This document shows, piece after piece, positions 1 through 64,000 of a DNA stretch of 64,000 nucleotides. Within the stretch, counting starts at the first letter, position 1. Every line of letters starts with the position of its first letter. The notes under the pieces were generated by a model. It ran no database searches and was not told the origin of the DNA. It was given only the letters and a program-made list of their open reading frames with translations. This DNA is from Lunularia cruciata (Eukaryota; Streptophyta; Marchantiopsida; Lunulariales; Lunulariaceae), in contig OX419755.1 of NCBI GenBank assembly GCA_948567375.1, positions 3,291,001 through 3,355,000 of the forward strand. Direction: 5' to 3'. The translations under genes and the position numbers were made by a program.

Positions 1-520
1 CTACATATCCTTATCCTTGGAAACCTTGTGTGCTATTGCTCTGCTCATTGCCCTTCCAAGAGAATGAGTAATCACTCCCTCCCGTGTAAATTTTGTAACC
101 ATAACATCCACCATTGTCACTTGATCATCTCAAATCAATTATAAATCTACTCTGCAAACATATATTATCTCCAAAAAATATGAACATTCCCTCCAAAAAA
201 AGTATCCACTCTCCACCATAACAAACATTATATGTATAATAGCATCATGACTAAATATCCTTGGTCCTCCATAAAGACATAGTGTCATATGGATTATTGT
301 TGCATCTAATGTACAACCACATTCAAAGGTGAATAACTAAAATGTAAATGGATGGACCAAACCTAAATAGAATCTCATCATTATAAAGAAAATAGTTGGT
401 GCGAGCAAAAATGCCCTAATGTATGGTCAAACTAGAATCTAAATCACTCTTATCAAAATAAAAGCAAAAATATGCTCTAGTGGCTTGAGAAATAAATGAG
501 TCAACTAAAAGAAAATATAA
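1..520 (-). mobile_element. Old fragment of the restriction-endonuclease LINE family
   Basis: This stretch matches, base for base over long runs but with many changes, the endonuclease end of the LINE copies further right (compare roughly 12340-12870). The shared order includes the blocks for the ADVVV strand, the CCHC knuckle and the VHPSA segment. It reads on the minus strand, so its 3' end lies off the left edge. It is more decayed than the other copies and has no usable reading frame. Its 5' limit near 520 is approximate. Confidence 0.7.
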
Positions 521-540
521 TATATATTGGCTCAGTTGCA

Positions 541-692
541 GCATCAAAGAAAACTGCAAACCTCTTGTTCAAATTTACAATAGTGAAAAAAAATAAATGG
601 AAAGTCATCCCAGTGTTCATGGAGATAAGACCTTTCTCTCATTGCCACATTAACACCTAGAGTAAGTAAACCAATAACACCTAGAGTAGACC
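541..692. other. Short spacer with no recognisable feature
   Basis: AT-rich sequence between the LINE fragment and the duplicated block. Nothing recognised. Confidence 0.4.
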
Positions 693-925
693 GGGACATC
701 GAAATTCACTTCTAACTTGAAAATTACTATGTAACTCTCTAGCAGCTGGAAAGAGCGGAGATATAGGAAATATAAGAGGCAAACCAGATTGAAATCTTTC
801 TTACATATCATGAGTAAGCAGGGAAACTCGAAATTCAATTCTGACTCTACTAGAAAATTACGGTGTATCTCTCTAGCCACCGGAAGGAGGGAGATATAGG
901 AAATATAAGAGGCGAACCAGATTGC
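693..925. repeat. Direct repeat, two units of about 100 bp
   Basis: Two similar blocks at about 693-792 and 823-925 share cgaaattca near the start, and gagatataggaaatataag followed by accagattg at the end. The spacing of about 130 bp points to an old tandem duplication just downstream of the DUF247 gene. The minus-strand open frame across it is probably meaningless. Confidence 0.7.
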
Positions 926-1017
926 AAGGGACAAAAACTGCAGGAATGAAGTTTGATTACACTGGGTTGTCCGCACTTCAAATATAACTCCAACGATGAC
1001 ACCTTATATTACACTAG

Positions 1018-1158
1018 ATACACATAAAGAAAAAAGGCGACCGCGTAGGAAAAATGAAGGATGGGAAGACCCCATCAAGCCGTACACATAAACAGAAAAA
1101 GGTGACCGCGTAGAGAACACGAAGGATGGGAAGACCCCATCAAGCCGATACACATAAA
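1018..1158 (-). repeat. Two ultra-short LINE 3'-tail insertions sharing one target duplication
   Basis: Two pieces of the LINE 3' terminus (about 1031-1084 and 1096-1147) each hold the ggatgggaagaccccatc hairpin and the gaccgcgtag terminal block. The word tacacataaa occurs three times, at 1019-1028, 1083-1092 and 1149-1158: before, between and after the two tails. This is the pattern expected if a second tail landed in the duplicated target of the first. Each insertion is only about 50-60 bp long. Confidence 0.75.
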
Positions 1159-1228
1159 CTAGACGAGCAATAAACTGGACGCAGTTGACACTCCCATGAT
1201 ACCTAGCTAACTGCATCTCAACTTTGTG

Positions 1229-2806
1229 CTATGAAGACCTCTTGTGGAACCCCACCATGGTGTACACGGTTTGCAAGAAAGCCAATATTACAACAAAACC
1301 TGCCGCAACTGTCCATGGTCTGTCAGTGATTTCTACAATAAGAAGCGTAAGCGTATGTCGAAATCCACAACTGTACCACTGATGCACCTCCTGGAATGTT
1401 TCCTCAAGTTCGTGTGAACTTGCAAAGTGATAGTTACTCAGAATATTATTGAATAAGTCAGCGACGTCCTTCTCCGATCCAAGGAAATTTAGGGCAATAA
1501 CCGGTTCCTTCCCCTCCCTGAGCAATCTCACGTCGTCCATAGTGTCAAGCAGATGGTCCATCATCGACACGTAACTCATGATTGGGTGATCCTGAGGTTT
1601 ATTTGGCTCACAGCTATGCACTCGTTCAAAAGCACACAGGTTTCGTAAAATTCTGTCAGTATTGTCGGAGACGTTTATTCTGGGAATGTGGAGGATAGCA
1701 CTTAGCTTATGATACGGTATAGCAAATTTGACCTCGTGGAAGCTTGTTCTAGTTCCTCTTACTTTGATTCCTGCTTTCAGAAGCTCCGCCGCACTTACTA
1801 ATCTTGAACCAGTCTTTCTCCGCCGCGTATCCTCGGTGGTCGGATTCTCCTTCCACCAAGAAGGGATGCGAGTAACTAGACCTATCAAACCGGTGCAAGC
1901 GTTTGCGAAAATCTTGCTTCCAGTTGAGTGAGTTGCGCCAGGTTGAAGCTGATTGGCGCTTGAGCCGTTCGCCAGAGGTGATGGCGTAGTCTCTGAAGTA
2001 GACCCCATTTCCAGATCATCGCCACCATGCCTGGGATCCAGGCCATGTCTTGTAAAGGTGACAGATTTATACAGGCATTCTAGCATATGATTACAATTTC
2101 CGAAAGAAATGCCGCTGAGAGGTTCATGTGTATCTTCCAAAGTCCTATCGTGAGGAAGGGCATAGTATTGAATGGCTGAAAAGACGGTACTTCGAACATA
2201 TGTATCAAATGCTTCGTCTTTTTGTCCAAGCATGTTACACCAAACATTTCGTATCAGCTGCAGAGGGATTTGATTTTCAAACAGCCAGATGTCTGAGAAG
2301 ATTACATCTAAAATCGAGCAGAACTTAGCTTGCGAAAGTATTTTCCAAGTTTGTTCAAGTGTCTTGGACAATCCGGTTCCTTCAGGATCTTGCTTGTAAG
2401 ACATGAAAATCGTCAGGAAGACAGCATCGAACGTGAGTTCACTTCTAATTTCCCGAGCAGATGCGGGTTGTCGGCGTCCTCTTGCTTCAACTGGCACATC
2501 CACATCCATATAAAGTTTCGAAAGTGCTTCTTCTCCCACTGGGTCTGCTACAGCAGCACACACAGAGTTCCAGTTCGACTTGAAGTCCAGCAAAGATGCG
2601 GCAACTACTTGTACCTTCAGATTGTCCTCCGCGACATCATCTATGTTCCGGTTGTAGAGACCAAAGGAAAGAAGCTGACAGTCGTACACCTCCTTCTTCA
2701 GCTTCCTGACATGTGGTGCGACTCGAAACATCGTACAGCCTGCCTGGGACCTGCTACTCTTTCCAATCTGTTCACTTACTCTCTCAAGCTCTTTTCCGAG
2801 CCTCAT
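1229..2806 (-). CDS. DUF247 family protein
   Basis: An intronless gene of 525 residues. The reading frame stays open upstream to 2893, but the first ATG in frame is at 2806. It has A at -3 and gives an N-terminus MRLGKELERV, so I start there. The family layout is clear: RVAPHVRKLKKEVYDCQLLSFG near the N-terminus (the VP...Y.P..vSiGP block), then IWLFENQIPLQLI (the LLENQIP block), HMLECLY, AAELLKAGIKVR, LRNLCAFE, SYVSMMDHLLDT..DV..L, the LG..KDVADLFNNI block, and a C-terminal hydrophobic segment (about residues 495-517, VAAGFVVILAFLQTVYTMV). That fits a single-pass, tail-anchored membrane protein. DUF247 genes are a large plant family of largely unknown biochemical role, and some members act in grass self-incompatibility. 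No function can be assigned here. No break is visible, so this is probably a living host gene amid repeats. Confidence 0.9.
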   Translation of the reverse strand: MRLGKELERVSEQIGKSSRSQAGCTMFRVAPHVRKLKKEVYDCQLLSFGLYNRNIDDVAEDNLKVQVVAASLLDFKSNWNSVCAAVADPVGEEALSKLYMDVDVPVEARGRRQPASAREIRSELTFDAVFLTIFMSYKQDPEGTGLSKTLEQTWKILSQAKFCSILDVIFSDIWLFENQIPLQLIRNVWCNMLGQKDEAFDTYVRSTVFSAIQYYALPHDRTLEDTHEPLSGISFGNCNHMLECLYKSVTFTRHGLDPRHGGDDLEMGSTSETTPSPLANGSSANQLQPGATHSTGSKIFANACTGLIGLVTRIPSWWKENPTTEDTRRRKTGSRLVSAAELLKAGIKVRGTRTSFHEVKFAIPYHKLSAILHIPRINVSDNTDRILRNLCAFERVHSCEPNKPQDHPIMSYVSMMDHLLDTMDDVRLLREGKEPVIALNFLGSEKDVADLFNNILSNYHFASSHELEETFQEVHQWYSCGFRHTLTLLIVEITDRPWTVAAGFVVILAFLQTVYTMVGFHKRSS

Positions 2807-2970
2807 TTTCACTCCAATAAAACAGTTATAGTACGTAGTTACAATTGAGGTTGGATATGCGAGCCAAAGCCCGTTCCTGATCCGCTTAGGCAACTAACTA
2901 CGTGATTTGCATATAAGAAACAGAACTTGGATCAGCAATCCCACCCCATATGGCTATAGCCATCATAATG

Positions 2971-2983
2971 TACTATTTATATG
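2971..2983 (-). promoter_or_regulatory. TATA box of the DUF247 gene
   Basis: On the minus strand the sequence reads catataaatagta, a strong plant TATA box about 165 bp upstream of the ATG at 2806. A start site about 30 bp downstream would give a leader of roughly 130 bp. A GAGTCA word lies just upstream of it. Inferred from position and match only. Confidence 0.6.
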
Positions 2984-3180
2984 ACTCAACTTGGAGTGGT
3001 CCGAATCTAGAAGCCAGCATTCATTAGGTCTCGCTCCTAGCAAAGGCATGCAAAGTAACGAGGAGAAATTCAACAAATCCGCGTTCGGACACGGAGAGCT
3101 CGTGCACGTTGTCAGCGACCATTGCATTGTGTATAGCATGATGATCCACTAGGTAGTTCGGGTACTCCAAGTTGGTAAAG

Positions 3181-4940
3181 CAAAGCAAGCGGGCCTTTAG
3201 AAATCTTTACCTGTCAGGGCTACACTCCCTGAAACCCGCCTGCCACAAGTGTTATACGCGTTTAATGACCTTCTCGTCCAGCCCTTACTCGTCGATTCAT
3301 GCTGACGTCCAACCCCTAGGGCTCTGTAGCCTAGGACGTAGATGCTCTGTAAGCTGAGTTACTTACTGTAGGCCTTATGCGTTCTAAAGCACGTCTACAC
3401 GTTCCAATGAATTCCAATTCTAGTGTTCAACTCGCACCCCGATTCTGAATGAACATTGCATAAGAGTAGCAAGGCAAGTTGACATTCATTGAGAGAAATT
3501 AGGACCCATCCAGAAGTTCATTGAAGTGGGTGGGGTATGCATAATATTCTTATCAACAAGGAGATATACAAGTAAAAGAGATGGTGATTTCACGAAAGAG
3601 ATGGATTTGGAAATTGCAGGTGTCATTGCAGAGCAGCGCCAGAATCATCCAAAACCTGCAACTGAAGGCATCTGTGTCCGCACCACCGCCAGGATGTACA
3701 CCGTCAAACCTTCGGGTGGGCCACGGTCAACGTTGAGGAATGTCTGTCTTGGTAAATATCGCTTACGATCTTCCAGGTAACTCGACCACAGTAATAATCA
3801 AAGCAAGCGGGCCTTTAGGAATCTTTACCTGTCAGGGCTACACTCCCTGAAACCCGCCTGCCACAAATGTTAATGACCTTCTCGTCCAGCCCGTACTCGT
3901 CGATTCATGCTGACGTCTAACCCCTATGGTTCCGTAGCCTAGGACGTAGATTCTCTGTAAGCTGAGTTATTTACTGTAGGCCTTATGCGTTTCACAGCAC
4001 ATCTACGTTCCAATGAATTTAGTTCAAGTGTTCAATTCGCACCCAGATTCTGAATGAACATGGTATAAGAATACTAAGGCAAGATATTGAGAGAAATTAG
4101 GACCCATCCAGAAGTTCATTGAAGTGGGTGGGGTATGCGTAATATTCTTATCGACAAGTGAGATATAAATAAAGTAAGAAGGCGACCGCGTAAGAGAAAC
4201 GAAGGATGGGAAGACCTCACCAAACCGTACAAAAGAGAGACAAAAAAGGTAAAATGGGGCTAAGCCCCAAGTTAAGTAAAAGAGATGGTGATTTCACAAA
4301 GGAGATGGATTTGGAAATTGCAGGTGTCATTGCACAGCAGCGCCACAATCATCCAAAACCTGCACTGAAGGCATCTGTGTCCGCACCATCGCCAGTATGT
4401 ACACCCTCAACCTTCGGGTGGGCCACGGTCAACTTTGAGGAATGTCTGTCTTGGTAAATAGCGCTTACGATCTTCCAGGTAACTCCACCACAGTAATAAT
4501 CAAAGCAAGCGGGCCTTTAGGAATCTTCAGCCGTCAGGGTACACTCCCTGAAACCCGCCTGCCACAAGTGTTATACGCGTCTAATGACCTTCTCCAGCCC
4601 GTACTCGTCGATTCATGCTGACGTCTAACCCCTATGGCTCTGTAGCTTAGGACGTAGATGCTCTGTAAGCTGAGTTATTTACTGTAGGCCTTATGCGTTC
4701 TACAGCACATCTACGTTCCATGAATTTTAGTTCTAGTGTTCAATTCGCATCCAGCTTCTGAATGAACATTGCATAAGAGTATTAAAGGCAAGATGACATT
4801 CATTGAGAGAAATTAGGACCCATCCAGATTTTCATTGAAGTCGGTGAGGTATGCATAATATTCTTATCAACAAGTGAGATGTATAAATAAAAGAGATGGT
4901 GATTTCACAAAAGAGATGGATTTGGAAATTGCAGGTGTTA
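3181..4940. repeat. Tandem array, 2.7 units of about 618 bp
   Basis: Three head-to-tail units begin with caaagcaagcgggccttta at 3181, 3799 and 4501. Unit 1 is 618 bp. Unit 2 is 702 bp because it carries a roughly 90-bp LINE-tail insertion, without which it would also be near 615 bp. Unit 3 stops at about 4940, after gaaattgcaggtgt. Units are about 90-95% alike by eye. Open frames of 80-odd codons recur at the same place but do not keep the same product between units, so I do not call them genes. The array begins about 200 bp upstream of the TATA box of the DUF247 gene. Confidence 0.85.
4178..4273 (-). mobile_element. LINE 3'-tail insertion inside tandem unit 2
   Basis: The block runs from ggcgaccgcgtaag to ggggctaagcccc, the whole 3' untranslated tail of the LINE family up to its stop-codon hairpin. 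It is absent from units 1 and 3 at the same place. Flanking aagtaa at 4172-4177 and 4274-4279 is a likely 6-bp target duplication. The insertion therefore post-dates the tandem duplication. Confidence 0.8.
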
Positions 4941-5554
4941 TCAAGCCCCACATAGAATATCGGGAAGCGACTAGGAATGATGTTTTGCATCATTGTTTAT
5001 TGTTTGGCTAGTGATCTAGTGAATCAAAGTCTATAAATAAATATTTATTTGAGCATATGAGAAAGCAAGGCTCCAAGGTTGTGTTTTGTTTAGATTTAGC
5101 ATGATTATATTTTTGTTTGGTTTTATTATTTTAGTATGCAGCATACGGAGAGATTTGATTTATGTTATATTCTCTATACTCGGGTTGGATCACATCACCG
5201 AGTATAGATTTTAGATTGCAGGATATAGCATTTGTACCAGCAAAATTGAATTGGATGGAGCGAGAACTAATATTTTTTTTTAGGAAAAAGTACCCATGTT
5301 GAAGAAAAGATGAGTTTCACTCGATGACTTTCAGATATCTGAAAAGGTGTGGACGAGGAAGAGTCGTATCGGTCGCTCATAAAGATTTGTGGTGGTGTTT
5401 TACAGTCACTCGAATATTTTTCGGGAGAGGAGAGTCCTGAGAGATTAGAGAGACTAGATATTTGTGATTTCGGAAAGGAAGAAGTAAGGAGTGAACGTGG
5501 ACGAAAGAGGAGAAGAGGAAGGGTTGAATAAGAAGGAGAGTTTAGACAGAAGAG
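4941..5554. other. Intergenic stretch, nothing recognised
   Basis: AT-rich sequence. A short open frame at 5349-5531 is purine-rich low-complexity sequence and is not called as a gene. Confidence 0.4.
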
Positions 5555-5725
5555 GAGGACAAGAGAGCATTTGATAGCGAACGGTTTACAGAAGAGGAGA
5601 GAGAGAGCATTTCGAGAAGAGCGAAGTGTTCATAGAAGAGAAGAAGAAAGAGGAGAGGGAGAGCACGTCAATAAGAGCGAAGAGTTTATAGAAGAGAAGA
5701 GGAGAGCATTTTGAGAAAATAATAG
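5555..5725. repeat. GA-rich imperfect tandem repeat
   Basis: About three units of 55-60 bp carrying agaagagaagag...gagagcat...aagagcgaag. It is strongly purine-rich on the plus strand. Confidence 0.7.
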
Positions 5726-6274
5726 TTTCTGAAAGCATTCGAAAACAGAGGTTTAACAGAACAGGAGAAGAGGCCATTCGAATCCTTTCAAGGTTTATTA
5801 GTGAAATTTCGATAAGATATATAGCAAATTTGAAAGCTCACTAATTTTGGAATTTCAGGATATCACAAGGGCAATGTCAATGTCGTTTTACGAGAGTAGA
5901 CTTGGAGAGCATCATATGGAAGAGACACAAGAGGATCCCAACCTCATAGAGTTTAACACCATGTGATTATATGACCTACATAAAGTGATCCTAGATAGAT
6001 AAGCACCAAATCAAGGCATATGTGAGCCAAATTCGGGAGATTGACTTGGATCCAAATTCGAGAGATTGATTGCATGCCATGGTCTGAAAATTGATATGGA
6101 AATCCAATATCTTTACCGTCGTGTAAGACTTCCTTTCGCCCCTAGATAGCTTACATGTTTGCTTAACTAGTTAGTGTCTTTAATTTGCATTGACTTATTA
6201 CATGCGTGAAAGGTCATTTTTAATACTTTGCTTCTTCCTGTTGCCGTCTACCAAAGCCATACTGCTGTTTCAGG
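5726..6274. other. Intergenic stretch with a short direct repeat
   Basis: The words ccaaattcg and gagattga recur at about 6027-6044 and 6051-6070. Otherwise nothing is recognised. Confidence 0.35.
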
Positions 6275-7566
6275 GACATTTGAGTGTGTGAGAGTGGATT
6301 TGGCACGTAGACAGACGGCTATACCGATCTAGTGTGGAGGAGTTGGCTTGCTATCTATGGAGGAGATTGCACCTATAGTGTTTTTGGATAGTTGTGCTCC
6401 CTTAGACCTACTTTCCTCTTGTTTTGTGGTTGTTGATAGGCCAGTTTTGGAGACTTATGTGATAGAGGTGGAGGGGGGATCTTTTTCTCTCAAGATGTTA
6501 TTACGGCAGACAAGAAATAGTCGATCCCCACGGGCACAAGAGGACTTTCCATCTTTTGCTTCACTATCGTCAGATTGGACTAGAGGTTTGCAGTCTTTCT
6601 TGATGGAGCAATAGTGTGAGCATACACTACATTCTCTTGTAGTTGACTCGTCCATTCCTTAGGCTACTAGAGCATGTCTTTGCTCTTGCTCCGACAAGGG
6701 TGCAGGCTCTTGGATCCTAGCTTGACCATGCATTAGGGCATTCCGACTCACACCACCTACTTTCTCTACAACGATGAGGTTTTGCTTATGTTTGGTCCAC
6801 CCATCTGCATATTCATTACTCACTTGTGAGTGTGGTTCTACATTGGATGCAACAGCGGTCCATATGACACAATGTCCTTTTGGAGGACAAAGGATAGCTA
6901 CCCATGATGCTATTAGGGACATAGTGTTTGCTATGGCACAAGAGAGTGGATACTTGGCTTGGAGGGAGTGTTCATATACTTTGCAGATGACACGTGTCAA
7001 GGTAGACTTGTACTTGCTCCGAGATGATCAGGTGAGAATAGCGGATGTCGTGGTTTATAGACCCTATGCAAGATACCGTTTGGAGGGAGTGATTACCCAT
7101 CCCCCTGGATGGGTGGCGAGTGCAGTAGCAGGTCGCAAGGTCTCCATGTATAGGGGCATGCAGCGAGGTCACCTCTTTGTTCCCCTAGCCTTGGAGTTAT
7201 ATGGAGTGATGGACACATCGTTTGACACATTTGTTAAGGAGTGCATGAGAGCTTATCATGTTACGCGTCGGGGGTACCACTCTCACTCTCATACTTTGTA
7301 AAATATTTTAGACAGCGTATGTCCAATGCTCTACAGAGAGTAGTGGCTGGTGCAATCCACAAGAGAGCAATCACACTAGGTGATGCTTCTTCGGATGGTC
7401 CAATTGCTTGTAGACCACATGACTTGCATAAATCAAATATCTTAGGTGCTGGAGGGCAGATTTCTCATATAGACTCTATTGGGGCTTAGCCCCATTTTAC
7501 CTTTTTAATCTCTCCCTTTTACGGCTTGATGGGGTCTTCCCATCCTTCATTTTTTCTATGCGGTAG
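6275..7566 (+). mobile_element. 5'-truncated LINE copy with RT tail and endonuclease
   Basis: The copy starts abruptly in sequence that matches 18770-18850 of the long copy (reversed) and runs to the 3' terminus. From 6774 it encodes the C-terminal endonuclease region: a CCHC knuckle (CECGSTLD...VHMTQC), then HDAIRDIVFAMA, WREC, the RVDLYL..D...IADVVV pair typical of PD-(D/E)XK restriction-like nucleases, GRKVSMYR and FVPLALELYG. The frame breaks near 7270 and continues in another frame to a TAG at about 7487 inside the ggggcttagcccc hairpin. A second hairpin, gatggg-gtctt-cccatc, lies at 7528-7544, and the copy ends near ctatgcgg. It is a dead copy. No target duplication was found. Confidence 0.8.
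7481..7544 (+). other. Two hairpins of the LINE 3' tail
   Basis: Perfect inverted repeats: ggggc-tta-gcccc (7481-7493, containing the stop codon) and gatggg-gtctt-cccatc (7528-7544). Both are kept in most copies of the family in this window. By analogy with other LINEs they may be the RNA fold read by the reverse transcriptase; that role is inferred. Confidence 0.65.
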
Positions 7567-7916
7567 TTCTATTTCATATGAAACATATAGCTAGAATCTA
7601 CTCATATGTGGATGTCAGCTCAGTCTTTTGAGCGGAACCCCGATTAACCAATTGATTGGCACGTAATCCTGAACAGCCAGCCCCTATGGAGATATCAGCA
7701 GCCTAACGACGTATGGGCAACAAGTGCGTGCTATGTTGGAGCCCTCTTCTCTTTCATAGGTTTGTAGAAGCTATTTCGTGGAAGTTTTAAGAGGCTAGCT
7801 TGCGATTTGTGTAATCTCCCGTTATTGAAGTTTGGACTCATAATCTGCATGCAAAATGCCATCATGAAAGCAGGTCAATGCTTTCTTTCACATAGGCTGG
7901 CAGCTCAGGGGTAAGT
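7567..7916. other. Intergenic stretch, nothing recognised
   Basis: No open frame, repeat or motif could be supported. Confidence 0.4.
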
Positions 7917-7929
7917 TTTATCAATTAGA

Positions 7930-8600
7930 CACGACAAAAGCGACCGCGTAGGAAAAATGAAGGATGGGAAGACCCCATCAAGCCGTACAAGGGAGAGACA
8001 AAAAAGGTAACATGGGGCTAAGCCCCAATAGAGTCTGTATGAGAAATCTGCCCTACCGCACCTAAGATATCCGAGCTATGCAAGTCGTACGGTCTACACA
8101 CAACTGGAGCATCCGAAGAAACATCACCTAATGTGATTGCTCTCCTATGGATTGCACCAGCCATTGCCCTCTGTAGAGCAATGGACACACACTGTCTAAA
8201 ATATGCTACAAAGTATGAGAGTGAGAGTGGTACCCCTTGACGCCTAACATGATAAGCTCTCGTGCACTCCCTGACAAATGTGTCAAATGCCGTGTCCATA
8301 GTTCCATATAACTCCAAGGCTAGAGGAACAAAGAGGTGATCTCGCTGCATGCCCCTATACTTGGAAACCTTACGACCTGCTGCTGCACTCGCCGCACATC
8401 CAGAGGGATGAGTAATCACTCCCTCCGAAACTGTATCCCGCGTAGGGTCCGTGACCACGACATCTGCTACTGTCACCTGATTATCTCGGACCAAGTATAA
8501 GTCTGCCCTGACACATGTCGTCTGCAACTCATACAAACGCTCCCTCTAAACCAAGTATCCACTCGCTCGCGCCATAGCAAACACGCAATTGATAAACAAA
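7930..8600 (-). mobile_element. 5'-truncated LINE copy, endonuclease part only
   Basis: The 3' tail (gcgaccgcgtagg to ggggctaagcccc, 7949-8029) is followed on the minus strand by about 170 codons of the endonuclease: RADLYLVRDNQV..ADVVV, GRKVSKYRGMQRDH, FVPLALELYG and a C-terminal DSIGA. The copy stops shortly before the CCHC knuckle. It is flanked by tttatcaattaga at 7917-7929 and 8601-8613, a 13-bp target duplication. At the 5' junction an inverted copy of the duplication (aattgataaa, 8587-8596) sits next to the direct one. The endonuclease part keeps a long frame, so it is fairly young. Confidence 0.85.
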
Positions 8601-8613
8601 TTTATCAATTAGA

Positions 8614-9039
8614 AGGATATTTACCAGGGACCTGCTTTAAACGAGGGGTCATAGAGGATCCTGACCTGTGCGGGCTTCCATGCTCCTATCTAAACAGGCC
8701 TGTGGAGAGACTCACTCGCGTCTTTCAAACTTTGCTTGTTGCTGGGCCTTGGGTCGCAACAATTAAGTCAAGTATCAGTTTCCCGTATCGCTGTGCTTGC
8801 CGAGAGAAAGTTGATCTAAATTGGATTTACGTTTGGCCGTACGTAGTGTCCAGAGGAACCAGGCCTTTTGTCGGCAAAGAGCTATGAGACAGTCAGATTT
8901 AAAGTTTTCCTTGTATGGTTGACAAGGAGGGTAAGAAGTACGATTTGTCAATTGTAAATTCGAACCCAAACGGCTACTTAAACTAGAAACAGCTTCGTTT
9001 GTAGCTAATGAGTACCCGACAAATTTGATTTGTGAGTGT
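8614..9039. other. Intergenic stretch, nothing recognised
   Basis: Short open frames on both strands have no recognisable motif. Confidence 0.35.
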
Positions 9040-9480
9040 CGAACAATAGGGCGTTCAAATAGAGGTTTACGGTTCCCGAAAGTTATACATGGAACCTAGA
9101 AACTCCATTAAGATGCGCAATATGGTGTTTCGAATAGAGGGTAACGGGTTCTAGTAAACTTTTTATAGGACCCTGGAAACTTCGTAAAGATGTGCAGTGG
9201 ATGTGACAGGATTCCGTCGGCAATATCCACAGGCCTGCAAAATTTACTGGTTATATACTGGTTACTGGTTTACTGCAAAATTATCTTTTTGACCCGCACA
9301 ACTCTAAGGGGATACGCAAGGCCCTGTAGAATCCGCAGTAGAAACTAGACAAAAAGTTTGCATTAAATGATAGGGGCATCAAAGTTTCCCGGGTAGAGTA
9401 TTTTGAAGCGCATCACCTCTTTCATGAATACTCGTAGAAATATTTATGGACTTCGCATATTTCCATAAATTCTCCATTTG
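9040..9480 (+). repeat. Unclassified dispersed repeat, copy 1
   Basis: The blocks aatagggc.ttcaaatagaggtttacgg, gatgtgaca.gatt...aatatccaca, and cattaaatg.ata...catcaaagttt recur in the same order, inverted, at 21110-21640. Within this copy an 80-bp piece is itself doubled (about 9045-9125 and 9126-9200). No coding or end signature was found, so the class is unknown. Confidence 0.6.
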
Positions 9481-9865
9481 AAACTCCCTTTCGTAGTGAT
9501 CGTAATTGTTGATCGCGAACTTCACGGGTGCAAGTTTGTTCCATGCCTGCCGTGCGGGTTTAGACCCTAACACGTAGCCCGGGGAAAACACGCAACCCGC
9601 GATTGCATGGGATGCAGGCCATACAGGATGCACGGGTTACATGGCATGCACTGGTCTTGCTTACTCCTGGGGAGTAACCCTACACGCTGCATTTCTCTCC
9701 ACTATTTCTTCAAGTAGTATCACGGAGGCACCGAATTGTACATTAGGGGTGGATACTCATTTTATGGCTTGCATTCCTCCTCCAACAGCAACAGATAGAT
9801 GATATTCTTTTTAATATTTTCAATTGTTTTAGGCAATCACATAGTACACAAGAAGGATAGAAATC
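9481..9865. other. Intergenic stretch, nothing recognised
   Basis: Contains a locally GC-rich patch near 9540-9660 with repeated gcatg words. No gene can be supported. Confidence 0.35.
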
Positions 9866-9945
9866 CTCATAAACCCGCACAAGGGAGAGACAAAAGAAGT
9901 AAAATGAAACTAGGTCACAATAGTCTCGATGAGAACCGTAACCCT
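9866..9945 (-). mobile_element. Decayed LINE 3'-tail fragment
   Basis: gaaggatag...cctcat.aa.cc.cacaagggagagacaaaa.aagtaaaatg follows the tail consensus, but the hairpins are eroded. Confidence 0.55.
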
Positions 9946-10106
9946 TTTATTGTACAAACCCATAAGGTGACTTAGCACAAAAGGACTTTCATGTCACTCG
10001 TTGTAACTCTTTGGGCTCTCTGGTCATTGTGGGGATTATAGACTTTATAGGATTGTAGACTTTTATGACAGTTTAGCTTTGTGTTTGCCTGACTCTGTAA
10101 AAAGTA
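9946..10106. other. Spacer, nothing recognised
   Basis: No feature can be supported. Confidence 0.3.
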
Positions 10107-10172
10107 GGCGACCGCATAGGAAAACCGAAGGATGGGAAGACCCCATCAAGCCGTACAAGAGAGAGACAAAGC
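10107..10172 (-). mobile_element. Ultra-short LINE 3'-tail insertion
   Basis: The tail block from gcgaccgcatagg to cgtacaagagagagacaaa is cut off before the stop-codon hairpin. It is about 65 bp long. The terminal hairpin is intact. Confidence 0.7.
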
Positions 10173-10825
10173 TGTTATGGATCCAGCAGTTATGGATGTG
10201 AATATATAGTTTTTTATTTCACCGTGCATTCTTCACACTTGTCGTTGCGATCACTACACCCGCATGGTATCGGGTCTTAGTCATAGTGATATTTGTACAT
10301 ATACATACAGTCATTAGTCATGCTCTCGTTGATCACACTTATCAAACTTCTTAGACGGATGTTCTTTTCGCTTTTGGTCTCTTTTCCCCAAGATCAAGAT
10401 TTGTTATGTAACTTGAGTCTATCATAGAGACGTGTACACAGTCATTTGTCAAAGGCTTACATGCATCATACGCTAGTGTTTACTTCGATTCTAATAGATT
10501 AATCTCATGATACAATGCACGGAGTTACTTGCTTAGCCGTGCATGTATTTCTGTGCTTAAATTAGAATGTCTTCGGTTTGCATCCGTTCTTGAATGCATT
10601 TCCTTGCTACAATCATCATGTGTCCGGTTTTCGTCGGTTCAGTCCTAAGTGGGTTTGGAAACCCCGGTCTGCGAACGGCTGCTGCTCCCATTACTCCTAT
10701 ACAATATATGGAGCGGTGGTGCCTTGGATGTGATTGTCATTGACAGTTCCTGGATTGTCAAAAGAGTTTGGACAGAGTATAAAGGGACATTTAGACGATA
10801 TTTATATAAAAAAAATGCAACTATG
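10173..10825. other. Intergenic stretch, nothing recognised
   Basis: The short open frames at 10645-10873 overlap on both strands and have no recognisable motif. None is called. Confidence 0.35.
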
Positions 10826-10990
10826 TGTGGAAACAAGAAGGATGGAAGACAAAGAGGGCTAAAATGGGGCTAAACCCCTACAATATGGGTATGAGAAATC
10901 TGCCCTATCATACTTAAGATATTTGAGTTATGCAAGTAGTCTGGTCTACATTTGGAACATTTGAAACATCATGTAATGTGATTACTCTCC
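10826..10990 (-). mobile_element. Short LINE 3' fragment
   Basis: Covers the eroded tail, the ggggctaaacccc hairpin and about 110 bp of the endonuclease C-terminus (compare 8036-8150). A dead 5'-truncated copy. Confidence 0.65.
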
Positions 10991-11911
10991 TAAGGCTTGC
11001 ACGTGACAATGTTTTACATTTACTCCGCTATTTACATACTTCGGGGAGATTTCAACTATCACACATGTACGGTCCACTACTACACTCATGAGGCAAAATT
11101 TACCTTGGGTTTTGACTAATTCTTACGTAATTCTACCTTGCTCTGCATAAATGTTCTCACAAGTGTTGTGTAATTACTAAAGCCTCTTGATGACTAATTC
11201 CAACAATGGAAACACTTCGGTGAAATATCCTTTACTTATCTATAAAAGACAATGTACGGTGTGAAATGCACTCATGATTTTTTGATACTTCATAGGCCAT
11301 AGGCTCGAGGAAGTGGCAATAGATGCAAGAGTTACAAAAGGCCCTGCATGTATCCTGGACAGCTCAATCTCTACTGTCCAAGTTCAATTCTTCATAGTCT
11401 ACAGCCAGAGTGATCATACAACACCTTGTGGTCTAACCGTGTCTGTCATGTAGGTCGTCTTTTGATTCTTAACAAATTCCATTTATCAATGGAAGAGTAA
11501 TTTCTCCGTGTGTGTTGATGCTCGGTTCCAAATGTGGACAGGAGTGGATTTATGAGTTGTGGGAGATAGTAACTTTGAAATGTCGAGCTGGTGTTTAGAC
11601 ATCAGCCTTCATCACCCACTTTTGTTTCTTGTGGCATTTCTAATAGATCTATGATGGCAGTTAGTCATGGCCAATGTTGGCGCTTGAGTTAGGGAGGTTG
11701 GTTGACATATTACTGCAAGTAAGGAAGCAGCCTTCTTCTCAGGGCTTAAAACTTGCCATCAGAATGTGGTCGTTGTATTGTGTATCACAAGAGAGAAAAG
11801 CAGGTTTCATTTATTAGTTACCAGAAGAAGAGTGTTAATAAGAAGAGCAAGAACCAATAACATTGCACATAGTTCACTTTGTAGGCTTAATGGATGAGTT
11901 TAATAACGTTG
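10991..11911. other. Intergenic stretch, nothing recognised
   Basis: No open frame above 60 codons, no clear repeat and no motif recognised. Confidence 0.4.
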
Positions 11912-12005
11912 TTACAAAGGTAAAGTAGGCTATCGCGTAGGAAAAATGAAGGATGGGAAGACCCATCAAGCCGTACAAGGGAGAGAAAAAAAAGGTAATA
12001 TGAAG

Positions 12006-12911
12006 CTAAGCCCCAATAGAGTCTATATGAGAAATCTGCCCTACCGCACATAAGATATCCGAGCTATGCAAGTCGTACGGTCTACACACAACTAGACCAT
12101 CCAAAGAAACATCACCTAATGTGATTGCTCTCCTATGGATTGCACCAGTCACTGCACTCTGTAGAGCAATGGACACACGCTGTCTAAAATATGCTACAAA
12201 GTATGAGAGTGAGAGTGGTACCCCTTGACGCCTAACATGATAAGCTCTCGTGCACTCCCTAACAAATGTGTCAAATGTCGTGTCCATTGCTCCATATAAT
12301 TCCAAGGCTAGAGGAACAAAGAGGTGATCTCGCTGCATGCCCCTATACTTGGAGACCTTGCGACCTATTGCTGCATTTGCTGCACATCCAGGGGGATGGG
12401 TAATCACTCCCTCTGAAACTATATCCCGCATAGGGTCCATAACCACAACATCCGCTACTATCACCTGATCATCTTGGACCAAATATAAGTCTACCCTAAC
12501 ACATGTCATCTGCAAAGCATATGAACGCTCCCTCCATGCCAAGTATCTACTCTCTCGCATGCCATAGCAAACACTATGTCCCTAATGGCATCATGGGTAG
12601 CTATCCTCTGTCCTCCAAAAGGACACCATGTCATGTGGACCCCTGCTGCATCTAGTGTAGAACCACACTCACAAGTGAGTAATGAAGATGCAGATGGGTG
12701 GACCAAACATAGGCAAAACATCATCACTATAGAGAAAGTAGCTAGTGCGAGTCGGAATGCCCTAATGCATGGTCGAGCTAGGATCCAAGAGCCTGCATCC
12801 TTGCCGGAGCAAGAGTAAAGATGTACTCTAGTAGCTTGAGGAATGGATGAGTTGACTAAGAGAGAATGTAGCGTATGCTCACACTATCGCTCCATCAAGG
12901 AAGACTATAAA
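12006..12911 (-). pseudogene. LINE C-terminal CCHC knuckle and restriction-like endonuclease
   Basis: Two overlapping frames hold this region. One, about 12510-12727, has CLVHPSASSLLTCECGST and VHMTWCPFGGQR, a CX1CX9HX3C knuckle followed by HDAIRDIVFAMA. The other, from about 12560 down to 12006, has WRERSY, RVDLYLVQDDQVIVADVVV (the two acidic residues expected in a PD-(D/E)XK fold), GRKVSKYRGMQ and FVPLALELYG, and ends DSIGA with TAG in the tail hairpin. In R2-type LINEs this domain nicks the target DNA so that the RNA can be copied in place. One frame change separates the knuckle from the nuclease. It is separated from the RT by the inserted chromovirus. Confidence 0.8.
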
Positions 12912-13337
12912 TATAACAATATGGAGTTTAGCGATGAACTTAGTCAGGCTTAAGAAGTAGCACATAAGACAAATTAGCCTAGAATATTCCAGAAGTATCT
13001 AGGAAGCTTCTTGGGAAGCTTCCCGCCTAGCTTAGCTTGCACCTCAAGTAAGTAGCTTCTAGAAAGAAGCTTCTAGAAGCTTCCAACTAGCTTAGCTTGC
13101 ATGCCAAGTAGGCGATTTCTAGAAGGAAGCTTCTTGAGAAGCTTCCTAGTTAACTTGGCTTGCACTCTAAGAAAGCGGCTTGAGGAAGCTTCTTGAGAAG
13201 CTTATCAAGGGCCTTGTATGCTGCCCATAAATACCAAGGCCAAAGCTCATGCTAGGCATTCGGAGTTTTCCCTCATTTAAGTGTCCCAATGTGAGTTTCC
13301 ATTCTCCTATTTCTCTCCTCGGATTTGGTCTTTTACA
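12912..13337 (+). repeat. C1 5' LTR
   Basis: Begins tataacaatatgg (tgtaacaatatgg in the 3' copy) and ends cttttaca, the TG...CA form. Rich in aagcttctagaagcttcc repeats. A TATA-like cataaatacc lies at about 13226-13235. Confidence 0.9.
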
Positions 13338-13353
13338 TTGGTATCAAAGCAGG
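13338..13353 (+). other. C1 primer-binding site
   Basis: ttggtatcaaagcagg directly after the LTR matches the usual plant tRNA-iMet primer site (tggtatcagagc). Confidence 0.85.
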
Positions 13354-13359
13354 AATGCG

Positions 13360-14511
13360 ATGGATGGAATTTATGGACCACCAAATCCACTTCCACCAAA
13401 ACATTGGGATTTTTGCATCCAAATACTACCCAAGCATCATTTCACACAGTTCGTCACCTTGCACTTTGGACAAGATTTTATGCATATGATCACCATATCT
13501 GAGGAACCCTTGGTGCTTCCGGTTGTAACTTATGGAGAATGGTGGACGTGCTGTTTCTATGTGTTAATAAATTAGATAGATTGGGAGTCGTGTGATAGAG
13601 GAGCAACCATGGTGAAAATACCCGATGTTATCCTTGCTATGCAACAACAAATTGAGCACCTTACTCAATTGTTGGATGAACAAGATCTTTGACGACAAGA
13701 GCAGGTGGAGAGAGTACCAATTCAAGAAGGAGAAGATCGGATCAGATTCCCTAAACCCAAGGTATTTGAAGGCAAGAATCTCTTGGGTGCAGTGGAGAAT
13801 TTTGTGTTTGATTGTGAACGTTATTTTGAAGCTACCAATCTACAAGACGAGTGAAAATAGATTCTCTTGGCTTCTAGCCAATTGTATGGAGTAATAAAGC
13901 TATGGTGGAGATTCCGAGTGGAGCAAGCCAAACGACAAATAATTGCACCAATCTTGACATGGGCAGAATTCGAGAGCGCAATAATTAGTCAATTCCAAGC
14001 TATAAATGCCACACGAGCTGCACGAGATAAGTTGGCAGAGTTGAAATAGATTGTCTTTGTAAGAAGTTACATCACACAGTTCCAAAGCACCATCATGCAA
14101 ATTCCAGATATTTTGGAAGGTGAAGCTATGGATCAATTTGTGAGGGGCTTGAAGGTGAGAACCAAATTAGAGGTAACCATGCGAGAGCCACAACACTTGG
14201 AGGAAGCCATGCGGTTGGCCAAACATTTTGATTCCTTGGTGGCAACAACTTGGTCTCAACCTCTACCTCCACAAAGCCTATCCATACACTACACACAAGT
14301 GGAGGAGCCAGCACCAATGGAGATTGATGCAATTCAACGAAGACCACTTGACATGGTAGATAGGGAGAAACTGCAAAGAAATGGTGGTTGTTTTTATTGT
14401 CATCAGTTGGGGCATCGTATTGATGAATGTCCACTCAAGAATGGACGACCTCGACAAGTTGCCCAAGTGGAGGTTGTGGAGAAAAATGATCAAGGAAAAG
14501 AGGAATCCTAG
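13360..14511 (+). pseudogene. C1 gag region with CCHC knuckle
   Basis: Capsid-like sequence with EFESAIISQFQAIN and YITQFQ, then MQIPDILEGEAMDQFVRGLK and, at about 14389-14433, CFYCHQLGHRIDEC, a CX2CX4HX4C nucleic-acid-binding knuckle. This is typical of Ty3-type gag. Fossil. Confidence 0.8.
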
Positions 14512-14540
14512 TAGGAGATTTCAAGCCGCCTACTGGGAGC

Positions 14541-17500
14541 TTGATTAGTTCCAATGGAATTGAAGGCTCAACCTATGCAAGTTTGCTTCACTTGCAAGGT
14601 ATGATATCTAATCGGGGTTGTAGGATTTTGGTTGATTCTAGAAGTTCAGAGAATTGCATGTCTATGCAAGTAGCAAAGGAATTGGGTATTCCTATCAAGC
14701 CAGTGATTGGAAGTAGTTTGATGATGGCGGATGGTAGAAAGGGTTCTACATTCCGCACCTCGCAGCCTGTTACCTTCAAGATTGGGAAGGAGTATTTGGA
14801 GTGTATGAGGTTTGTAATGGCACCTCTACACTATGATATCATTCTGGGTCTACCTTGGCTTGAACGTCATAAGATTCAATTTCATTGGACCCGACGCTAA
14901 ATTCAAGTACAACACCAAGGTACAAATTTCCGATTAGGTTGTCTGGCACCTCTAAGTAAGACACCTAAGAATAGTCAGTCCCAAGATGGGAAGTTTGTCA
15001 AGAAGGTAGCCATAGAGCAAACCTTGAAGGAAGTGGAGTCCCAAGATGGGAAGTTTGCCAAGAAGGCAACCATGGAGCAAGCTTGGAAGAGAGATGAGCT
15101 CCTAGAAGGGAAGTTTGTTAGTAAAGCAGCCATAGAGCAAGCTTTAGAGGAAGATAAGTATGTATTTGTGGTGTGGATCAAGCCAATTGCACAAGACCAA
15201 TCTGTTGAGGACCGAGAGCCTCATCAAGCAATGGTTGATCAAATAGTTAAGGAGTTTGCGGACGTGTTTCTGGATGATCTACCAAAGGGATTATCCTCGG
15301 ATCGAGGTATGCCCTTCAAGATCAAGTTATTGCCAAGGAGTACTCTAGTGAGTAGACCGATATATTGGCTCTCACCAAAGGAGTTGGAGGAGATGTAAAC
15401 AACACTTATAGAGTTGTTGGAGAAGGACTTCATACAACATAGTACCTCTCCTTGGGGAGCACCGGTACTATTTGTTCCAAAGAAGGATGGAGGACTTTGT
15501 TTTTGTATTGATTATCGTGAGCTCAATAAGCCAACCATGAAGAATGCATATCCCTTACCTCGGATCGATGACTTGTTTGATCAACAAAGTGGAGCACACT
15601 ACTTTTCCAAGTTGGATCTCCGCAGCGGCTATTGGAAAATTCCTATTGAGAGAGAGGATGTGCAAAAGACTGCCTTTTGTACAAGGTTTGGCCATTTTGA
15701 GTGGAAAGTTCTACCTTTCGGACTCACTAAAGCTCCTGCCATCTTCATGGATCAGATGCATCGGGTGTTGGATGGACTATTGGATTGGTCTGTGGTGGTG
15801 TTCTTGGATGATATCTTAATTCATAGTAAGACAGAGGCAGAACACGTGAGCCATGTGCGAGAAGTCCTAAGACAACTACGACAATGGAAATTTTACTGCA
15901 AGAAGTCAAAGTGCGCCTTTTGGCAAAAGAAAGTTACCTTCTTGGGTCATAAGATCTCCTTAGAAGGAATCAAGATGGAAGAAGAGAAGATCAATGCCAT
16001 TACTAATTGGTCTACCCCAAAGGATGCTACAGAAGTACAAGCATTCAATGGATTGGCTAGTTTTTTCCGACGGTTCATCCATTATTATGCTCATGTGGCT
16101 GCACCATTGATTGACCTCTTAGGAAAGAACTTGAGCTTCCAGTGGACCACCCAGCATGAAGAAGCATTCCAAAACTTAAAGCATATGGTGTCTTAAAGAC
16201 CCATTCTTCAACCATATGATCCTCAACTACCTTGTGTGGTTGATTTTGATGCTTCTAACTTTGCAATTGGAGCCGTGCTGCAACAAGAATTCCTAGATGG
16301 ACTACATCCCATTGCGTTTGTGTCTCGCCGACTCAATATGGCTGAAAAAAACTACTATGCTTGAGATCAAGAACAACTTGCAATGGTATATGCTACCAAG
16401 ATATGGAGGCATTGCCTCTTGGGGAAACAAGTGATCATGCAAACTGATCACAAACCATTGTTGCAGACCTTACACTTGGAACACATGAAGAGTCGACATC
16501 ATTGATGGGAGCAACAACTCCAACTATATGACATCAAACTTGAGTACAAACCAGGTTAGTTCCATATCATCCTTGATGCTTTATCACAACAACCTGATCT
16601 GAAGTCTCTTCCTCTCATCACAATGGCAATTTCAACCGTGTCAGTTGACTCCAAGGTCCAAAACAAGTTTCAATCAGCTCTATACCAAGATCCCTTCTTC
16701 CAAATGGTACATGGTTGCCTTATGGCATGCGATAAGGAGTACAATACCTTCTCCATCAAGGAGGGCCTTTTATTCCATGAGGATCGGATCTATGATCCAG
16801 CTAAAGGTGATCTTTGACTTGTGCGCCTCCAAGAAACCCATGATTTACCCATCGCTGGTCACATGGGTGTGGAAAAGACCTTGGTTACCCTCCAGCGTCA
16901 ATGGTGGTGGCCCAACATGACACAAGATGTTCAAGAATTTGTTCGATTGTGTGAGAGCTGCCAACGTAACAAGGCCAGCAACCAAAAGCCGAGTGGACTC
17001 CTTCAACCACTCGCCGTTCCATCCGCTCACTGGGAGCATGTGAGCTTGGATCTCATCACATCCTTGCCAAAGACAAAAGAAGGACACACCGCAATCATGG
17101 TGATTGTGGATAAGCTTAGTAAGAAAATCCACTTGGCACCAACTTGTGATACCGTGGATGCTCCAACCATAGCGCAAATCTACTTCAACAATGTCTTCAA
17201 GCATCATAGGATACCACGTGTACTCATCTCCGACCGTGATCCTCAATTTATCGGGAAGTTTTGGCAAGCACTCTTTGAGATACTCAACACCAAGCTTGCT
17301 TTGTCCACGGCCTATCATCCTCAAACTGATGGACAAACCGAATGTGCAAATCATACATTGGAGGATATGTTGCGTGCCTTTGTCAATGTCCACCATACCA
17401 ATTGGGACGAATGTCTTGCAGCTGTAGAATTTGCCTACAACAATTCCAAACAGGCAAGCATTGGATTTTCTCCTTTCTTTCTCAATTTTGGCCAAGATCT

Positions 17501-17810
17501 GCTTGTTCCAGACTCTCTTCTTGCTCCCCCTCCATCTCAGGTTGCTCATACTTCCACATTCTTGACCACAATATCCCAATCTCTCCAACAAGCCAAGTCT
17601 CACCTCCTTGTTGCTCAGAATCGCCAAAAACAATATGCGGACCACCATTGTCGTGATCTCACCTTTGAAGTCGATGATAAAGTCATGTTATCCTCTAGTA
17701 ACCTCCCCCTCTCACTTGATACCCAAGTTCATAAACTTGCCCCTAATTGGATAGGACCCTTTGATATCACCCAAATTGTCTTTCTTGTTGCTTATTGACT
17801 TGCCTTGCCT
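14541..17810 (+). pseudogene. C1 pol: protease, RT, RNase H, integrase
   Basis: Protease around 14600-14890 (ILVDSRSS..., then DIILGLPWLERH). RT about 15330-15990 with [15 protein letters not shown] and [11 protein letters not shown]. RNase H about 16200-16560. Integrase about 16820-17800, with an HHCC zinc region (GHMGVEKT...CESCQRNK) and a DDE core (SLDLITSLP, LISDRDPQF, DGQTECANHT). Ty3/chromovirus order. Fossil with several breaks. Confidence 0.85.
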
Positions 17811-17925
17811 TGTCACATGCGTATCCATCTTGTCTTTCATGTTTCCAAGTTGAAACCCTTTGTTCATAACCCGTCTTCCTTTTCCTCTTGAGTCCAACCT
17901 CCCCCTCTTCTTGTCCCTATCAATG

Positions 17926-18060
17926 ATCATGAGGAGTACGAAGTTGATCGGATCCTTGCGCCATATTCAACGAGGCCGTCACCAACATATGGAGTACAAG
18001 GTCCTTTGGAAAGGGTATCCCCTTCATGATGCTACATGGGAACCTCTTTCTCACCTCTAG
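17926..18060 (+). pseudogene. C1 chromodomain
   Basis: Sequence around EYEVDRIL and MEYKVLWKGYPLHDATWEP at the integrase C-terminus is a chromodomain. Chromoviruses use it to target histone marks. Confidence 0.85.
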
Positions 18061-18120
18061 GATGCACAAACGGCCATCCAGGACTTCAAAGCTTCACTGG
18101 CAACGAGGACGTCATCAACT

Positions 18121-18488
18121 AGCGGTGGGGGAATGTGTAACAATATGGAGTTTAGCAACAAAGTTAGTCAAGCTTAAGAAGTAGCACATAAGACAAATTA
18201 GCCTAGAATATTCCAGAAGTATCTAGGAAGCTTCTTGGGAAGCTTCCCAGCTAGCTTAACTTGCACCTCAAGTAAGTAGCTTCTAGAAGCTTCCAACTAG
18301 CTTAGCTTGCATGCCAAGTAGATGGCTTCTAGAAGGAAGCTTCTTGAGAAGCTTCTCAAGGGCCTTGTTTGCTACGCATAAATACCAAGGCCAAAGCTCA
18401 TGCTAGGCATTTGGAGTTCTCCCTCTTTCAAGTGTACCAATGTGAGTTTCCATTCTCCTATTTCTCTCCTCGGATTCGGTCTTTTACA
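18121..18488 (+). repeat. C1 purine tract and 3' LTR
   Basis: gcggtgggggaa precedes the LTR (18136-18488), which runs from tgtaacaatatgg to cttttaca. Confidence 0.9.
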
Positions 18489-20756
18489 GTAAACCTCTAG
18501 TCCAAGCTGATGATAGTGAAGCAAAAGGTGGAAAATCCTCTCATGCTTGTGGGGATAGACTATCTCTTGTCTGCCACAATAACCCATGGAGAGAAAAGGA
18601 TCCTCCCTCCACCTCTGTCACATAAACCAAAAGTCTCCAAAACCGGCCTATCAACAACCACAAAATCAAAGGAAAGTAGGAGTGCCGAGAGAGCCCAACT
18701 ACCCAAAAATGCTATAGGTGCCGTCTCCTCCATAGATAGTAAGCCAACCCCACCACATGAGATTGGCAAAGCCGTCTATCTACGTGCCAAATCCCCTATC
18801 ACACATTCAAAAGGGTTTAGTCCAATAATATCACCAAAGACTCCCATAATCCTCCTATCAAATGTTCTCAGATGTGAAAGGATGGACGATGAGGGAGGAA
18901 TTGTGTGGATGAGGTAGGATGGTTGACAAGCAATATTGGAGGAGAGTATACCAAATGCCACCTACGGATCTCCTAGTAATAGAAGGTCATCCACATGGAG
19001 AACATCCTTTGCAAGGGTAGCGTCTAAGAAGCATGTGACAAAATCTTGTGATCCTATTGGCACTCCGAGAACATGAAGTCCATCTATGGATGTGATACAT
19101 CCCTTTGGAAGTTCAAGGCGGGGAGAGATACCTAAAGGGGACCATGCCCTACACTTTGACACCTTGACTCTCAAACCTACTAGATGTAGCATGGTAGTCA
19201 AGTAGCCAAAGGCCTACCTAATTTGATCTACAAGGCCTATGATGTGTATATCATCTGCAAAGGAGGGAAATACACAACCTTGCATGGCCAAAGTAGTAGA
19301 TAGGAGAGCTTTAAAGTGAGCCATGGCAAATAAGGGCCCCTCCCCAAAGGATCTCCCTAACGTGTACCAACAGCTGACTCCAAGACAGTGACTCCTTCCT
19401 ATGAACCACAATGCTGGCAATAAAGGGAAGCAGGAGAGCCATAAAAAGATCGCACAAAAGGAATGAGACTTGCCAAGGATCCACCAACCTCCCTAAGCTC
19501 TCTAAAGATGGAGATGGTATTAAAAGCATTCTCAACATCCACCTATAGGACGACCCACTCCGAATGGATATCTAGGAGTGCTCTAATGCCTAGAGATATA
19601 GCATCCCATCCTCCAGGTGTAGCTACTCCAAATTGATGTGGACTAAGGTGCTATCAAAAGTGAGAATGATGTTGAAGGACAATGGTATGACTGACCAAAT
19701 GCAAAAAGATCTCTCCAATAGCAATCGGTTTAATGCCTCCCATGTCCTTCTCCATCATGAGAAGTCGACTAGTACCTAACACCTGACTAACAGACATAGG
19801 AATGTCTCTTCTTGCTACTACTATAGCCACCTGAAGCAACTTGGTAAAACTACTAGAAGGATCATCTACTTGGAAGTAATCTCTAAGGTGCTCATAAACC
19901 ATCCTTGACAAGCCTCCTGAGGAAAGGTGAGGGGCAGTGCACAATGCTTGTGCAAATAGTGACCTATCAAGACACAAAGACTGCTCAGGCTGATAATCTA
20001 AGACCTCTAGTGGTAGTCCCTCTACTGCTATAGGATGTAGTGAGCATAGGGAAGAGATAGTCTTATCATTAGGACTCGCCATAGACAAAGAATGTAGCGC
20101 TCGTGCCGCTCTACTGAACTCTCCCGCTTGACCCAATGTCCTACACCATCGTAATCAAGTAGACTCTATGGTATCCTGTGGTGATGCTTGTCTCCTAAAT
20201 CATGTAGCCCTAACAGACTCCTCTTGAAGGGCCGCCTAATCCCTCACTTGGAATTGACAAAATCTAGCAGCCACCTCTCTATACCCCACACATCCCCCTC
20301 TAGCATAGCGAAGACACCATCAAGGGAGTAAGAGAAATAGGAATCATGCTAACGCGTCCAAGGGATCACGTGCCAAACAATCAAGTGGTAGGCAAAAAGT
20401 CTTTCTAGCCTCATCATGGAGTGTGCGGGGTAGCCTATGGAATAGATGTGGACATGGAAAACTAGTCTCAAATAACCCCAAAATGCAATCCGCCTGAGAA
20501 GCTAACCACTCCCACGACTCAATTGTATCCCTAGAATGGTCAACAAAGGGATAGAAGAAGCGTGCATAATCCTGAGTGTCATTGCTATCAATGTGGTTGC
20601 TTGTCTCACGTGGGCATCACAAGTGGTCCAATTATAGTTCTTGTGCATCCTTTCCACATGGGTCTTTACCCCTTGCGAGGTAAAGCGTTGGTGACACACT
20701 GGACATGGTGTATCCTAAGTTGCTCTAGGCGACCCCACATGGGAAGGTGTAGCCAT
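18489..20756 (-). pseudogene. LINE N-terminal zinc finger and reverse transcriptase
   Basis: The ORF starts at ATG 20756. After an in-frame stop at codon 14, CPVCHQRFTSQGVKTHVERMH (about 20690-20628) forms a CX2CX11HX4H finger like those that bind target DNA in R2-type elements. Further on, SSGGLSRMVYEHL, VVARRDIPMSVSQVLGTSRLLMM and GGIKPIAIGEIFLHLVSHTI (about 19930-19690) give the fingers region. DVENAFNT (near 19540), GDPLG (near 19345) and FPSFADDIHIIG (near 19250) give the palm. The stretch down to 18489 matches the start of the copy at 6275-6610 (GGVGLLSMEE.API.FL). Several stops and frame changes are present. Confidence 0.75.
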
Positions 20757-20843
20757 GGCTAGCACAAGAATAATGATAGTAACACATGATGCTCCTCTCC
20801 ATATCTCCCCATATCTGCAAAACCTTTATTATTACAAAGGTAA

Positions 20844-21109
20844 GAGCTTTTGATCCACGTTATCCCCTTGGTTCCAAAATCCATTTGGTTCCTGCATTAA
20901 CATACAATTTGCTAACCAAGATCCACTGTAGATTGAAAGTGGAGTTCAGAATCAACATAGCCATGATTGTAGCACCCTACTGCTTTCTGCACAGCCCGTG
21001 CATCCCACACCGTGCAACCAGCACCTCCATAGTATCTGCACATCATAAATGGTGGTTCATGTTGACTTGTGAGGCCGAAGGAAAGATATTAGAAAACTAG
21101 AAAATTCAG
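20844..21109. other. Flank of the LINE, nothing recognised
   Basis: A plus-strand open frame crosses it without recognisable motifs. Not called. Confidence 0.35.
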
Positions 21110-21640
21110 GGGTTTCTTTTATGGAAGTCCATAAAATCCATTAAAAGTTTATGGATACCCCTAAAAGAGGTGTAGCATTTTAAATACTCTACCCAAAAAA
21201 CTTTGATGGCTATACCATTTAATGGGGGAAAGGTGACTAAGTTAGAAAACATGAAGGATTGGAAGACCCTATCAAGCCCTACAAGGGAGAGAAAAAAGAG
21301 GTAAAATGGGGCTAGGCCCCAATAGTATTGATATGAGAATCTACTCATTTTCACTATCGCACCTAAGATATCCTAGTTATGCAAGTGGTAAGGTTTAATG
21401 TAGGGAAAATTTTGGTCTAATTTTTGCTTACTGATTCTATGGAGTCATGGGTATCCTTTTAAAAATTTGATGGGTAAAGAAAAAGTGAACCATAAATTAT
21501 AAACGCATGTGGATATTACTTAAAAGATCTTGTCACATCTATTGCATTTGCGGAGTTTAAAAACTTCCATAAATTCTTTTATAGGGTAAACCCGTAAACC
21601 TCTATTTGAAATGCCCTATTATGTTTACTCTTGAGCTATC
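21110..21640 (-). repeat. Unclassified dispersed repeat, copy 2
   Basis: Inverted relative to 9040-9480 and matching it in three blocks. It is split by a LINE-tail insertion at about 21235-21400. Confidence 0.6.
21235..21400 (-). mobile_element. Short LINE 3' fragment inside the dispersed repeat
   Basis: Tail consensus with gaaggattggaagaccctatc, ggggctaggcccc and about 70 bp of the endonuclease C-terminus. It is missing from the other copy of the host repeat, so it is an insertion. Confidence 0.65.
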
Positions 21641-21699
21641 TACACCTGAAAATTCAAGGGCACATGTCTTGATAACCAGCAAGGGTTCTACATTGTGAG

Positions 21700-21860
21700 T
21701 GAATGCATGTTTGAAAGTGGATCTGATGAGTCTGGCCATTCAGTTTTCAATTGGTTTTGTAACAACAAGGACTCCATGTTGAGGCTGAACTCATGTTGGA
21801 GAATGGATCTGATGAGTGTGGCACATAGTTTCAACCGGTTTTGTAAGAACATGACCAATG
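21700..21860. repeat. Direct repeat of about 80 bp
   Basis: ggatctgatgagt.tggc and ttttgtaa.aac occur twice with the same spacing (about 21718-21768 and 21797-21850). Confidence 0.6.
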
Positions 21861-22049
21861 CCAACTGAACCAAATTTAGACAAGTTGCTATAGTAGCCAT
21901 GTTATATGCATGCTTGTCCTTTGATTACATATAGAAAACCATAGAAATTATGGAAGTAGACAAGAATAAAAAATGGAAGCAAACTATGGAAACATATAAG
22001 AGGGTGGAACTCATGATCATATTTATGATAAAAAGTTATGTACAACTTT

Positions 22050-24040
22050 ACTTGTCATCATTGAGGGTGTAATTATGCATGGGAATTTTAGGATCAATTG
22101 CATAACTACTACTACCATCACCACCACCACATGAATCTATCTGAGACAATATTGTAATTATATTCTTCATCTCATCCAAAGTCTTTTGTGGCTTAGCTAA
22201 TTCAAGAGTCATGGAGTAAAATGTTTTGATTTTGCATTCCTTTCCTCTATAAGGAGTCTCTCCACTTTAGACCTTATTTTCTCAATGTGGAAGATCTGCT
22301 CTGTCTCAACCTTCCTCTTCTTGGATTCTACAATATTTATGGATATTTATATTCTCACTATTTCAAAATTTTGAACCTCTATCTATGTTATTTACATCTC
22401 TCTCTAGCTTCTACAGACTCGCTCTTCTATTTATTATGGCTTACTAAATCTTGCAACAAAATAGCTATAATAGAAATTATCTTTGTATTCTCTCAAGAGA
22501 TATTTCTCCTCTTGTGTGATTTATTATTTCCTTCTCAAGATACAATCTCCTCCTCTAATCTAGCGTCTTGATAAATGGTCTCCTCAACTCTTGCATTTAG
22601 AGTGACATCTTTTGGTAAAAGATACTCTTGTTGAATTTGCTAGGCTCTATCTTCAAACCCATCATAAGAATCTACCCTTGATATGTACTCTCTCCAAAAT
22701 ACAACTAAGGAGAATATAGAGCAAGAATACACATCTTTAGTGCTTTAGTGAGTTAGTTATTTGGTAAAAACCTTTGTGAGATAATTTTCTTTCATTCATT
22801 GAACTTGGAGGAACTTCTAAATATAGAGGATCTTTATATAAGTGTTAGTGAATAATATTGTATGCTAGTATTGGTGAAGTCTTTCTTGATGAGCTATTTT
22901 AGAGGGGCTTCAGTATAAAAGAGTGATTGGGTGATGAGGGCAAAAAACAAGATGTTTTCCTTTGAAAAGTTATTTGTGATGGTGCTCATTACAATCTTTT
23001 CCTTCCTTCTAGCACATGATGCACACACTAACTGTCATTAGAGGTTTCCATTGGTTGAGAGTTAGGCTTATCTACTAGCCTTTCTTCTTTGTAGGTGCAA
23101 CTCCACTAATGCTCCTTAAGCTCAAGAGAACATATTGCACTCATCATTATAGTGGATACATCTACCTATGTTGGTATGGATATGAAGTCAAGGAGATTTT
23201 CTCATCAACATAAGATGGGAAAGCTTCAATATACAATTTGATCTCCTTTAAGCTATAGCTATAGTAGCTCCTTTTTGCTCAATCTTAGCCAATCTTTGTT
23301 GAAGTTGCTTAATTTGAGTATCTATGGTTGCGTGAAAAGCAAGGGCAAGCATTGAATCCCTACCAAGTGTGTGTTATTCCTTCACCACTTTTTTGTAACT
23401 TTTGGGTGTAAGTCAAATTTGTAATCACTATTCTGACCAAAGGGTTACATTGCCTTTGTAATGATCCAAATATGTCATGTCTACTTCTCTCCCTCTCTCT
23501 TCATAATAAGTTGAATAAGCAATATGTGGTTCTTATTGACTAAAAAATATTGGTTTTGTATGTACAAGGCTTTCCATGAGATCAAGGCTATACACTCTAC
23601 ACAAAAGAGCTATCACTATATAGTGTGATCTATTGCATCCTACAAGAAGTAGTTGTTGATATAAATGAGATCTCCTTACTAAATCTAGGATTCACCACCT
23701 CCTTAATTATGTGGAGTTTAATATGCTCAACCAAGCTTAAGATAAATACCAAATTTGGTGGGGTTGATTGTAATAAGGTGGCATTATATACTCTATATTG
23801 TAGCTCTCAAAAAAAAACCATATAACTTGTGCCTCAAACACTTTCTCAATGAAGTTGATCAATCATCTCATGCCAATATATGGATTTTATAAGCTCTCTA
23901 AGCTCTCTCTTCCACTCTGTGTTTCTTAAGCTTTTCAATTTGTAATCCTCCATAATTTTACCTCAAAGAATTAGAAGACCTTCATCTTGGGTTTAAAATT
24001 TGATATTTCTTGCCCTCTGATAACACTACTACCATCATTC
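22050..24040 (-). mobile_element. G5: ancient relative of the methyltransferase-bearing family, gag part
   Basis: The minus strand at 23100-23960 gives short peptide matches, in order, to the gag of E1/E3: YKLKSL (DKLRSL), ELQYRVYNATLLQSTPPNL (ELQRRVRDATLLQATSPTL), FDLHP, QLQQRLA and GALVELHLQRR (GASVELDPQRG). The order and spacing agree, so this is an old diverged copy or sister family. It is heavily decayed. Whether it ever had the methyltransferase cannot be seen, because downstream parts are not recognisable between 22050 and 23000. Limits are approximate. Confidence 0.6.
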
Positions 24041-24055
24041 AGAATAGCACCATCA

Positions 24056-25080
24056 CTAACTAATGCACAACCAAGGATGCATTGATGCTACTAGCATAAG
24101 AATTGTTGGTATTGACTATCAATCTCTAAAACCAAGCTTGAGGTGATAGTGATGTAATTTGGAGATCAATATCATCTCCATATGTCAATCTCTACTTGTT
24201 TGCTGTGAGAGCTACTATTTATAGCTAGGTTTCTTAGTGTCCCAAGAAAAAGTATACCTTATGAAGCTTTAAGGAGATCACTTCTTCTATGTAGTAGAAA
24301 ACCAGAATCATAAATACAATTTTCCAACAAGTAAACTCAATAATACTCAATCTAGTTGAACTTCTCTAGCACCAAAGAATCCAAGTTACACTTTCAAGCT
24401 CTCTCCACCATAGCCAATAACTCAAGAGGGTACCACAAAATAAGTGAGTCCTCTACACTCCTACTCAAATTATACTCCTTGGAGACACCAACAAGCATAA
24501 CCCTAATGTCACACAAAATTTCCTTGATGGTGCAAATGGTGTTTCTAACAATACCTAAGGAAGCCTTGATAGTTGTAATAGTCCAAAGACAAAAGAACAT
24601 AAGACTGAAATTCCTCAATACTTTGATGCTCCAAAAGAGCATTCCAACTTTATTATATAGCAAAGAAGATCCACTTTGAGGGAGCTACACTCTTAGATTA
24701 GATATAGGGATTGGTGACATGGTAGTCCTAGTGATATTTGGTTGGTCAAACAAGTTTCACCAAAGGAAATCTTTCTATAGAAAACTAATAATAGAATGGA
24801 AGTAGTAACATTAGAAAGATCTCAATGAGACAAAATCAATAGGGTGAAGGCATTGCCTTCTCTCCAAGGGGGGGGTTAAATTCCATTTTTCAAGGTCTAA
24901 TTCTTTTGTTTAAGACTCCAAAATTGGCTCTAAAGTTATTAGTCTGTTTTGGCCTCTACCCTATTAGTAGAAGTTCTCTTTTGGTGACTCCCCTATCCAA
25001 TCAACTTATACCATCATGTATAACATCTCTAAAGATATAACCTAGCCAATTTGCACCTTTAGATAATTTGTCTAGCTAGT
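24056..25080 (-). repeat. G4 LTR, left copy
   Basis: The stretch 24560-25075 resembles 25940-26640 in order (ctttgatgctccaaaa, ttattatatagcaaagaagat, tagtagaagt, catcatgtataacatc). ctataaatag on the minus strand near 24215 is a possible TATA box. A ttatcagaggg word near 24040 could be a primer site. The left boundary is uncertain. Confidence 0.55.
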
Positions 25081-25084
25081 GGTA

Positions 25085-25890
25085 TTATAGATCTCCTCCC
25101 ATTTAAGATGCAATGTCCTCATTATGAAGTTGTTGCTGAAAATATTGCACTAACACCAATGCATTTTTCAAGTTAGTTGTGAGGTCCCAAGCTGCCTCAT
25201 ATAATGGGTACCCTTTTTAGTGTACAAGGTACTCCACATGTTGATGGCGGGTACCTTTGATGTGTTTCTTGAGAATGTGCTCTACTTTGCATTCATCCAT
25301 TCCATCAATGAGGTCTGGACAAGGTTGAGCTTCTTGTATGAGGGAAAGTGTGGAGGTCAGGATGCATAACTTTGTAATAAAGAAATGTGGAACACTAGAT
25401 GGATCTTCATGTGTGGAGGTAGCTCAAGGTGATAGGTCACTACTTTGACTTGATGGATGATGGGAAAAGAGCCAATAAAGCAAGGGTTGAACTAACAAGA
25501 GCCAACCATTGCAATTTTGGTTGTAAACAACCACATTTGATCCCCAACTTCAAACTTCATGTGCCAATAATGTGCAGCTGCATGTTGTTTTTGCCAATTT
25601 TGGACTATCCTCAACGTATTCTTGGCATTCTCCACACTCTATTGGATCCTTGAAACAAAAGCATTGACATGATCAAAAATTTTAGCCACTAGGCTGACCT
25701 TTATCAAGCTAAAAGGTGCAAAAGGGTGTTCTCCATACATGAGGAACACCGGTGTGATCTTTGCAAATGCATTCACCAAATTGTTATAGGAAAATTTTAC
25801 TATTGGAAGTACTGTGTCCCATCTTTCTTGCTCTTCTAAAGTGAATTCTTATAGCATGTCCTTGATATTACGATTGACCCACTCTATAAA
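25085..25890 (-). pseudogene. G4 integrase C-terminus and chromodomain
   Basis: Minus-strand sequence resembles a chromovirus pol end: GEHPFAPFSL, HYWHMKFEVGDQ, then VEHILKKHIKGTRHQHVEYL and KGYPLYEAAW of a chromodomain, followed by a gggaggaga purine tract next to the LTR. Fossil, with only the 3' part of the element present. Confidence 0.65.
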
Positions 25891-25894
25891 TCAT

Positions 25895-26645
25895 AGAGTG
25901 TAATACTCCAAGGAAGAGAACTCTTCAAGAGAGAAAATACAGATTTCACACTCAATCCTTTGATGCTCCAAAAAAGCACCTTTTCTTTATTATATAGCAA
26001 AGAAGATCCCCTCAAAGGAAGCTCCACCCCTGGATCAGATACATGGATTGGTGACCTGTTAGCAAGCTCCATCCTTGGATTAGTTGTTTTGATGAATGAC
26101 ATTTCAGTCCTTGTCCTATCTAGTTGGTCAAATGGATTTGACCAAAGGGAATCTTTAGGGAATCTTTAGGGAATCTTCTTGTAGGAAGCTCAGAATCACA
26201 TGGGTAAGGTACCATTGGAAATTTCTCAATGAGAAAAATAATACGGGGGAGAAAGCAAGCCATTTTTTTCCCTGAGGGAAATGAATCTTTCCATTTTGAG
26301 GCTTAATTCATCTATTTAAGCCTCCAAAAATAGCTTTAGTTTAGGCTATTTTTGGCTTTTGCCCTATTATTAGAAGTGATCTTTTGGTGATATCTATATC
26401 TGATCTATGTTCTCCATCATGTGTAACATCCTTCTAAATGTCATCACCCCAAGTTTCACCTCTAGATCATATGTCTAGCTATTGATTCTAAAGTCTTCAA
26501 GCATGTTTTGGTTTCTGGCCTATTAGTAGAAGTACATTTTTGGTGATACCTCTTTCTGATCTACTTAGTCCATCATGTATAACATCCTCTTGATATTACC
26601 AAACCAAATTTCATCTCTAGATCTTGTGTCTAGCTATTGATATTA
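25895..26645 (-). repeat. G4 LTR, right copy
   Basis: Partner of the LTR at 24056-25080. It contains an internal doubling of about 150 bp (agaagt.atcttttggtgata ... gtctagctattgat, near 26360-26475 and 26525-26640). Confidence 0.55.
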
Positions 26646-28028
26646 CATAAAGCCGTAGTTGCAAGATCTGACGCAAGGAATGTAGGGAATATTGAACAAG
26701 TTTTGGAATATCAAGATGACAATAGGGGCATTGCAAAGTCAATTATGTACCTCCATAAATTATCAGGTAATGCAAGAAGGGGAACCATCCCAAAACCTAT
26801 ACCAACAGCCAAAGTACATGGAGAGTTGCTAGTGCCGATGACATCGGCTCCGGTCAACAATGAAGTCACATTGTTACTATGGATGAAGAAGGCATGCAAC
26901 ATCAAGCCTTACAAAAGATATCGTTCCATGGAAATAGTGGAAAACTAGATTTCATGAATGAATCAATACTTCTGATTCACATCTAAGATAAACGATCATT
27001 CCATAAGCATGTTTGCATGTGGTTACTTGACCAATAAAGCCCTCACATGGTATGATGTTTTGGAACAATCAACGTTGATAAAAGGGAGAGAGATCACTTG
27101 GATGGCAATGCAATAAGGGTTATTGAATAATTTTCAATTTATGAATTCCATGCAAATGATCCAAACACCAACTATGGAAGGTTGAAGTAAAAGAACATCA
27201 TATAAGAGTACATGGAGGCATTTCTCAATCTGCATGTTGTGATAATTGGTATGAGTCCAATAGAAACTCTTGATAATTTCAAATGCGGTTAAAAGAGCAA
27301 ATTCACCAAGAGATAATGATACAAAATCCACATTATTTTTGAAGCCATTGCTTGCACTCAAAGAATAGCAAGGGTGCTTGGAAGAGGTGAAGGGGTAGTC
27401 CAGACTCAACATATCTGGTTGAAACAATGCACTTTGGTGGACCTTTTTCTATGGAATTGGGCAACATTTTGTTTGGAGACCAAGGAGCATGACTACTCCA
27501 AGGAGAACAAGGATGGGTCAAAGAAAGAAGAGATAAAGTTCCTTGAGGAGAAGGGGCTTGAGAAGAACAAAGATGTTGTTATAATCGTGATTGGACACAT
27601 AGCAATCGATTCTCATGCTTGTCTTCCTAGAGGCCCTAAGCTTCCATACAATTAAACTTTGAACAATATGGAGAGATGAACAGAAGAGAAGGATGCTAAA
27701 ATCATATCGAACAACAAGGATCACAAATAAATGTACCCCACAGCTTTACTGGCACAATGTAGAAGAGTTAAAGCAAGGTGAGAAAGAGGATGAATGCGCA
27801 AAGATTGAGGAAGATAAATGCAACATTGATTGTCATAAATAGAGTCCTAGAAGGCAATCCATGAGACTATTGATAGACCTTGGAGCAATAGAGAATTTCT
27901 TGTCTTGCTCTATTGCAATAAGGTTGGATATGGAACTAGAGAAGGATGATAATGATGATGTAGAGTTATCTAATGGTCAGACAAAAAGGATTGAGTCATT
28001 ACCTAGAAAGGTAGCACTCTTAAGAGAG
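26646..28028 (+). mobile_element. G3: old Ty3-type element, gag and protease part
   Basis: Gag-like sequence (CGYLTNKALTWYDVLEQ; a degenerate knuckle GHIAIDSHAC near 27590) and a protease-like LLIDLGAIENFLS near 27870. The element continues at 42352 beyond the insertion of C2. Badly decayed. Confidence 0.6.
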
Positions 28029-31000
28029 TGTTAAAGACCAAGGAGAGAAATAGGAGAATGGAAGATCAGATTGAAAGGTCACATTGGGACTCTTGAATGA
28101 AAGAAATTCCAAATGTCTAGCATGAGCTTAGGCTTTGGCATTTATAGAAAACATACAAGACTCTTGAGAAGCTTCTCGTGAAGCTCCCCAAAAGCTACTT
28201 TCTTAGAGTGCGAGCCAAGCTAAACGAGAAGCTTCATTCTAGAAGCTAACTACTTGGCATGCAAGCTATACTAACCAAGAAGCTTCCCATTGAGCAAATG
28301 GGATAGGGAGTGGTTGAAGGAGGCCACTTGGTTTTTGGTTGCTACCCTTGTTGCATTAGTAGCTCTCACAAGATAAGACAAACTCTTGAACATGTTGTAT
28401 CATGTTGGACCACCACCATTGGCATTGTAGGGTACCCAAGGTCTTGTCCACACCCATGTGATTGGCAATTTGTAAGTCATGGGCTTCTTGAAGATGCACA
28501 AGTGGCAAATCATCCTTGGCTGAAACATATATCCAGTTCTCATAGAGTAGAAAGTATTCCTTGAAGGAGAAGGTGTTTTATTCCTTGTCATGTGCTACAA
28601 GATGACTTTGTACCATTTGAAAGAAGGGGTCTTGTTGTAAATTTGTCCTAAACTTGATTTAGACTTTTGAGATGATTGACACTATCATAATTATCACCAT
28701 AATGAGAGGAAGAGACTTCAAATGATATCATCATGATAGAGCATCAAGGGTGATATAGAACCTATCAAGTTTATACTCAATTTTGATATCAAATAACTAT
28801 AGTTTTTCCTCCTATTACTTATGTTGACTCTTCATGTGCTCCAAATGCAATGTTTGCAACAAGGGTTTGTGATTGGTTTGCATGATCACTTGTTTCTCCA
28901 AGAGATAATGCCTCCATACCTTGGTGGCATATACTATTGCTAGTTGTTCTTGATCTCAAGTAGAGAAATTCCTTTCTATAGTGTTTAGTCGGCAAAACAC
29001 AAAGGCAATAGGATGTAACCTATTTGGAAATTCCTACTACAATACAACTCCAATGTCAAAGTTAGAAGCATCAAAATCAACCATACAAGGTAGTTAAGGA
29101 TCATATGGTTGAAGATTGGATCTTGAAGACACTATATTTTCAGCTTTTGGAATGCTTCTTGTGTTTTATAGTCCATTAAAAGCTTGAGGTCCTCCCCAAG
29201 AGGTCAGTCAATGATGCGGTCACATGAGCTTAATAGTGGATGAATCTTTGGTAAAAACTTGCCAATCCATTAAATGCCACAGTTCTATGGCATCCTTTTG
29301 GAGCAAGCCAAACAATAATGGCCTTGATTTTCTCCTCTTTGATCTTGATCCCTTTGATTAGATCTTATGACCCAAGAAGGTAACTTCCTTCTTCCAACAA
29401 GCACACTTTGACTTCTTGTAATAAAACTTCCATTGATGTAGTCATCTTAGGACTTCTTGCATGTGATTTGCATATTCTACCTCCATCTTGCTATAGATTA
29501 GAATATCATCCAAGAATATTACCATGTACTGATCCAATAGCCCATCCAACACCCAATGCATTTGATCCATGAAGACTGCTAGAGCATTAGTGAGCCCAAA
29601 AGGTAGAACTCTCCATTCAAAATGCCCATACCTTGTGCAAAAGGTAGTCTTTTGAACATCCTCCCTATCAATAGGAATTTGCCAATAGCCACTTTGGAGA
29701 TCCAACTTGGAGAAGTATTGTGCTCCACTCAATTGATCAAGCAAGTTATCAATTCAAGGCAAAGGATATGTATTGTTCATTGTTTGCTTATTGAGGCCAC
29801 GGTAATCAATAAAGAAATGAAGTCCTCCATGCTTCTTTGGAATAAATAGTACCTATGCTCCCCAAGGAGATGTATTGTATCATATGAAATCCTTCTCCAA
29901 CAACTCCGCTAGTGTTATTCAAAGCTTATCCAACTCTTTTGGTGAGAGTCAATAGATTGGTCTACTCACTAGAGTACTCATTGTAATAACTCAATCTTGA
30001 AAGGCGTACCATGATTGGAGGGTAATCCCTTTAGTAGATCATCTAGAAACACATCTACAAACTCTTGAACTATCTGATCAACCATTGCTTGATGAGGCTT
30101 CTCACTCTCACTAGATTTTCCATACACAATCAACTTGATCCACACTGCAAGAATAGGTTTATTTCTCTCAAATGTTTCCTCTATGGCTACTTTACTAACA
30201 AAATTCTCATCTTGGGACTAATTATTCTGAGGTGTCTTACTCAAAGGTGCCAGACAACCTAATCTATATTTCTTGCCTTGGTGTTGTACTTGAATTTGTC
30301 ATCAGGGCCAATAAAAGTGAACCTTATGATGTTCAAGCTAAGGCAAACCTAGAATGACATCATAATGTAGAGGTACAACAGAAAGCCTCATACACTCTAA
30401 ATATTCCTCCCCAATCTTAAATGTAATAAGATGTGAGGTAAAAGATGAAAAACCCTACCATCTGATATTATCAAATCATCAATCTACTCCTAATTATTAG
30501 TTTGATATGAATACTTAATTCCTTTAGTAACTGCATGGACACACAATTTTTTTAACTCCCAAAATTAACCAAAATCCTACAACCATGATCATATATTATA
30601 CCTTGCAAGTGAAGCAAACTTGCATAGGCCGGGTCTTCAATCCCATTGGAACTAATCAAGTTCCTAATAGGTGGTTCAAGTTCTCCTATTAGGATTCCTT
30701 ATTTCCATGATCATCACGTTCCATGAACTTCATTTGAGCTATTTGTCGAGGTTGTACATTCTTGAGCAAGCATTCAGCAATGCAATACATAATTTGGCAA
30801 CAATAAAAGCAACCACCATTTTATTGCAATCTTTCCTTATTTACAAGGCCAAGTGGTTTCTATTGGATGACACCAATATCCATTGGTGTCAACTCCTCCA
30901 CCCTTGTGTAGTGTGTGTGTAGGTTTGATGTAGGTCAAGATTGAGACCAAGTTGTCATAACTAAGAATCAAAGTGCTCAGCCAATTACATGGCTTCCTCC

Positions 31001-32127
31001 AAGTCTTTGAGCTCCCACATAGTCACTTCCAATTTGGTGTGTGACTTCAAGCCCATGAAAAATTGCTCTAGAGCTTCACCTTCTAATATATCTAGAATAT
31101 GCATTATGGTGTTTTGGAATTGAGTGTTCTTATAAATCCAATTTGCTTCAATTTTGTCAACTTGTCTTGTGTAGCTCGTATGGAATTTTGTATTATCTTG
31201 TGTAGCTCGTATGGTATTTATAGCTTAAAATTATCCAATTATTGCATGCTTGAATGGCATTTATAGCTTAAAACTGCCCAATTATTGCATTCTTGAATTC
31301 TTCACATGGTGAGATTAGTGTAACAAACTATGATTTAGCTAGCTCTACTTGAAATTGCCACCATAGTGTTGCCACTTTATCCAATTGGCTTGAAGCTAAG
31401 AGAATCTATCTCTATTCATCTTGAAGATTTGTAGCTTCAATATATTATCCACAATCAAATACAAAATTCTACATTGTGCCTTGGATGTTCTTACCTTTAT
31501 ATACCTTGGGTTTCAAAAATTAGATTTGCTCTTTTCCATGCTAAAATGGTGCTCTCTCTACATGCTCTTATCGTTGATGATCTAGCTCTTCCAACAATCA
31601 AGTAAGGTACTCAATATATTACTATATGGCAATGATAACTTATTACTACAATTTTTACTACTCTATTAAACTACCTATGATTTATCCAAGTTAGCACATA
31701 GATCCACCATATCCACATTCTCTATAAGTTACAATCAAAAGTACTAAGGTTCATCAGACAAGGTGATCATATTTAGAAAATTTCACCCAAAGCATGAGAT
31801 AATGAACTGCATGAACTGATGATTGGGTAGTACTTGGACACAAAAATTCCCAAAGGTTTGGGAGAAATTATTTTGTTGAGTCCATAAATTCCATCCATCC
31901 CATTCTTCCTCTGATAACATTGTAAAAGACCAAGGAGGGAATAAGAGAACAGAAGTTCAGAGTGAAAGATCAAATTAGGACTCTTGAATGAGGGAAACTC
32001 TGAATGCCTAGCATGAGCTTGGGCTTTGGTATTTATAAGGAACATACAAGGCTCTTGAGAAGCTTCTCATAAGCTTCCTAAAAGTTTCTTTCTTAGAATG
32101 CAAGCCAAGCTAATTGGGAAGCTTCCC
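28029..32127 (-). mobile_element. C2: minus-strand chromovirus, main part
   Basis: Same family as C1. Partial 3' LTR at 28029-28290, integrase zinc region near 28310-28590, RNase H around 28780-29120, RT at about 29350-29990 (SGYWQIP, LPFGLTNA, VIFLDDILIYS), gag/protease 30000-31770, a primer-like atgttatcagagg near 31915, and 5' LTR from 31922 up to 32127 where E1 interrupts it. Flanked by gagag (28024-28028) and aagag (42352-42356). Incomplete and broken many times. It sits inside G3. Confidence 0.8.
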
Positions 32128-32232
32128 TATCGTGCGTATATACATCGCTACGCAACATACATCGCTGTCAACATCATACACTATAGAAGCACAACTCACA
32201 CATAAGTCATACATAGACTCTAAAGTGCCACA
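32128..32232 (-). repeat. E1 repeat A, outer copy
   Basis: 105 bp ending agtgccaca. Paired with 32690-32794. Confidence 0.9.
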
Positions 32233-32687
32233 ATAATCAGATTGCTTAACACTCTCAACTCAACTCAACTCAACTCAGATCAGTACTTGATCTGTCACTC
32301 TATAAACTGCCAACAATTGGGCATTGATTACAATCAAGCCACACCCACTCAAGCATAGAGAATCTAGGTGACGCTCACCGGCCTCTGTCCACCATAGCTT
32401 GGAACTCGAAGGCTCAACATCAAAGAAGTGAGCTCTCTGGAGCTCACTTCGAAACTATACTCCTTGGACTCGAGCTAGCTCTGAAACCCTAACGGTCCCG
32501 TTGACGGCACACTCAATGATGCAAATGGTGCAAAGTGATGGTGGGCCCCACCGTGAAGTCAGTACCCCGAACACAAAATCTAACCGTCGGAAAGTAGTCT
32601 TTGAGAAACTGCTAGAATAACTCTAACTACTATCACTGGAACTCCAGTGTCCGAGCATCTAAATGCAGAACTACAAATGGCGTGACA
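32233..32687 (-). repeat. E1 repeat B, left copy
   Basis: About 455 bp from aatcagattgctta to aatggcgtgaca. It has a caact pentamer run near 32255-32278, longer than in the other copies. Confidence 0.9.
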
Positions 32688-32689
32688 GC

Positions 32690-32794
32690 TGTCGTACATA
32701 TATACATCGCTACACAACATACATCGCTGTCAACATCATACACTATAGAAGCACAACTCACACATAAGTCATACATAGACTCTAAAGTGCCACA
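32690..32794 (-). repeat. E1 repeat A, inner copy, next to purine tract
   Basis: 105 bp, separated from B by gc so that gacagctgtc (32684-32693) is a perfect palindrome. On the minus strand the tract ctaggggggcgat lies directly upstream of this copy. Confidence 0.9.
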
Positions 32795-32959
32795 ATCGCC
32801 CCCCTAGCTGGCGGTTAGGTCCCTCTAACTCTAGATAGCCATCTACTCTAAGTATATGGTATACCCTCTAATGGGCAAAGATCAGGAGGCCGGGTGCTAT
32901 GGAGCCCCATCGTAAGTTGCCTGTCTGCAATCTATACCATATAAAGAATGAACTAGCTA

Positions 32960-33110
32960 TAGGTCAAGTACATCTAGGACATAACCACTGTCCTGAGGAA
33001 CCACCGTGAGGGGAGGAGTCATACATGCCATATGCCATCCTCTCAAACAGCTATCACACACTAACATAGTAGCAGCTCCACCAGAAGAGCCACATAACAT
33101 ACACCTCAAG
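32960..33110 (-). pseudogene. E1 PHD finger
   Basis: CMLCGSSGG...LVCDSCLRGWHMAC follows the integrase tail. This is the CX2C...CX2C...HX2C part of a PHD zinc finger. Fossil. Confidence 0.8.
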
Positions 33111-33114
33111 CCTA

Positions 33115-34270
33115 CACGTACAAGTGCCAAGCTTGGGTCCATAGTACCATCAATGTTTGGGAGGTGGCATGGCGCACAATTGTGCACATGATCCTTCCAA
33201 ACAACACCATCATGTCCTTCTAACACAAGGACTCCAGATGGCAAAACCTTGCGCACTCTTAAGATAGTGCCGCCTGTAGAAACATCAAGTGTCATCGATG
33301 CTCTTTGCTGTAGATATACATAGTCGCTTGGATGAAATCGACGGATCGAGGGTCTATAACCTCCTCCTCGAATGGTAGCATAGCGTAAAGTATCTCTATG
33401 CTGAGCAATTGCCAAGTTCTCAAAGGCCATCAACATCACTCTCTGGAAGATCTCTGCCCGCTGAGAACATGCGCTCATCCATACATCGGGGTCATCCAAG
33501 TCCAAAACTACAGTAGCATCTCAATGAATGGTTGCAGGTAAATCTGGATCTCGTCCATAGAGTAGAAAGTATGGAGAGAAGGATGCTAAGGAGGCTTGCC
33601 GGCTGAACCAATAGCCCATGGCCAACCAAGGTAATTGGAGATCACAGTCTCCCAAGTGGCCTCTCTGCAAACCATACTTTTGCAATCCTCTCTTCACCAT
33701 CTGAACCACTCTCTCTGCTAAGCCATCTGCCTCAGGGTGATCTCGGGATGTAGTACAATGATCAATCAAAGGCTTGTCACACAAGACCTGAAACTCCCCC
33801 AAGAACTCTGTACCTTGATCAGTCAAAACCTCAGCTGGTGCACCAAAATGACTAAGAACTCAATCCAGGAACGAGTAAGTTGTCCCTTCACTAGACTTGT
33901 CAAGAAGTGCCACCAACTCAATCCACTTGGAGAAGTGCTCCACCATCACCAAAACATACCGATGATGTCTCATAGTCAGCAGTAAAGGTCCGGCAAAGTC
34001 CAAACTCCAATGGTAACCCAATCCCATAATAGGTAATGGGTGTAACTATGGCGTAGGAGCATTGAATGATGCTCTAACTCGGTCACAAACCGCACATCTG
34101 GCAACAAACTGCTGTACCTTGGTTTGCATACCCCGCCACCAATAATGACCATGGAGTAAGCTATATGTATGCTTTACTCTAAAATGTCCTAGCTCTTCAT
34201 GAGCATGACGGACCAACTATGGTCTCTATGATGGAAGTGGTACTACTCGCACTCTACCATCCTCCCATAC
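33115..34270 (-). pseudogene. E1 integrase
   Basis: Contains the VLTDQGTEFLGEF and DGLAERVVQMVKRGL parts of the DDE core, then SPYFLLYGRDPDLPA and the C-terminal SH3-like region with FHPSDYVYLQQ. Ty3-type integrase, no tyrosine recombinase. Confidence 0.8.
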
Positions 34271-34559
34271 ACGCAAAAGGTGTCTACTCTCCAATCTGAA
34301 CCGTCTGGCTCGCTGAAGAACACGGTCTCTCTCCTTGGCCCCAACTGTGCCACCCACAACACCAGTGCAAAGATAGTCCATCACTAAGACATCATCATGA
34401 ATGTCTCGTTGAACTGTACCAATATCTTCACTCTTTGGATCTGTGACCTCAATAACTCCTCCTGTATGCGCTGAGAGAGATACCACCAAAGCCTCTGCAA
34501 ATATACATAGAAAGGCCGATGCATGCCAACTTGGCACCATCTCCTCATCTGTCTCACCA

Positions 34560-36072
34560 TGCCAATGTGCTCCGGTCTGATCCTGCTGGCTGGGACATGC
34601 TTAGGGCCTTTCTACTCAACCCATCTACATCATGGTTCACCACTCCAGGTCTATGAACAACCGTGAAATCATACTCTTGTAAAATCAGAGCCCATCGTGC
34701 AAGCTTCCTTGAAAGCTTGTCGGACTCCATCAACCACTTCAGCGGCTGATGATCAGTGATGAGAGTGAAGGGGTTACCAAATAAGTAACATCAGAAATGT
34801 GCTATTGCCCAAACTGCTGCCAAGCACTCTCCCTCATATGAACTATACTTCACCTCCGCTGAATTGTTGGAGCGACTAGCAAAGACCACCACAAACTCCT
34901 TCTCCTCATCATCATGCTGGGTGAGCACCGCTCCAAGCCCCAACATACTCCAATCAATGTGAACCTGAAATGGTCGTCCCCTGATCGGTCTCCTCAAAAT
35001 AGGAGCAGATGTCAACCTCTCCTTGAGCTCTACAAAAGCTCTCTCCTACTCATCTCCCCAACACCACTCCTGTGTAAGCTTGGTCAGCTTTGTCAAGGCC
35101 TTGGCAATGGCACTAAATCCTCTAACATAGCGGCGATAGAAGTTTGCCAACCCAAGGAATGCTTGCACTCTGCTCATATCCGTAGGCCAAGGAATACGTG
35201 CAATAGCCTCCACCTTGGTCTGCTGGACACCAAGTCCTCCAGGGTAGATAGTGTGACCCAAATACTCAATCTTGCTTGTGCAAGAACCTACACTTCCGAG
35301 GATGTAATTTGAGTCCATGAGATCTCAACCTCTCAAACACCTCCAACAACTGTCTCTCATGCTCCTCCACAGTAGTGCTATAAACCAAAATGTCATCAAT
35401 ATAGCACCAAGTAAAATCCAGTCCAGCTAGGATCCTACCCATGTCCCTCTGGAACTCAGCAGGAGCGTTCTTCAACCCAAATGGTAAGAACCTCCACTGA
35501 TATAACACATCCTTGCCGTGAGGATCAATAGCCCAAAATGCTGTCTTGGACTTATCCTCCTCCCTGATTGGCAACTGATGATATCCCACTCCAAGATCCA
35601 AAGTACTGAAGACCTTTGCATGCCCAATCGCATCAAAAATCTCCTCCAGTGTAGGCATGGCATACCGATCAGCCTTGGTCTGTCGGTTGATAGGACGGTA
35701 ATCTCCACACATCCACCTATCTGTATAGTTGCCATACATATCCTTCTTGGCTGGCATCACTGTTGCTGATGCATACTCTCCATGTGAAATCTCCACCAAA
35801 CCAGCCTCAAAAAGGTCACTACTCCGGCTCTGAATCAATGTCCTCTCCATCTTACTATATCGATAAGGACGTCGGAAAACTAGTGTATCGCTAGTCAGCT
35901 CAATCCGTATACTAGGTCCCTTCAGAGCACCCAAATCCTTCATACTGAAGGCAAAACAACTCGTGTGACTCCTCAAGAACCTCCAAACCCTCCGTCTTTC
36001 CTCTCCCGTAAGCTTGCGTCCAAGATCTGGCTCCCAAGTATCCTCTGTAACTGTAGTAGGAGTGGAAGACAT
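34560..36072 (-). pseudogene. E1 RT and RNase H
   Basis: RT with RRPYRYSKMERTLI, MPAKKD, CGDYRPINRQT, FSTLDLGVGYHQLPI, LPFGLKNAP and CYIDDILVYS. RNase H with IDWSMLGLGAVLTQ and YEGECLAAVWA. Ty3-type. Confidence 0.85.
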
Positions 36073-36084
36073 ACTGACTGGCTG

Positions 36085-37410
36085 CTACACTGGGCCCTTG
36101 GGAGCAATAGTGTCATGCTCACGACCACTAGAGGTCCCAACCTCTGTGTGAAAAACTCCCTCCACTCTGGCTGCAAGCTCCACACGTCCTCTAGCTGCAT
36201 CCCATGTGGACCAAGGATGTAATCCAAGTAGCCCACGTTCACTTGGATGGACTCCAAGAAGACCACTCTCCCTAGTAGCTACTGGATGTGTCCCAAGAAT
36301 ACCATGTCCACTCAGTCCATCGCCCCCAACATGTGCCTGAATCGTCTTGATAGGCACAAGGCTCACAAGTGTCCGAGTGGTGATGCTTATCAAGCGCATC
36401 CTAAGCTGCTTTGCTAGGCCAAGGCTCACAATCCAGGTCAAACAGTTCAGGTCCATAGCCTGACCTAACACCTGACGCCTAGATGCCTTTGACACTACTG
36501 GAACAGTGGTAATACCGGTGCAAAAACCCATTGCCCGCTCTCTCTCATCAGCATTGGGCTCCACCAACTGATGTAACTGTGAGTCCCAAACAAGTCCAGG
36601 TCCTCCCTCTCAAAAAGCATGAGAGCATGGGAAACTCATGAGTGTGGGAAATGTGGCTCTAGGCTGTCCAACTAGGTTCACCATTGTCATAGGTGAACTA
36701 TCAGCCACTACCACTGTCTGAGACTAACGCCCAACATCCAAGATATCATCAACAAGAATGTGGTCCAGTCGCTGAATCCCATCATAAGCACGTTGTAGAA
36801 CCTCTCTAGGTAAGAGGTTTGTCCACCAAAGACAAAGACGATGAGCCCGTGATCCCACTCTGGCTGCATCTAACAATACAGCAAGTCCCATCCAAGAATG
36901 GACCTGATGTGTACTCGCCACCACTCTAGTGCAAGAATCTCCCATCAAAGGAACGTTCTCCAAAAGGTTAGCTGGAGAAACAGACTGATGAACCTGGAGA
37001 TGTTGTAGTATCCGTAACATCTCCCAAAACACACCAGAACAAGGATCCTGAAGACCCAAACCACGGCCTGCACGTGTATGTTCCTGACATGGCCATCCAG
37101 AAATCACCAAGTGAATAGGCCCATGTCTCTCTAGGGCATGCGTCCCTAGTAAGGAAATGTCTCCTGGTAGGGCCTTCTAGTAACCTCTGACTGCTGACAT
37201 CGGTAATAACTACGGATACCGATAGGCCAAGTGTGCCACATGATGTAGAGAGACTCGCCTAGCAGTCTCATCTCTCTCTACATACAAGTACCTCTGTACT
37301 CAAATACCCGCATGTAACACCGCAGCTAGTCCGGTGCTAACCCCACCAAACAACTCCAATAGGCATATCCCCTCTACTGGATATTGCCAAGCAATGAGTG
37401 TAGTATCCAG
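36085..37410 (-). pseudogene. E1 DNMT3-like cytosine-5 DNA methyltransferase domain
   Basis: Motif I ICLLELFGGVSTGLAAVL (about 37330-37385), the catalytic PCQ in ISGWPCQEH (about 37080-37110), ENV in LLENVPLMG (about 36945-36970), an RAHRLCLWWTNL block (about 36815-36860), and EREAMGF-type sequence with RRQVLGQAMDLN toward the C-terminus (about 36440-36560). Motif order I-IV-VI-VIII-IX-X is that of C5 methyltransferases. The ENV and AHR blocks are closest to the DNMT3/DRM style. Fossil copy. Confidence 0.8.
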
Positions 37411-38100
37411 AGGTGTCAAAGCAATCGCCTCTAGAGGCTCATCCTCACACTCATCTCCTGATGGTACGAAGGCTCCACTCCAAGCCTGCTGCACTAACTG
37501 ATCTGCATGCTGCTGCAATGCCTCTTCTGAACTCCACAATGGAACATCCAAGGTGGATGGAACAATCCCACTCGTCCTCCATAGCCGAGTGATCTCCTCT
37601 GGTACTGGAGTATCCTCTACATGGGCGTTCCACTCCAACAAGTCACCAGGCCAAGTAACTGCACCACTGAAAGCTAAAACTGATGCTGCCATGGTCCCGA
37701 ACTGTAGTGAGCCAAGACTGCCACTACTGAAACGTACTGGTAGGCAACATCCCTGTCCCTCACCAGACTGCCAACCAGGTCTATAAGAGGCTGTCTCCTC
37801 CCAATAGTCAATGTTGAAACCCATGGGGTATAACACTGCTCCCCCAACTAGCACATCATATGACTCAGCTATCATTGCAATAGCTTGAGCTCTCACCACC
37901 GAGCTATCAGTCGGATGACCAGGCTGAACATGGACAACAAGCTCCCCACGTGTGATATACTGTGTCAAACCACCACCTAGAGATGTTTGGATCTGAAATG
38001 GACACCTCTCCACGTCGGTTTTCCGTAACTCCAGACCGACAACTACAACCTTCCCCAACATAAGGGGCTGTGCACCGGAGTCTAACAAGACTCTCTATGG
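37300..38100 (-). pseudogene. E1 aspartic protease region
   Basis: MLDSGAQPLMLGK at the N-terminal side (the DSG active-site triad) and DVLVGGAVLYPMGFNIDYW about 90 residues later. In the same open frame as the start of the methyltransferase. Confidence 0.75.
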
Positions 38101-40374
38101 TGTATAGACCTTCCCTGAAGGTCCCACCAAACAAAAAATCCCCCTCTGGTTATCCAATAGGACAACACCAGGTGTAAACCGCGCTCTCTCAAAGGCCGAT
38201 CTAGCTGGCAACTCCTCCAGTCTAGCTGCTGCTGCCTGCCGCCATAAACCACTGGTCGCTGAATGGATCCCATGCTCCTCAACCAAGTCAGCTCCACTAC
38301 CAACCACCTTGGCTCTAGTAGTAGGAACTGCACCATCCCTACTCCCACACAATGTGGCAGCCAACCGGAACACTGGGGCTGGGTCAACTCCCAATGTAAA
38401 CATGTCACTGGCTGAAAACAAAGGATGCCGCATAATCAGCTGAGCCGCCCCCAACATCATGCTAGACTCAGTCTGTGTAGTAGCAGGTGGCTGACAAGCA
38501 TGTAGTCCATCATGTACTCCATCACCACCTACCACACTTGCACTAGGACGTCTAGGAACCATGGATGTCGTCTGCAATGCCTCAGATAGCGTGAAAGATA
38601 GGAGAAGTCTGACCTGTCTCCCAACCTCTCCTCTCTATAGGTCCAACTCCACTGATGCTCCTCTAGGCTCTGGAGCATGTATTGCACTCCTAGTCACTGC
38701 TGCAGATGCATCCACCTGTGCTGCTCCGCACATGAAGTCCAAAGCATCTCTATCACCAGCATATGAGGTGGAAGCCTCAGCACCTGAATCTGATCTCCTT
38801 TGAGCAATAGCCATACTAGCCAATCTCTGCTCCAACTGCTCAATCCGAGTAGCCATAGCTGTGTTAGAAGTAAGGGCAGGTACTGCACCCCTACTAGGTG
38901 TAGATCCTCTACCACCACCTCTACCACCTCGTCCTCCATGAATTGGAGCTCCTCTACTACCTGCCATAGCAGCCCTACCACTCCGTAACTCCGGGTGTAG
39001 GTCAAAACATCGGTCACTAGTGTGACCAAATCTGTGGCAATGCTCAGAGTGCCTTTGTGCGGGCTGTGATGCACCCGAGGTATCAGGTCCGCTGCCCTAA
39101 GTACACTCTCTCCGATGGTGAGGTCCACCACAAGTCCAACAAGCAACACCACCACTCACTAGTTGCTGCTGACCCGAAAATGGGGGTAAGGGTCTAACTC
39201 CACTAGGCCCTCCACTCGCTCCACAGGATCTGGGCTGTCCACCCTGTCCTTGAAAACCAATTGGGCGTGGTGCACTCTGCTGCACTCTAGAAGAAGTCAC
39301 AGCTGTGGATGAGGTCTCCTTACCAAATCCAGATGTCACCACCCTCTCCTCCACCATGTTGAGCTCAATACGCTCAGCCAAACCAAAGACTACTGCCAAA
39401 GTAGGCGAAGTAGCCTGCAACAATGTAGCATCACGAACTCTACGTTGCAACTCCTTGTCCAGTATCCCATACCAAAACTGGACTGCCTGGGCCTCAGTAA
39501 CCTCCTGAGTGAAACTGATCAGCCGCCTCATGCGAGTGTATGCCTCGCGTAGGCTCTCTCCAGCCTCCCGCTAGAACTCCTGCAAGCTCCTCAGCTTGTC
39601 AGTCCGCACTCCCTGGTAGTTCTGCCTCAAACATAGGAAGAACTCCACCATGGGGTTAAACCCCGGTACCACACCACCTCTTGCAGTGGTACCTCCACTC
39701 GTAGTAGCACTATCTCCAGCAAGTGCACCTCCACTAGCTCCACCAACACTACTCGAGCTAGAACTCGTGGGTACAACCGATCTACTCCTGGCCACCGAGC
39801 TTGAAGTGATGGAGACATAATGTGGAGACCAATACTGTCTCCATAACTCGATCTCCTCCAAATGAGCTTTCTTGAACTCATGGTAGTTATCCATTGGCGG
39901 ACTCTCCAGATGCTGAAACAACCCATTCCATGCCATGAAGGGTATGAACAAAGTCGGGTTCCGCATCTGCTGTAGATCACACCAACTATCAAACTTTTGG
40001 ATGAAGTCATCCAACTCAATGGTACCCACTGTACCAGAGTAACGCTTAGGGCCTTTGGAGGCCCCATAAATCTTGTCCATGTCCCACAACAACGGTGCAG
40101 ACACACCAAGTGCACTCTCAACTGAATCAGCTCCTGTGTCAAACTCCAACTCAGAGTCAATCTCCTCCCTCATGGGAACCTGAGATACAGGCTGATACCG
40201 AGCACCACTCCGAGTAAACCCACTGCGTACTGCAGGGCTAACTCCTCTGGAATCTCCAAAGAACTCTGTCATGACAAAGTAACCGCAATAGCAAACCCAA
40301 ACCACCAACTGCAACCATAAGTCGCAACCGCAAGTGCCCCACCAAGTGCCAACACCACCACGTGCCAACACCAA
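38100..40374 (-). pseudogene. E1 gag region
   Basis: Capsid-like LDDFIQKFDSWCDLQ and SLQEF, ELQRRVRDATLLQ, knuckles CWTCGGPHHRREC and CEHCHRFGH-like (near 39150 and 39040), a glycine/arginine-rich stretch, and a short coiled coil RIEQLEQRLASM. Fossil. Confidence 0.75.
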
Positions 40375-41611
40375 CTAAGCACCACCCACTAATGTAACTC
40401 TAACCGAGATAACTACACTAGGGGAAAGGGCAACTTGTAACCTGCGATCATAACATGCACTCTCACGGTCTGCAGGTCATCACTTCCTGCCTCACCGGAG
40501 AGAAACAAAGGTAGTCTGACTGGTCATCACTCTAGCCTCACCATCGAGAGCACACCAGAGCACCAACACTCAAAAGTCAGGGCACCTCACACAAACGTGG
40601 TGCACAAACAGGAAGCAGAGAATGGAGGGGATCCAATCACAAGAAATCTAAACGAAAACCCTCCATCTCATAACACAACACGGGACTGACTCTGCCACCA
40701 TTTGGCATTTGACATAAGAGGAGTTTGTATCTAAGTCCTAAGCTACCAGGATCACCAAGAATGGGATCAAACTGCCTCTCCTAGCCAAAGCTACATGTGT
40801 ATAGATAACAGTGGCACAGTCACTATGACAACAAGTGAGTGTGGACAAGTTGGCTAGGGCACCAGTCTAGGAACAAGAGATCTAGGGGTCAAACCCTGTT
40901 GTGCACAATCTAGCAGGAAAGGCAGATTTTGCCAGCCAATGACAAAGATCTACTCTAAACTAGCTAGCCTCACGCCAGCAAGCTGGCTTGCTGGCCCTTC
41001 TGGCCCTTCGTAGCCTCTCATAGCCCACAGGCCTATGCCTCTAAACGCCGAAATTTAGCCAAATGAGGCCTTTCTTGTTGCCACTTCAAACCTCCTCCAA
41101 AATTGGCAAAACTTCTCCAAATCTGCGAAAGTCCTCCAAACTAGCAAAACTCCTCCAGATCTGGCCAAATAGCAAAAACTCTGGCCAAAATCTGACGTAA
41201 AATCTGACGTAAACCCTAAAGATGGTTGTCTGCCAAATCCCCCGCTAACTTTCCACTCAAGCCAAATTGACAAACCAGGTTTTTTCCAAATCACAAATTC
41301 ATGAGAAGAGCTTCCTAACTCCACCTTCAATTTGACTTTCTGAGCCCAACTCACAGCAAATTGGTCCTGCCTTCACCTCTTGAGCTCAAAATCACAACCA
41401 CTGGTCAAAAATTGCTCCTTCTTTGCTCAAAATTTGGCCAGCGCTTCCGCACACCATCCGCCTAACTGCCAAATCTGCATCAATTGAACTAGCTTCTGCA
41501 CACTAGGGAAACACAGAACTTGAATTGAGCTACCACGATCCACCAAGCTTGGAGATACCACCAACACTCAATGTTCATGCACCCGATTTCCCCCTGACCT
41601 CACTTCTCTGA
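40375..41611 (-). other. E1 leader
   Basis: About 1.24 kb between gag and the right B repeat with no supported gene. A primer-like word tggtggcagagtc (minus strand, near 40694-40706) lies about 0.9 kb inside the repeat. catcagagaag lies directly next to the repeat. Confidence 0.55.
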
Positions 41612-42062
41612 TGTAATCAGATTGCTTAACACTCTCAACTCAACTCAACTCAGATCAGTACTTGATCTGTCACTCTATAAACTGCCAACAACTGGGCACT
41701 AATTACAGTCAAGCAACACCCACTCAAACATAGAGAATCCAGGTGACGCTCGCCGGCCTCTATCCACCATAGCTAGGAACTCGAAGGCTCAACATCAAAG
41801 AAGTGAGCTCTTTGGAGCTCACTTCTAAACTATACCCCCTGGACTCAAGCTAGCTCTAAAACCCTAACGGTCCCGCTGACGGCACACTCGACGGTGCAAA
41901 CAGTGCAAAGTGACGGTGGGCCCCACCGTGAAGTCAGTACCCCAAACACAAAATCTAACCGTCGGAAAGTAGTCTTTGAGAAACTGCTAGAATAACTCTA
42001 ACTACTATCACTGGAACTCCAGTGTTTGAGCATCTAGATGCGGAACTACAAATGGCATGACA
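41612..42062 (-). repeat. E1 repeat B, right copy
   Basis: 451 bp from tgtaatcag to ggcatgaca. No A copy adjoins it on either side. Confidence 0.9.
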
Positions 42063-42351
42063 TCCCAAGAAGCTTCACTCTAGAAGCCACCTACTTGGCA
42101 TGCAAGCTAGGCTAGCCAAGAAGCTTCCTTCTAGAATCCACCTACTTGGAGTGCAAGCTAAGTTAGCCAAGAAGCTTCCCAAGAAGCTTCCTTCTAGAAG
42201 TTACCACTTGGCATGCACATTATTCAATATTTGGAGGTACCAAGTAGCTTCTTAGATACTTCTAGAATATTTCTATAATTCTTGGCTAATCTAGCATATT
42301 TGCTACTTTGTCAGTCTTGACTAACTCATTTGTAAACTCCATATTGTTACA
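42063..42351 (-). repeat. C2 5' LTR, part right of E1
   Basis: Carries aagaagcttcccaagaagc repeats and ends ccatattgttaca, the reverse of the C1 LTR start. It continues the LTR at 31922-32127. Confidence 0.85.
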
Positions 42352-44671
42352 AAGAGTATCAAAAGAAATTGAATGGCAAATGATATGGTTAGTTTGTTAC
42401 AATGTGATCTTAAGCATGCCATGGATATAGCACAACAACCTCACAACAATTGGAGAAAGGAAGTAGTGAGAACTAGCAACGGTAGATCATTTGGGTTAAA
42501 GAAAGATCACAAAGTCAAGAACTACCTCTCTATGTCATAGGGACAATAGTTATCAATAAGATAGATAGATTTTTCATGGATCTAATAAGAGAAGTCTATA
42601 GTGCACAACTTGAAGGACAAATTCTTAAGAATTTGAAAGATGTGGTCAATGAGTTTAAGATGTCTTTCCAAACAATTTACCCTTGGGATTATTACCAAAA
42701 AGGAAAGTGGATCATAAAATTGAGATACTACTTGAGAAGACACATCCTTGTAATGCCCCATATTGACTATCACCTCATAAGTTGGAGTGTAAGGCTAAAA
42801 TTAAGGATATACTGTAGAAAGGGTTTATCCAACTCAACATATCACCATATGGGGCTCTTGTCTTGTTTGTGAAGAAGAAAGATGGTACAATATACATGTG
42901 AATTGGCTACCAGGGCCTAAATCTAGAAATAATGAAGAACAAATACTCATTATCTCACATGGATAACCTATTTGATCAATTCAATGGAGCACAACACTTC
43001 ATTAAACTTGATCTACATAGCAATTATAACCAAATGAGTATAACAAAGGAAGATATACACAAAATTGCCTTTCAAACATGATCAATTTTAGTGCCTAGGG
43101 ATGTTGTTTGGCCTCACCAATGCACCCGCCACTTTGATGAGTTTTATGAATGATATATTTGATCCATACTTGGATAAATTTAATATCACTTTCTTTAATG
43201 ACATCTGATTCTATATTAGGATAATGATGGAGCACAAGCAACATCAATGAGCCTTTGAGATCCTTCTTTCCATCTACAAGTCTTTCAAGATTCTATGATA
43301 GAATAAGTTGCATGCCAAAATTGCAAAGTGTGAGTTTGGCAAGTTTGAAGTAGACTACTTGGGACATACAATAAGTGGAAAAGATATCCAAGTGTTGATA
43401 GATAAAATAAAGGTCATTCAGAAATGGAGCGCTCTAGAAGATCAATCTCAACTCAAGAGTTTCTTGGGATTGATGAGGTTCTATCATCAATTTGTCAAGG
43501 ACTTCTCCAAGGCTACATAACCTCTAACGGCACTACTTGGCAATTAAAAGAAGTGGATGTGTGGAACCGCAGAAGAATTGGCCTTTCAAGAATTAAAAGA
43601 TGGTTTACTACATGCACCAATCTTGAAATGGTATGACCTAAAATGTCCTATCAAATTGGCTATAGACGCATTAGGCATTGCAATAGGAGTAGTCACATAA
43701 CAAGAATGGAATGATGGATGGTATGCAATTGCATATTTCTCTTGAAAGCTAGAATACAAATAGAATGCTATTATCACTCTACCAAATGAGAAGAGTTGGG
43801 AATTTTCCTTGCAACCACATATTGGAAGCATTGTCTTGGCAAGAAGGCATTTGTAGTGGAGATAGATTACAAACCTATAGTCTACCTTGAGTCACAAAAA
43901 GATCTATCTAGTTGACAAATTTAGTGGGCAAAGTAGAAACAATAGTTCAACATGATGATCACATATATGGAAGGCAAGAAGCAACTTGCAAATGCATTCA
44001 CTCAAATGCCTATGGTGAAAAATCTAGTGGTAGAAGCAAGATGAACCCAAAAATTTGGCAAAGGATTCTTATTGCTATGAAGAATGACCCACAAATTGTA
44101 AGAGCTCAATCATCTAAAAGCATAACCAATACATAAGGACTTACCTTTCATGATGGCAAGTTATGGATCTCAAATTCTCCAGACCTAAGAATCACCATCC
44201 TAGCAAAATGTCATGATTCCGCCATTGCAAGTCATGTTCAAGTGGACAACATCTTAGATGTAGTCAAACACCATTACTATTGGCCCAAGATGAGCAATGA
44301 TGTGATGGAGTATATTTGAAGCTATCTACTCTATCTACAAAATAAAGCCGCTAATCAGGCTCCCATAGGACTCCTTCAACCCCTCCCTACACCTATGCAA
44401 CATGGGTTGACTAAGGGTTTGACTCCATTGTAGTCTTTGTAGACCAACTTAGCAAAATGATTCATGTGTGTTGTACAACCAAGGATGTGACTACTCTACA
44501 ATTAGCTCAATTGTACTTAGCTATAGTCTTTTCTCACTATAGCTTGTTTTGAGTGCTCATCATAGATCGAGGCACTCAATTCATTAGTTTGTTTTGGAGA
44601 ACACTCTTTGGCATCTTCAAAACCAAATTGGATATGTCTACAACATAACATCTACAAACCAATGGATAAAA
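42352..44671 (+). mobile_element. G3: RT, RNase H and integrase part
   Basis: Continues the element at 26646-28028. RT-like ISPYGALVLFVKKKDGT and LDLHSNYNQMSI (42830-43080), YLGHTISG (43350), RNase H near 43620-43900, integrase core near 44440-44660 (QFISLFWRTLF, then HLQTNG). Interrupted at 44672 by E2. Many breaks; the oldest layer of the stack. Confidence 0.75.
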
Positions 44672-46237
44672 TTTTGTGCGTATATACATCGTTACACAAC
44701 ATACATTGCTGTCAATATCATACACTATAGAAGCACAACTCACACATAAGTCATACATAGACTCTAAAGTGCCACAATAATCAGATTGCTTACCACTCTC
44801 AACTCAACTCAACTCAGATCAATACTTGATCTATCACTCTATAAACTGCCAACAACTGGGCACTGATTACAGTCAAGCCACACCCACTCAAGTATAGAGA
44901 ATCTAGGTGATGCTCGCCGGCCTCTGTCCACCATAGCCAGGAACTCAAAGACTCAACATCAGAGAAGTGAGCTCTCTAGAGCTCACTTTGAAACTATACC
45001 CCTTGGACTCAAGCTAGCTCTGAAACCCTAACGGTCCCACTGATGGCACACTCGACGGTGCAAACGGTGCAAAGTGACGGTGGGCCCCACCGTGAAGTCA
45101 ATACCCCAAACACAAAATCTGACCGTCGGAAAATAGTCTTTGAGAAACTGCTGAAATAACTCTAACTACTATCACTAGAACTCCAGTGTCTGAGCATCTA
45201 GATGCGGCACTACAAATGGCGTGATAGTTGTTGTGCGTATACACATTGCTACACAACATACATTGATGTCAACATCATACACTATAGAAGCACAACTCAC
45301 ACATAAGTCATACATAGACTCTAAAGTGCCACAATTGCCCCCCTAGTTGGTGGTTAGGTCCCTCTAACTCCAGATAGCCATCTACTCTAAGTATATGGTA
45401 TACCCTCTAATGGGCAAAGATCAGGAGGCCGGGTGCTATGAAGCCCCATCATTAGTCACCTGCCTGCAATCTATACCATATAAAGAATGAACTAGCTTTA
45501 GGTCAAGTACATCTAGGACATAACCACTGTCCCTAAGGAACCACCGTGAGGGGAGGAGTCATACATGCCATATGCCATCCTCTCGAACAGTTATCACACA
45601 CTAACATAGTAGCAGCTCCACCAGAAGAGCCACATAACATACACCTCAAGCCTGCACGTACAAGTGCCAAGCTTGGGTCCATAGTACCATCAATGTTTGG
45701 AAAGTGGCATGGCGCACAATTGCGCACATGATCCTTCCAAACAACACCATCATGTCCTTGTAACACAAGGACCCCAGATGGCAAAACCTCGCACACTCTC
45801 AAGATAGTGCGGCGTGTAGAAACATCAAGTGTTGTCGGTGCTGTCTGTTGTAGATATACATAGTCGCCTGGATAAAATTGATGGATCGAGGATCTATAAC
45901 CTCCTCCTCGAATGGTAGCATAGCGTAAAGTATCTCTATGCTGAGCAATTGCCAAGTTCTCAAAGGCCATCAGCATCACTCTCCGAAAGATCTCTGCCCG
46001 CTGAGAACATGCGCTCATCCATACATCGGGGTCATCCAAGTCCAAAACTATAGTAGCATCTCGACAAATGGCTGCAGGTAAATCAGGATCTTGTCCATAG
46101 AGTAGAAAGTATGGAGAGAAGGATGCTATGGAGGCTTGCCGGCTGAACCAATAGCACATGGCCAACCAAGGTAATTGGAGATCCCAATCTCCCAAGTGGC
46201 CTCTCTACAAACCATACTTTTGCAATCCTCTCTTCAC
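44672..46237 (-). mobile_element. E2: methyltransferase/PHD retroelement, 3' part
   Basis: Left end A 44672-44776, B 44777-45226, inner A 45229-45333, then PHD finger and integrase C-terminus up to 46237, where E3 interrupts. Same family as E1 and E3. The rest lies at 59415-64000 and runs off the window. Fossil, broken many times. The target duplication cannot be checked because the right end is not in view. Confidence 0.88.
45533..46195 (-). pseudogene. E2 integrase C-terminus and PHD finger
   Basis: An open stretch of 220 codons: LPWLAMCYWFSRQAS, SPYFLLYGQDPDLPA, FYPGDYVYLQQ, then CMLCGSSGG...MLVCDNCSRGWHMAC. It shows that the PHD finger is fused to the integrase tail in the same frame. 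Confidence 0.85.
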
Positions 46238-46342
46238 TGTCATGTGTATATACATCACTACACAACATACATCGCTGTCAACATCATACACTATAAAAGC
46301 ACAACTCACACATAAGTCATACATAGACTCTAAAGTGCCACA
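46238..46342 (-). repeat. E3 repeat A, outer copy
   Basis: 105 bp, tgtcatgtg to agtgccaca. Confidence 0.92.
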
Positions 46343-46792
46343 ATAATCAGATTGCTTAACATTCTCAACTCAACTCAACTCAGATCAGTATTTGATCTGT
46401 CACTCTATAAACTGCCAACAATTGGGCACTGATTACAGTCAAGCCACACCCACTCAAGCATAGAGAATCCAGGTGACGCTCGCCGGCCTCTGTCCACCAT
46501 AGCCAGGAACTCGAAGGCTCAACATCAAAGAAGTGAGCTCTCTGGAGCTCACTTCGAAACTATACCCCCTGGACTTGAGCTAGCCCTGAAACCCTAACGG
46601 TCCCGCTGACGGCACACTCGACGGTGCAAACGGTGCAAAGTGACGGTGGGCCCCACCGTGAAGTCAGTACCCCGAACACGAAATCTAACCATCGGAAAGT
46701 AGTCCCTGAGAAACTGCTAGAATAACTCTAACTACCATCACTTGAACTCCAGTGTCCGAGCATCTAGATACGGAACTACAAATGGCGTGACA
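46343..46792 (-). repeat. E3 repeat B, left copy
   Basis: 450 bp, matching 55622-56072. Confidence 0.92.
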
Positions 46793-46794
46793 GC

Positions 46795-46899
46795 TGTCGT
46801 GCGTATATACATCGCTACACAACATACATCGCTGTCAACATCATACACTATAAAAGCACAACTCACACATAAGTCATACATAGACTCTAAAGTGCCACA
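46795..46899 (-). repeat. E3 repeat A, inner copy
   Basis: 105 bp starting tgtcgtgcg. gacagctgtc at 46789-46798 spans the B/A junction. Confidence 0.92.
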
Positions 46900-46912
46900 A
46901 TCGCCCCCCTAG
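46900..46912 (-). other. E3 polypurine tract
   Basis: ctaggggggcga on the minus strand, directly upstream of the inner A copy. This is where a plus-strand primer would be expected. Confidence 0.7.
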
Positions 46913-47068
46913 CTGGCGGTTAGGTCCCTCTAACTCTAGATAGCCATCTACTCTAAGTATATGGTATACCCTCTAATGGGCAAAGATCAGGAGGTCGGGT
47001 GCTATGGAGCCCCATCGTTAGTCGCCTGTCTGCAATCTATACCATATAAAGAATGAACTAGCTATAGG
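46913..47068 (-). other. E3 3' untranslated region
   Basis: About 155 bp between the end of the PHD finger and the purine tract. No gene. Confidence 0.6.
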
Positions 47069-47220
47069 TCAAGTACATCTAGGACATAACCACTGTCCCT
47101 GAGGAACCACCGTGAGGAGAGGAGTCATACATGCCATATGCCATCCTCTCGAACAGCTATCACACACTAACATAGTAGCAGCTCCACCAGAAGAGCCACA
47201 TAACATACACCTCAAGCCTG
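47069..47220 (-). pseudogene. E3 PHD finger
   Basis: Spacing CX2C (CMLC), CX2C (CDSC), HX2C (HMAC) and a final CX2C (CPRC) gives the full C4HC3 pattern, with W between as usual (GWHMAC, WLCPRC). PHD fingers read the histone H3 tail. Here it closes the polyprotein after the integrase, the place where chromoviruses carry a chromodomain. Fossil copy. Confidence 0.88.
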
Positions 47221-47399
47221 CACGTACAAGTGCCAAGCTTGGGTCCATAGTACCATCAATGTTTGGAAGGTGGCATGGCGCACAATTGCGCACATGATCC
47301 TTCCAAACAACACCATCACGTCCTTCTAACACAAGGACACCAGATGGCAAAACCTCGCGCACTCTCAAGATAGTGCGGCCTGTAGAAACATCAAGTTTG

Positions 47400-48350
47400 T
47401 CGGTGCTGTCTGCTGTAGATATACATAGTCACCTGGATGAAATCGACGGATCGAGGGTCTATAATCTCCTCCTCGAATGGTAGCATAGCGTAAAGTATCT
47501 CTATGCTGAGCAATCGCCAAGTTCTCAAAGGCCATCGGCATCACTCTCCGAAAGATCTCTGCCCGCTGAGAACATGCGCTCATCCATACATCGGGGTCAT
47601 CCAAGTCCAAAACTACAGTAGCATCTCGACAAATGGCTGCAGGTAAATCTGGATCTCGTCCATAGAGTAGAAAGTATGGAGAGAAGGATGCTAAGGAGGC
47701 TTGCCGGCTGAACCGGTAGCCCATGGCCAACCAAGGTAATTGGAGATCCCAATCTCCCAAGTGGCCTCTCTGCAAACCATACTTTCACAATCCTCTCTTT
47801 ACCGTCTGAACCACTCTCTCTGCTAAGCCATCTGCCTCAGGGTGATCTCGGGATGTAGTACGATGATCAATCAAAGCCTTGTCACACAAGACCTGAAACT
47901 CTCCCAAGAACTCTGTACCCTGATCAGTCAAAACCTCAGCTGGTGTACGAAAATGACTAAGAACTCGATCCAGGAACGAGTAAGCTGTCTCTTCACTAGA
48001 CTTGTCAGGAAGTGCCACCAACTCAATCCACTTGGAGAAGTGCTCCACCATCACCAAAACATACCGATGATGTCTCACAGTCAGCGGTAAAGGTCCGGCA
48101 AAGTCCAAACTCCAACGGTAACCCAATCCCATGATAGGTAATGGGTGTAACTGTGGCGTAGGAGCATTGAATGATGCTCTAACTCGGTCACAAACCACAC
48201 ATCTGGCAACAAACTGCTGTACCTCGGTCTGCATACCGCGCCACCAATAATGACTCTGGAGTAAGCTATATGTACGCTTTACTCCAAAATGTCCTAGCTC
48301 CTCATGAGCATGACGGACCAACTGTGGTCTCTGTGATGGAAGTGGTACTA
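47400..48350 (-). pseudogene. E3 integrase
   Basis: Zinc region HEELGHFGVKRTYSLL...CVVCDRV (HHCC, about 48160-48310), DDE core with WSLDFAGPL, VLTDQGTEF and DGLAERVVQ (about 47800-48110), then a C-terminal GDYVYLQQ fold. This makes the element DDE-type, despite its split repeats. Confidence 0.88.
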
Positions 48351-48679
48351 CTCGCACTCTACCATCCTCCCATACACGCAAAAGGTGTCTACCCTCCAAT
48401 CTGAACCGTCTAGCTCGCTGAAGAACACGATCTCTCTCCTTGGCCCCAACTGTGCCACCCACAACACCAGTGCGAAGATAGTCCATCACTAAGACATCAT
48501 CATGAATGTCTCGCTGAACTGTACCAATATCTTCACTCTCTGGATCTGTGACCTCAATAACTCCTCCTGTATGCGCTGAGAGAGATACCACCAATGTCTC
48601 TGCAAATATACACAGAAAGGCTGATGCATGCCAACCTGGCACCATCTCCTCATCTGTCTCACCATGCCAACGTGCTCCG

Positions 48680-49080
48680 GTCTGATCCTGCTGGCTGGGA
48701 CATGGGTTTCTACTCAACCCATCTGCATCACGGTTCACCACTCCAGGTCTGTGAACAACCGTGAAATCATACTCCTGTAAAATCAAAGCCCATCGTGCAA
48801 GCTTCCCTGAAAGCTTGTCGGACTCCATCAACCACTTCAGCGGCTGATGATCAGTGATGAGAGTGAAGGGGTTACCAAATAGGTAACATCGGAAATGTGC
48901 TACTGCCCAAACTGCTGCCAAGCACTCTCCCTCATATGAACTATACTTTGCCTCCGCTGAATTGTTGGAGCGACTAGCATAGGCCACCACAAACTCCTTC
49001 TCCTCATCATCATGTTGGGTGAGCACCGCTCCAAGCCCCAACATACTCCAATCAGTATGAACCTGAAATGGTCGTCCCCT
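48680..49080 (-). pseudogene. E3 RNase H
   Basis: TDWSMLGLGAVLTQ, YEGECLAAVWA, LITDHQPLKWL and RDADGLSRN give the usual Ty3-type RNase H residues. Confidence 0.85.
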
Positions 49081-49369
49081 GATCGGTCTCCTCAAAATAG
49101 GAGCAGATGTCAACCTCTCCTTGAGCTCTACAAAAGCTCTCTCTTGCTCATCTCCCCAACACCACTCCTGTGTAAGCTTGGTCAGCTTCGTCAAGGCCGT
49201 GGCAATGGCACTAAATCCTCTAACATAGCGGCGATAGAAGTTTGCCAACCCAAGGAATGCTCGCACTCTGCTCACATCCGTAGGCCGAGGAATACGTGCA
49301 ATAGCCTCCACCTTGGTCTGCTGAACACCAAGTCCTCCGGGGTAGATAGTGTGACCCAAATACTCAACC

Positions 49370-50110
49370 TGCTCATGGAACAACCTACACTTCCCAGGAT
49401 GTAATTTGAGTCCATGAGATCTCAACCTCTCAAACACCTCCAACAACTGTCTCTCATGCTCCTCCACAGTAGTGCTATACACCAAAATGTCATCAATATA
49501 GCACCGAGCAAAATCCAGTCCAGCTAGGATCCTATCCATGACCCTCTGGAACTCAGTAGGAGCATTCTTTAACCCAAATGGTAAGAACCTCCACTGATAT
49601 AACACATCCTTGCCGTGAGGATCAATAGCCCAAAATGCTGTCTTGGACTTATCCTCCTCCCTGATCGGCAACTGATGATATCCCGCTCAAAGATCCAAAG
49701 TACTGAAGACCTTTGCATGCCCAATCGCATCAAAAATCTCCTCCGGTGTAGGCATGGCATACCGATCAGCCCTAGTCTGTCGGTTGATAGGACGGTAATC
49801 TCCACACATCCGCCTATCTGTATAGTTGCCATGCATATCCTTCTTGGCTGGCATCACTGTCGTTGATGCATACTCTCCATGTGAAATCTCCACAAAACCA
49901 GCCTCAAAAAGGTCACTACTCCGGCTCTGAATCAATGTCCTCTCCATCTCACTATATCGATAAGGACGTCGGAAAACAGGTGTGTCGCTAGTCAGCTCAA
50001 TCCGTATACCAGGTCCCTTCAGAGCACCCAAATCCTTCATACTGAAGGCAAAACAACTCGTGTGACTCCTCAAGAACCTCCAAACCCTCCGTCTTTCCTC
50101 TCCAGTAAGT
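49370..50110 (-). pseudogene. E3 reverse transcriptase
   Basis: RRPYRYSEMERTLI, PAKKDM, CGDYRPINRQT, FSTLDL, LPFGLKNAPTEFQ and CYIDDILVYS. The catalytic YIDD lies at about 49490-49505. Ty3-type RT. Confidence 0.88.
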
Positions 50111-50155
50111 ATCCTCTGTAACTGTAGTAGGAGTGGAAGACGTACTGACTGGCTG

Positions 50156-51440
50156 CTACACTGGGCCCTTGGGAGCAATGGTGTCATGCTCCCGACCACT
50201 AGAGGTCCCAACCTCTGTGTGAAAAACTCCCTCCACTCTGGCTGCATCCCATGTGGACCAAGGGTGTAATCCAAGTAGCCCACGCTCACCTGGATGGACT
50301 CCAAGTAGACCACTCTCCCTAGTAGCTACTGGATGTGTCCCAAGAATACCATGTCCACTCGGTCCATCGCCCCCAGCATGTGCCTGAATCGTCTCGATAG
50401 GCACATGGCTCACAAGCGTCCGAGTGGTGATGCCTATCAAGCGCATCCTACGCTGCTCTGCCAAACCAAGGCTCACAATCCAAGTCAAACAGTTCAGGTC
50501 CATAGCCTGACCTAACACTTGACGCCTGGATGCCTCTGACACTGCTGGAACAGCGGTAATACCAGTGCAAAAACCCATCGCCCGCTCTCTCTCATCAGCA
50601 TTGGGCTCCACCAACTGCTGTAACTGTGAGTCCCAAACAAGTCCAGGTCCTCCCTCTCAAAAAGCATGAGAGCCTGGGAAACTCATGAGTGTGGGAAATG
50701 CAGCTCTAGGCTGTCCAACTAGGTTACCACTACCATAGGTGACCTATCAGCCACTACCACTGTCTGAGACTGACGCCCAACATCCAAGATATCATCAACA
50801 AGGATGTGGTCAAGTTGCTGAATCCCATCATAACTACGCTGTAGAACCTCTCTGGGTAAAAGGTTCGTCCACCAAAGACGAAGACGATGAGCCCGTGATC
50901 CCACTCTGGCTGCATCTAACAATACAGCAGGTCCCATCCATGAATGGACCTGATGTGTACTCGCCACCACTCTAGTGCAAGAATCACCCATCAATGGAAC
51001 GTTCTCCAAAAGGTAAGCTAGAGAAACAGACTGATGAACCTGGAGATGTCGTAGTATCCGTAACATCTCCCAAAACACACCAGAACAAGGATCCTGAAGA
51101 CCCAAACCACGGCCCGCATGTGTATGTCCTTGACATGGCCATCCAGAAATCACCAAGTGAATAGGCCCATGTCTCTCTAGGTCATGCGCCCCTTGTAAGG
51201 AAATGTCTCCTGGTAAGGCCTTCTGGTAACCTCTGACTGCTGACATCGGTAATAACTCCGGATACCGATAGGCCAAGTGTGCCACATGATGTAGAGAGAC
51301 TCGCCTAGCAGTCTCATCTCTCTCTACATACAAGTACCTCTGTACTCGGATACCCGCCTGTAACACCGTAGCTAGTCCGGTGCTGATCCCACCAAACAAC
51401 TCCAATAGGCATATCCCCTCTACTGGATACTGCCAAGCAA
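50156..51440 (-). pseudogene. E3 DNMT3-like cytosine-5 DNA methyltransferase domain
   Basis: Motif I LLELFGGISTGLATVLQAG (about 51370-51415, cofactor binding), YLYVERDETARR next to it, IHLVISGWPCQGHTHAGRG with the catalytic cysteine (about 51120-51160), LRILRHL, LLENVPLMG (about 50990-51015), SRAHRLRLWWTNL (about 50865-50905), ERERAMGF (about 50575-50600) and RRQVLGQAMDLN (about 50500-50530). The SAM, PC, ENV and AHR blocks line up in order with DNMT3-type enzymes, although PCQ is the DNMT1-style spelling. The first part is in one 722-codon open frame with the protease, so it belongs to the polyprotein and is not a captured neighbour. Fossil copy. Confidence 0.87.
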
Positions 51441-51859
51441 TGAGTGTGGTATCCAAAGGTGTCAAAGTAATCGCCTTTGGAGGCTCATCCTCACACTCAT
51501 CCCTTGATGGTACGAAGGCTCCACTCCAAGCCTGCTGCACCAACTGATCTGCATGCTGCTGCAATGCCTCCTTTGAACTCCACAATGGAACATCCAAGGT
51601 GGATGGAACAATCCCACTCGTACTCCAAAGTCGAGTGATCTCCTCTGGTACTGGAGTATCCTCTGCATGGGCGTTCCCCTCCAACAAGTCACCAGGCCAA
51701 GTAACTGCACCGTTGAAAGCCAAAACTGATGCTGCCATGGTCCCGGACTGTAGTGAGCCAAGACTGCCACTACTGAAGCGTACTGGTAGGCGACATACCC
51801 GTCCCTCACCAGACTGCCAACCAGGTCTATAAGAGGCTGTCTCCTCCCAATAGTCAATA

Positions 51860-52180
51860 CTGAAACCCATAGGGTATAACACTGCTCCCCCAACTAGCAC
51901 ATCATAGGACTCAGCTATCGTCGCAATAGCCTGAGCTCTCACCACCGAGCTATCAGTCGGATGACCAGGCTGAACCTGGACAACAAGCTCCCCACGTGTG
52001 ATGTACTGTGTCGAACCACCACCTAGAGATGTCTGGATCTGAAATGGACACCTCTCCACATCGGTCTTCCGTAACTCCAGACCAACAACTGCAGCCTTCC
52101 CCAACATAAGGGGCTGCGCACCAGAGTCTAACAAGACTCTCTGTGGTGTATAGACCTTCCCTGAAGGTCCCACTAAACAA
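51860..52180 (-). pseudogene. E3 aspartic protease
   Basis: VLLDSGAQPLML (about 52107-52142) with the DSG triad, then DVLVGGAVLYPMGFSIDYW about 90 residues on. A retropepsin placed between gag and the methyltransferase. Confidence 0.8.
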
Positions 52181-52189
52181 AAGATCCCC

Positions 52190-54350
52190 CTCTGGTTATC
52201 CAATAGGACAACACCAGGTGTAAACCGCGCTCTCTCAAAGGCCGGTCTAGCTGGCAACTCCTCCAGTCTAGCCGCTGCTGCCTGCCACAACCCACTAGTC
52301 GCTGAACGGATCCCATGCTCCTCAACCAAGTCAGCTCCACTACCAACCACCTCTGCTCTAGTAGTAGGAACTGCACCATCCCTACTCTCACACAACGTGG
52401 CAGCCAACCGGAACACTGGGGCTGGGTCAACTCCCAATGTAAACATGTCACTGGCTGAAAATAAAGGATGCCGCATAATCAGCTGAGCCGCCCCCAACAT
52501 CATGCTAGACTCAGTCTGTGTAGTAGCAGGTGGCTGACTAGCAGGTACTCCATCACCACCTACCACACTTGCACTGGGACGTCTAGGAACCATGGATGTC
52601 GTCTGCAATGCCTCAGATAGCATGAAAGACTGGGGAAGTCTGACCTGTCTCCCAACCTCTCCTCTCTGTGGGTCCAACTCCACTGATGCTCCTCTAGGCT
52701 CTGGAGCACGTACTGCACTCCTAGTCACTGCTGCAGATGCATCCACCTGTGTTGCTCCGCACATGAAGTCCAAAGCATCTCTATCACCAGCATATGAGGT
52801 GGAAGCCTCAGCACCCGAATCTGATCTCCTCTGAGCAATAGCCATACTAGCCAATCTCTGCTCCAACTGCTCAATCCGAGTAGCCATAGCTGTGTCAGAA
52901 GTAAGGGCAGGTACTGAACCCTACTAGGTGTAGATCCTCTACCACCACCTCTACCACCTCGTCCTCCATGAACTGGAGCTCCTCTACTACCTGCCATAGC
53001 AGCCCTACCACTCCGTAACTCCGGGTGTAGGTCAAAACACCGGTCACTAGTGTGACCAAATCTGTGGCAATGCTCACACTGCCTCTGTGCTGGCTGTGAC
53101 GCACCAAAGGTATCAGGTCCGCTGCCCTGAGTACACTCTCTCCTATGGTGAGGTCCACCACAAGTCCAACAAGCAACACCACCACTCACTGGCTGCTACT
53201 GACCCGAAAATGAGGGTAAGGGTCTAACTCCACTAGGCCCTCCACTCGCTCCATAGGATCTGGGCTGTCCACCCTGTACTCGAAAACCAACTGGGTGTGG
53301 TGCACTCTGCTGCACTCTAGAAGAAGTCACAACCGTGGATGAGGTCTCTCTACCAAATCCAGCTGTCACCACTCTCTCCTCCACCATGTTGAGCTCAATA
53401 CGCTCAGCCAAACCAAAGACTACTGCCAAAGTGGGCGAAGTAGCCTGCAACAACGTAGCATCACAAACTCTACGTCGCAACTCCCTGTCCAGTATCCCAT
53501 ACCAAAACTGGACTGCCTGGGCCTCAGTAACTCCCTGAGTGAAACTAATCAGCCGCCTCATGCGAGTGTATGCCTCGCGTAGGCTCTCTCCAGCCTTCTG
53601 CTGGAACTCCTGCAAGCTCCTCAGCTTGTCAGTCCGCACTCCCTGGTAGTTCTGCCTCAAACATAGGAAGAACTCCACCATGGGGTTAAACCCCGGTACC
53701 ACACCACCTCCTACAGCGGTACCTCCACTCGTAGTAGCACTATCTCCAGCTAGTGCACCTCCACTAGCTCCACCCACACTACTCGAGCTAGAACTCGTAG
53801 GTACAGCCGATCTACTCCTGGCCACCGAGCCTGAAGTGATAGAGACATAGTGAGGAGTCTCCATAACTCAGTCTCCTCCAAATGAGCTCTCTTGAACTCA
53901 TGGTAATCGTCCATCGGTGGACCCTCCAAGTGCTGAAACAACCCCTTCCATGCCATGAAGGGTGTGAACAAAGTCGGGTTCCGCATCTACTGCAAATCAC
54001 ACCAACTATCGAACTCCTGGATGAAATCATCCAACTCAATAGTACCCACTGTACTAGAGTAACGCCTAGGGCCTTTGGAGGCCCCATAAATCTCGTCCAT
54101 GTCCCACAACAACGGTGCGGACACACCAAGTGCACTCTCAATTGAATCAGCTCCTGTGTCGAACTCCAACTCAGAGTCAATCTCCTCCCTCACTGGGACC
54201 TGAGATACATGCTGATACCGAGCACCACTCCGAGTAAACCCACTGCGTACTGTAGGGCTAACTCCTCTGGAATCTCCAAAGAACTCCGTCGTGACCACGT
54301 AACTGCAACAGGAAACCCGAACCACCAACTGCAACCGCAAGTCGCAACTG
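52190..54350 (-). pseudogene. E3 gag region
   Basis: Capsid-like LDDFIQEFDSWCDLQ, FLCLRQNYQGVRTDKLRSL and FWYGILDRELRRRVCDATLLQ, then two different zinc knuckles, CWTCGGPHHRREC (about 53135-53175) and CEHCHRFGHTSDRC (about 53040-53085). A GGRGGRGGGRG patch and a heptad RIEQLEQRLASM (about 52840-52885) follow. Fossil. Confidence 0.8.
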
Positions 54351-54378
54351 CAAGTGCTCCACCAAGTGCCAACACCAA

Positions 54379-55621
54379 CTAAACACCACCCACTAATGTA
54401 ACTCTACCGAGAGAACTACACTAGGGGAAGGGCAACCTGTAACCTGCCATCATAACACGCACTCTCACGGTCTGCAGGTCATCACTTCCTGCCTCACCGG
54501 AGAGAAACAAAGGTAGTCTGATTGGTCATCACTCCAGCCTCACCACCGAGAGCACACCAGAGCACCAATGCTCAAAAGTCAAGGCACCTCACACAAACGT
54601 GGTGCACAAACAGGAAGCAGAGAATGGAGGGGATCCAATCACAAGAAATCTAAACAAAAACCCTCCATCTCATAACACAACACGGGACTGACTCTGCCAC
54701 CATTTGCCATTTGACATAAGAGCAGTTCGTATCTAAGTCCTAAGCTACCAGGATCACCAAGAATGGGATCAAACTGCCTCTCCTAGCCAAAGCTACATGT
54801 GTATAGATAACAGTGGCACAATCACTATGACAACAAGTGAGGGTGGACCAGTTGGCTAGGGCACCAGTCTAGGAACAAGAGATCTAGGGGTCAAACCCTA
54901 TTGCGCACAATCTAGCAAGAAAGGCAGATTTTGCCAACCAATGACCAAGATCTACACTAAACTAGCTAGCCTCACGCCAGCAAGCTGGCTTGCTGGCCCT
55001 TCTAGGCCTTCGTAGCCTCTCATAGCCCACAGCCCTATGCCTCAAAACGCCGAAATTCAGCCAAATGAGGCCTTTCTTGTTGCCACTTCGAACCTCCTCC
55101 AAAATTGGCGAAACTTCTCCAAATCTGCGAAACTCCTCCAAACTAGCGAAACTTCTCCAAATCTGGCCAAACAGCGAAACTCCTCCAATTCTGGCCCAAA
55201 AATCTGACGTAAAATCTGACGTAAACCCTAAAGATGGATGTCCGCCAAATCCCCCGCTAACTTTCCACTCGAGCCAAATTGACAAAACGGGTTTTTCCAA
55301 ATCACAATTTCATGAGAAGAGCTTTCCAACTCCACCTTCAATTTCACTTTCTGAGCCCAACTCGCAGCAAATTGGTCCTGCCTTCACCTCCTGAGCTCAA
55401 AATCACAACACTGCTCGAAAATTGCTCCTTCTTTGCTCAAAATTTGGCCAGCGCTTCCGCACACCGTCCGCCTAACTGCAAAATTTGCATCAACTACACG
55501 AGCTTCTACACACTAGGGAAACATAGAACCTGAATCGAGCTACCACGATCCACCGAGCTTGGAGATACCACCAACACTCAACGTTCCTGCACCCAATTTC
55601 CCCCTGACTTCACTTCTCTGA
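54379..55621 (-). other. E3 leader
   Basis: 1.24 kb with no supported gene, the same length as in E1. tggtggcagagtc (minus strand, near 54690-54702) and catcagagaag (next to the B repeat) are two candidate primer sites; neither is a clean match to a tRNA end. Confidence 0.55.
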
Positions 55622-56072
55622 TGTAATCAGATTGCTTAACATTCTCAACTCAACTCAACTCAGATCAATACTTGATCTGTCACTCTATAAACTGCCAACA
55701 ACTGGGCACTGATTACAGTCAAGCCACACCCACTCAAGCATAGAGAATCCAGGTGACGCTCGCCGGCCTCTGTCCACCATAGCAAGGAACTCGAAGGCTC
55801 AACATCAGAGAAGTGAGCTCTCTGGAGCTCACTTCGAAACTATACCCCCTGGACTCGAGCTAGCCCTGAAACCCTAACGGTCCCGCTGACGGCACACTTG
55901 ACGGTGCAAACGGTGCAAAGTGATGGTGGGCCCCACCATGAAGTCAGTACCCCGAACACGAAATCTAACCATCGGAAAGTAGTCCCTGAGAAACTGCTAG
56001 AATAACTCTAACTACCATCACTGGAACTCCAATGTCCGAGCATCTAGATACGGAACTAGAAATGGCGTGACA
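55622..56072 (-). repeat. E3 repeat B, right copy
   Basis: 451 bp, tgtaatcag to ggcgtgaca, the sole terminal repeat on this side. Confidence 0.92.
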
Positions 56073-56905
56073 TCACCGTTGTCGTGGGGATCGTTTGGTC
56101 TCGAGATTGCGCTGGGCACCTGGCTGCCTGCACTTAGGCTTTTGGAGTGTTTTTTCCTTCTTGTACCGTCTATTATTAGTCCCGGCTCATTTTTCTTGAC
56201 CTCTTGGTTGGTCTATTATCCTCGGCTTTAATATGTTTTGGGTTTGGTGGGGTTTGCAGTTCTGGTCCAGACTGATCTTTCAGAGAGAATGATCTGGTGG
56301 GGTTTTGTGGAGTTTTCCACAAGTTATGTAACCGGACTCAATCCCGGGCAATTGGTTAAATGTGCTGACCCATCTACATAATCCAGACTGAGTGTAAAAA
56401 AAGAAGTAAAATAAAAAACATTATTATTATCTTCCCTACCGCTGTTTGCACATCAAGTACACACACTCAATCACTAGGAATCTCATTTCCATCTCAACTC
56501 CAAGTTTCATAGTTTATAATCCTTTGAGCCATGACACACGGCTCCTAACCAAACAGTGACCAAACTGAAGCACACTGACTAGCCAAGCACATGAAGAAAG
56601 AAAAGGAATTGAGCAGGTCCTATTTCCTATTCCTTACAACTTGTCATCTCATTGTTCTGCAGCATCTCCAATTTGTCGTTCTTTCCGAGTCTCCACTGTC
56701 CAGTAGGTCCTTCCTCGGGATTCTCCTTTCTCTTCGATATTCCGGTATGTTAGATCCTCCCGAACGCTCTACACTGCCCTTGCCAAAGGTCGCTACGCCT
56801 TGTAGAAGCTCTTGACAAATCCCTTATCGAGCTTCTATATCCAGTCCTCGTATTATCTTGAGCTGAACATGACTTCTCTCTTCTTTTTGTTCATGTCCAC
56901 CTTTC

Positions 56906-57690
56906 CTTTGCAAAGCTAGTCTGGCCTTTATCAAAACCTCTCTACTGTCATTTCCCAAAAGCTCTCTGTCCAGCCCTCATTTTTCTCGAAAAATTTCACC
57001 CACTCTCATCATGTGCACTCTCGCAAACTTCTCCTTTGAAAAATCTCACGTAGATCCACTGAAAAACCCCTGTTCAGCCCTTCTCCTTCTTGAAAATCCT
57101 GCAACCTCTCCTTTGCAAAGCTAGTCTGGCCTTTCCCGAAAACTCTCTACTGTCATTACCCAAAAGCTCCCTGTCCAGCTCTCATCTTTCTTGAAATTTT
57201 CACACTGTCAGCATGTGCACTCCTGCAAACTTCTCCTTTGGAAATTCTCATGAAATCCCACTAAAAAACCCTTGTTCAGCCTTCTCCTTCTTGAAAATCC
57301 TGCAACCTCTCCTTTGCAAAGCTAGTCTGGCCTTTCCCAAAAACTCTCTACTGTCATTACTCGAAAGCTCTCTGTCGAGCTCTCATCTTTCTTGAAATTT
57401 TCACACTGTCAGCATGTGCACTCCCGCAAACTTCTCCTTTGAAAATTCTCAGGAAAATCCACTAAAAAACCCTTGTTCAGCCTTCTCCTTCTTGAAAATC
57501 CTGCAACCTCTCCTTTGCAAAGCTAGTCGGGCCTTTCCCGAAAACTCTCTATTGTCATAACCCAAAAGCTCTCTGTCTAGCCCTCATTTTTCTCAAAAAA
57601 TTTCACACACTGTCATCATGTGCACTCCCGCAAACTTCTCCTTTGAAAAATCTCACGTAGATCCACTAAAAAACCCCTGTCAAGCCTCAC
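56906..57690. repeat. Tandem repeat in E4, about 201-205 bp, nearly four units
   Basis: ctttgcaaagctagtc recurs at 56906, 57111, 57312 and 57513. The last unit fades near 57690. The terminal 75 bp of E4 (cctgcaacc..tcctta...tggcc) resembles part of the unit. Confidence 0.85.
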
Positions 57691-58683
57691 AATTACAGAG
57701 AAAGAATTGCGATTCAAAAACAATGATGGCAGATCAATGTAGACTAATCTGCCAAAATCTACCTACTTTGAATGCTATCACGCCAGCAACCAAAAACAAT
57801 CCACTTGATGCTGATTTCTTCCTACGTCCCACGCAAATAGAGCTGCCAGTAAGGTAACCATCTATACTCCCTAACATGCTGATGTCCTCCGGACATTTTG
57901 CCAGAAGTCACCTCGTGTAATATCCACACCTATTCTTGAATGGGTTCCTCTTTGCTTAGCACTTAAACTTTATAGATTTCCAGTCTCCTTGAGATCCCAT
58001 ATCCAACGTCCACTATGAGAGAGTTTCGAGACGCCTAATGTCCACATTGTAGTGAGTATCTGCTCCACGGCATGCCCGTCCACTTTAGCATCCCTAGTGA
58101 AATTTTCACTAGCTTGACGTGCCTTTCTAGTGACACTTTGTCTTTAAACACAATTCCACATCTTCCGTATACTACAAGATAGCTTCCACCCTTTCCATTC
58201 AGAGAGCCACCAACTCCCAGAAGTAAAATCCAAATCCCTTGGACCAGCTTGTGTCTCTCGTTCAATCTCTGTCTACTATCTTGCTGACACTAAACCAGTG
58301 TCAGGAATAACTCCTGGCCCCAACCTCCATCACCAAGACGTCTGCTTCTTCTATCTTTGGAACTTTTATTGCTCTCAACCCTTACCAGCAACTTTGTCAA
58401 TCACCAGTTAAAGACATCACAACATAAATCTCTCCAGATAATCTCTAACGGTGAGATCACCTGTCACCGTCCCAATCTACTCAATGATGAAAGGTTGTTT
58501 GCAGTACACAACTATATTCGACATGAGCTCGTAAGAAGGGCACGCTCCCCTGATTCTAACTAATTTACCCCAGCAAGCATAGAAGCAAGCCAGTAGTTCA
58601 CATCCGATATTCCTTCAACGACATTTTGCATTTCACAACCTCTCATCTTCCACAATATCTGTAATCCCTACCCCAACATCCCA
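57691..58683. other. E4 middle section, unrecognised
   Basis: Looks like ordinary unique DNA, unlike the CT-rich flanks, and could be captured host sequence. Short open frames only. No identity is claimed. Confidence 0.35.
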
Positions 58684-59132
58684 TCATCTCAACAAACAAC
58701 CACTCCTATCCCTGATATTTTTCTCTCCGTGAGAATCAAAAGCCCTACCTTTCCTCACTATCCTCGATCCAACACTCCAATTTTTCTCACTTCCTCCCTC
58801 CACCCGCAGATTCAAAACCCCCCTTCGATCCTTCACTGTCTTTCCCCCAAACCCCTCAATATTTTTCTGTCCTATTAACCTTTCAAGATTTTTCTGTCCT
58901 CCCAAAACCCCCTTCGAACTGTTCCTGTCCCTTCCCAAAACCCCTCGAGCTCCTTGTCTCCTTGATTTTTCTTTTGTTGCCGCTACCCAACTCTGCCTTC
59001 CATTCTTTCCCGTTCCCCTTTCTCTGCCACGATCTTCCTGTTTTTTTTTTCTTCCGTTTCTGTTTTTTCTTCCCTTTTGTTTTTCCCTTCTTGATTCCTC
59101 CTTCGCAGAAAAAACCTTTTTCTGTTCCTGTC

Positions 59133-59275
59133 CTTTGCAAAACCTTTTTCTGTTCCTGTCCTTTGCAAAAAACCTTTTCCTGATCCTGTCCTTTGCAAAA
59201 CCTTTTTCTGTTCTTGTCCTTTGCAAAAAACCTATTCCTGTTCCTGTCCTTTGCAAAACCTTTTTCTGTTCCTTT
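59133..59275. repeat. Minisatellite alternating 28 and 30 bp
   Basis: ctttgcaaaa starts at 59133, 59161, 59191, 59219 and 59249, giving spacings of 28, 30, 28 and 30 bp. The unit is ctttgcaaaacctttttctg plus ttcctgtc. A lysine/arginine-rich open frame on the minus strand is a by-product of it. Confidence 0.85.
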
Positions 59276-60406
59276 CTTGAAAATTCCAACTACCACTCCT
59301 TACCAAGCTCATTTGACATTCTTTTTTTCAAAAACTCTCTGCTGTCCAGTCCTCATCTGTCCCAAATCCTGCAACCACTCCTTACCACTCTCATTTGGCC
59401 TTTTCTCGATGACACCGTCTGAACCACTCTCTCTGCTAAGCCATCTGCCTCAGGGTGATCTTGGGAAGTAGTACGATGATCAATCAAAGCCTTGTCACAC
59501 AAGACCTGAAACTCCCCCAAGAACTCTGTACCATGATCAGTCAAAACCTCAGCTGGTGCACCAAAATGACTAAGAACTCGATCCAGGAACGAGTAAGCTG
59601 TCCCTTCACTAGACTTGTCAAGAAGTGCCACCAACTCAATCCACTTGGAGAAGTGCTCCACCATCACCAAAACATACTGATGATGTCTCACAATCAGCAA
59701 TAAAGGTCCGGCAAAGTCCAAACTCCAATAGTAACCCAATCCCATGATAGGTAATGGGTGTAACTATGGCGTAGGAGCATTGAATGATGCTCTAACTTGG
59801 TCACAAACCACACATCTGGCAACAAATTGTTGTACCCCGGTCTGCATACTGCGCCACCAATAATGACTCTGGAGTAAGCTATATGTACGCTTTACTCCAA
59901 AATGTCCTAGCTCCTCATGAGCATGACGGACCAACTGTGGTCTCTGAGATGGAAGTGGTACTACTCACACTCTACCATCCTCCCATACACGCAAAAGGTG
60001 TCTACCCTCCAATCTGAACCGCCTGGCTTGCTAAAGAAAACGGTCTTTCTCCTTGGGACCCAACTGTGCCACCCACAACACCAGTGCAAAGATAGTCCAT
60101 CACTAAGACATCATCATGAATATCTCGCTGAACTGAACCAATATCTTCACTCTTTGGATTTGTGACCTCAATAACTCCTCATGTATGCGTTGAGAGAGAT
60201 ACCACCAAAGCCTCTACAAATATACACATAAGGGCCGATGCATGCCAACCTGGCACCATCTCCTCGTCTGTCTCACCATGCCAACATGCTCCGGTCTGAT
60301 CCTGCTGGCTGGGGCATGGATTTCTACTCAACCCATTTGCATCACGGTTCACCACTCCAGGTCTGTGAACAACCGTGAAATCATACTCTTGTAAAATCAG
60401 AGCCCA

Positions 60407-61690
60407 TCATGCAAGCTTCCTTGAAAGCTTGTTGGACTCCATCAACCACTTCAGCAGCTGATGATCAATGATGAGAGTGAAGGGGTTACCAAATAGGTAA
60501 CATCGGAAATGTGCTACTGCCCAAACTGCTGCCAAGCACTCTCCCTCATATGAACTATACTTCACCTCCGCTGAATTGTTGGAGCGACTAGCAAAGACCA
60601 CCACAAACTCCTTCTCCTCATCATCATGTTGGGTGAGCACCGCTCCAAGCCCCAACATACTCCAATCAGTATGAACCTGAAATGGTTGTCCCCTGATCGG
60701 TCTCCTCAAAATAGGAGCAAATGTCAACCTCTCCTTGAGCTCTACAAAAGCTCTCTCCTGCTGATCTCCCCAACACCACTTGTGTGTAAGCTTGGTTCAG
60801 CTTTGTCAAGGCCTTGGCAATGGCACAGAATCCTCTAACATAGCGGCAATAGAAGTTTGCCAACCCAAGGAATGCTCGCACTTTACTCACATCCGTAGGC
60901 CGAGGAATACGTGCAATAGCCTCCACCTTGGTCTGTTGAACACCAAGTCCTCTGGGGTAGATAGTGTGACCCAAATACTCAACCTGCTCGTGGAAGAACC
61001 TACACTTCCCAGGATGTAATTTGAGTCCATGAGATCTCAACCTCTCAAACACCTCCAACAACTGTCTCTCATGCTCCTCCACAGTAGTGCTATAAACCAA
61101 AATGTCATCAATATAGCACCAAGTAAAATCCAATCCAGCTAGGATCCTAACCATGACCCTCTGGAACTCAACAAGAGCGTTCTTTAACCCAAATGGTAAG
61201 AACCTCCATTGATATAACACATCCTTGCTGTGAGGATCAATAGCCCAAAATGCTATCTTGGACTTATCCTCCTCCCTGATTGGGAACTGATGATATCCCA
61301 CTCAAAGATCCAAAGTACTGAAGACCTTTGCATGCCCAATCGCATCAAAAATCTCCTTCGGTATAGGCATGGCATACCGATCAGCCCTGGTTTGTCGGTT
61401 GATAGGACGGTTATCTCCACACATCTGCCTATTTGTATTGTTGCCATGCATATCCTTCTTGGTTGGCATCATTGTTGCTGATGCATACTCTCCATGTGAA
61501 ATCTCCACTAAACCAGCCTCAAAAAGGTCACGACTCCGGCTCTGAATCAATGTCCTCTCCATCTCACTATATCGATAAGGACATTGGAAAACTAGTGTGT
61601 TGCTAGTCAGCTCAATCCATATACCAAGTCCCTTCAGAGCACCCAAATCCTTCATATTGAAGGTAAAACAACTCGTATGACTCCTCAAGA
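60407..61690 (-). pseudogene. E2 RT and RNase H
   Basis: GYHQFPIREEDKSK, LPFGLKNALVEFQ, CYIDDILVYS and YLGHTIYPRG, then TDWSMLGLGAVLTQ and YEGECLAAVWA. Fossil. Confidence 0.82.
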
Positions 61691-61796
61691 ACCTCCAAAC
61701 CCTCTGTCTTTCCTCTCCAGTAAACTTGGGTCCAAGATCTGGCTCCCAAGTATCCTCTGTAACTGTAGTAGGAGTGGAAGATGTACTGACTGACTA

Positions 61797-63256
61797 CTAC
61801 ACTGGGCCCTTGGGAGCAATAGTGTCATGCTCTCGACCACTAGAGGTCCTAACCTCTGTGTGAAAAACTCCCTCCACTCTGGCTGCAAGCTCCACACGTC
61901 CTCTAGCTGCATCCCATGTAGACCAAGGGTGTAATCCAAGTAGCCCATGCTCACCTGGATGGACTCCAAGTAGACCACTCTCTCTAGTAAATATTGGATG
62001 TGTCCCAAGAATACCATGTCTGCTCGGTCCATCACCCCCAACATGTGCCTGAATTGTCTCGATAGGCACAGGGCTCACAAGTGTCCGAGTGGTGATGCCT
62101 ATCAAGCGCATCCTACGCTACTCTGCCAAGCCAAGGCTCACAATCCAGGTCAAACAGTTCAGGTCCATAGCTTGATCTAACATCTGACGCCTGGATGCCT
62201 CTAACATTGCTGGAACAGCGGTAATACCGGTGCAAAAACCCATCACCCGCTCTCTCTCATCAGTGTTGGGCTCCACCAACTGCTGTAACTGTGAGTCCCA
62301 AACAAGTCCAGGTCCTCCCTCTCAAAAAGCATGAGAGCCTGGGAAACTCATGAGAGTAGGAAATGCGGCTCTTGGCCGTCCAACTAGGTTCACCATTGCC
62401 ATAGGTGACCTATCAGCCACTACCACTGTCTGAGACTAACGCCCAACATCCAAGATATCATCAACAAGAATGTGGTCCAGTCGTTGAATCCCATCATAAG
62501 CACAATGTAGAACCTCTCTGGGTAAGAGTTTCATCCACCAAAGACAAAGACAATGAGCCCGTGATCCCACTTTGGCTACATCTAACAATACAGCAGGTCC
62601 CATCCAAGAATGGATCTGATGTGTACTCGCTACCACTCTAGTGCGAGAATCACCCACCAAAGGAACGTTCTCCAAAATGTAAGCTGGACCTCATGAACTT
62701 GGAGATGTCGTAGTATCCGTAACATCTCCCAAAACACACTAGAATGAGGATCCTGAAGACCCAAACCGCGGCCCGCATGTGTATGTCCCTGACATGGCCA
62801 TCCAGAAATCACCAAGTGAATAGGCTCATGTCTCTCTAGGTCATGCACCCCTTGTAAGGAAATGTCTCCTGGTAGGGCCTTCTGGTAACCTCTGACTCCT
62901 GACATTGGTAATAACTCCGGATACCAATAGGCCAAGTGTGCCACATGATGTAGAGAGACTCGCCTAGCAGTCTCATCTCTCTCTACATACAAGTACCTCT
63001 GTACTTGTATACCCGCTTGTAACACCGCAGCTAGTCCGGTGCTGATCCCACCAAACAACTCCAATAGGCAAATCCCCTCTACTGTATATTGCCAAGCAAT
63101 GAGTGTGGTATCCAAAGGTGTCAAAGAAATTGCCTCTGGAGGCTCATCCTCACACTTATCTCCTAATGGTATGAAAGCTCCACTCCAAGCCTGCTGCACC
63201 AATTGATCTGCATGCTGCTGCAATGCTTCCTCTGAACTCCACAATGGAACATCCAA
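61797..63256 (-). pseudogene. E2 DNMT3-like methyltransferase domain
   Basis: ICLLELFGGISTGLAAVLQAG (about 63030-63080), VISGWPCQGHTHAGRG (about 62780-62815) and MENVPLVG (about 62650-62675) are all kept, as in E1 and E3. The three copies therefore agree on the key motifs although each is otherwise decayed. Fossil. Confidence 0.82.
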
Positions 63257-64000
63257 AGTGGATGGAACAATCCCACTCGTCCTCCATAGCCGAGTGACCT
63301 CCTCTCATACTGGAGTATCCTCTGCATGGGCGTTCCCCTCCAACAAGTCACCAGGCCAAGTAATTGCACCACTGAAAGCTAAAACTGATGCTGCTATGGT
63401 CCTAGACTGTAGTGAGCCAAGATTGCCACTACTGAAGTGTATTGGTAGGCGACATACCCGTCCCTCACCAAACTGCCAACCAGGTCTATAAGAGGTTGTC
63501 TCCTCCCAATAGTCAATGCTGAAACCCATGGGGTATAACACTGCTCCCCCAACTAGCACATCATATGACTCAGCTATTCTCGCAATAGCCTGAGCTCTCA
63601 CCACCGAGCTTTCAGTCGGATGACCAGGTTGAACCTGGACAACAAGATCTCCATGTGTGATGTACTTTGTCGAACCGCCACCTAGAGATGTTTGGATTTG
63701 AAATGGACACCTCTCCACATCGGTCTTCCGTAACTCCAGACCGACAATTGCAGCCTTCCCCAACATAAGGGGCTACGCACCAGAGTCTAACAAGACTCTC
63801 TGTGGTGTATAGACCTTCCCTAAAGGTCCCACCAAACAAAAAATCCCCCTCTGGTTATCCAATAGGACTACACCAGGTGTGAACCCCGCTCTCTCAAAGG
63901 CCGGTCTAGCTGGCAACTCCTCCAGTGTAGCCGTTGTTGCTTGCCATATAGCATGAAAGACTGGGGAAGTTTGACTTGTCTCCCAACCTCTCCTCTCTGT

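What the first reader, a model, noticed from the sequence alone, without database searches (positions are those of the whole stretch)
46238..56072. A plant Ty3-type retroelement carries a cytosine-5 DNA methyltransferase between protease and RT
In E3 one open frame of 722 codons runs from the end of gag through the protease into a methyltransferase with motif I (ELFGG), the catalytic PCQ, ENV and the AHR block. E1 and E2 have the same domain at the same place. DNMT-bearing retrotransposons have, from memory, been reported in dinoflagellates and charophyte algae (de Mendoza and colleagues, 2018). I know of no described land-plant family. If active, such an element could methylate its own DNA or its target, turning the host silencing mark to its own use.
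Basis: partly seen in the sequence, partly recalled or inferred. Interest (0 to 1): 0.95.

Follow-up and report, generated by a model that had tools for sequence, protein, structure and literature searches.

The report
Plant retrotransposon carrying a DNA methyltransferase
A jumping gene in what is most likely a land-plant genome carries its own DNA-methylating enzyme and a histone-reading finger, an arrangement of a kind so far described in algae, although the three copies seen here are all broken.

Summary
E3 (46238-56072, minus strand) is a Ty3-type element with TGTCA..TGACA ends and a 4-bp target duplication. In E1, E2 and E3 a C5 DNA methyltransferase lies between protease and reverse transcriptase. 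It is of un-rearranged DNMT3 type (PDB best hit DNMT3A, 4.7e-10; DRM2 0.04). In E3 motifs I-VIII lie in one 733-codon frame; motifs IX-X lie beyond a TGA that all three copies share. Beyond the finding: a PHD finger follows the integrase in all three; repeats run A-coding-B-A-B, as reported for KnitGypsy-Dnmt3 of the charophyte Klebsormidium; a UAG in the plant-virus readthrough context CAR-YYA separates DNMT from RT; the copies decay by C-to-T at CG and CHG, the mark of methylation. A DUF247 gene points to a land-plant host; a 2019 paper states such transposons are absent there. Selection on the DNMT is not shown, no copy is intact, and descent from a host DNMT3 or a phage-like relative is unresolved. 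A new member of a known kind in a probably new host group; its function (methylating its own cDNA) is inferred.

The parts
46238..56072 (-). E3: complete element, termini TGTCA..TGACA, TSD TCAC (46234-46237 / 56073-56076), inserted in the integrase region of E2
55624..56072 (-). repeat A at the 5' end of E3 (449 bp)
   Evidence: 97.3% identical to the 3' A of E3, 91.9-93.5% to the A copies of E1 and E2
46794..46901 (-). repeat B, internal, after a purine tract AGGGGGG (sense)
46344..46792 (-). repeat A, 3' copy
46238..46344 (-). repeat B, terminal copy (A-coding-B-A-B order)
52728..54403 (-). gag region in pieces: Retrotrans_gag E 4.4e-4 (below Pfam's cut-off) in 53196-53867; two zinc-knuckle-like stretches at 53133-53171 and 53037-53078 (by eye)
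50722..52920 (-). 733-codon frame: linker, protease (DSGAQ 52114-52128, by eye), spacer, DNMT motifs I-VIII
50722..51465 (-). DNMT3-type methyltransferase, motifs I (ELFGG 51388-51402), IV (PCQ 51130-51138), VI (ENV 50998-51006), VIII (AHR 50884-50892)
50657..50659 (-). TGA in the DNMT frame, shared by E1, E2 and E3
50159..50656 (-). DNMT motifs IX-X (ERERAMGF 50570-50593, RRQVLGQA 50504-50527) and spacer to RT
   Evidence: 0 of 2000 shuffles reach the score against DNMT3A
50150..50158 (-). TAG CAG CCA: stop shared by all three copies, in CAR-YYA context, before RT
47788..49686 (-). RT (part), RNase H, integrase H2C2 and DDE core
   Evidence: RVT_1 3.7e-25, RT_RNaseH 1.4e-36, H2C2 1.6e-18, rve 8.8e-14
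47368..47784 (-). integrase C-terminal part
   Evidence: no Pfam family
47075..47209 (-). PHD finger after the integrase (in E3 in another frame than 47368-47784)
   Evidence: E 7.3e-11
32128..42062 (-). E1: second complete copy, TSD TCCC (32124-32127 / 42063-42066); low end TATCG instead of TGTCG; DNMT motif I at 37342-37356, IX at 36523-36546; PHD from 33103 down
44676..46237 (-). E2, 3' part: B-A-B repeats, integrase C-terminus and PHD (cut short) in one frame (45533-46204)
59415..64000 (-). E2, remaining part (integrase core to protease; runs off the window); DNMT motif I at 63047-63061, IX at 62235-62258
56080..59414 (.). 3.3-kb second insert beside E3, ends TGTCG..TGACA, TSD CCGT; no terminal direct repeat in a self-blastn; three ORFs of 155-229 codons give no Pfam match; possible passenger of the same integrase

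Best explanation
E1-E3 are decayed copies of a Ty3-type (Metaviridae) retrotransposon family. Its polyprotein ran gag - protease - DNMT3-type methyltransferase - RT - RNase H - DDE integrase - PHD finger, bounded by split repeats A-coding-B-A-B. Shown: domains and order, ends, 4-bp target duplications, repeat plan, C-to-T decay at CG and CHG. Inferred: the DNMT was made with gag/protease while RT-integrase-PHD followed by suppression of the UAG, so the enzyme sat in the particle and methylated the new cDNA, letting the copy enter the genome already carrying the host's CG mark (escaping recognition as foreign DNA, or keeping damage to the host low); the PHD finger tethered the integrase to nucleosomes of a given H3 state, as chromodomains do in chromoviruses. 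The local copies are dead.
For: Domains in all three copies. DNMT3A best in PDB with DRM2 far behind, motif order I-IV-VI-VIII then IX-X, AHR at motif VIII as in DNMT3A. PHD in one frame with the integrase C-terminus in E2 and E1. TSDs of E3 and E1. A-coding-B-A-B in E1 and E3 and its 3' part in E2. Repeat A pair more alike within E3 than between copies. UAG-CAG-CCA as the only one of 10 in-frame stops of E1's gag-RT frame with CAR-YYA, kept as a stop in 3 of 3 copies. Third-position bias in protease+spacer (share 0.56, p 6e-4, E1-E3). A dinoflagellate retroelement DNMT3 methylates CG in yeast (PMC5890265).
Against: All three copies carry a TGA before motifs IX-X; E3 also has a 1-nt deletion there. 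DNMT dN/dS is 0.41 (E1-E3), 0.69 (E1-E2) and 0.59 (E3-E2, motifs I-VIII only) against 0.41-1.09 in the six wrong-frame controls; third-position share p 0.098, 0.45, 0.43: selection is not shown. Stops shared by two copies occur in conflicting pairs (E1+E2 twice, E2+E3 once), so parallel decay happens and weakens the case that the shared TAG is programmed. The KnitGypsy enzyme gave no activity in yeast, which its authors call inconclusive. No methylation, expression or particle data. AlphaFold on the DNMT piece failed (mean pLDDT 31.9).
Confidence: 0.5

Rival explanations
1. Passenger domain: the element captured a DNMT3 once, but in this subfamily it was already truncated in the progenitor (shared TGA) and the copies were mobilised in trans or with RT made by another route; the DNMT has no function here.
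For: TGA shared by 3 of 3 copies and unlikely three times over by separate CpG decay (CpG lost where the other two copies keep it: E1 32 of 100, E2 48 of 116, E3 10 of 78); DNMT selection not distinguishable from controls; differences between the two shared stops show no third-position lean in E1-E2 (15 of 39).
Against: Motifs IX-X beyond the TGA still align with DNMT3A in all three copies and differences between the stops lean to third positions in E1-E3 and E3-E2 (14 of 26 and 14 of 29); key motifs kept in E3; the second shared stop, in a readthrough context, shows that a shared stop need not be a lesion.
Confidence: 0.3
2. Methylation aimed at the target or at host genes: with the PHD finger the enzyme would be brought to chromatin and methylate the insertion site or host chromatin, not the cDNA.
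For: PHD finger in the same coding region; DNMT3 enzymes of animals use a histone-reading ADD/PHD-type module (recalled).
Against: PHD lies after the integrase, on the far side of the UAG from the DNMT, so protease would part them (inference); no data on placement.
Confidence: 0.12
3. The DNMT was not taken from a plant DNMT3 but from a phage- or giant-virus-like DNMT3 relative.
For: blastp of the E3 piece: phage enzymes Epa40 71.2, Vibrio 1.021 70.9, Perkons 65.1 and PS_L5 63.5 bits, DNMT3A 59.3, phage 121Q 58.5; PCQ at motif IV as in 5 of 5 phage proteins and not PCN as in DNMT3A.
Against: AHR at motif VIII as in DNMT3A, absent from 5 of 5 phage proteins; the branch to E3 is long, its letter make-up is unlike the rest and its place unresolved; no plant DNMT3 was available to compare.
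Confidence: 0.25
4. Artefact: assembly chimera or chance match.
For: None found.
Against: Three copies about 6-7% apart with the same order, nested insertion with a clean TSD, Pfam and PDB matches.
Confidence: 0.02

Closest known systems
KnitGypsy-Dnmt3 (Klebsormidium nitens, charophyte; de Mendoza et al. 2018, PMC5890265; abstract, parts 1, 3 and 4 of 7 of the main section and passages read; figures not held)
   Same: Ty3/Gypsy domains, un-rearranged DNMT3 inside the gag-pol coding region, no introns reported there and none seen here, repeats reported as A-coding-B-A-B like DIRS
   Different: Host here very probably a land plant; a PHD finger is present (the word PHD does not occur in the held text of that paper; its figures could not be seen); that paper reports Ka/Ks below 0.2 for the DNMT, which three decayed copies do not show here
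SymbioDIRS-Dnmt3 (dinoflagellate; same paper)
   Same: DNMT3 in Pol; A-B-A-B repeats
   Different: Tyrosine recombinase instead of DDE integrase; a separate acquisition according to the authors
Plant chromoviruses (Ty3 with chromodomain; recalled)
   Same: Chromatin-reading domain after the integrase
   Different: PHD instead of chromodomain; DNMT present
Gypsy elements of Phalaenopsis with an AlkB-like RNA demethylase (PMC9289625; one section and passages read)
   Same: Plant Ty3 element that took up an enzyme acting on nucleic-acid methylation
   Different: Separate ORF, demethylase, angiosperm; the section read on its screen of 121 angiosperm genomes names no DNMT or PHD (not all of its 15 domains are named there)

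Membership tests
Ty3/Metaviridae LTR retrotransposon | PR-RT-RNaseH-IN order with DDE integrase | tested here: met
   RT, RNase H and IN by Pfam; protease by its DSGAQ stretch only
Ty3/Metaviridae LTR retrotransposon | TG..CA ends and short TSD | tested here: met
   E3 TCAC, E1 TCCC; one E1 end reads TA; the 5' end of E2 lies outside the window
Ty3/Metaviridae LTR retrotransposon | identical LTRs at both ends | tested here: not met
   A alone at the 5' end, B-A-B at the 3' end
Ty3/Metaviridae LTR retrotransposon | tRNA primer site (TGG..) after the 5' repeat | tested here: inconclusive
   CATCAGAGAAG.. follows A in E1 and E3, no TGG start; no tRNA set compared
KnitGypsy-Dnmt3-like elements | DNMT3 inside gag-pol of a Ty3 element | tested here: met
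KnitGypsy-Dnmt3-like elements | A-coding-B-A-B repeats | tested here: met
   E1 and E3 whole, E2 3' part
KnitGypsy-Dnmt3-like elements | common descent of RT and DNMT with the Klebsormidium element | not testable with these tools
   no Klebsormidium sequence held; protein database switched off
KnitGypsy-Dnmt3-like elements | purifying selection on the DNMT | tested here: inconclusive
DNMT3 family | motif order I-IV-VI-VIII-IX-X, not rearranged | tested here: met
DNMT3 family | closer to DNMT3 than to DRM, DNMT2 or bacterial Dcm of known structure | tested here: met
   PDB ranking; but 4 of 5 DNMT3-like phage enzymes score higher than DNMT3A
DNMT3 family | PCN at motif IV (as in DNMT3A) | tested here: not met
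   PCQ
DRM | rearranged motif order | tested here: not met
DIRS | tyrosine recombinase, no TSD | tested here: not met
   rve found, no tyrosine-recombinase match in the pieces scanned; TSDs present
Chromovirus | chromodomain after IN | tested here: not met
   PHD and no chromodomain in the pieces scanned
Active methyltransferase | unbroken frame through motif X | tested here: not met
   broken in 3 of 3 copies

The most novel reading that the evidence does not exclude
Land plants host a Ty3 lineage whose polyprotein carries both a DNA-methylation writer (DNMT3 type, made with gag) and a histone reader (PHD, made with integrase after UAG readthrough): it lays the host's silencing mark on its own cDNA before integration and picks its target by histone state, with a split-repeat cycle that joins a DIRS-like repeat plan to a DDE integrase.
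Probability: 0.25. Interest if true: 0.88.

Novelty: new member of a known kind. Interest (0 to 1): 0.6.

Why it matters
Transposons are the chief targets of cytosine methylation, so an element that brings its own methyltransferase is a paradox that can be tested. The kind is published for dinoflagellates and one charophyte; a 2019 paper builds an argument on its absence from land plants (PMC6338049, passages). A land-plant family, here with three copies in 64 kb, would put the question where methylomes and mutants can be had, and the PHD plus UAG layout gives a concrete hypothesis of who methylates what and when.

Tried and rejected
Chance frame: rejected. Assembly artefact: rejected. DRM or DNMT2-type enzyme: rejected by motif order and PDB ranking. 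Close bacterial relative: none in GTDB contigs (13 stretches matched a pattern, 0 confirmed); 2 plasmid records and 181 phage records matched (all below 60% identity), which opened the phage-origin rival. IMG/VR gave 2 loci (of 3 stretches) sharing only query residues 95-120. NCBIfam: only the bacterial dcm superfamily, far below its cut-off. Small tree of 10 proteins: E3 falls with DNMT3A and the five phage enzymes, apart from HhaI, DNMT2 and a cyanobacterial plasmid enzyme, at 86/78 support (drawn open), with a long E3 branch; not decisive. AlphaFold: useless model, no fold search made. dN/dS: one search used a wrong frame for E1-E2 and was replaced. Intron across the shared TGA: considered in thought only. 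Three parallel CpG or CHG decays as the cause of the two shared stops: judged unlikely rates, not excluded.
Full report
Observation. On the minus strand of the window lie three copies of one element: E1 32128-42062, E2 44676-46237 continued at 59415-64000 (it runs off the window), and E3 46238-56072. E3 sits in the integrase region of E2. Its ends are TGTCA..TGACA and it is flanked by TCAC on both sides; E1 is flanked by TCCC, and one of its ends reads TATCG. E1-E3 differ by about 6%, E2-E3 by 6-7%.

Methyltransferase. Pfam DNA_methylase passes its cut-off in pieces of all three copies (E3 9.6e-7, E2 1.6e-5, E1 8.3e-6). Against PDB chains the E3 piece hits DNMT3A at 4.7e-10 and DNMT3B at 2.8e-8; HaeIII 0.009, DRM2 0.04, HhaI 0.16, DNMT2 1.7-1.8. 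Motifs are in the canonical order: ELFGG, PCQ, ENV, AHR in the open frame, then IX-X (ERERAMGF.. RRQVLGQA..) in the next piece, whose best local alignment to DNMT3A beats 2000 of 2000 shuffles for E3 and E1 and 1998 of 2000 for E2; a PDB search with that piece alone found only an unrelated antibody fragment at E 0.74, and Pfam found nothing in it. The order excludes the rearranged DRM type. PCQ at motif IV is unlike DNMT3A (PCN) and like the phage enzymes; AHR at motif VIII is like DNMT3A and unlike 5 of 5 phage enzymes. By blastp 4 of 5 phage enzymes score higher than DNMT3A (71.2, 70.9, 65.1, 63.5 against 59.3 bits; the fifth 58.5). The source, host DNMT3 or virus, is therefore open. According to PMC6453930 (passages) true DNMT3s exist throughout plants except angiosperms.

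Other domains. RT, RNase H, H2C2 and DDE integrase core in 47788-49686. After the integrase a PHD finger: E3 7.3e-11, E1 2.5e-7, E2 1.4e-7, in one frame with the integrase C-terminus in E2 and E1 but not in E3. PDB relatives are PHD fingers of chromatin proteins (CHD4, KMT2C/D, ATXR5, KDM5, UHRF1). Two literature searches (1 of 1 listed, 43: 20 of 33 listed) and two papers opened from the second one (PMC2836005: a PHD at the C-terminus of a Ginger1 transposase; PMC5408684: a reference to PHD in CR1 LINEs) showed no PHD-bearing Ty3 element; PMC10508981 on plant Tat elements has no mention of PHD or methyltransferase. The library is open-licence only.

Repeats. In sense orientation E3 and E1 read A - coding - B - A - B (A about 449 bp, B about 108 bp); E2 shows the B-A-B part. 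The two A copies of E3 are 97.3% alike against 91.7-94.2% for A copies of different elements; for E1 the within-pair figure (93.5%) is no better than between elements, as an older insertion would give, so the within-pair argument rests on E3 alone; B copies are too short and alike to tell. A purine tract stands before internal B; no TGG primer site follows A. Inference: ordinary reverse transcription between those marks would make a B-A repeat at both ends; the integrated form is the circular permutation that a two-repeat circle opened at the B/A junction would give, and the internal B/A junction of E1 and E3 is the two element ends joined through GC. De Mendoza 2018 reports the same repeat plan for KnitGypsy-Dnmt3 (Fig. 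4 legend).

Stops and decay. Over protease to integrase core 22 codon positions hold a stop in at least one of the three copies (12 and 10 rows). Of the 20 not shared by all, 16 are CAG-to-TAG or CGA-to-TGA against another copy, 4 are not (CCA, GAG and twice GGA in the others); none is TAA. Three are shared by two copies, in conflicting pairs (E1+E2 twice, E2+E3 once), so parallel decay occurs. Singleton C-to-T/G-to-A counts for CG, CHG and CHH: E1 26 of 166, 28 of 340, 22 of 1742; E2 40 of 192, 49 of 406, 35 of 1783; E3 7 of 125, 10 of 274, 18 of 1712. This is the trace of CG and CHG methylation in the genome; in land plants CHG is set by chromomethylases (in the moss by PpCMT, PMC6453930 passages), so it does not show the element's own enzyme at work. 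E3 shows many apparent A-to-G/T-to-C singletons (43 of 94), probably sites where E1 and E2 decayed in parallel. Two stops are shared by all three: TGA before motif IX, and TAG before RT. The TAG is followed by CAG CCA in E1 and E3 (TAG TCA in E2, each one C-to-T step away), the CAR-YYA context known from tobamovirus readthrough (recalled; one search gave only a listing); it is 1 of 10 in-frame stops of E1's gag-RT frame with that context. I read it as a programmed stop that sets RT-integrase-PHD below gag-protease-DNMT in amount. The TGA has no such context and is the strongest point against a working DNMT in this subfamily.

Selection. Protease plus spacer shows coding constraint (dN/dS 0.25, 0.42, 0.32 for E1-E3, E1-E2, E3-E2; third-position excess p 6e-4, 0.043, 0.0018; controls 0.69-1.78). 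The DNMT gives 0.41, 0.69, 0.59 (p 0.098, 0.45, 0.43) with wrong-frame controls from 0.41 to 1.09: inconclusive. RT likewise (0.52 and 1.09), and gag 0.45 against 0.61 and 0.67, so with these decayed copies the test lacks power. Between the two shared stops third positions hold 14 of 26 (E1-E3), 15 of 39 (E1-E2) and 14 of 29 (E3-E2) differences.

Host. The window holds a DUF247 gene (1229-2893, Pfam 1.1e-50); DUF247 is reported almost only from land plants, with three fungal sequences as exceptions (PMC10221614, passages). The species is unknown; the genome search did not complete. One gene is thin evidence, and a charophyte host is not strictly excluded.

Literature. PMC6338049 (passages) states that methylase-encoding transposons are not present in land plants such as tracheophytes. 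[quoted passage not shown] The listings (20 of 51, 20 of 142, 19 of 20 and 25 of 41 papers; titles and starts of abstracts) show no land-plant case. The library lacks most subscription papers.

Verdict. A real DNMT3-bearing Ty3 family, of the kind described in Klebsormidium, most likely in a land plant, with a PHD finger in addition. The function is inferred, and the three copies seen are dead.

Noticed in passing
47075-47209 (E3), 32960-33520 (E1), 45533-46204 (E2): PHD finger behind the integrase in all three copies.
   Followed up: yes
50150-50158: UAG in CAR-YYA context between DNMT and RT, kept as a stop in three copies: possible programmed readthrough.
   Followed up: partly
56080-59414: 3.3-kb insert 3 bp past the TSD of E3, ends TGTCG..TGACA, TSD CCGT, with a tandem array of about 201-bp units (about 56899-57687); first 9 bases 8 of 9 like the end of internal B (by eye). 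Perhaps mobilised by the same integrase.
   Followed up: partly
1229-2893: Single-frame DUF247 gene (Pfam 1.1e-50) on the minus strand, the best clue to a land-plant host.
   Followed up: partly
14245-17798 and 28285-30955: Another Ty3-type element (RT, integrase) with a diverged inverted second copy 11-16 kb away (76-82% complementary).
   Followed up: no
6587-12911: Nested inverted repeats (arms 192-360 nt, 88-89% complementary), possibly small DNA transposons.
   Followed up: no
Pseudomonas phage Epa40 (L004) and Psychrobacillus phage Perkons (L005): Phage C5 methyltransferases strongly DNMT3-like (124 and 114 bits to human DNMT3A).
   Followed up: partly
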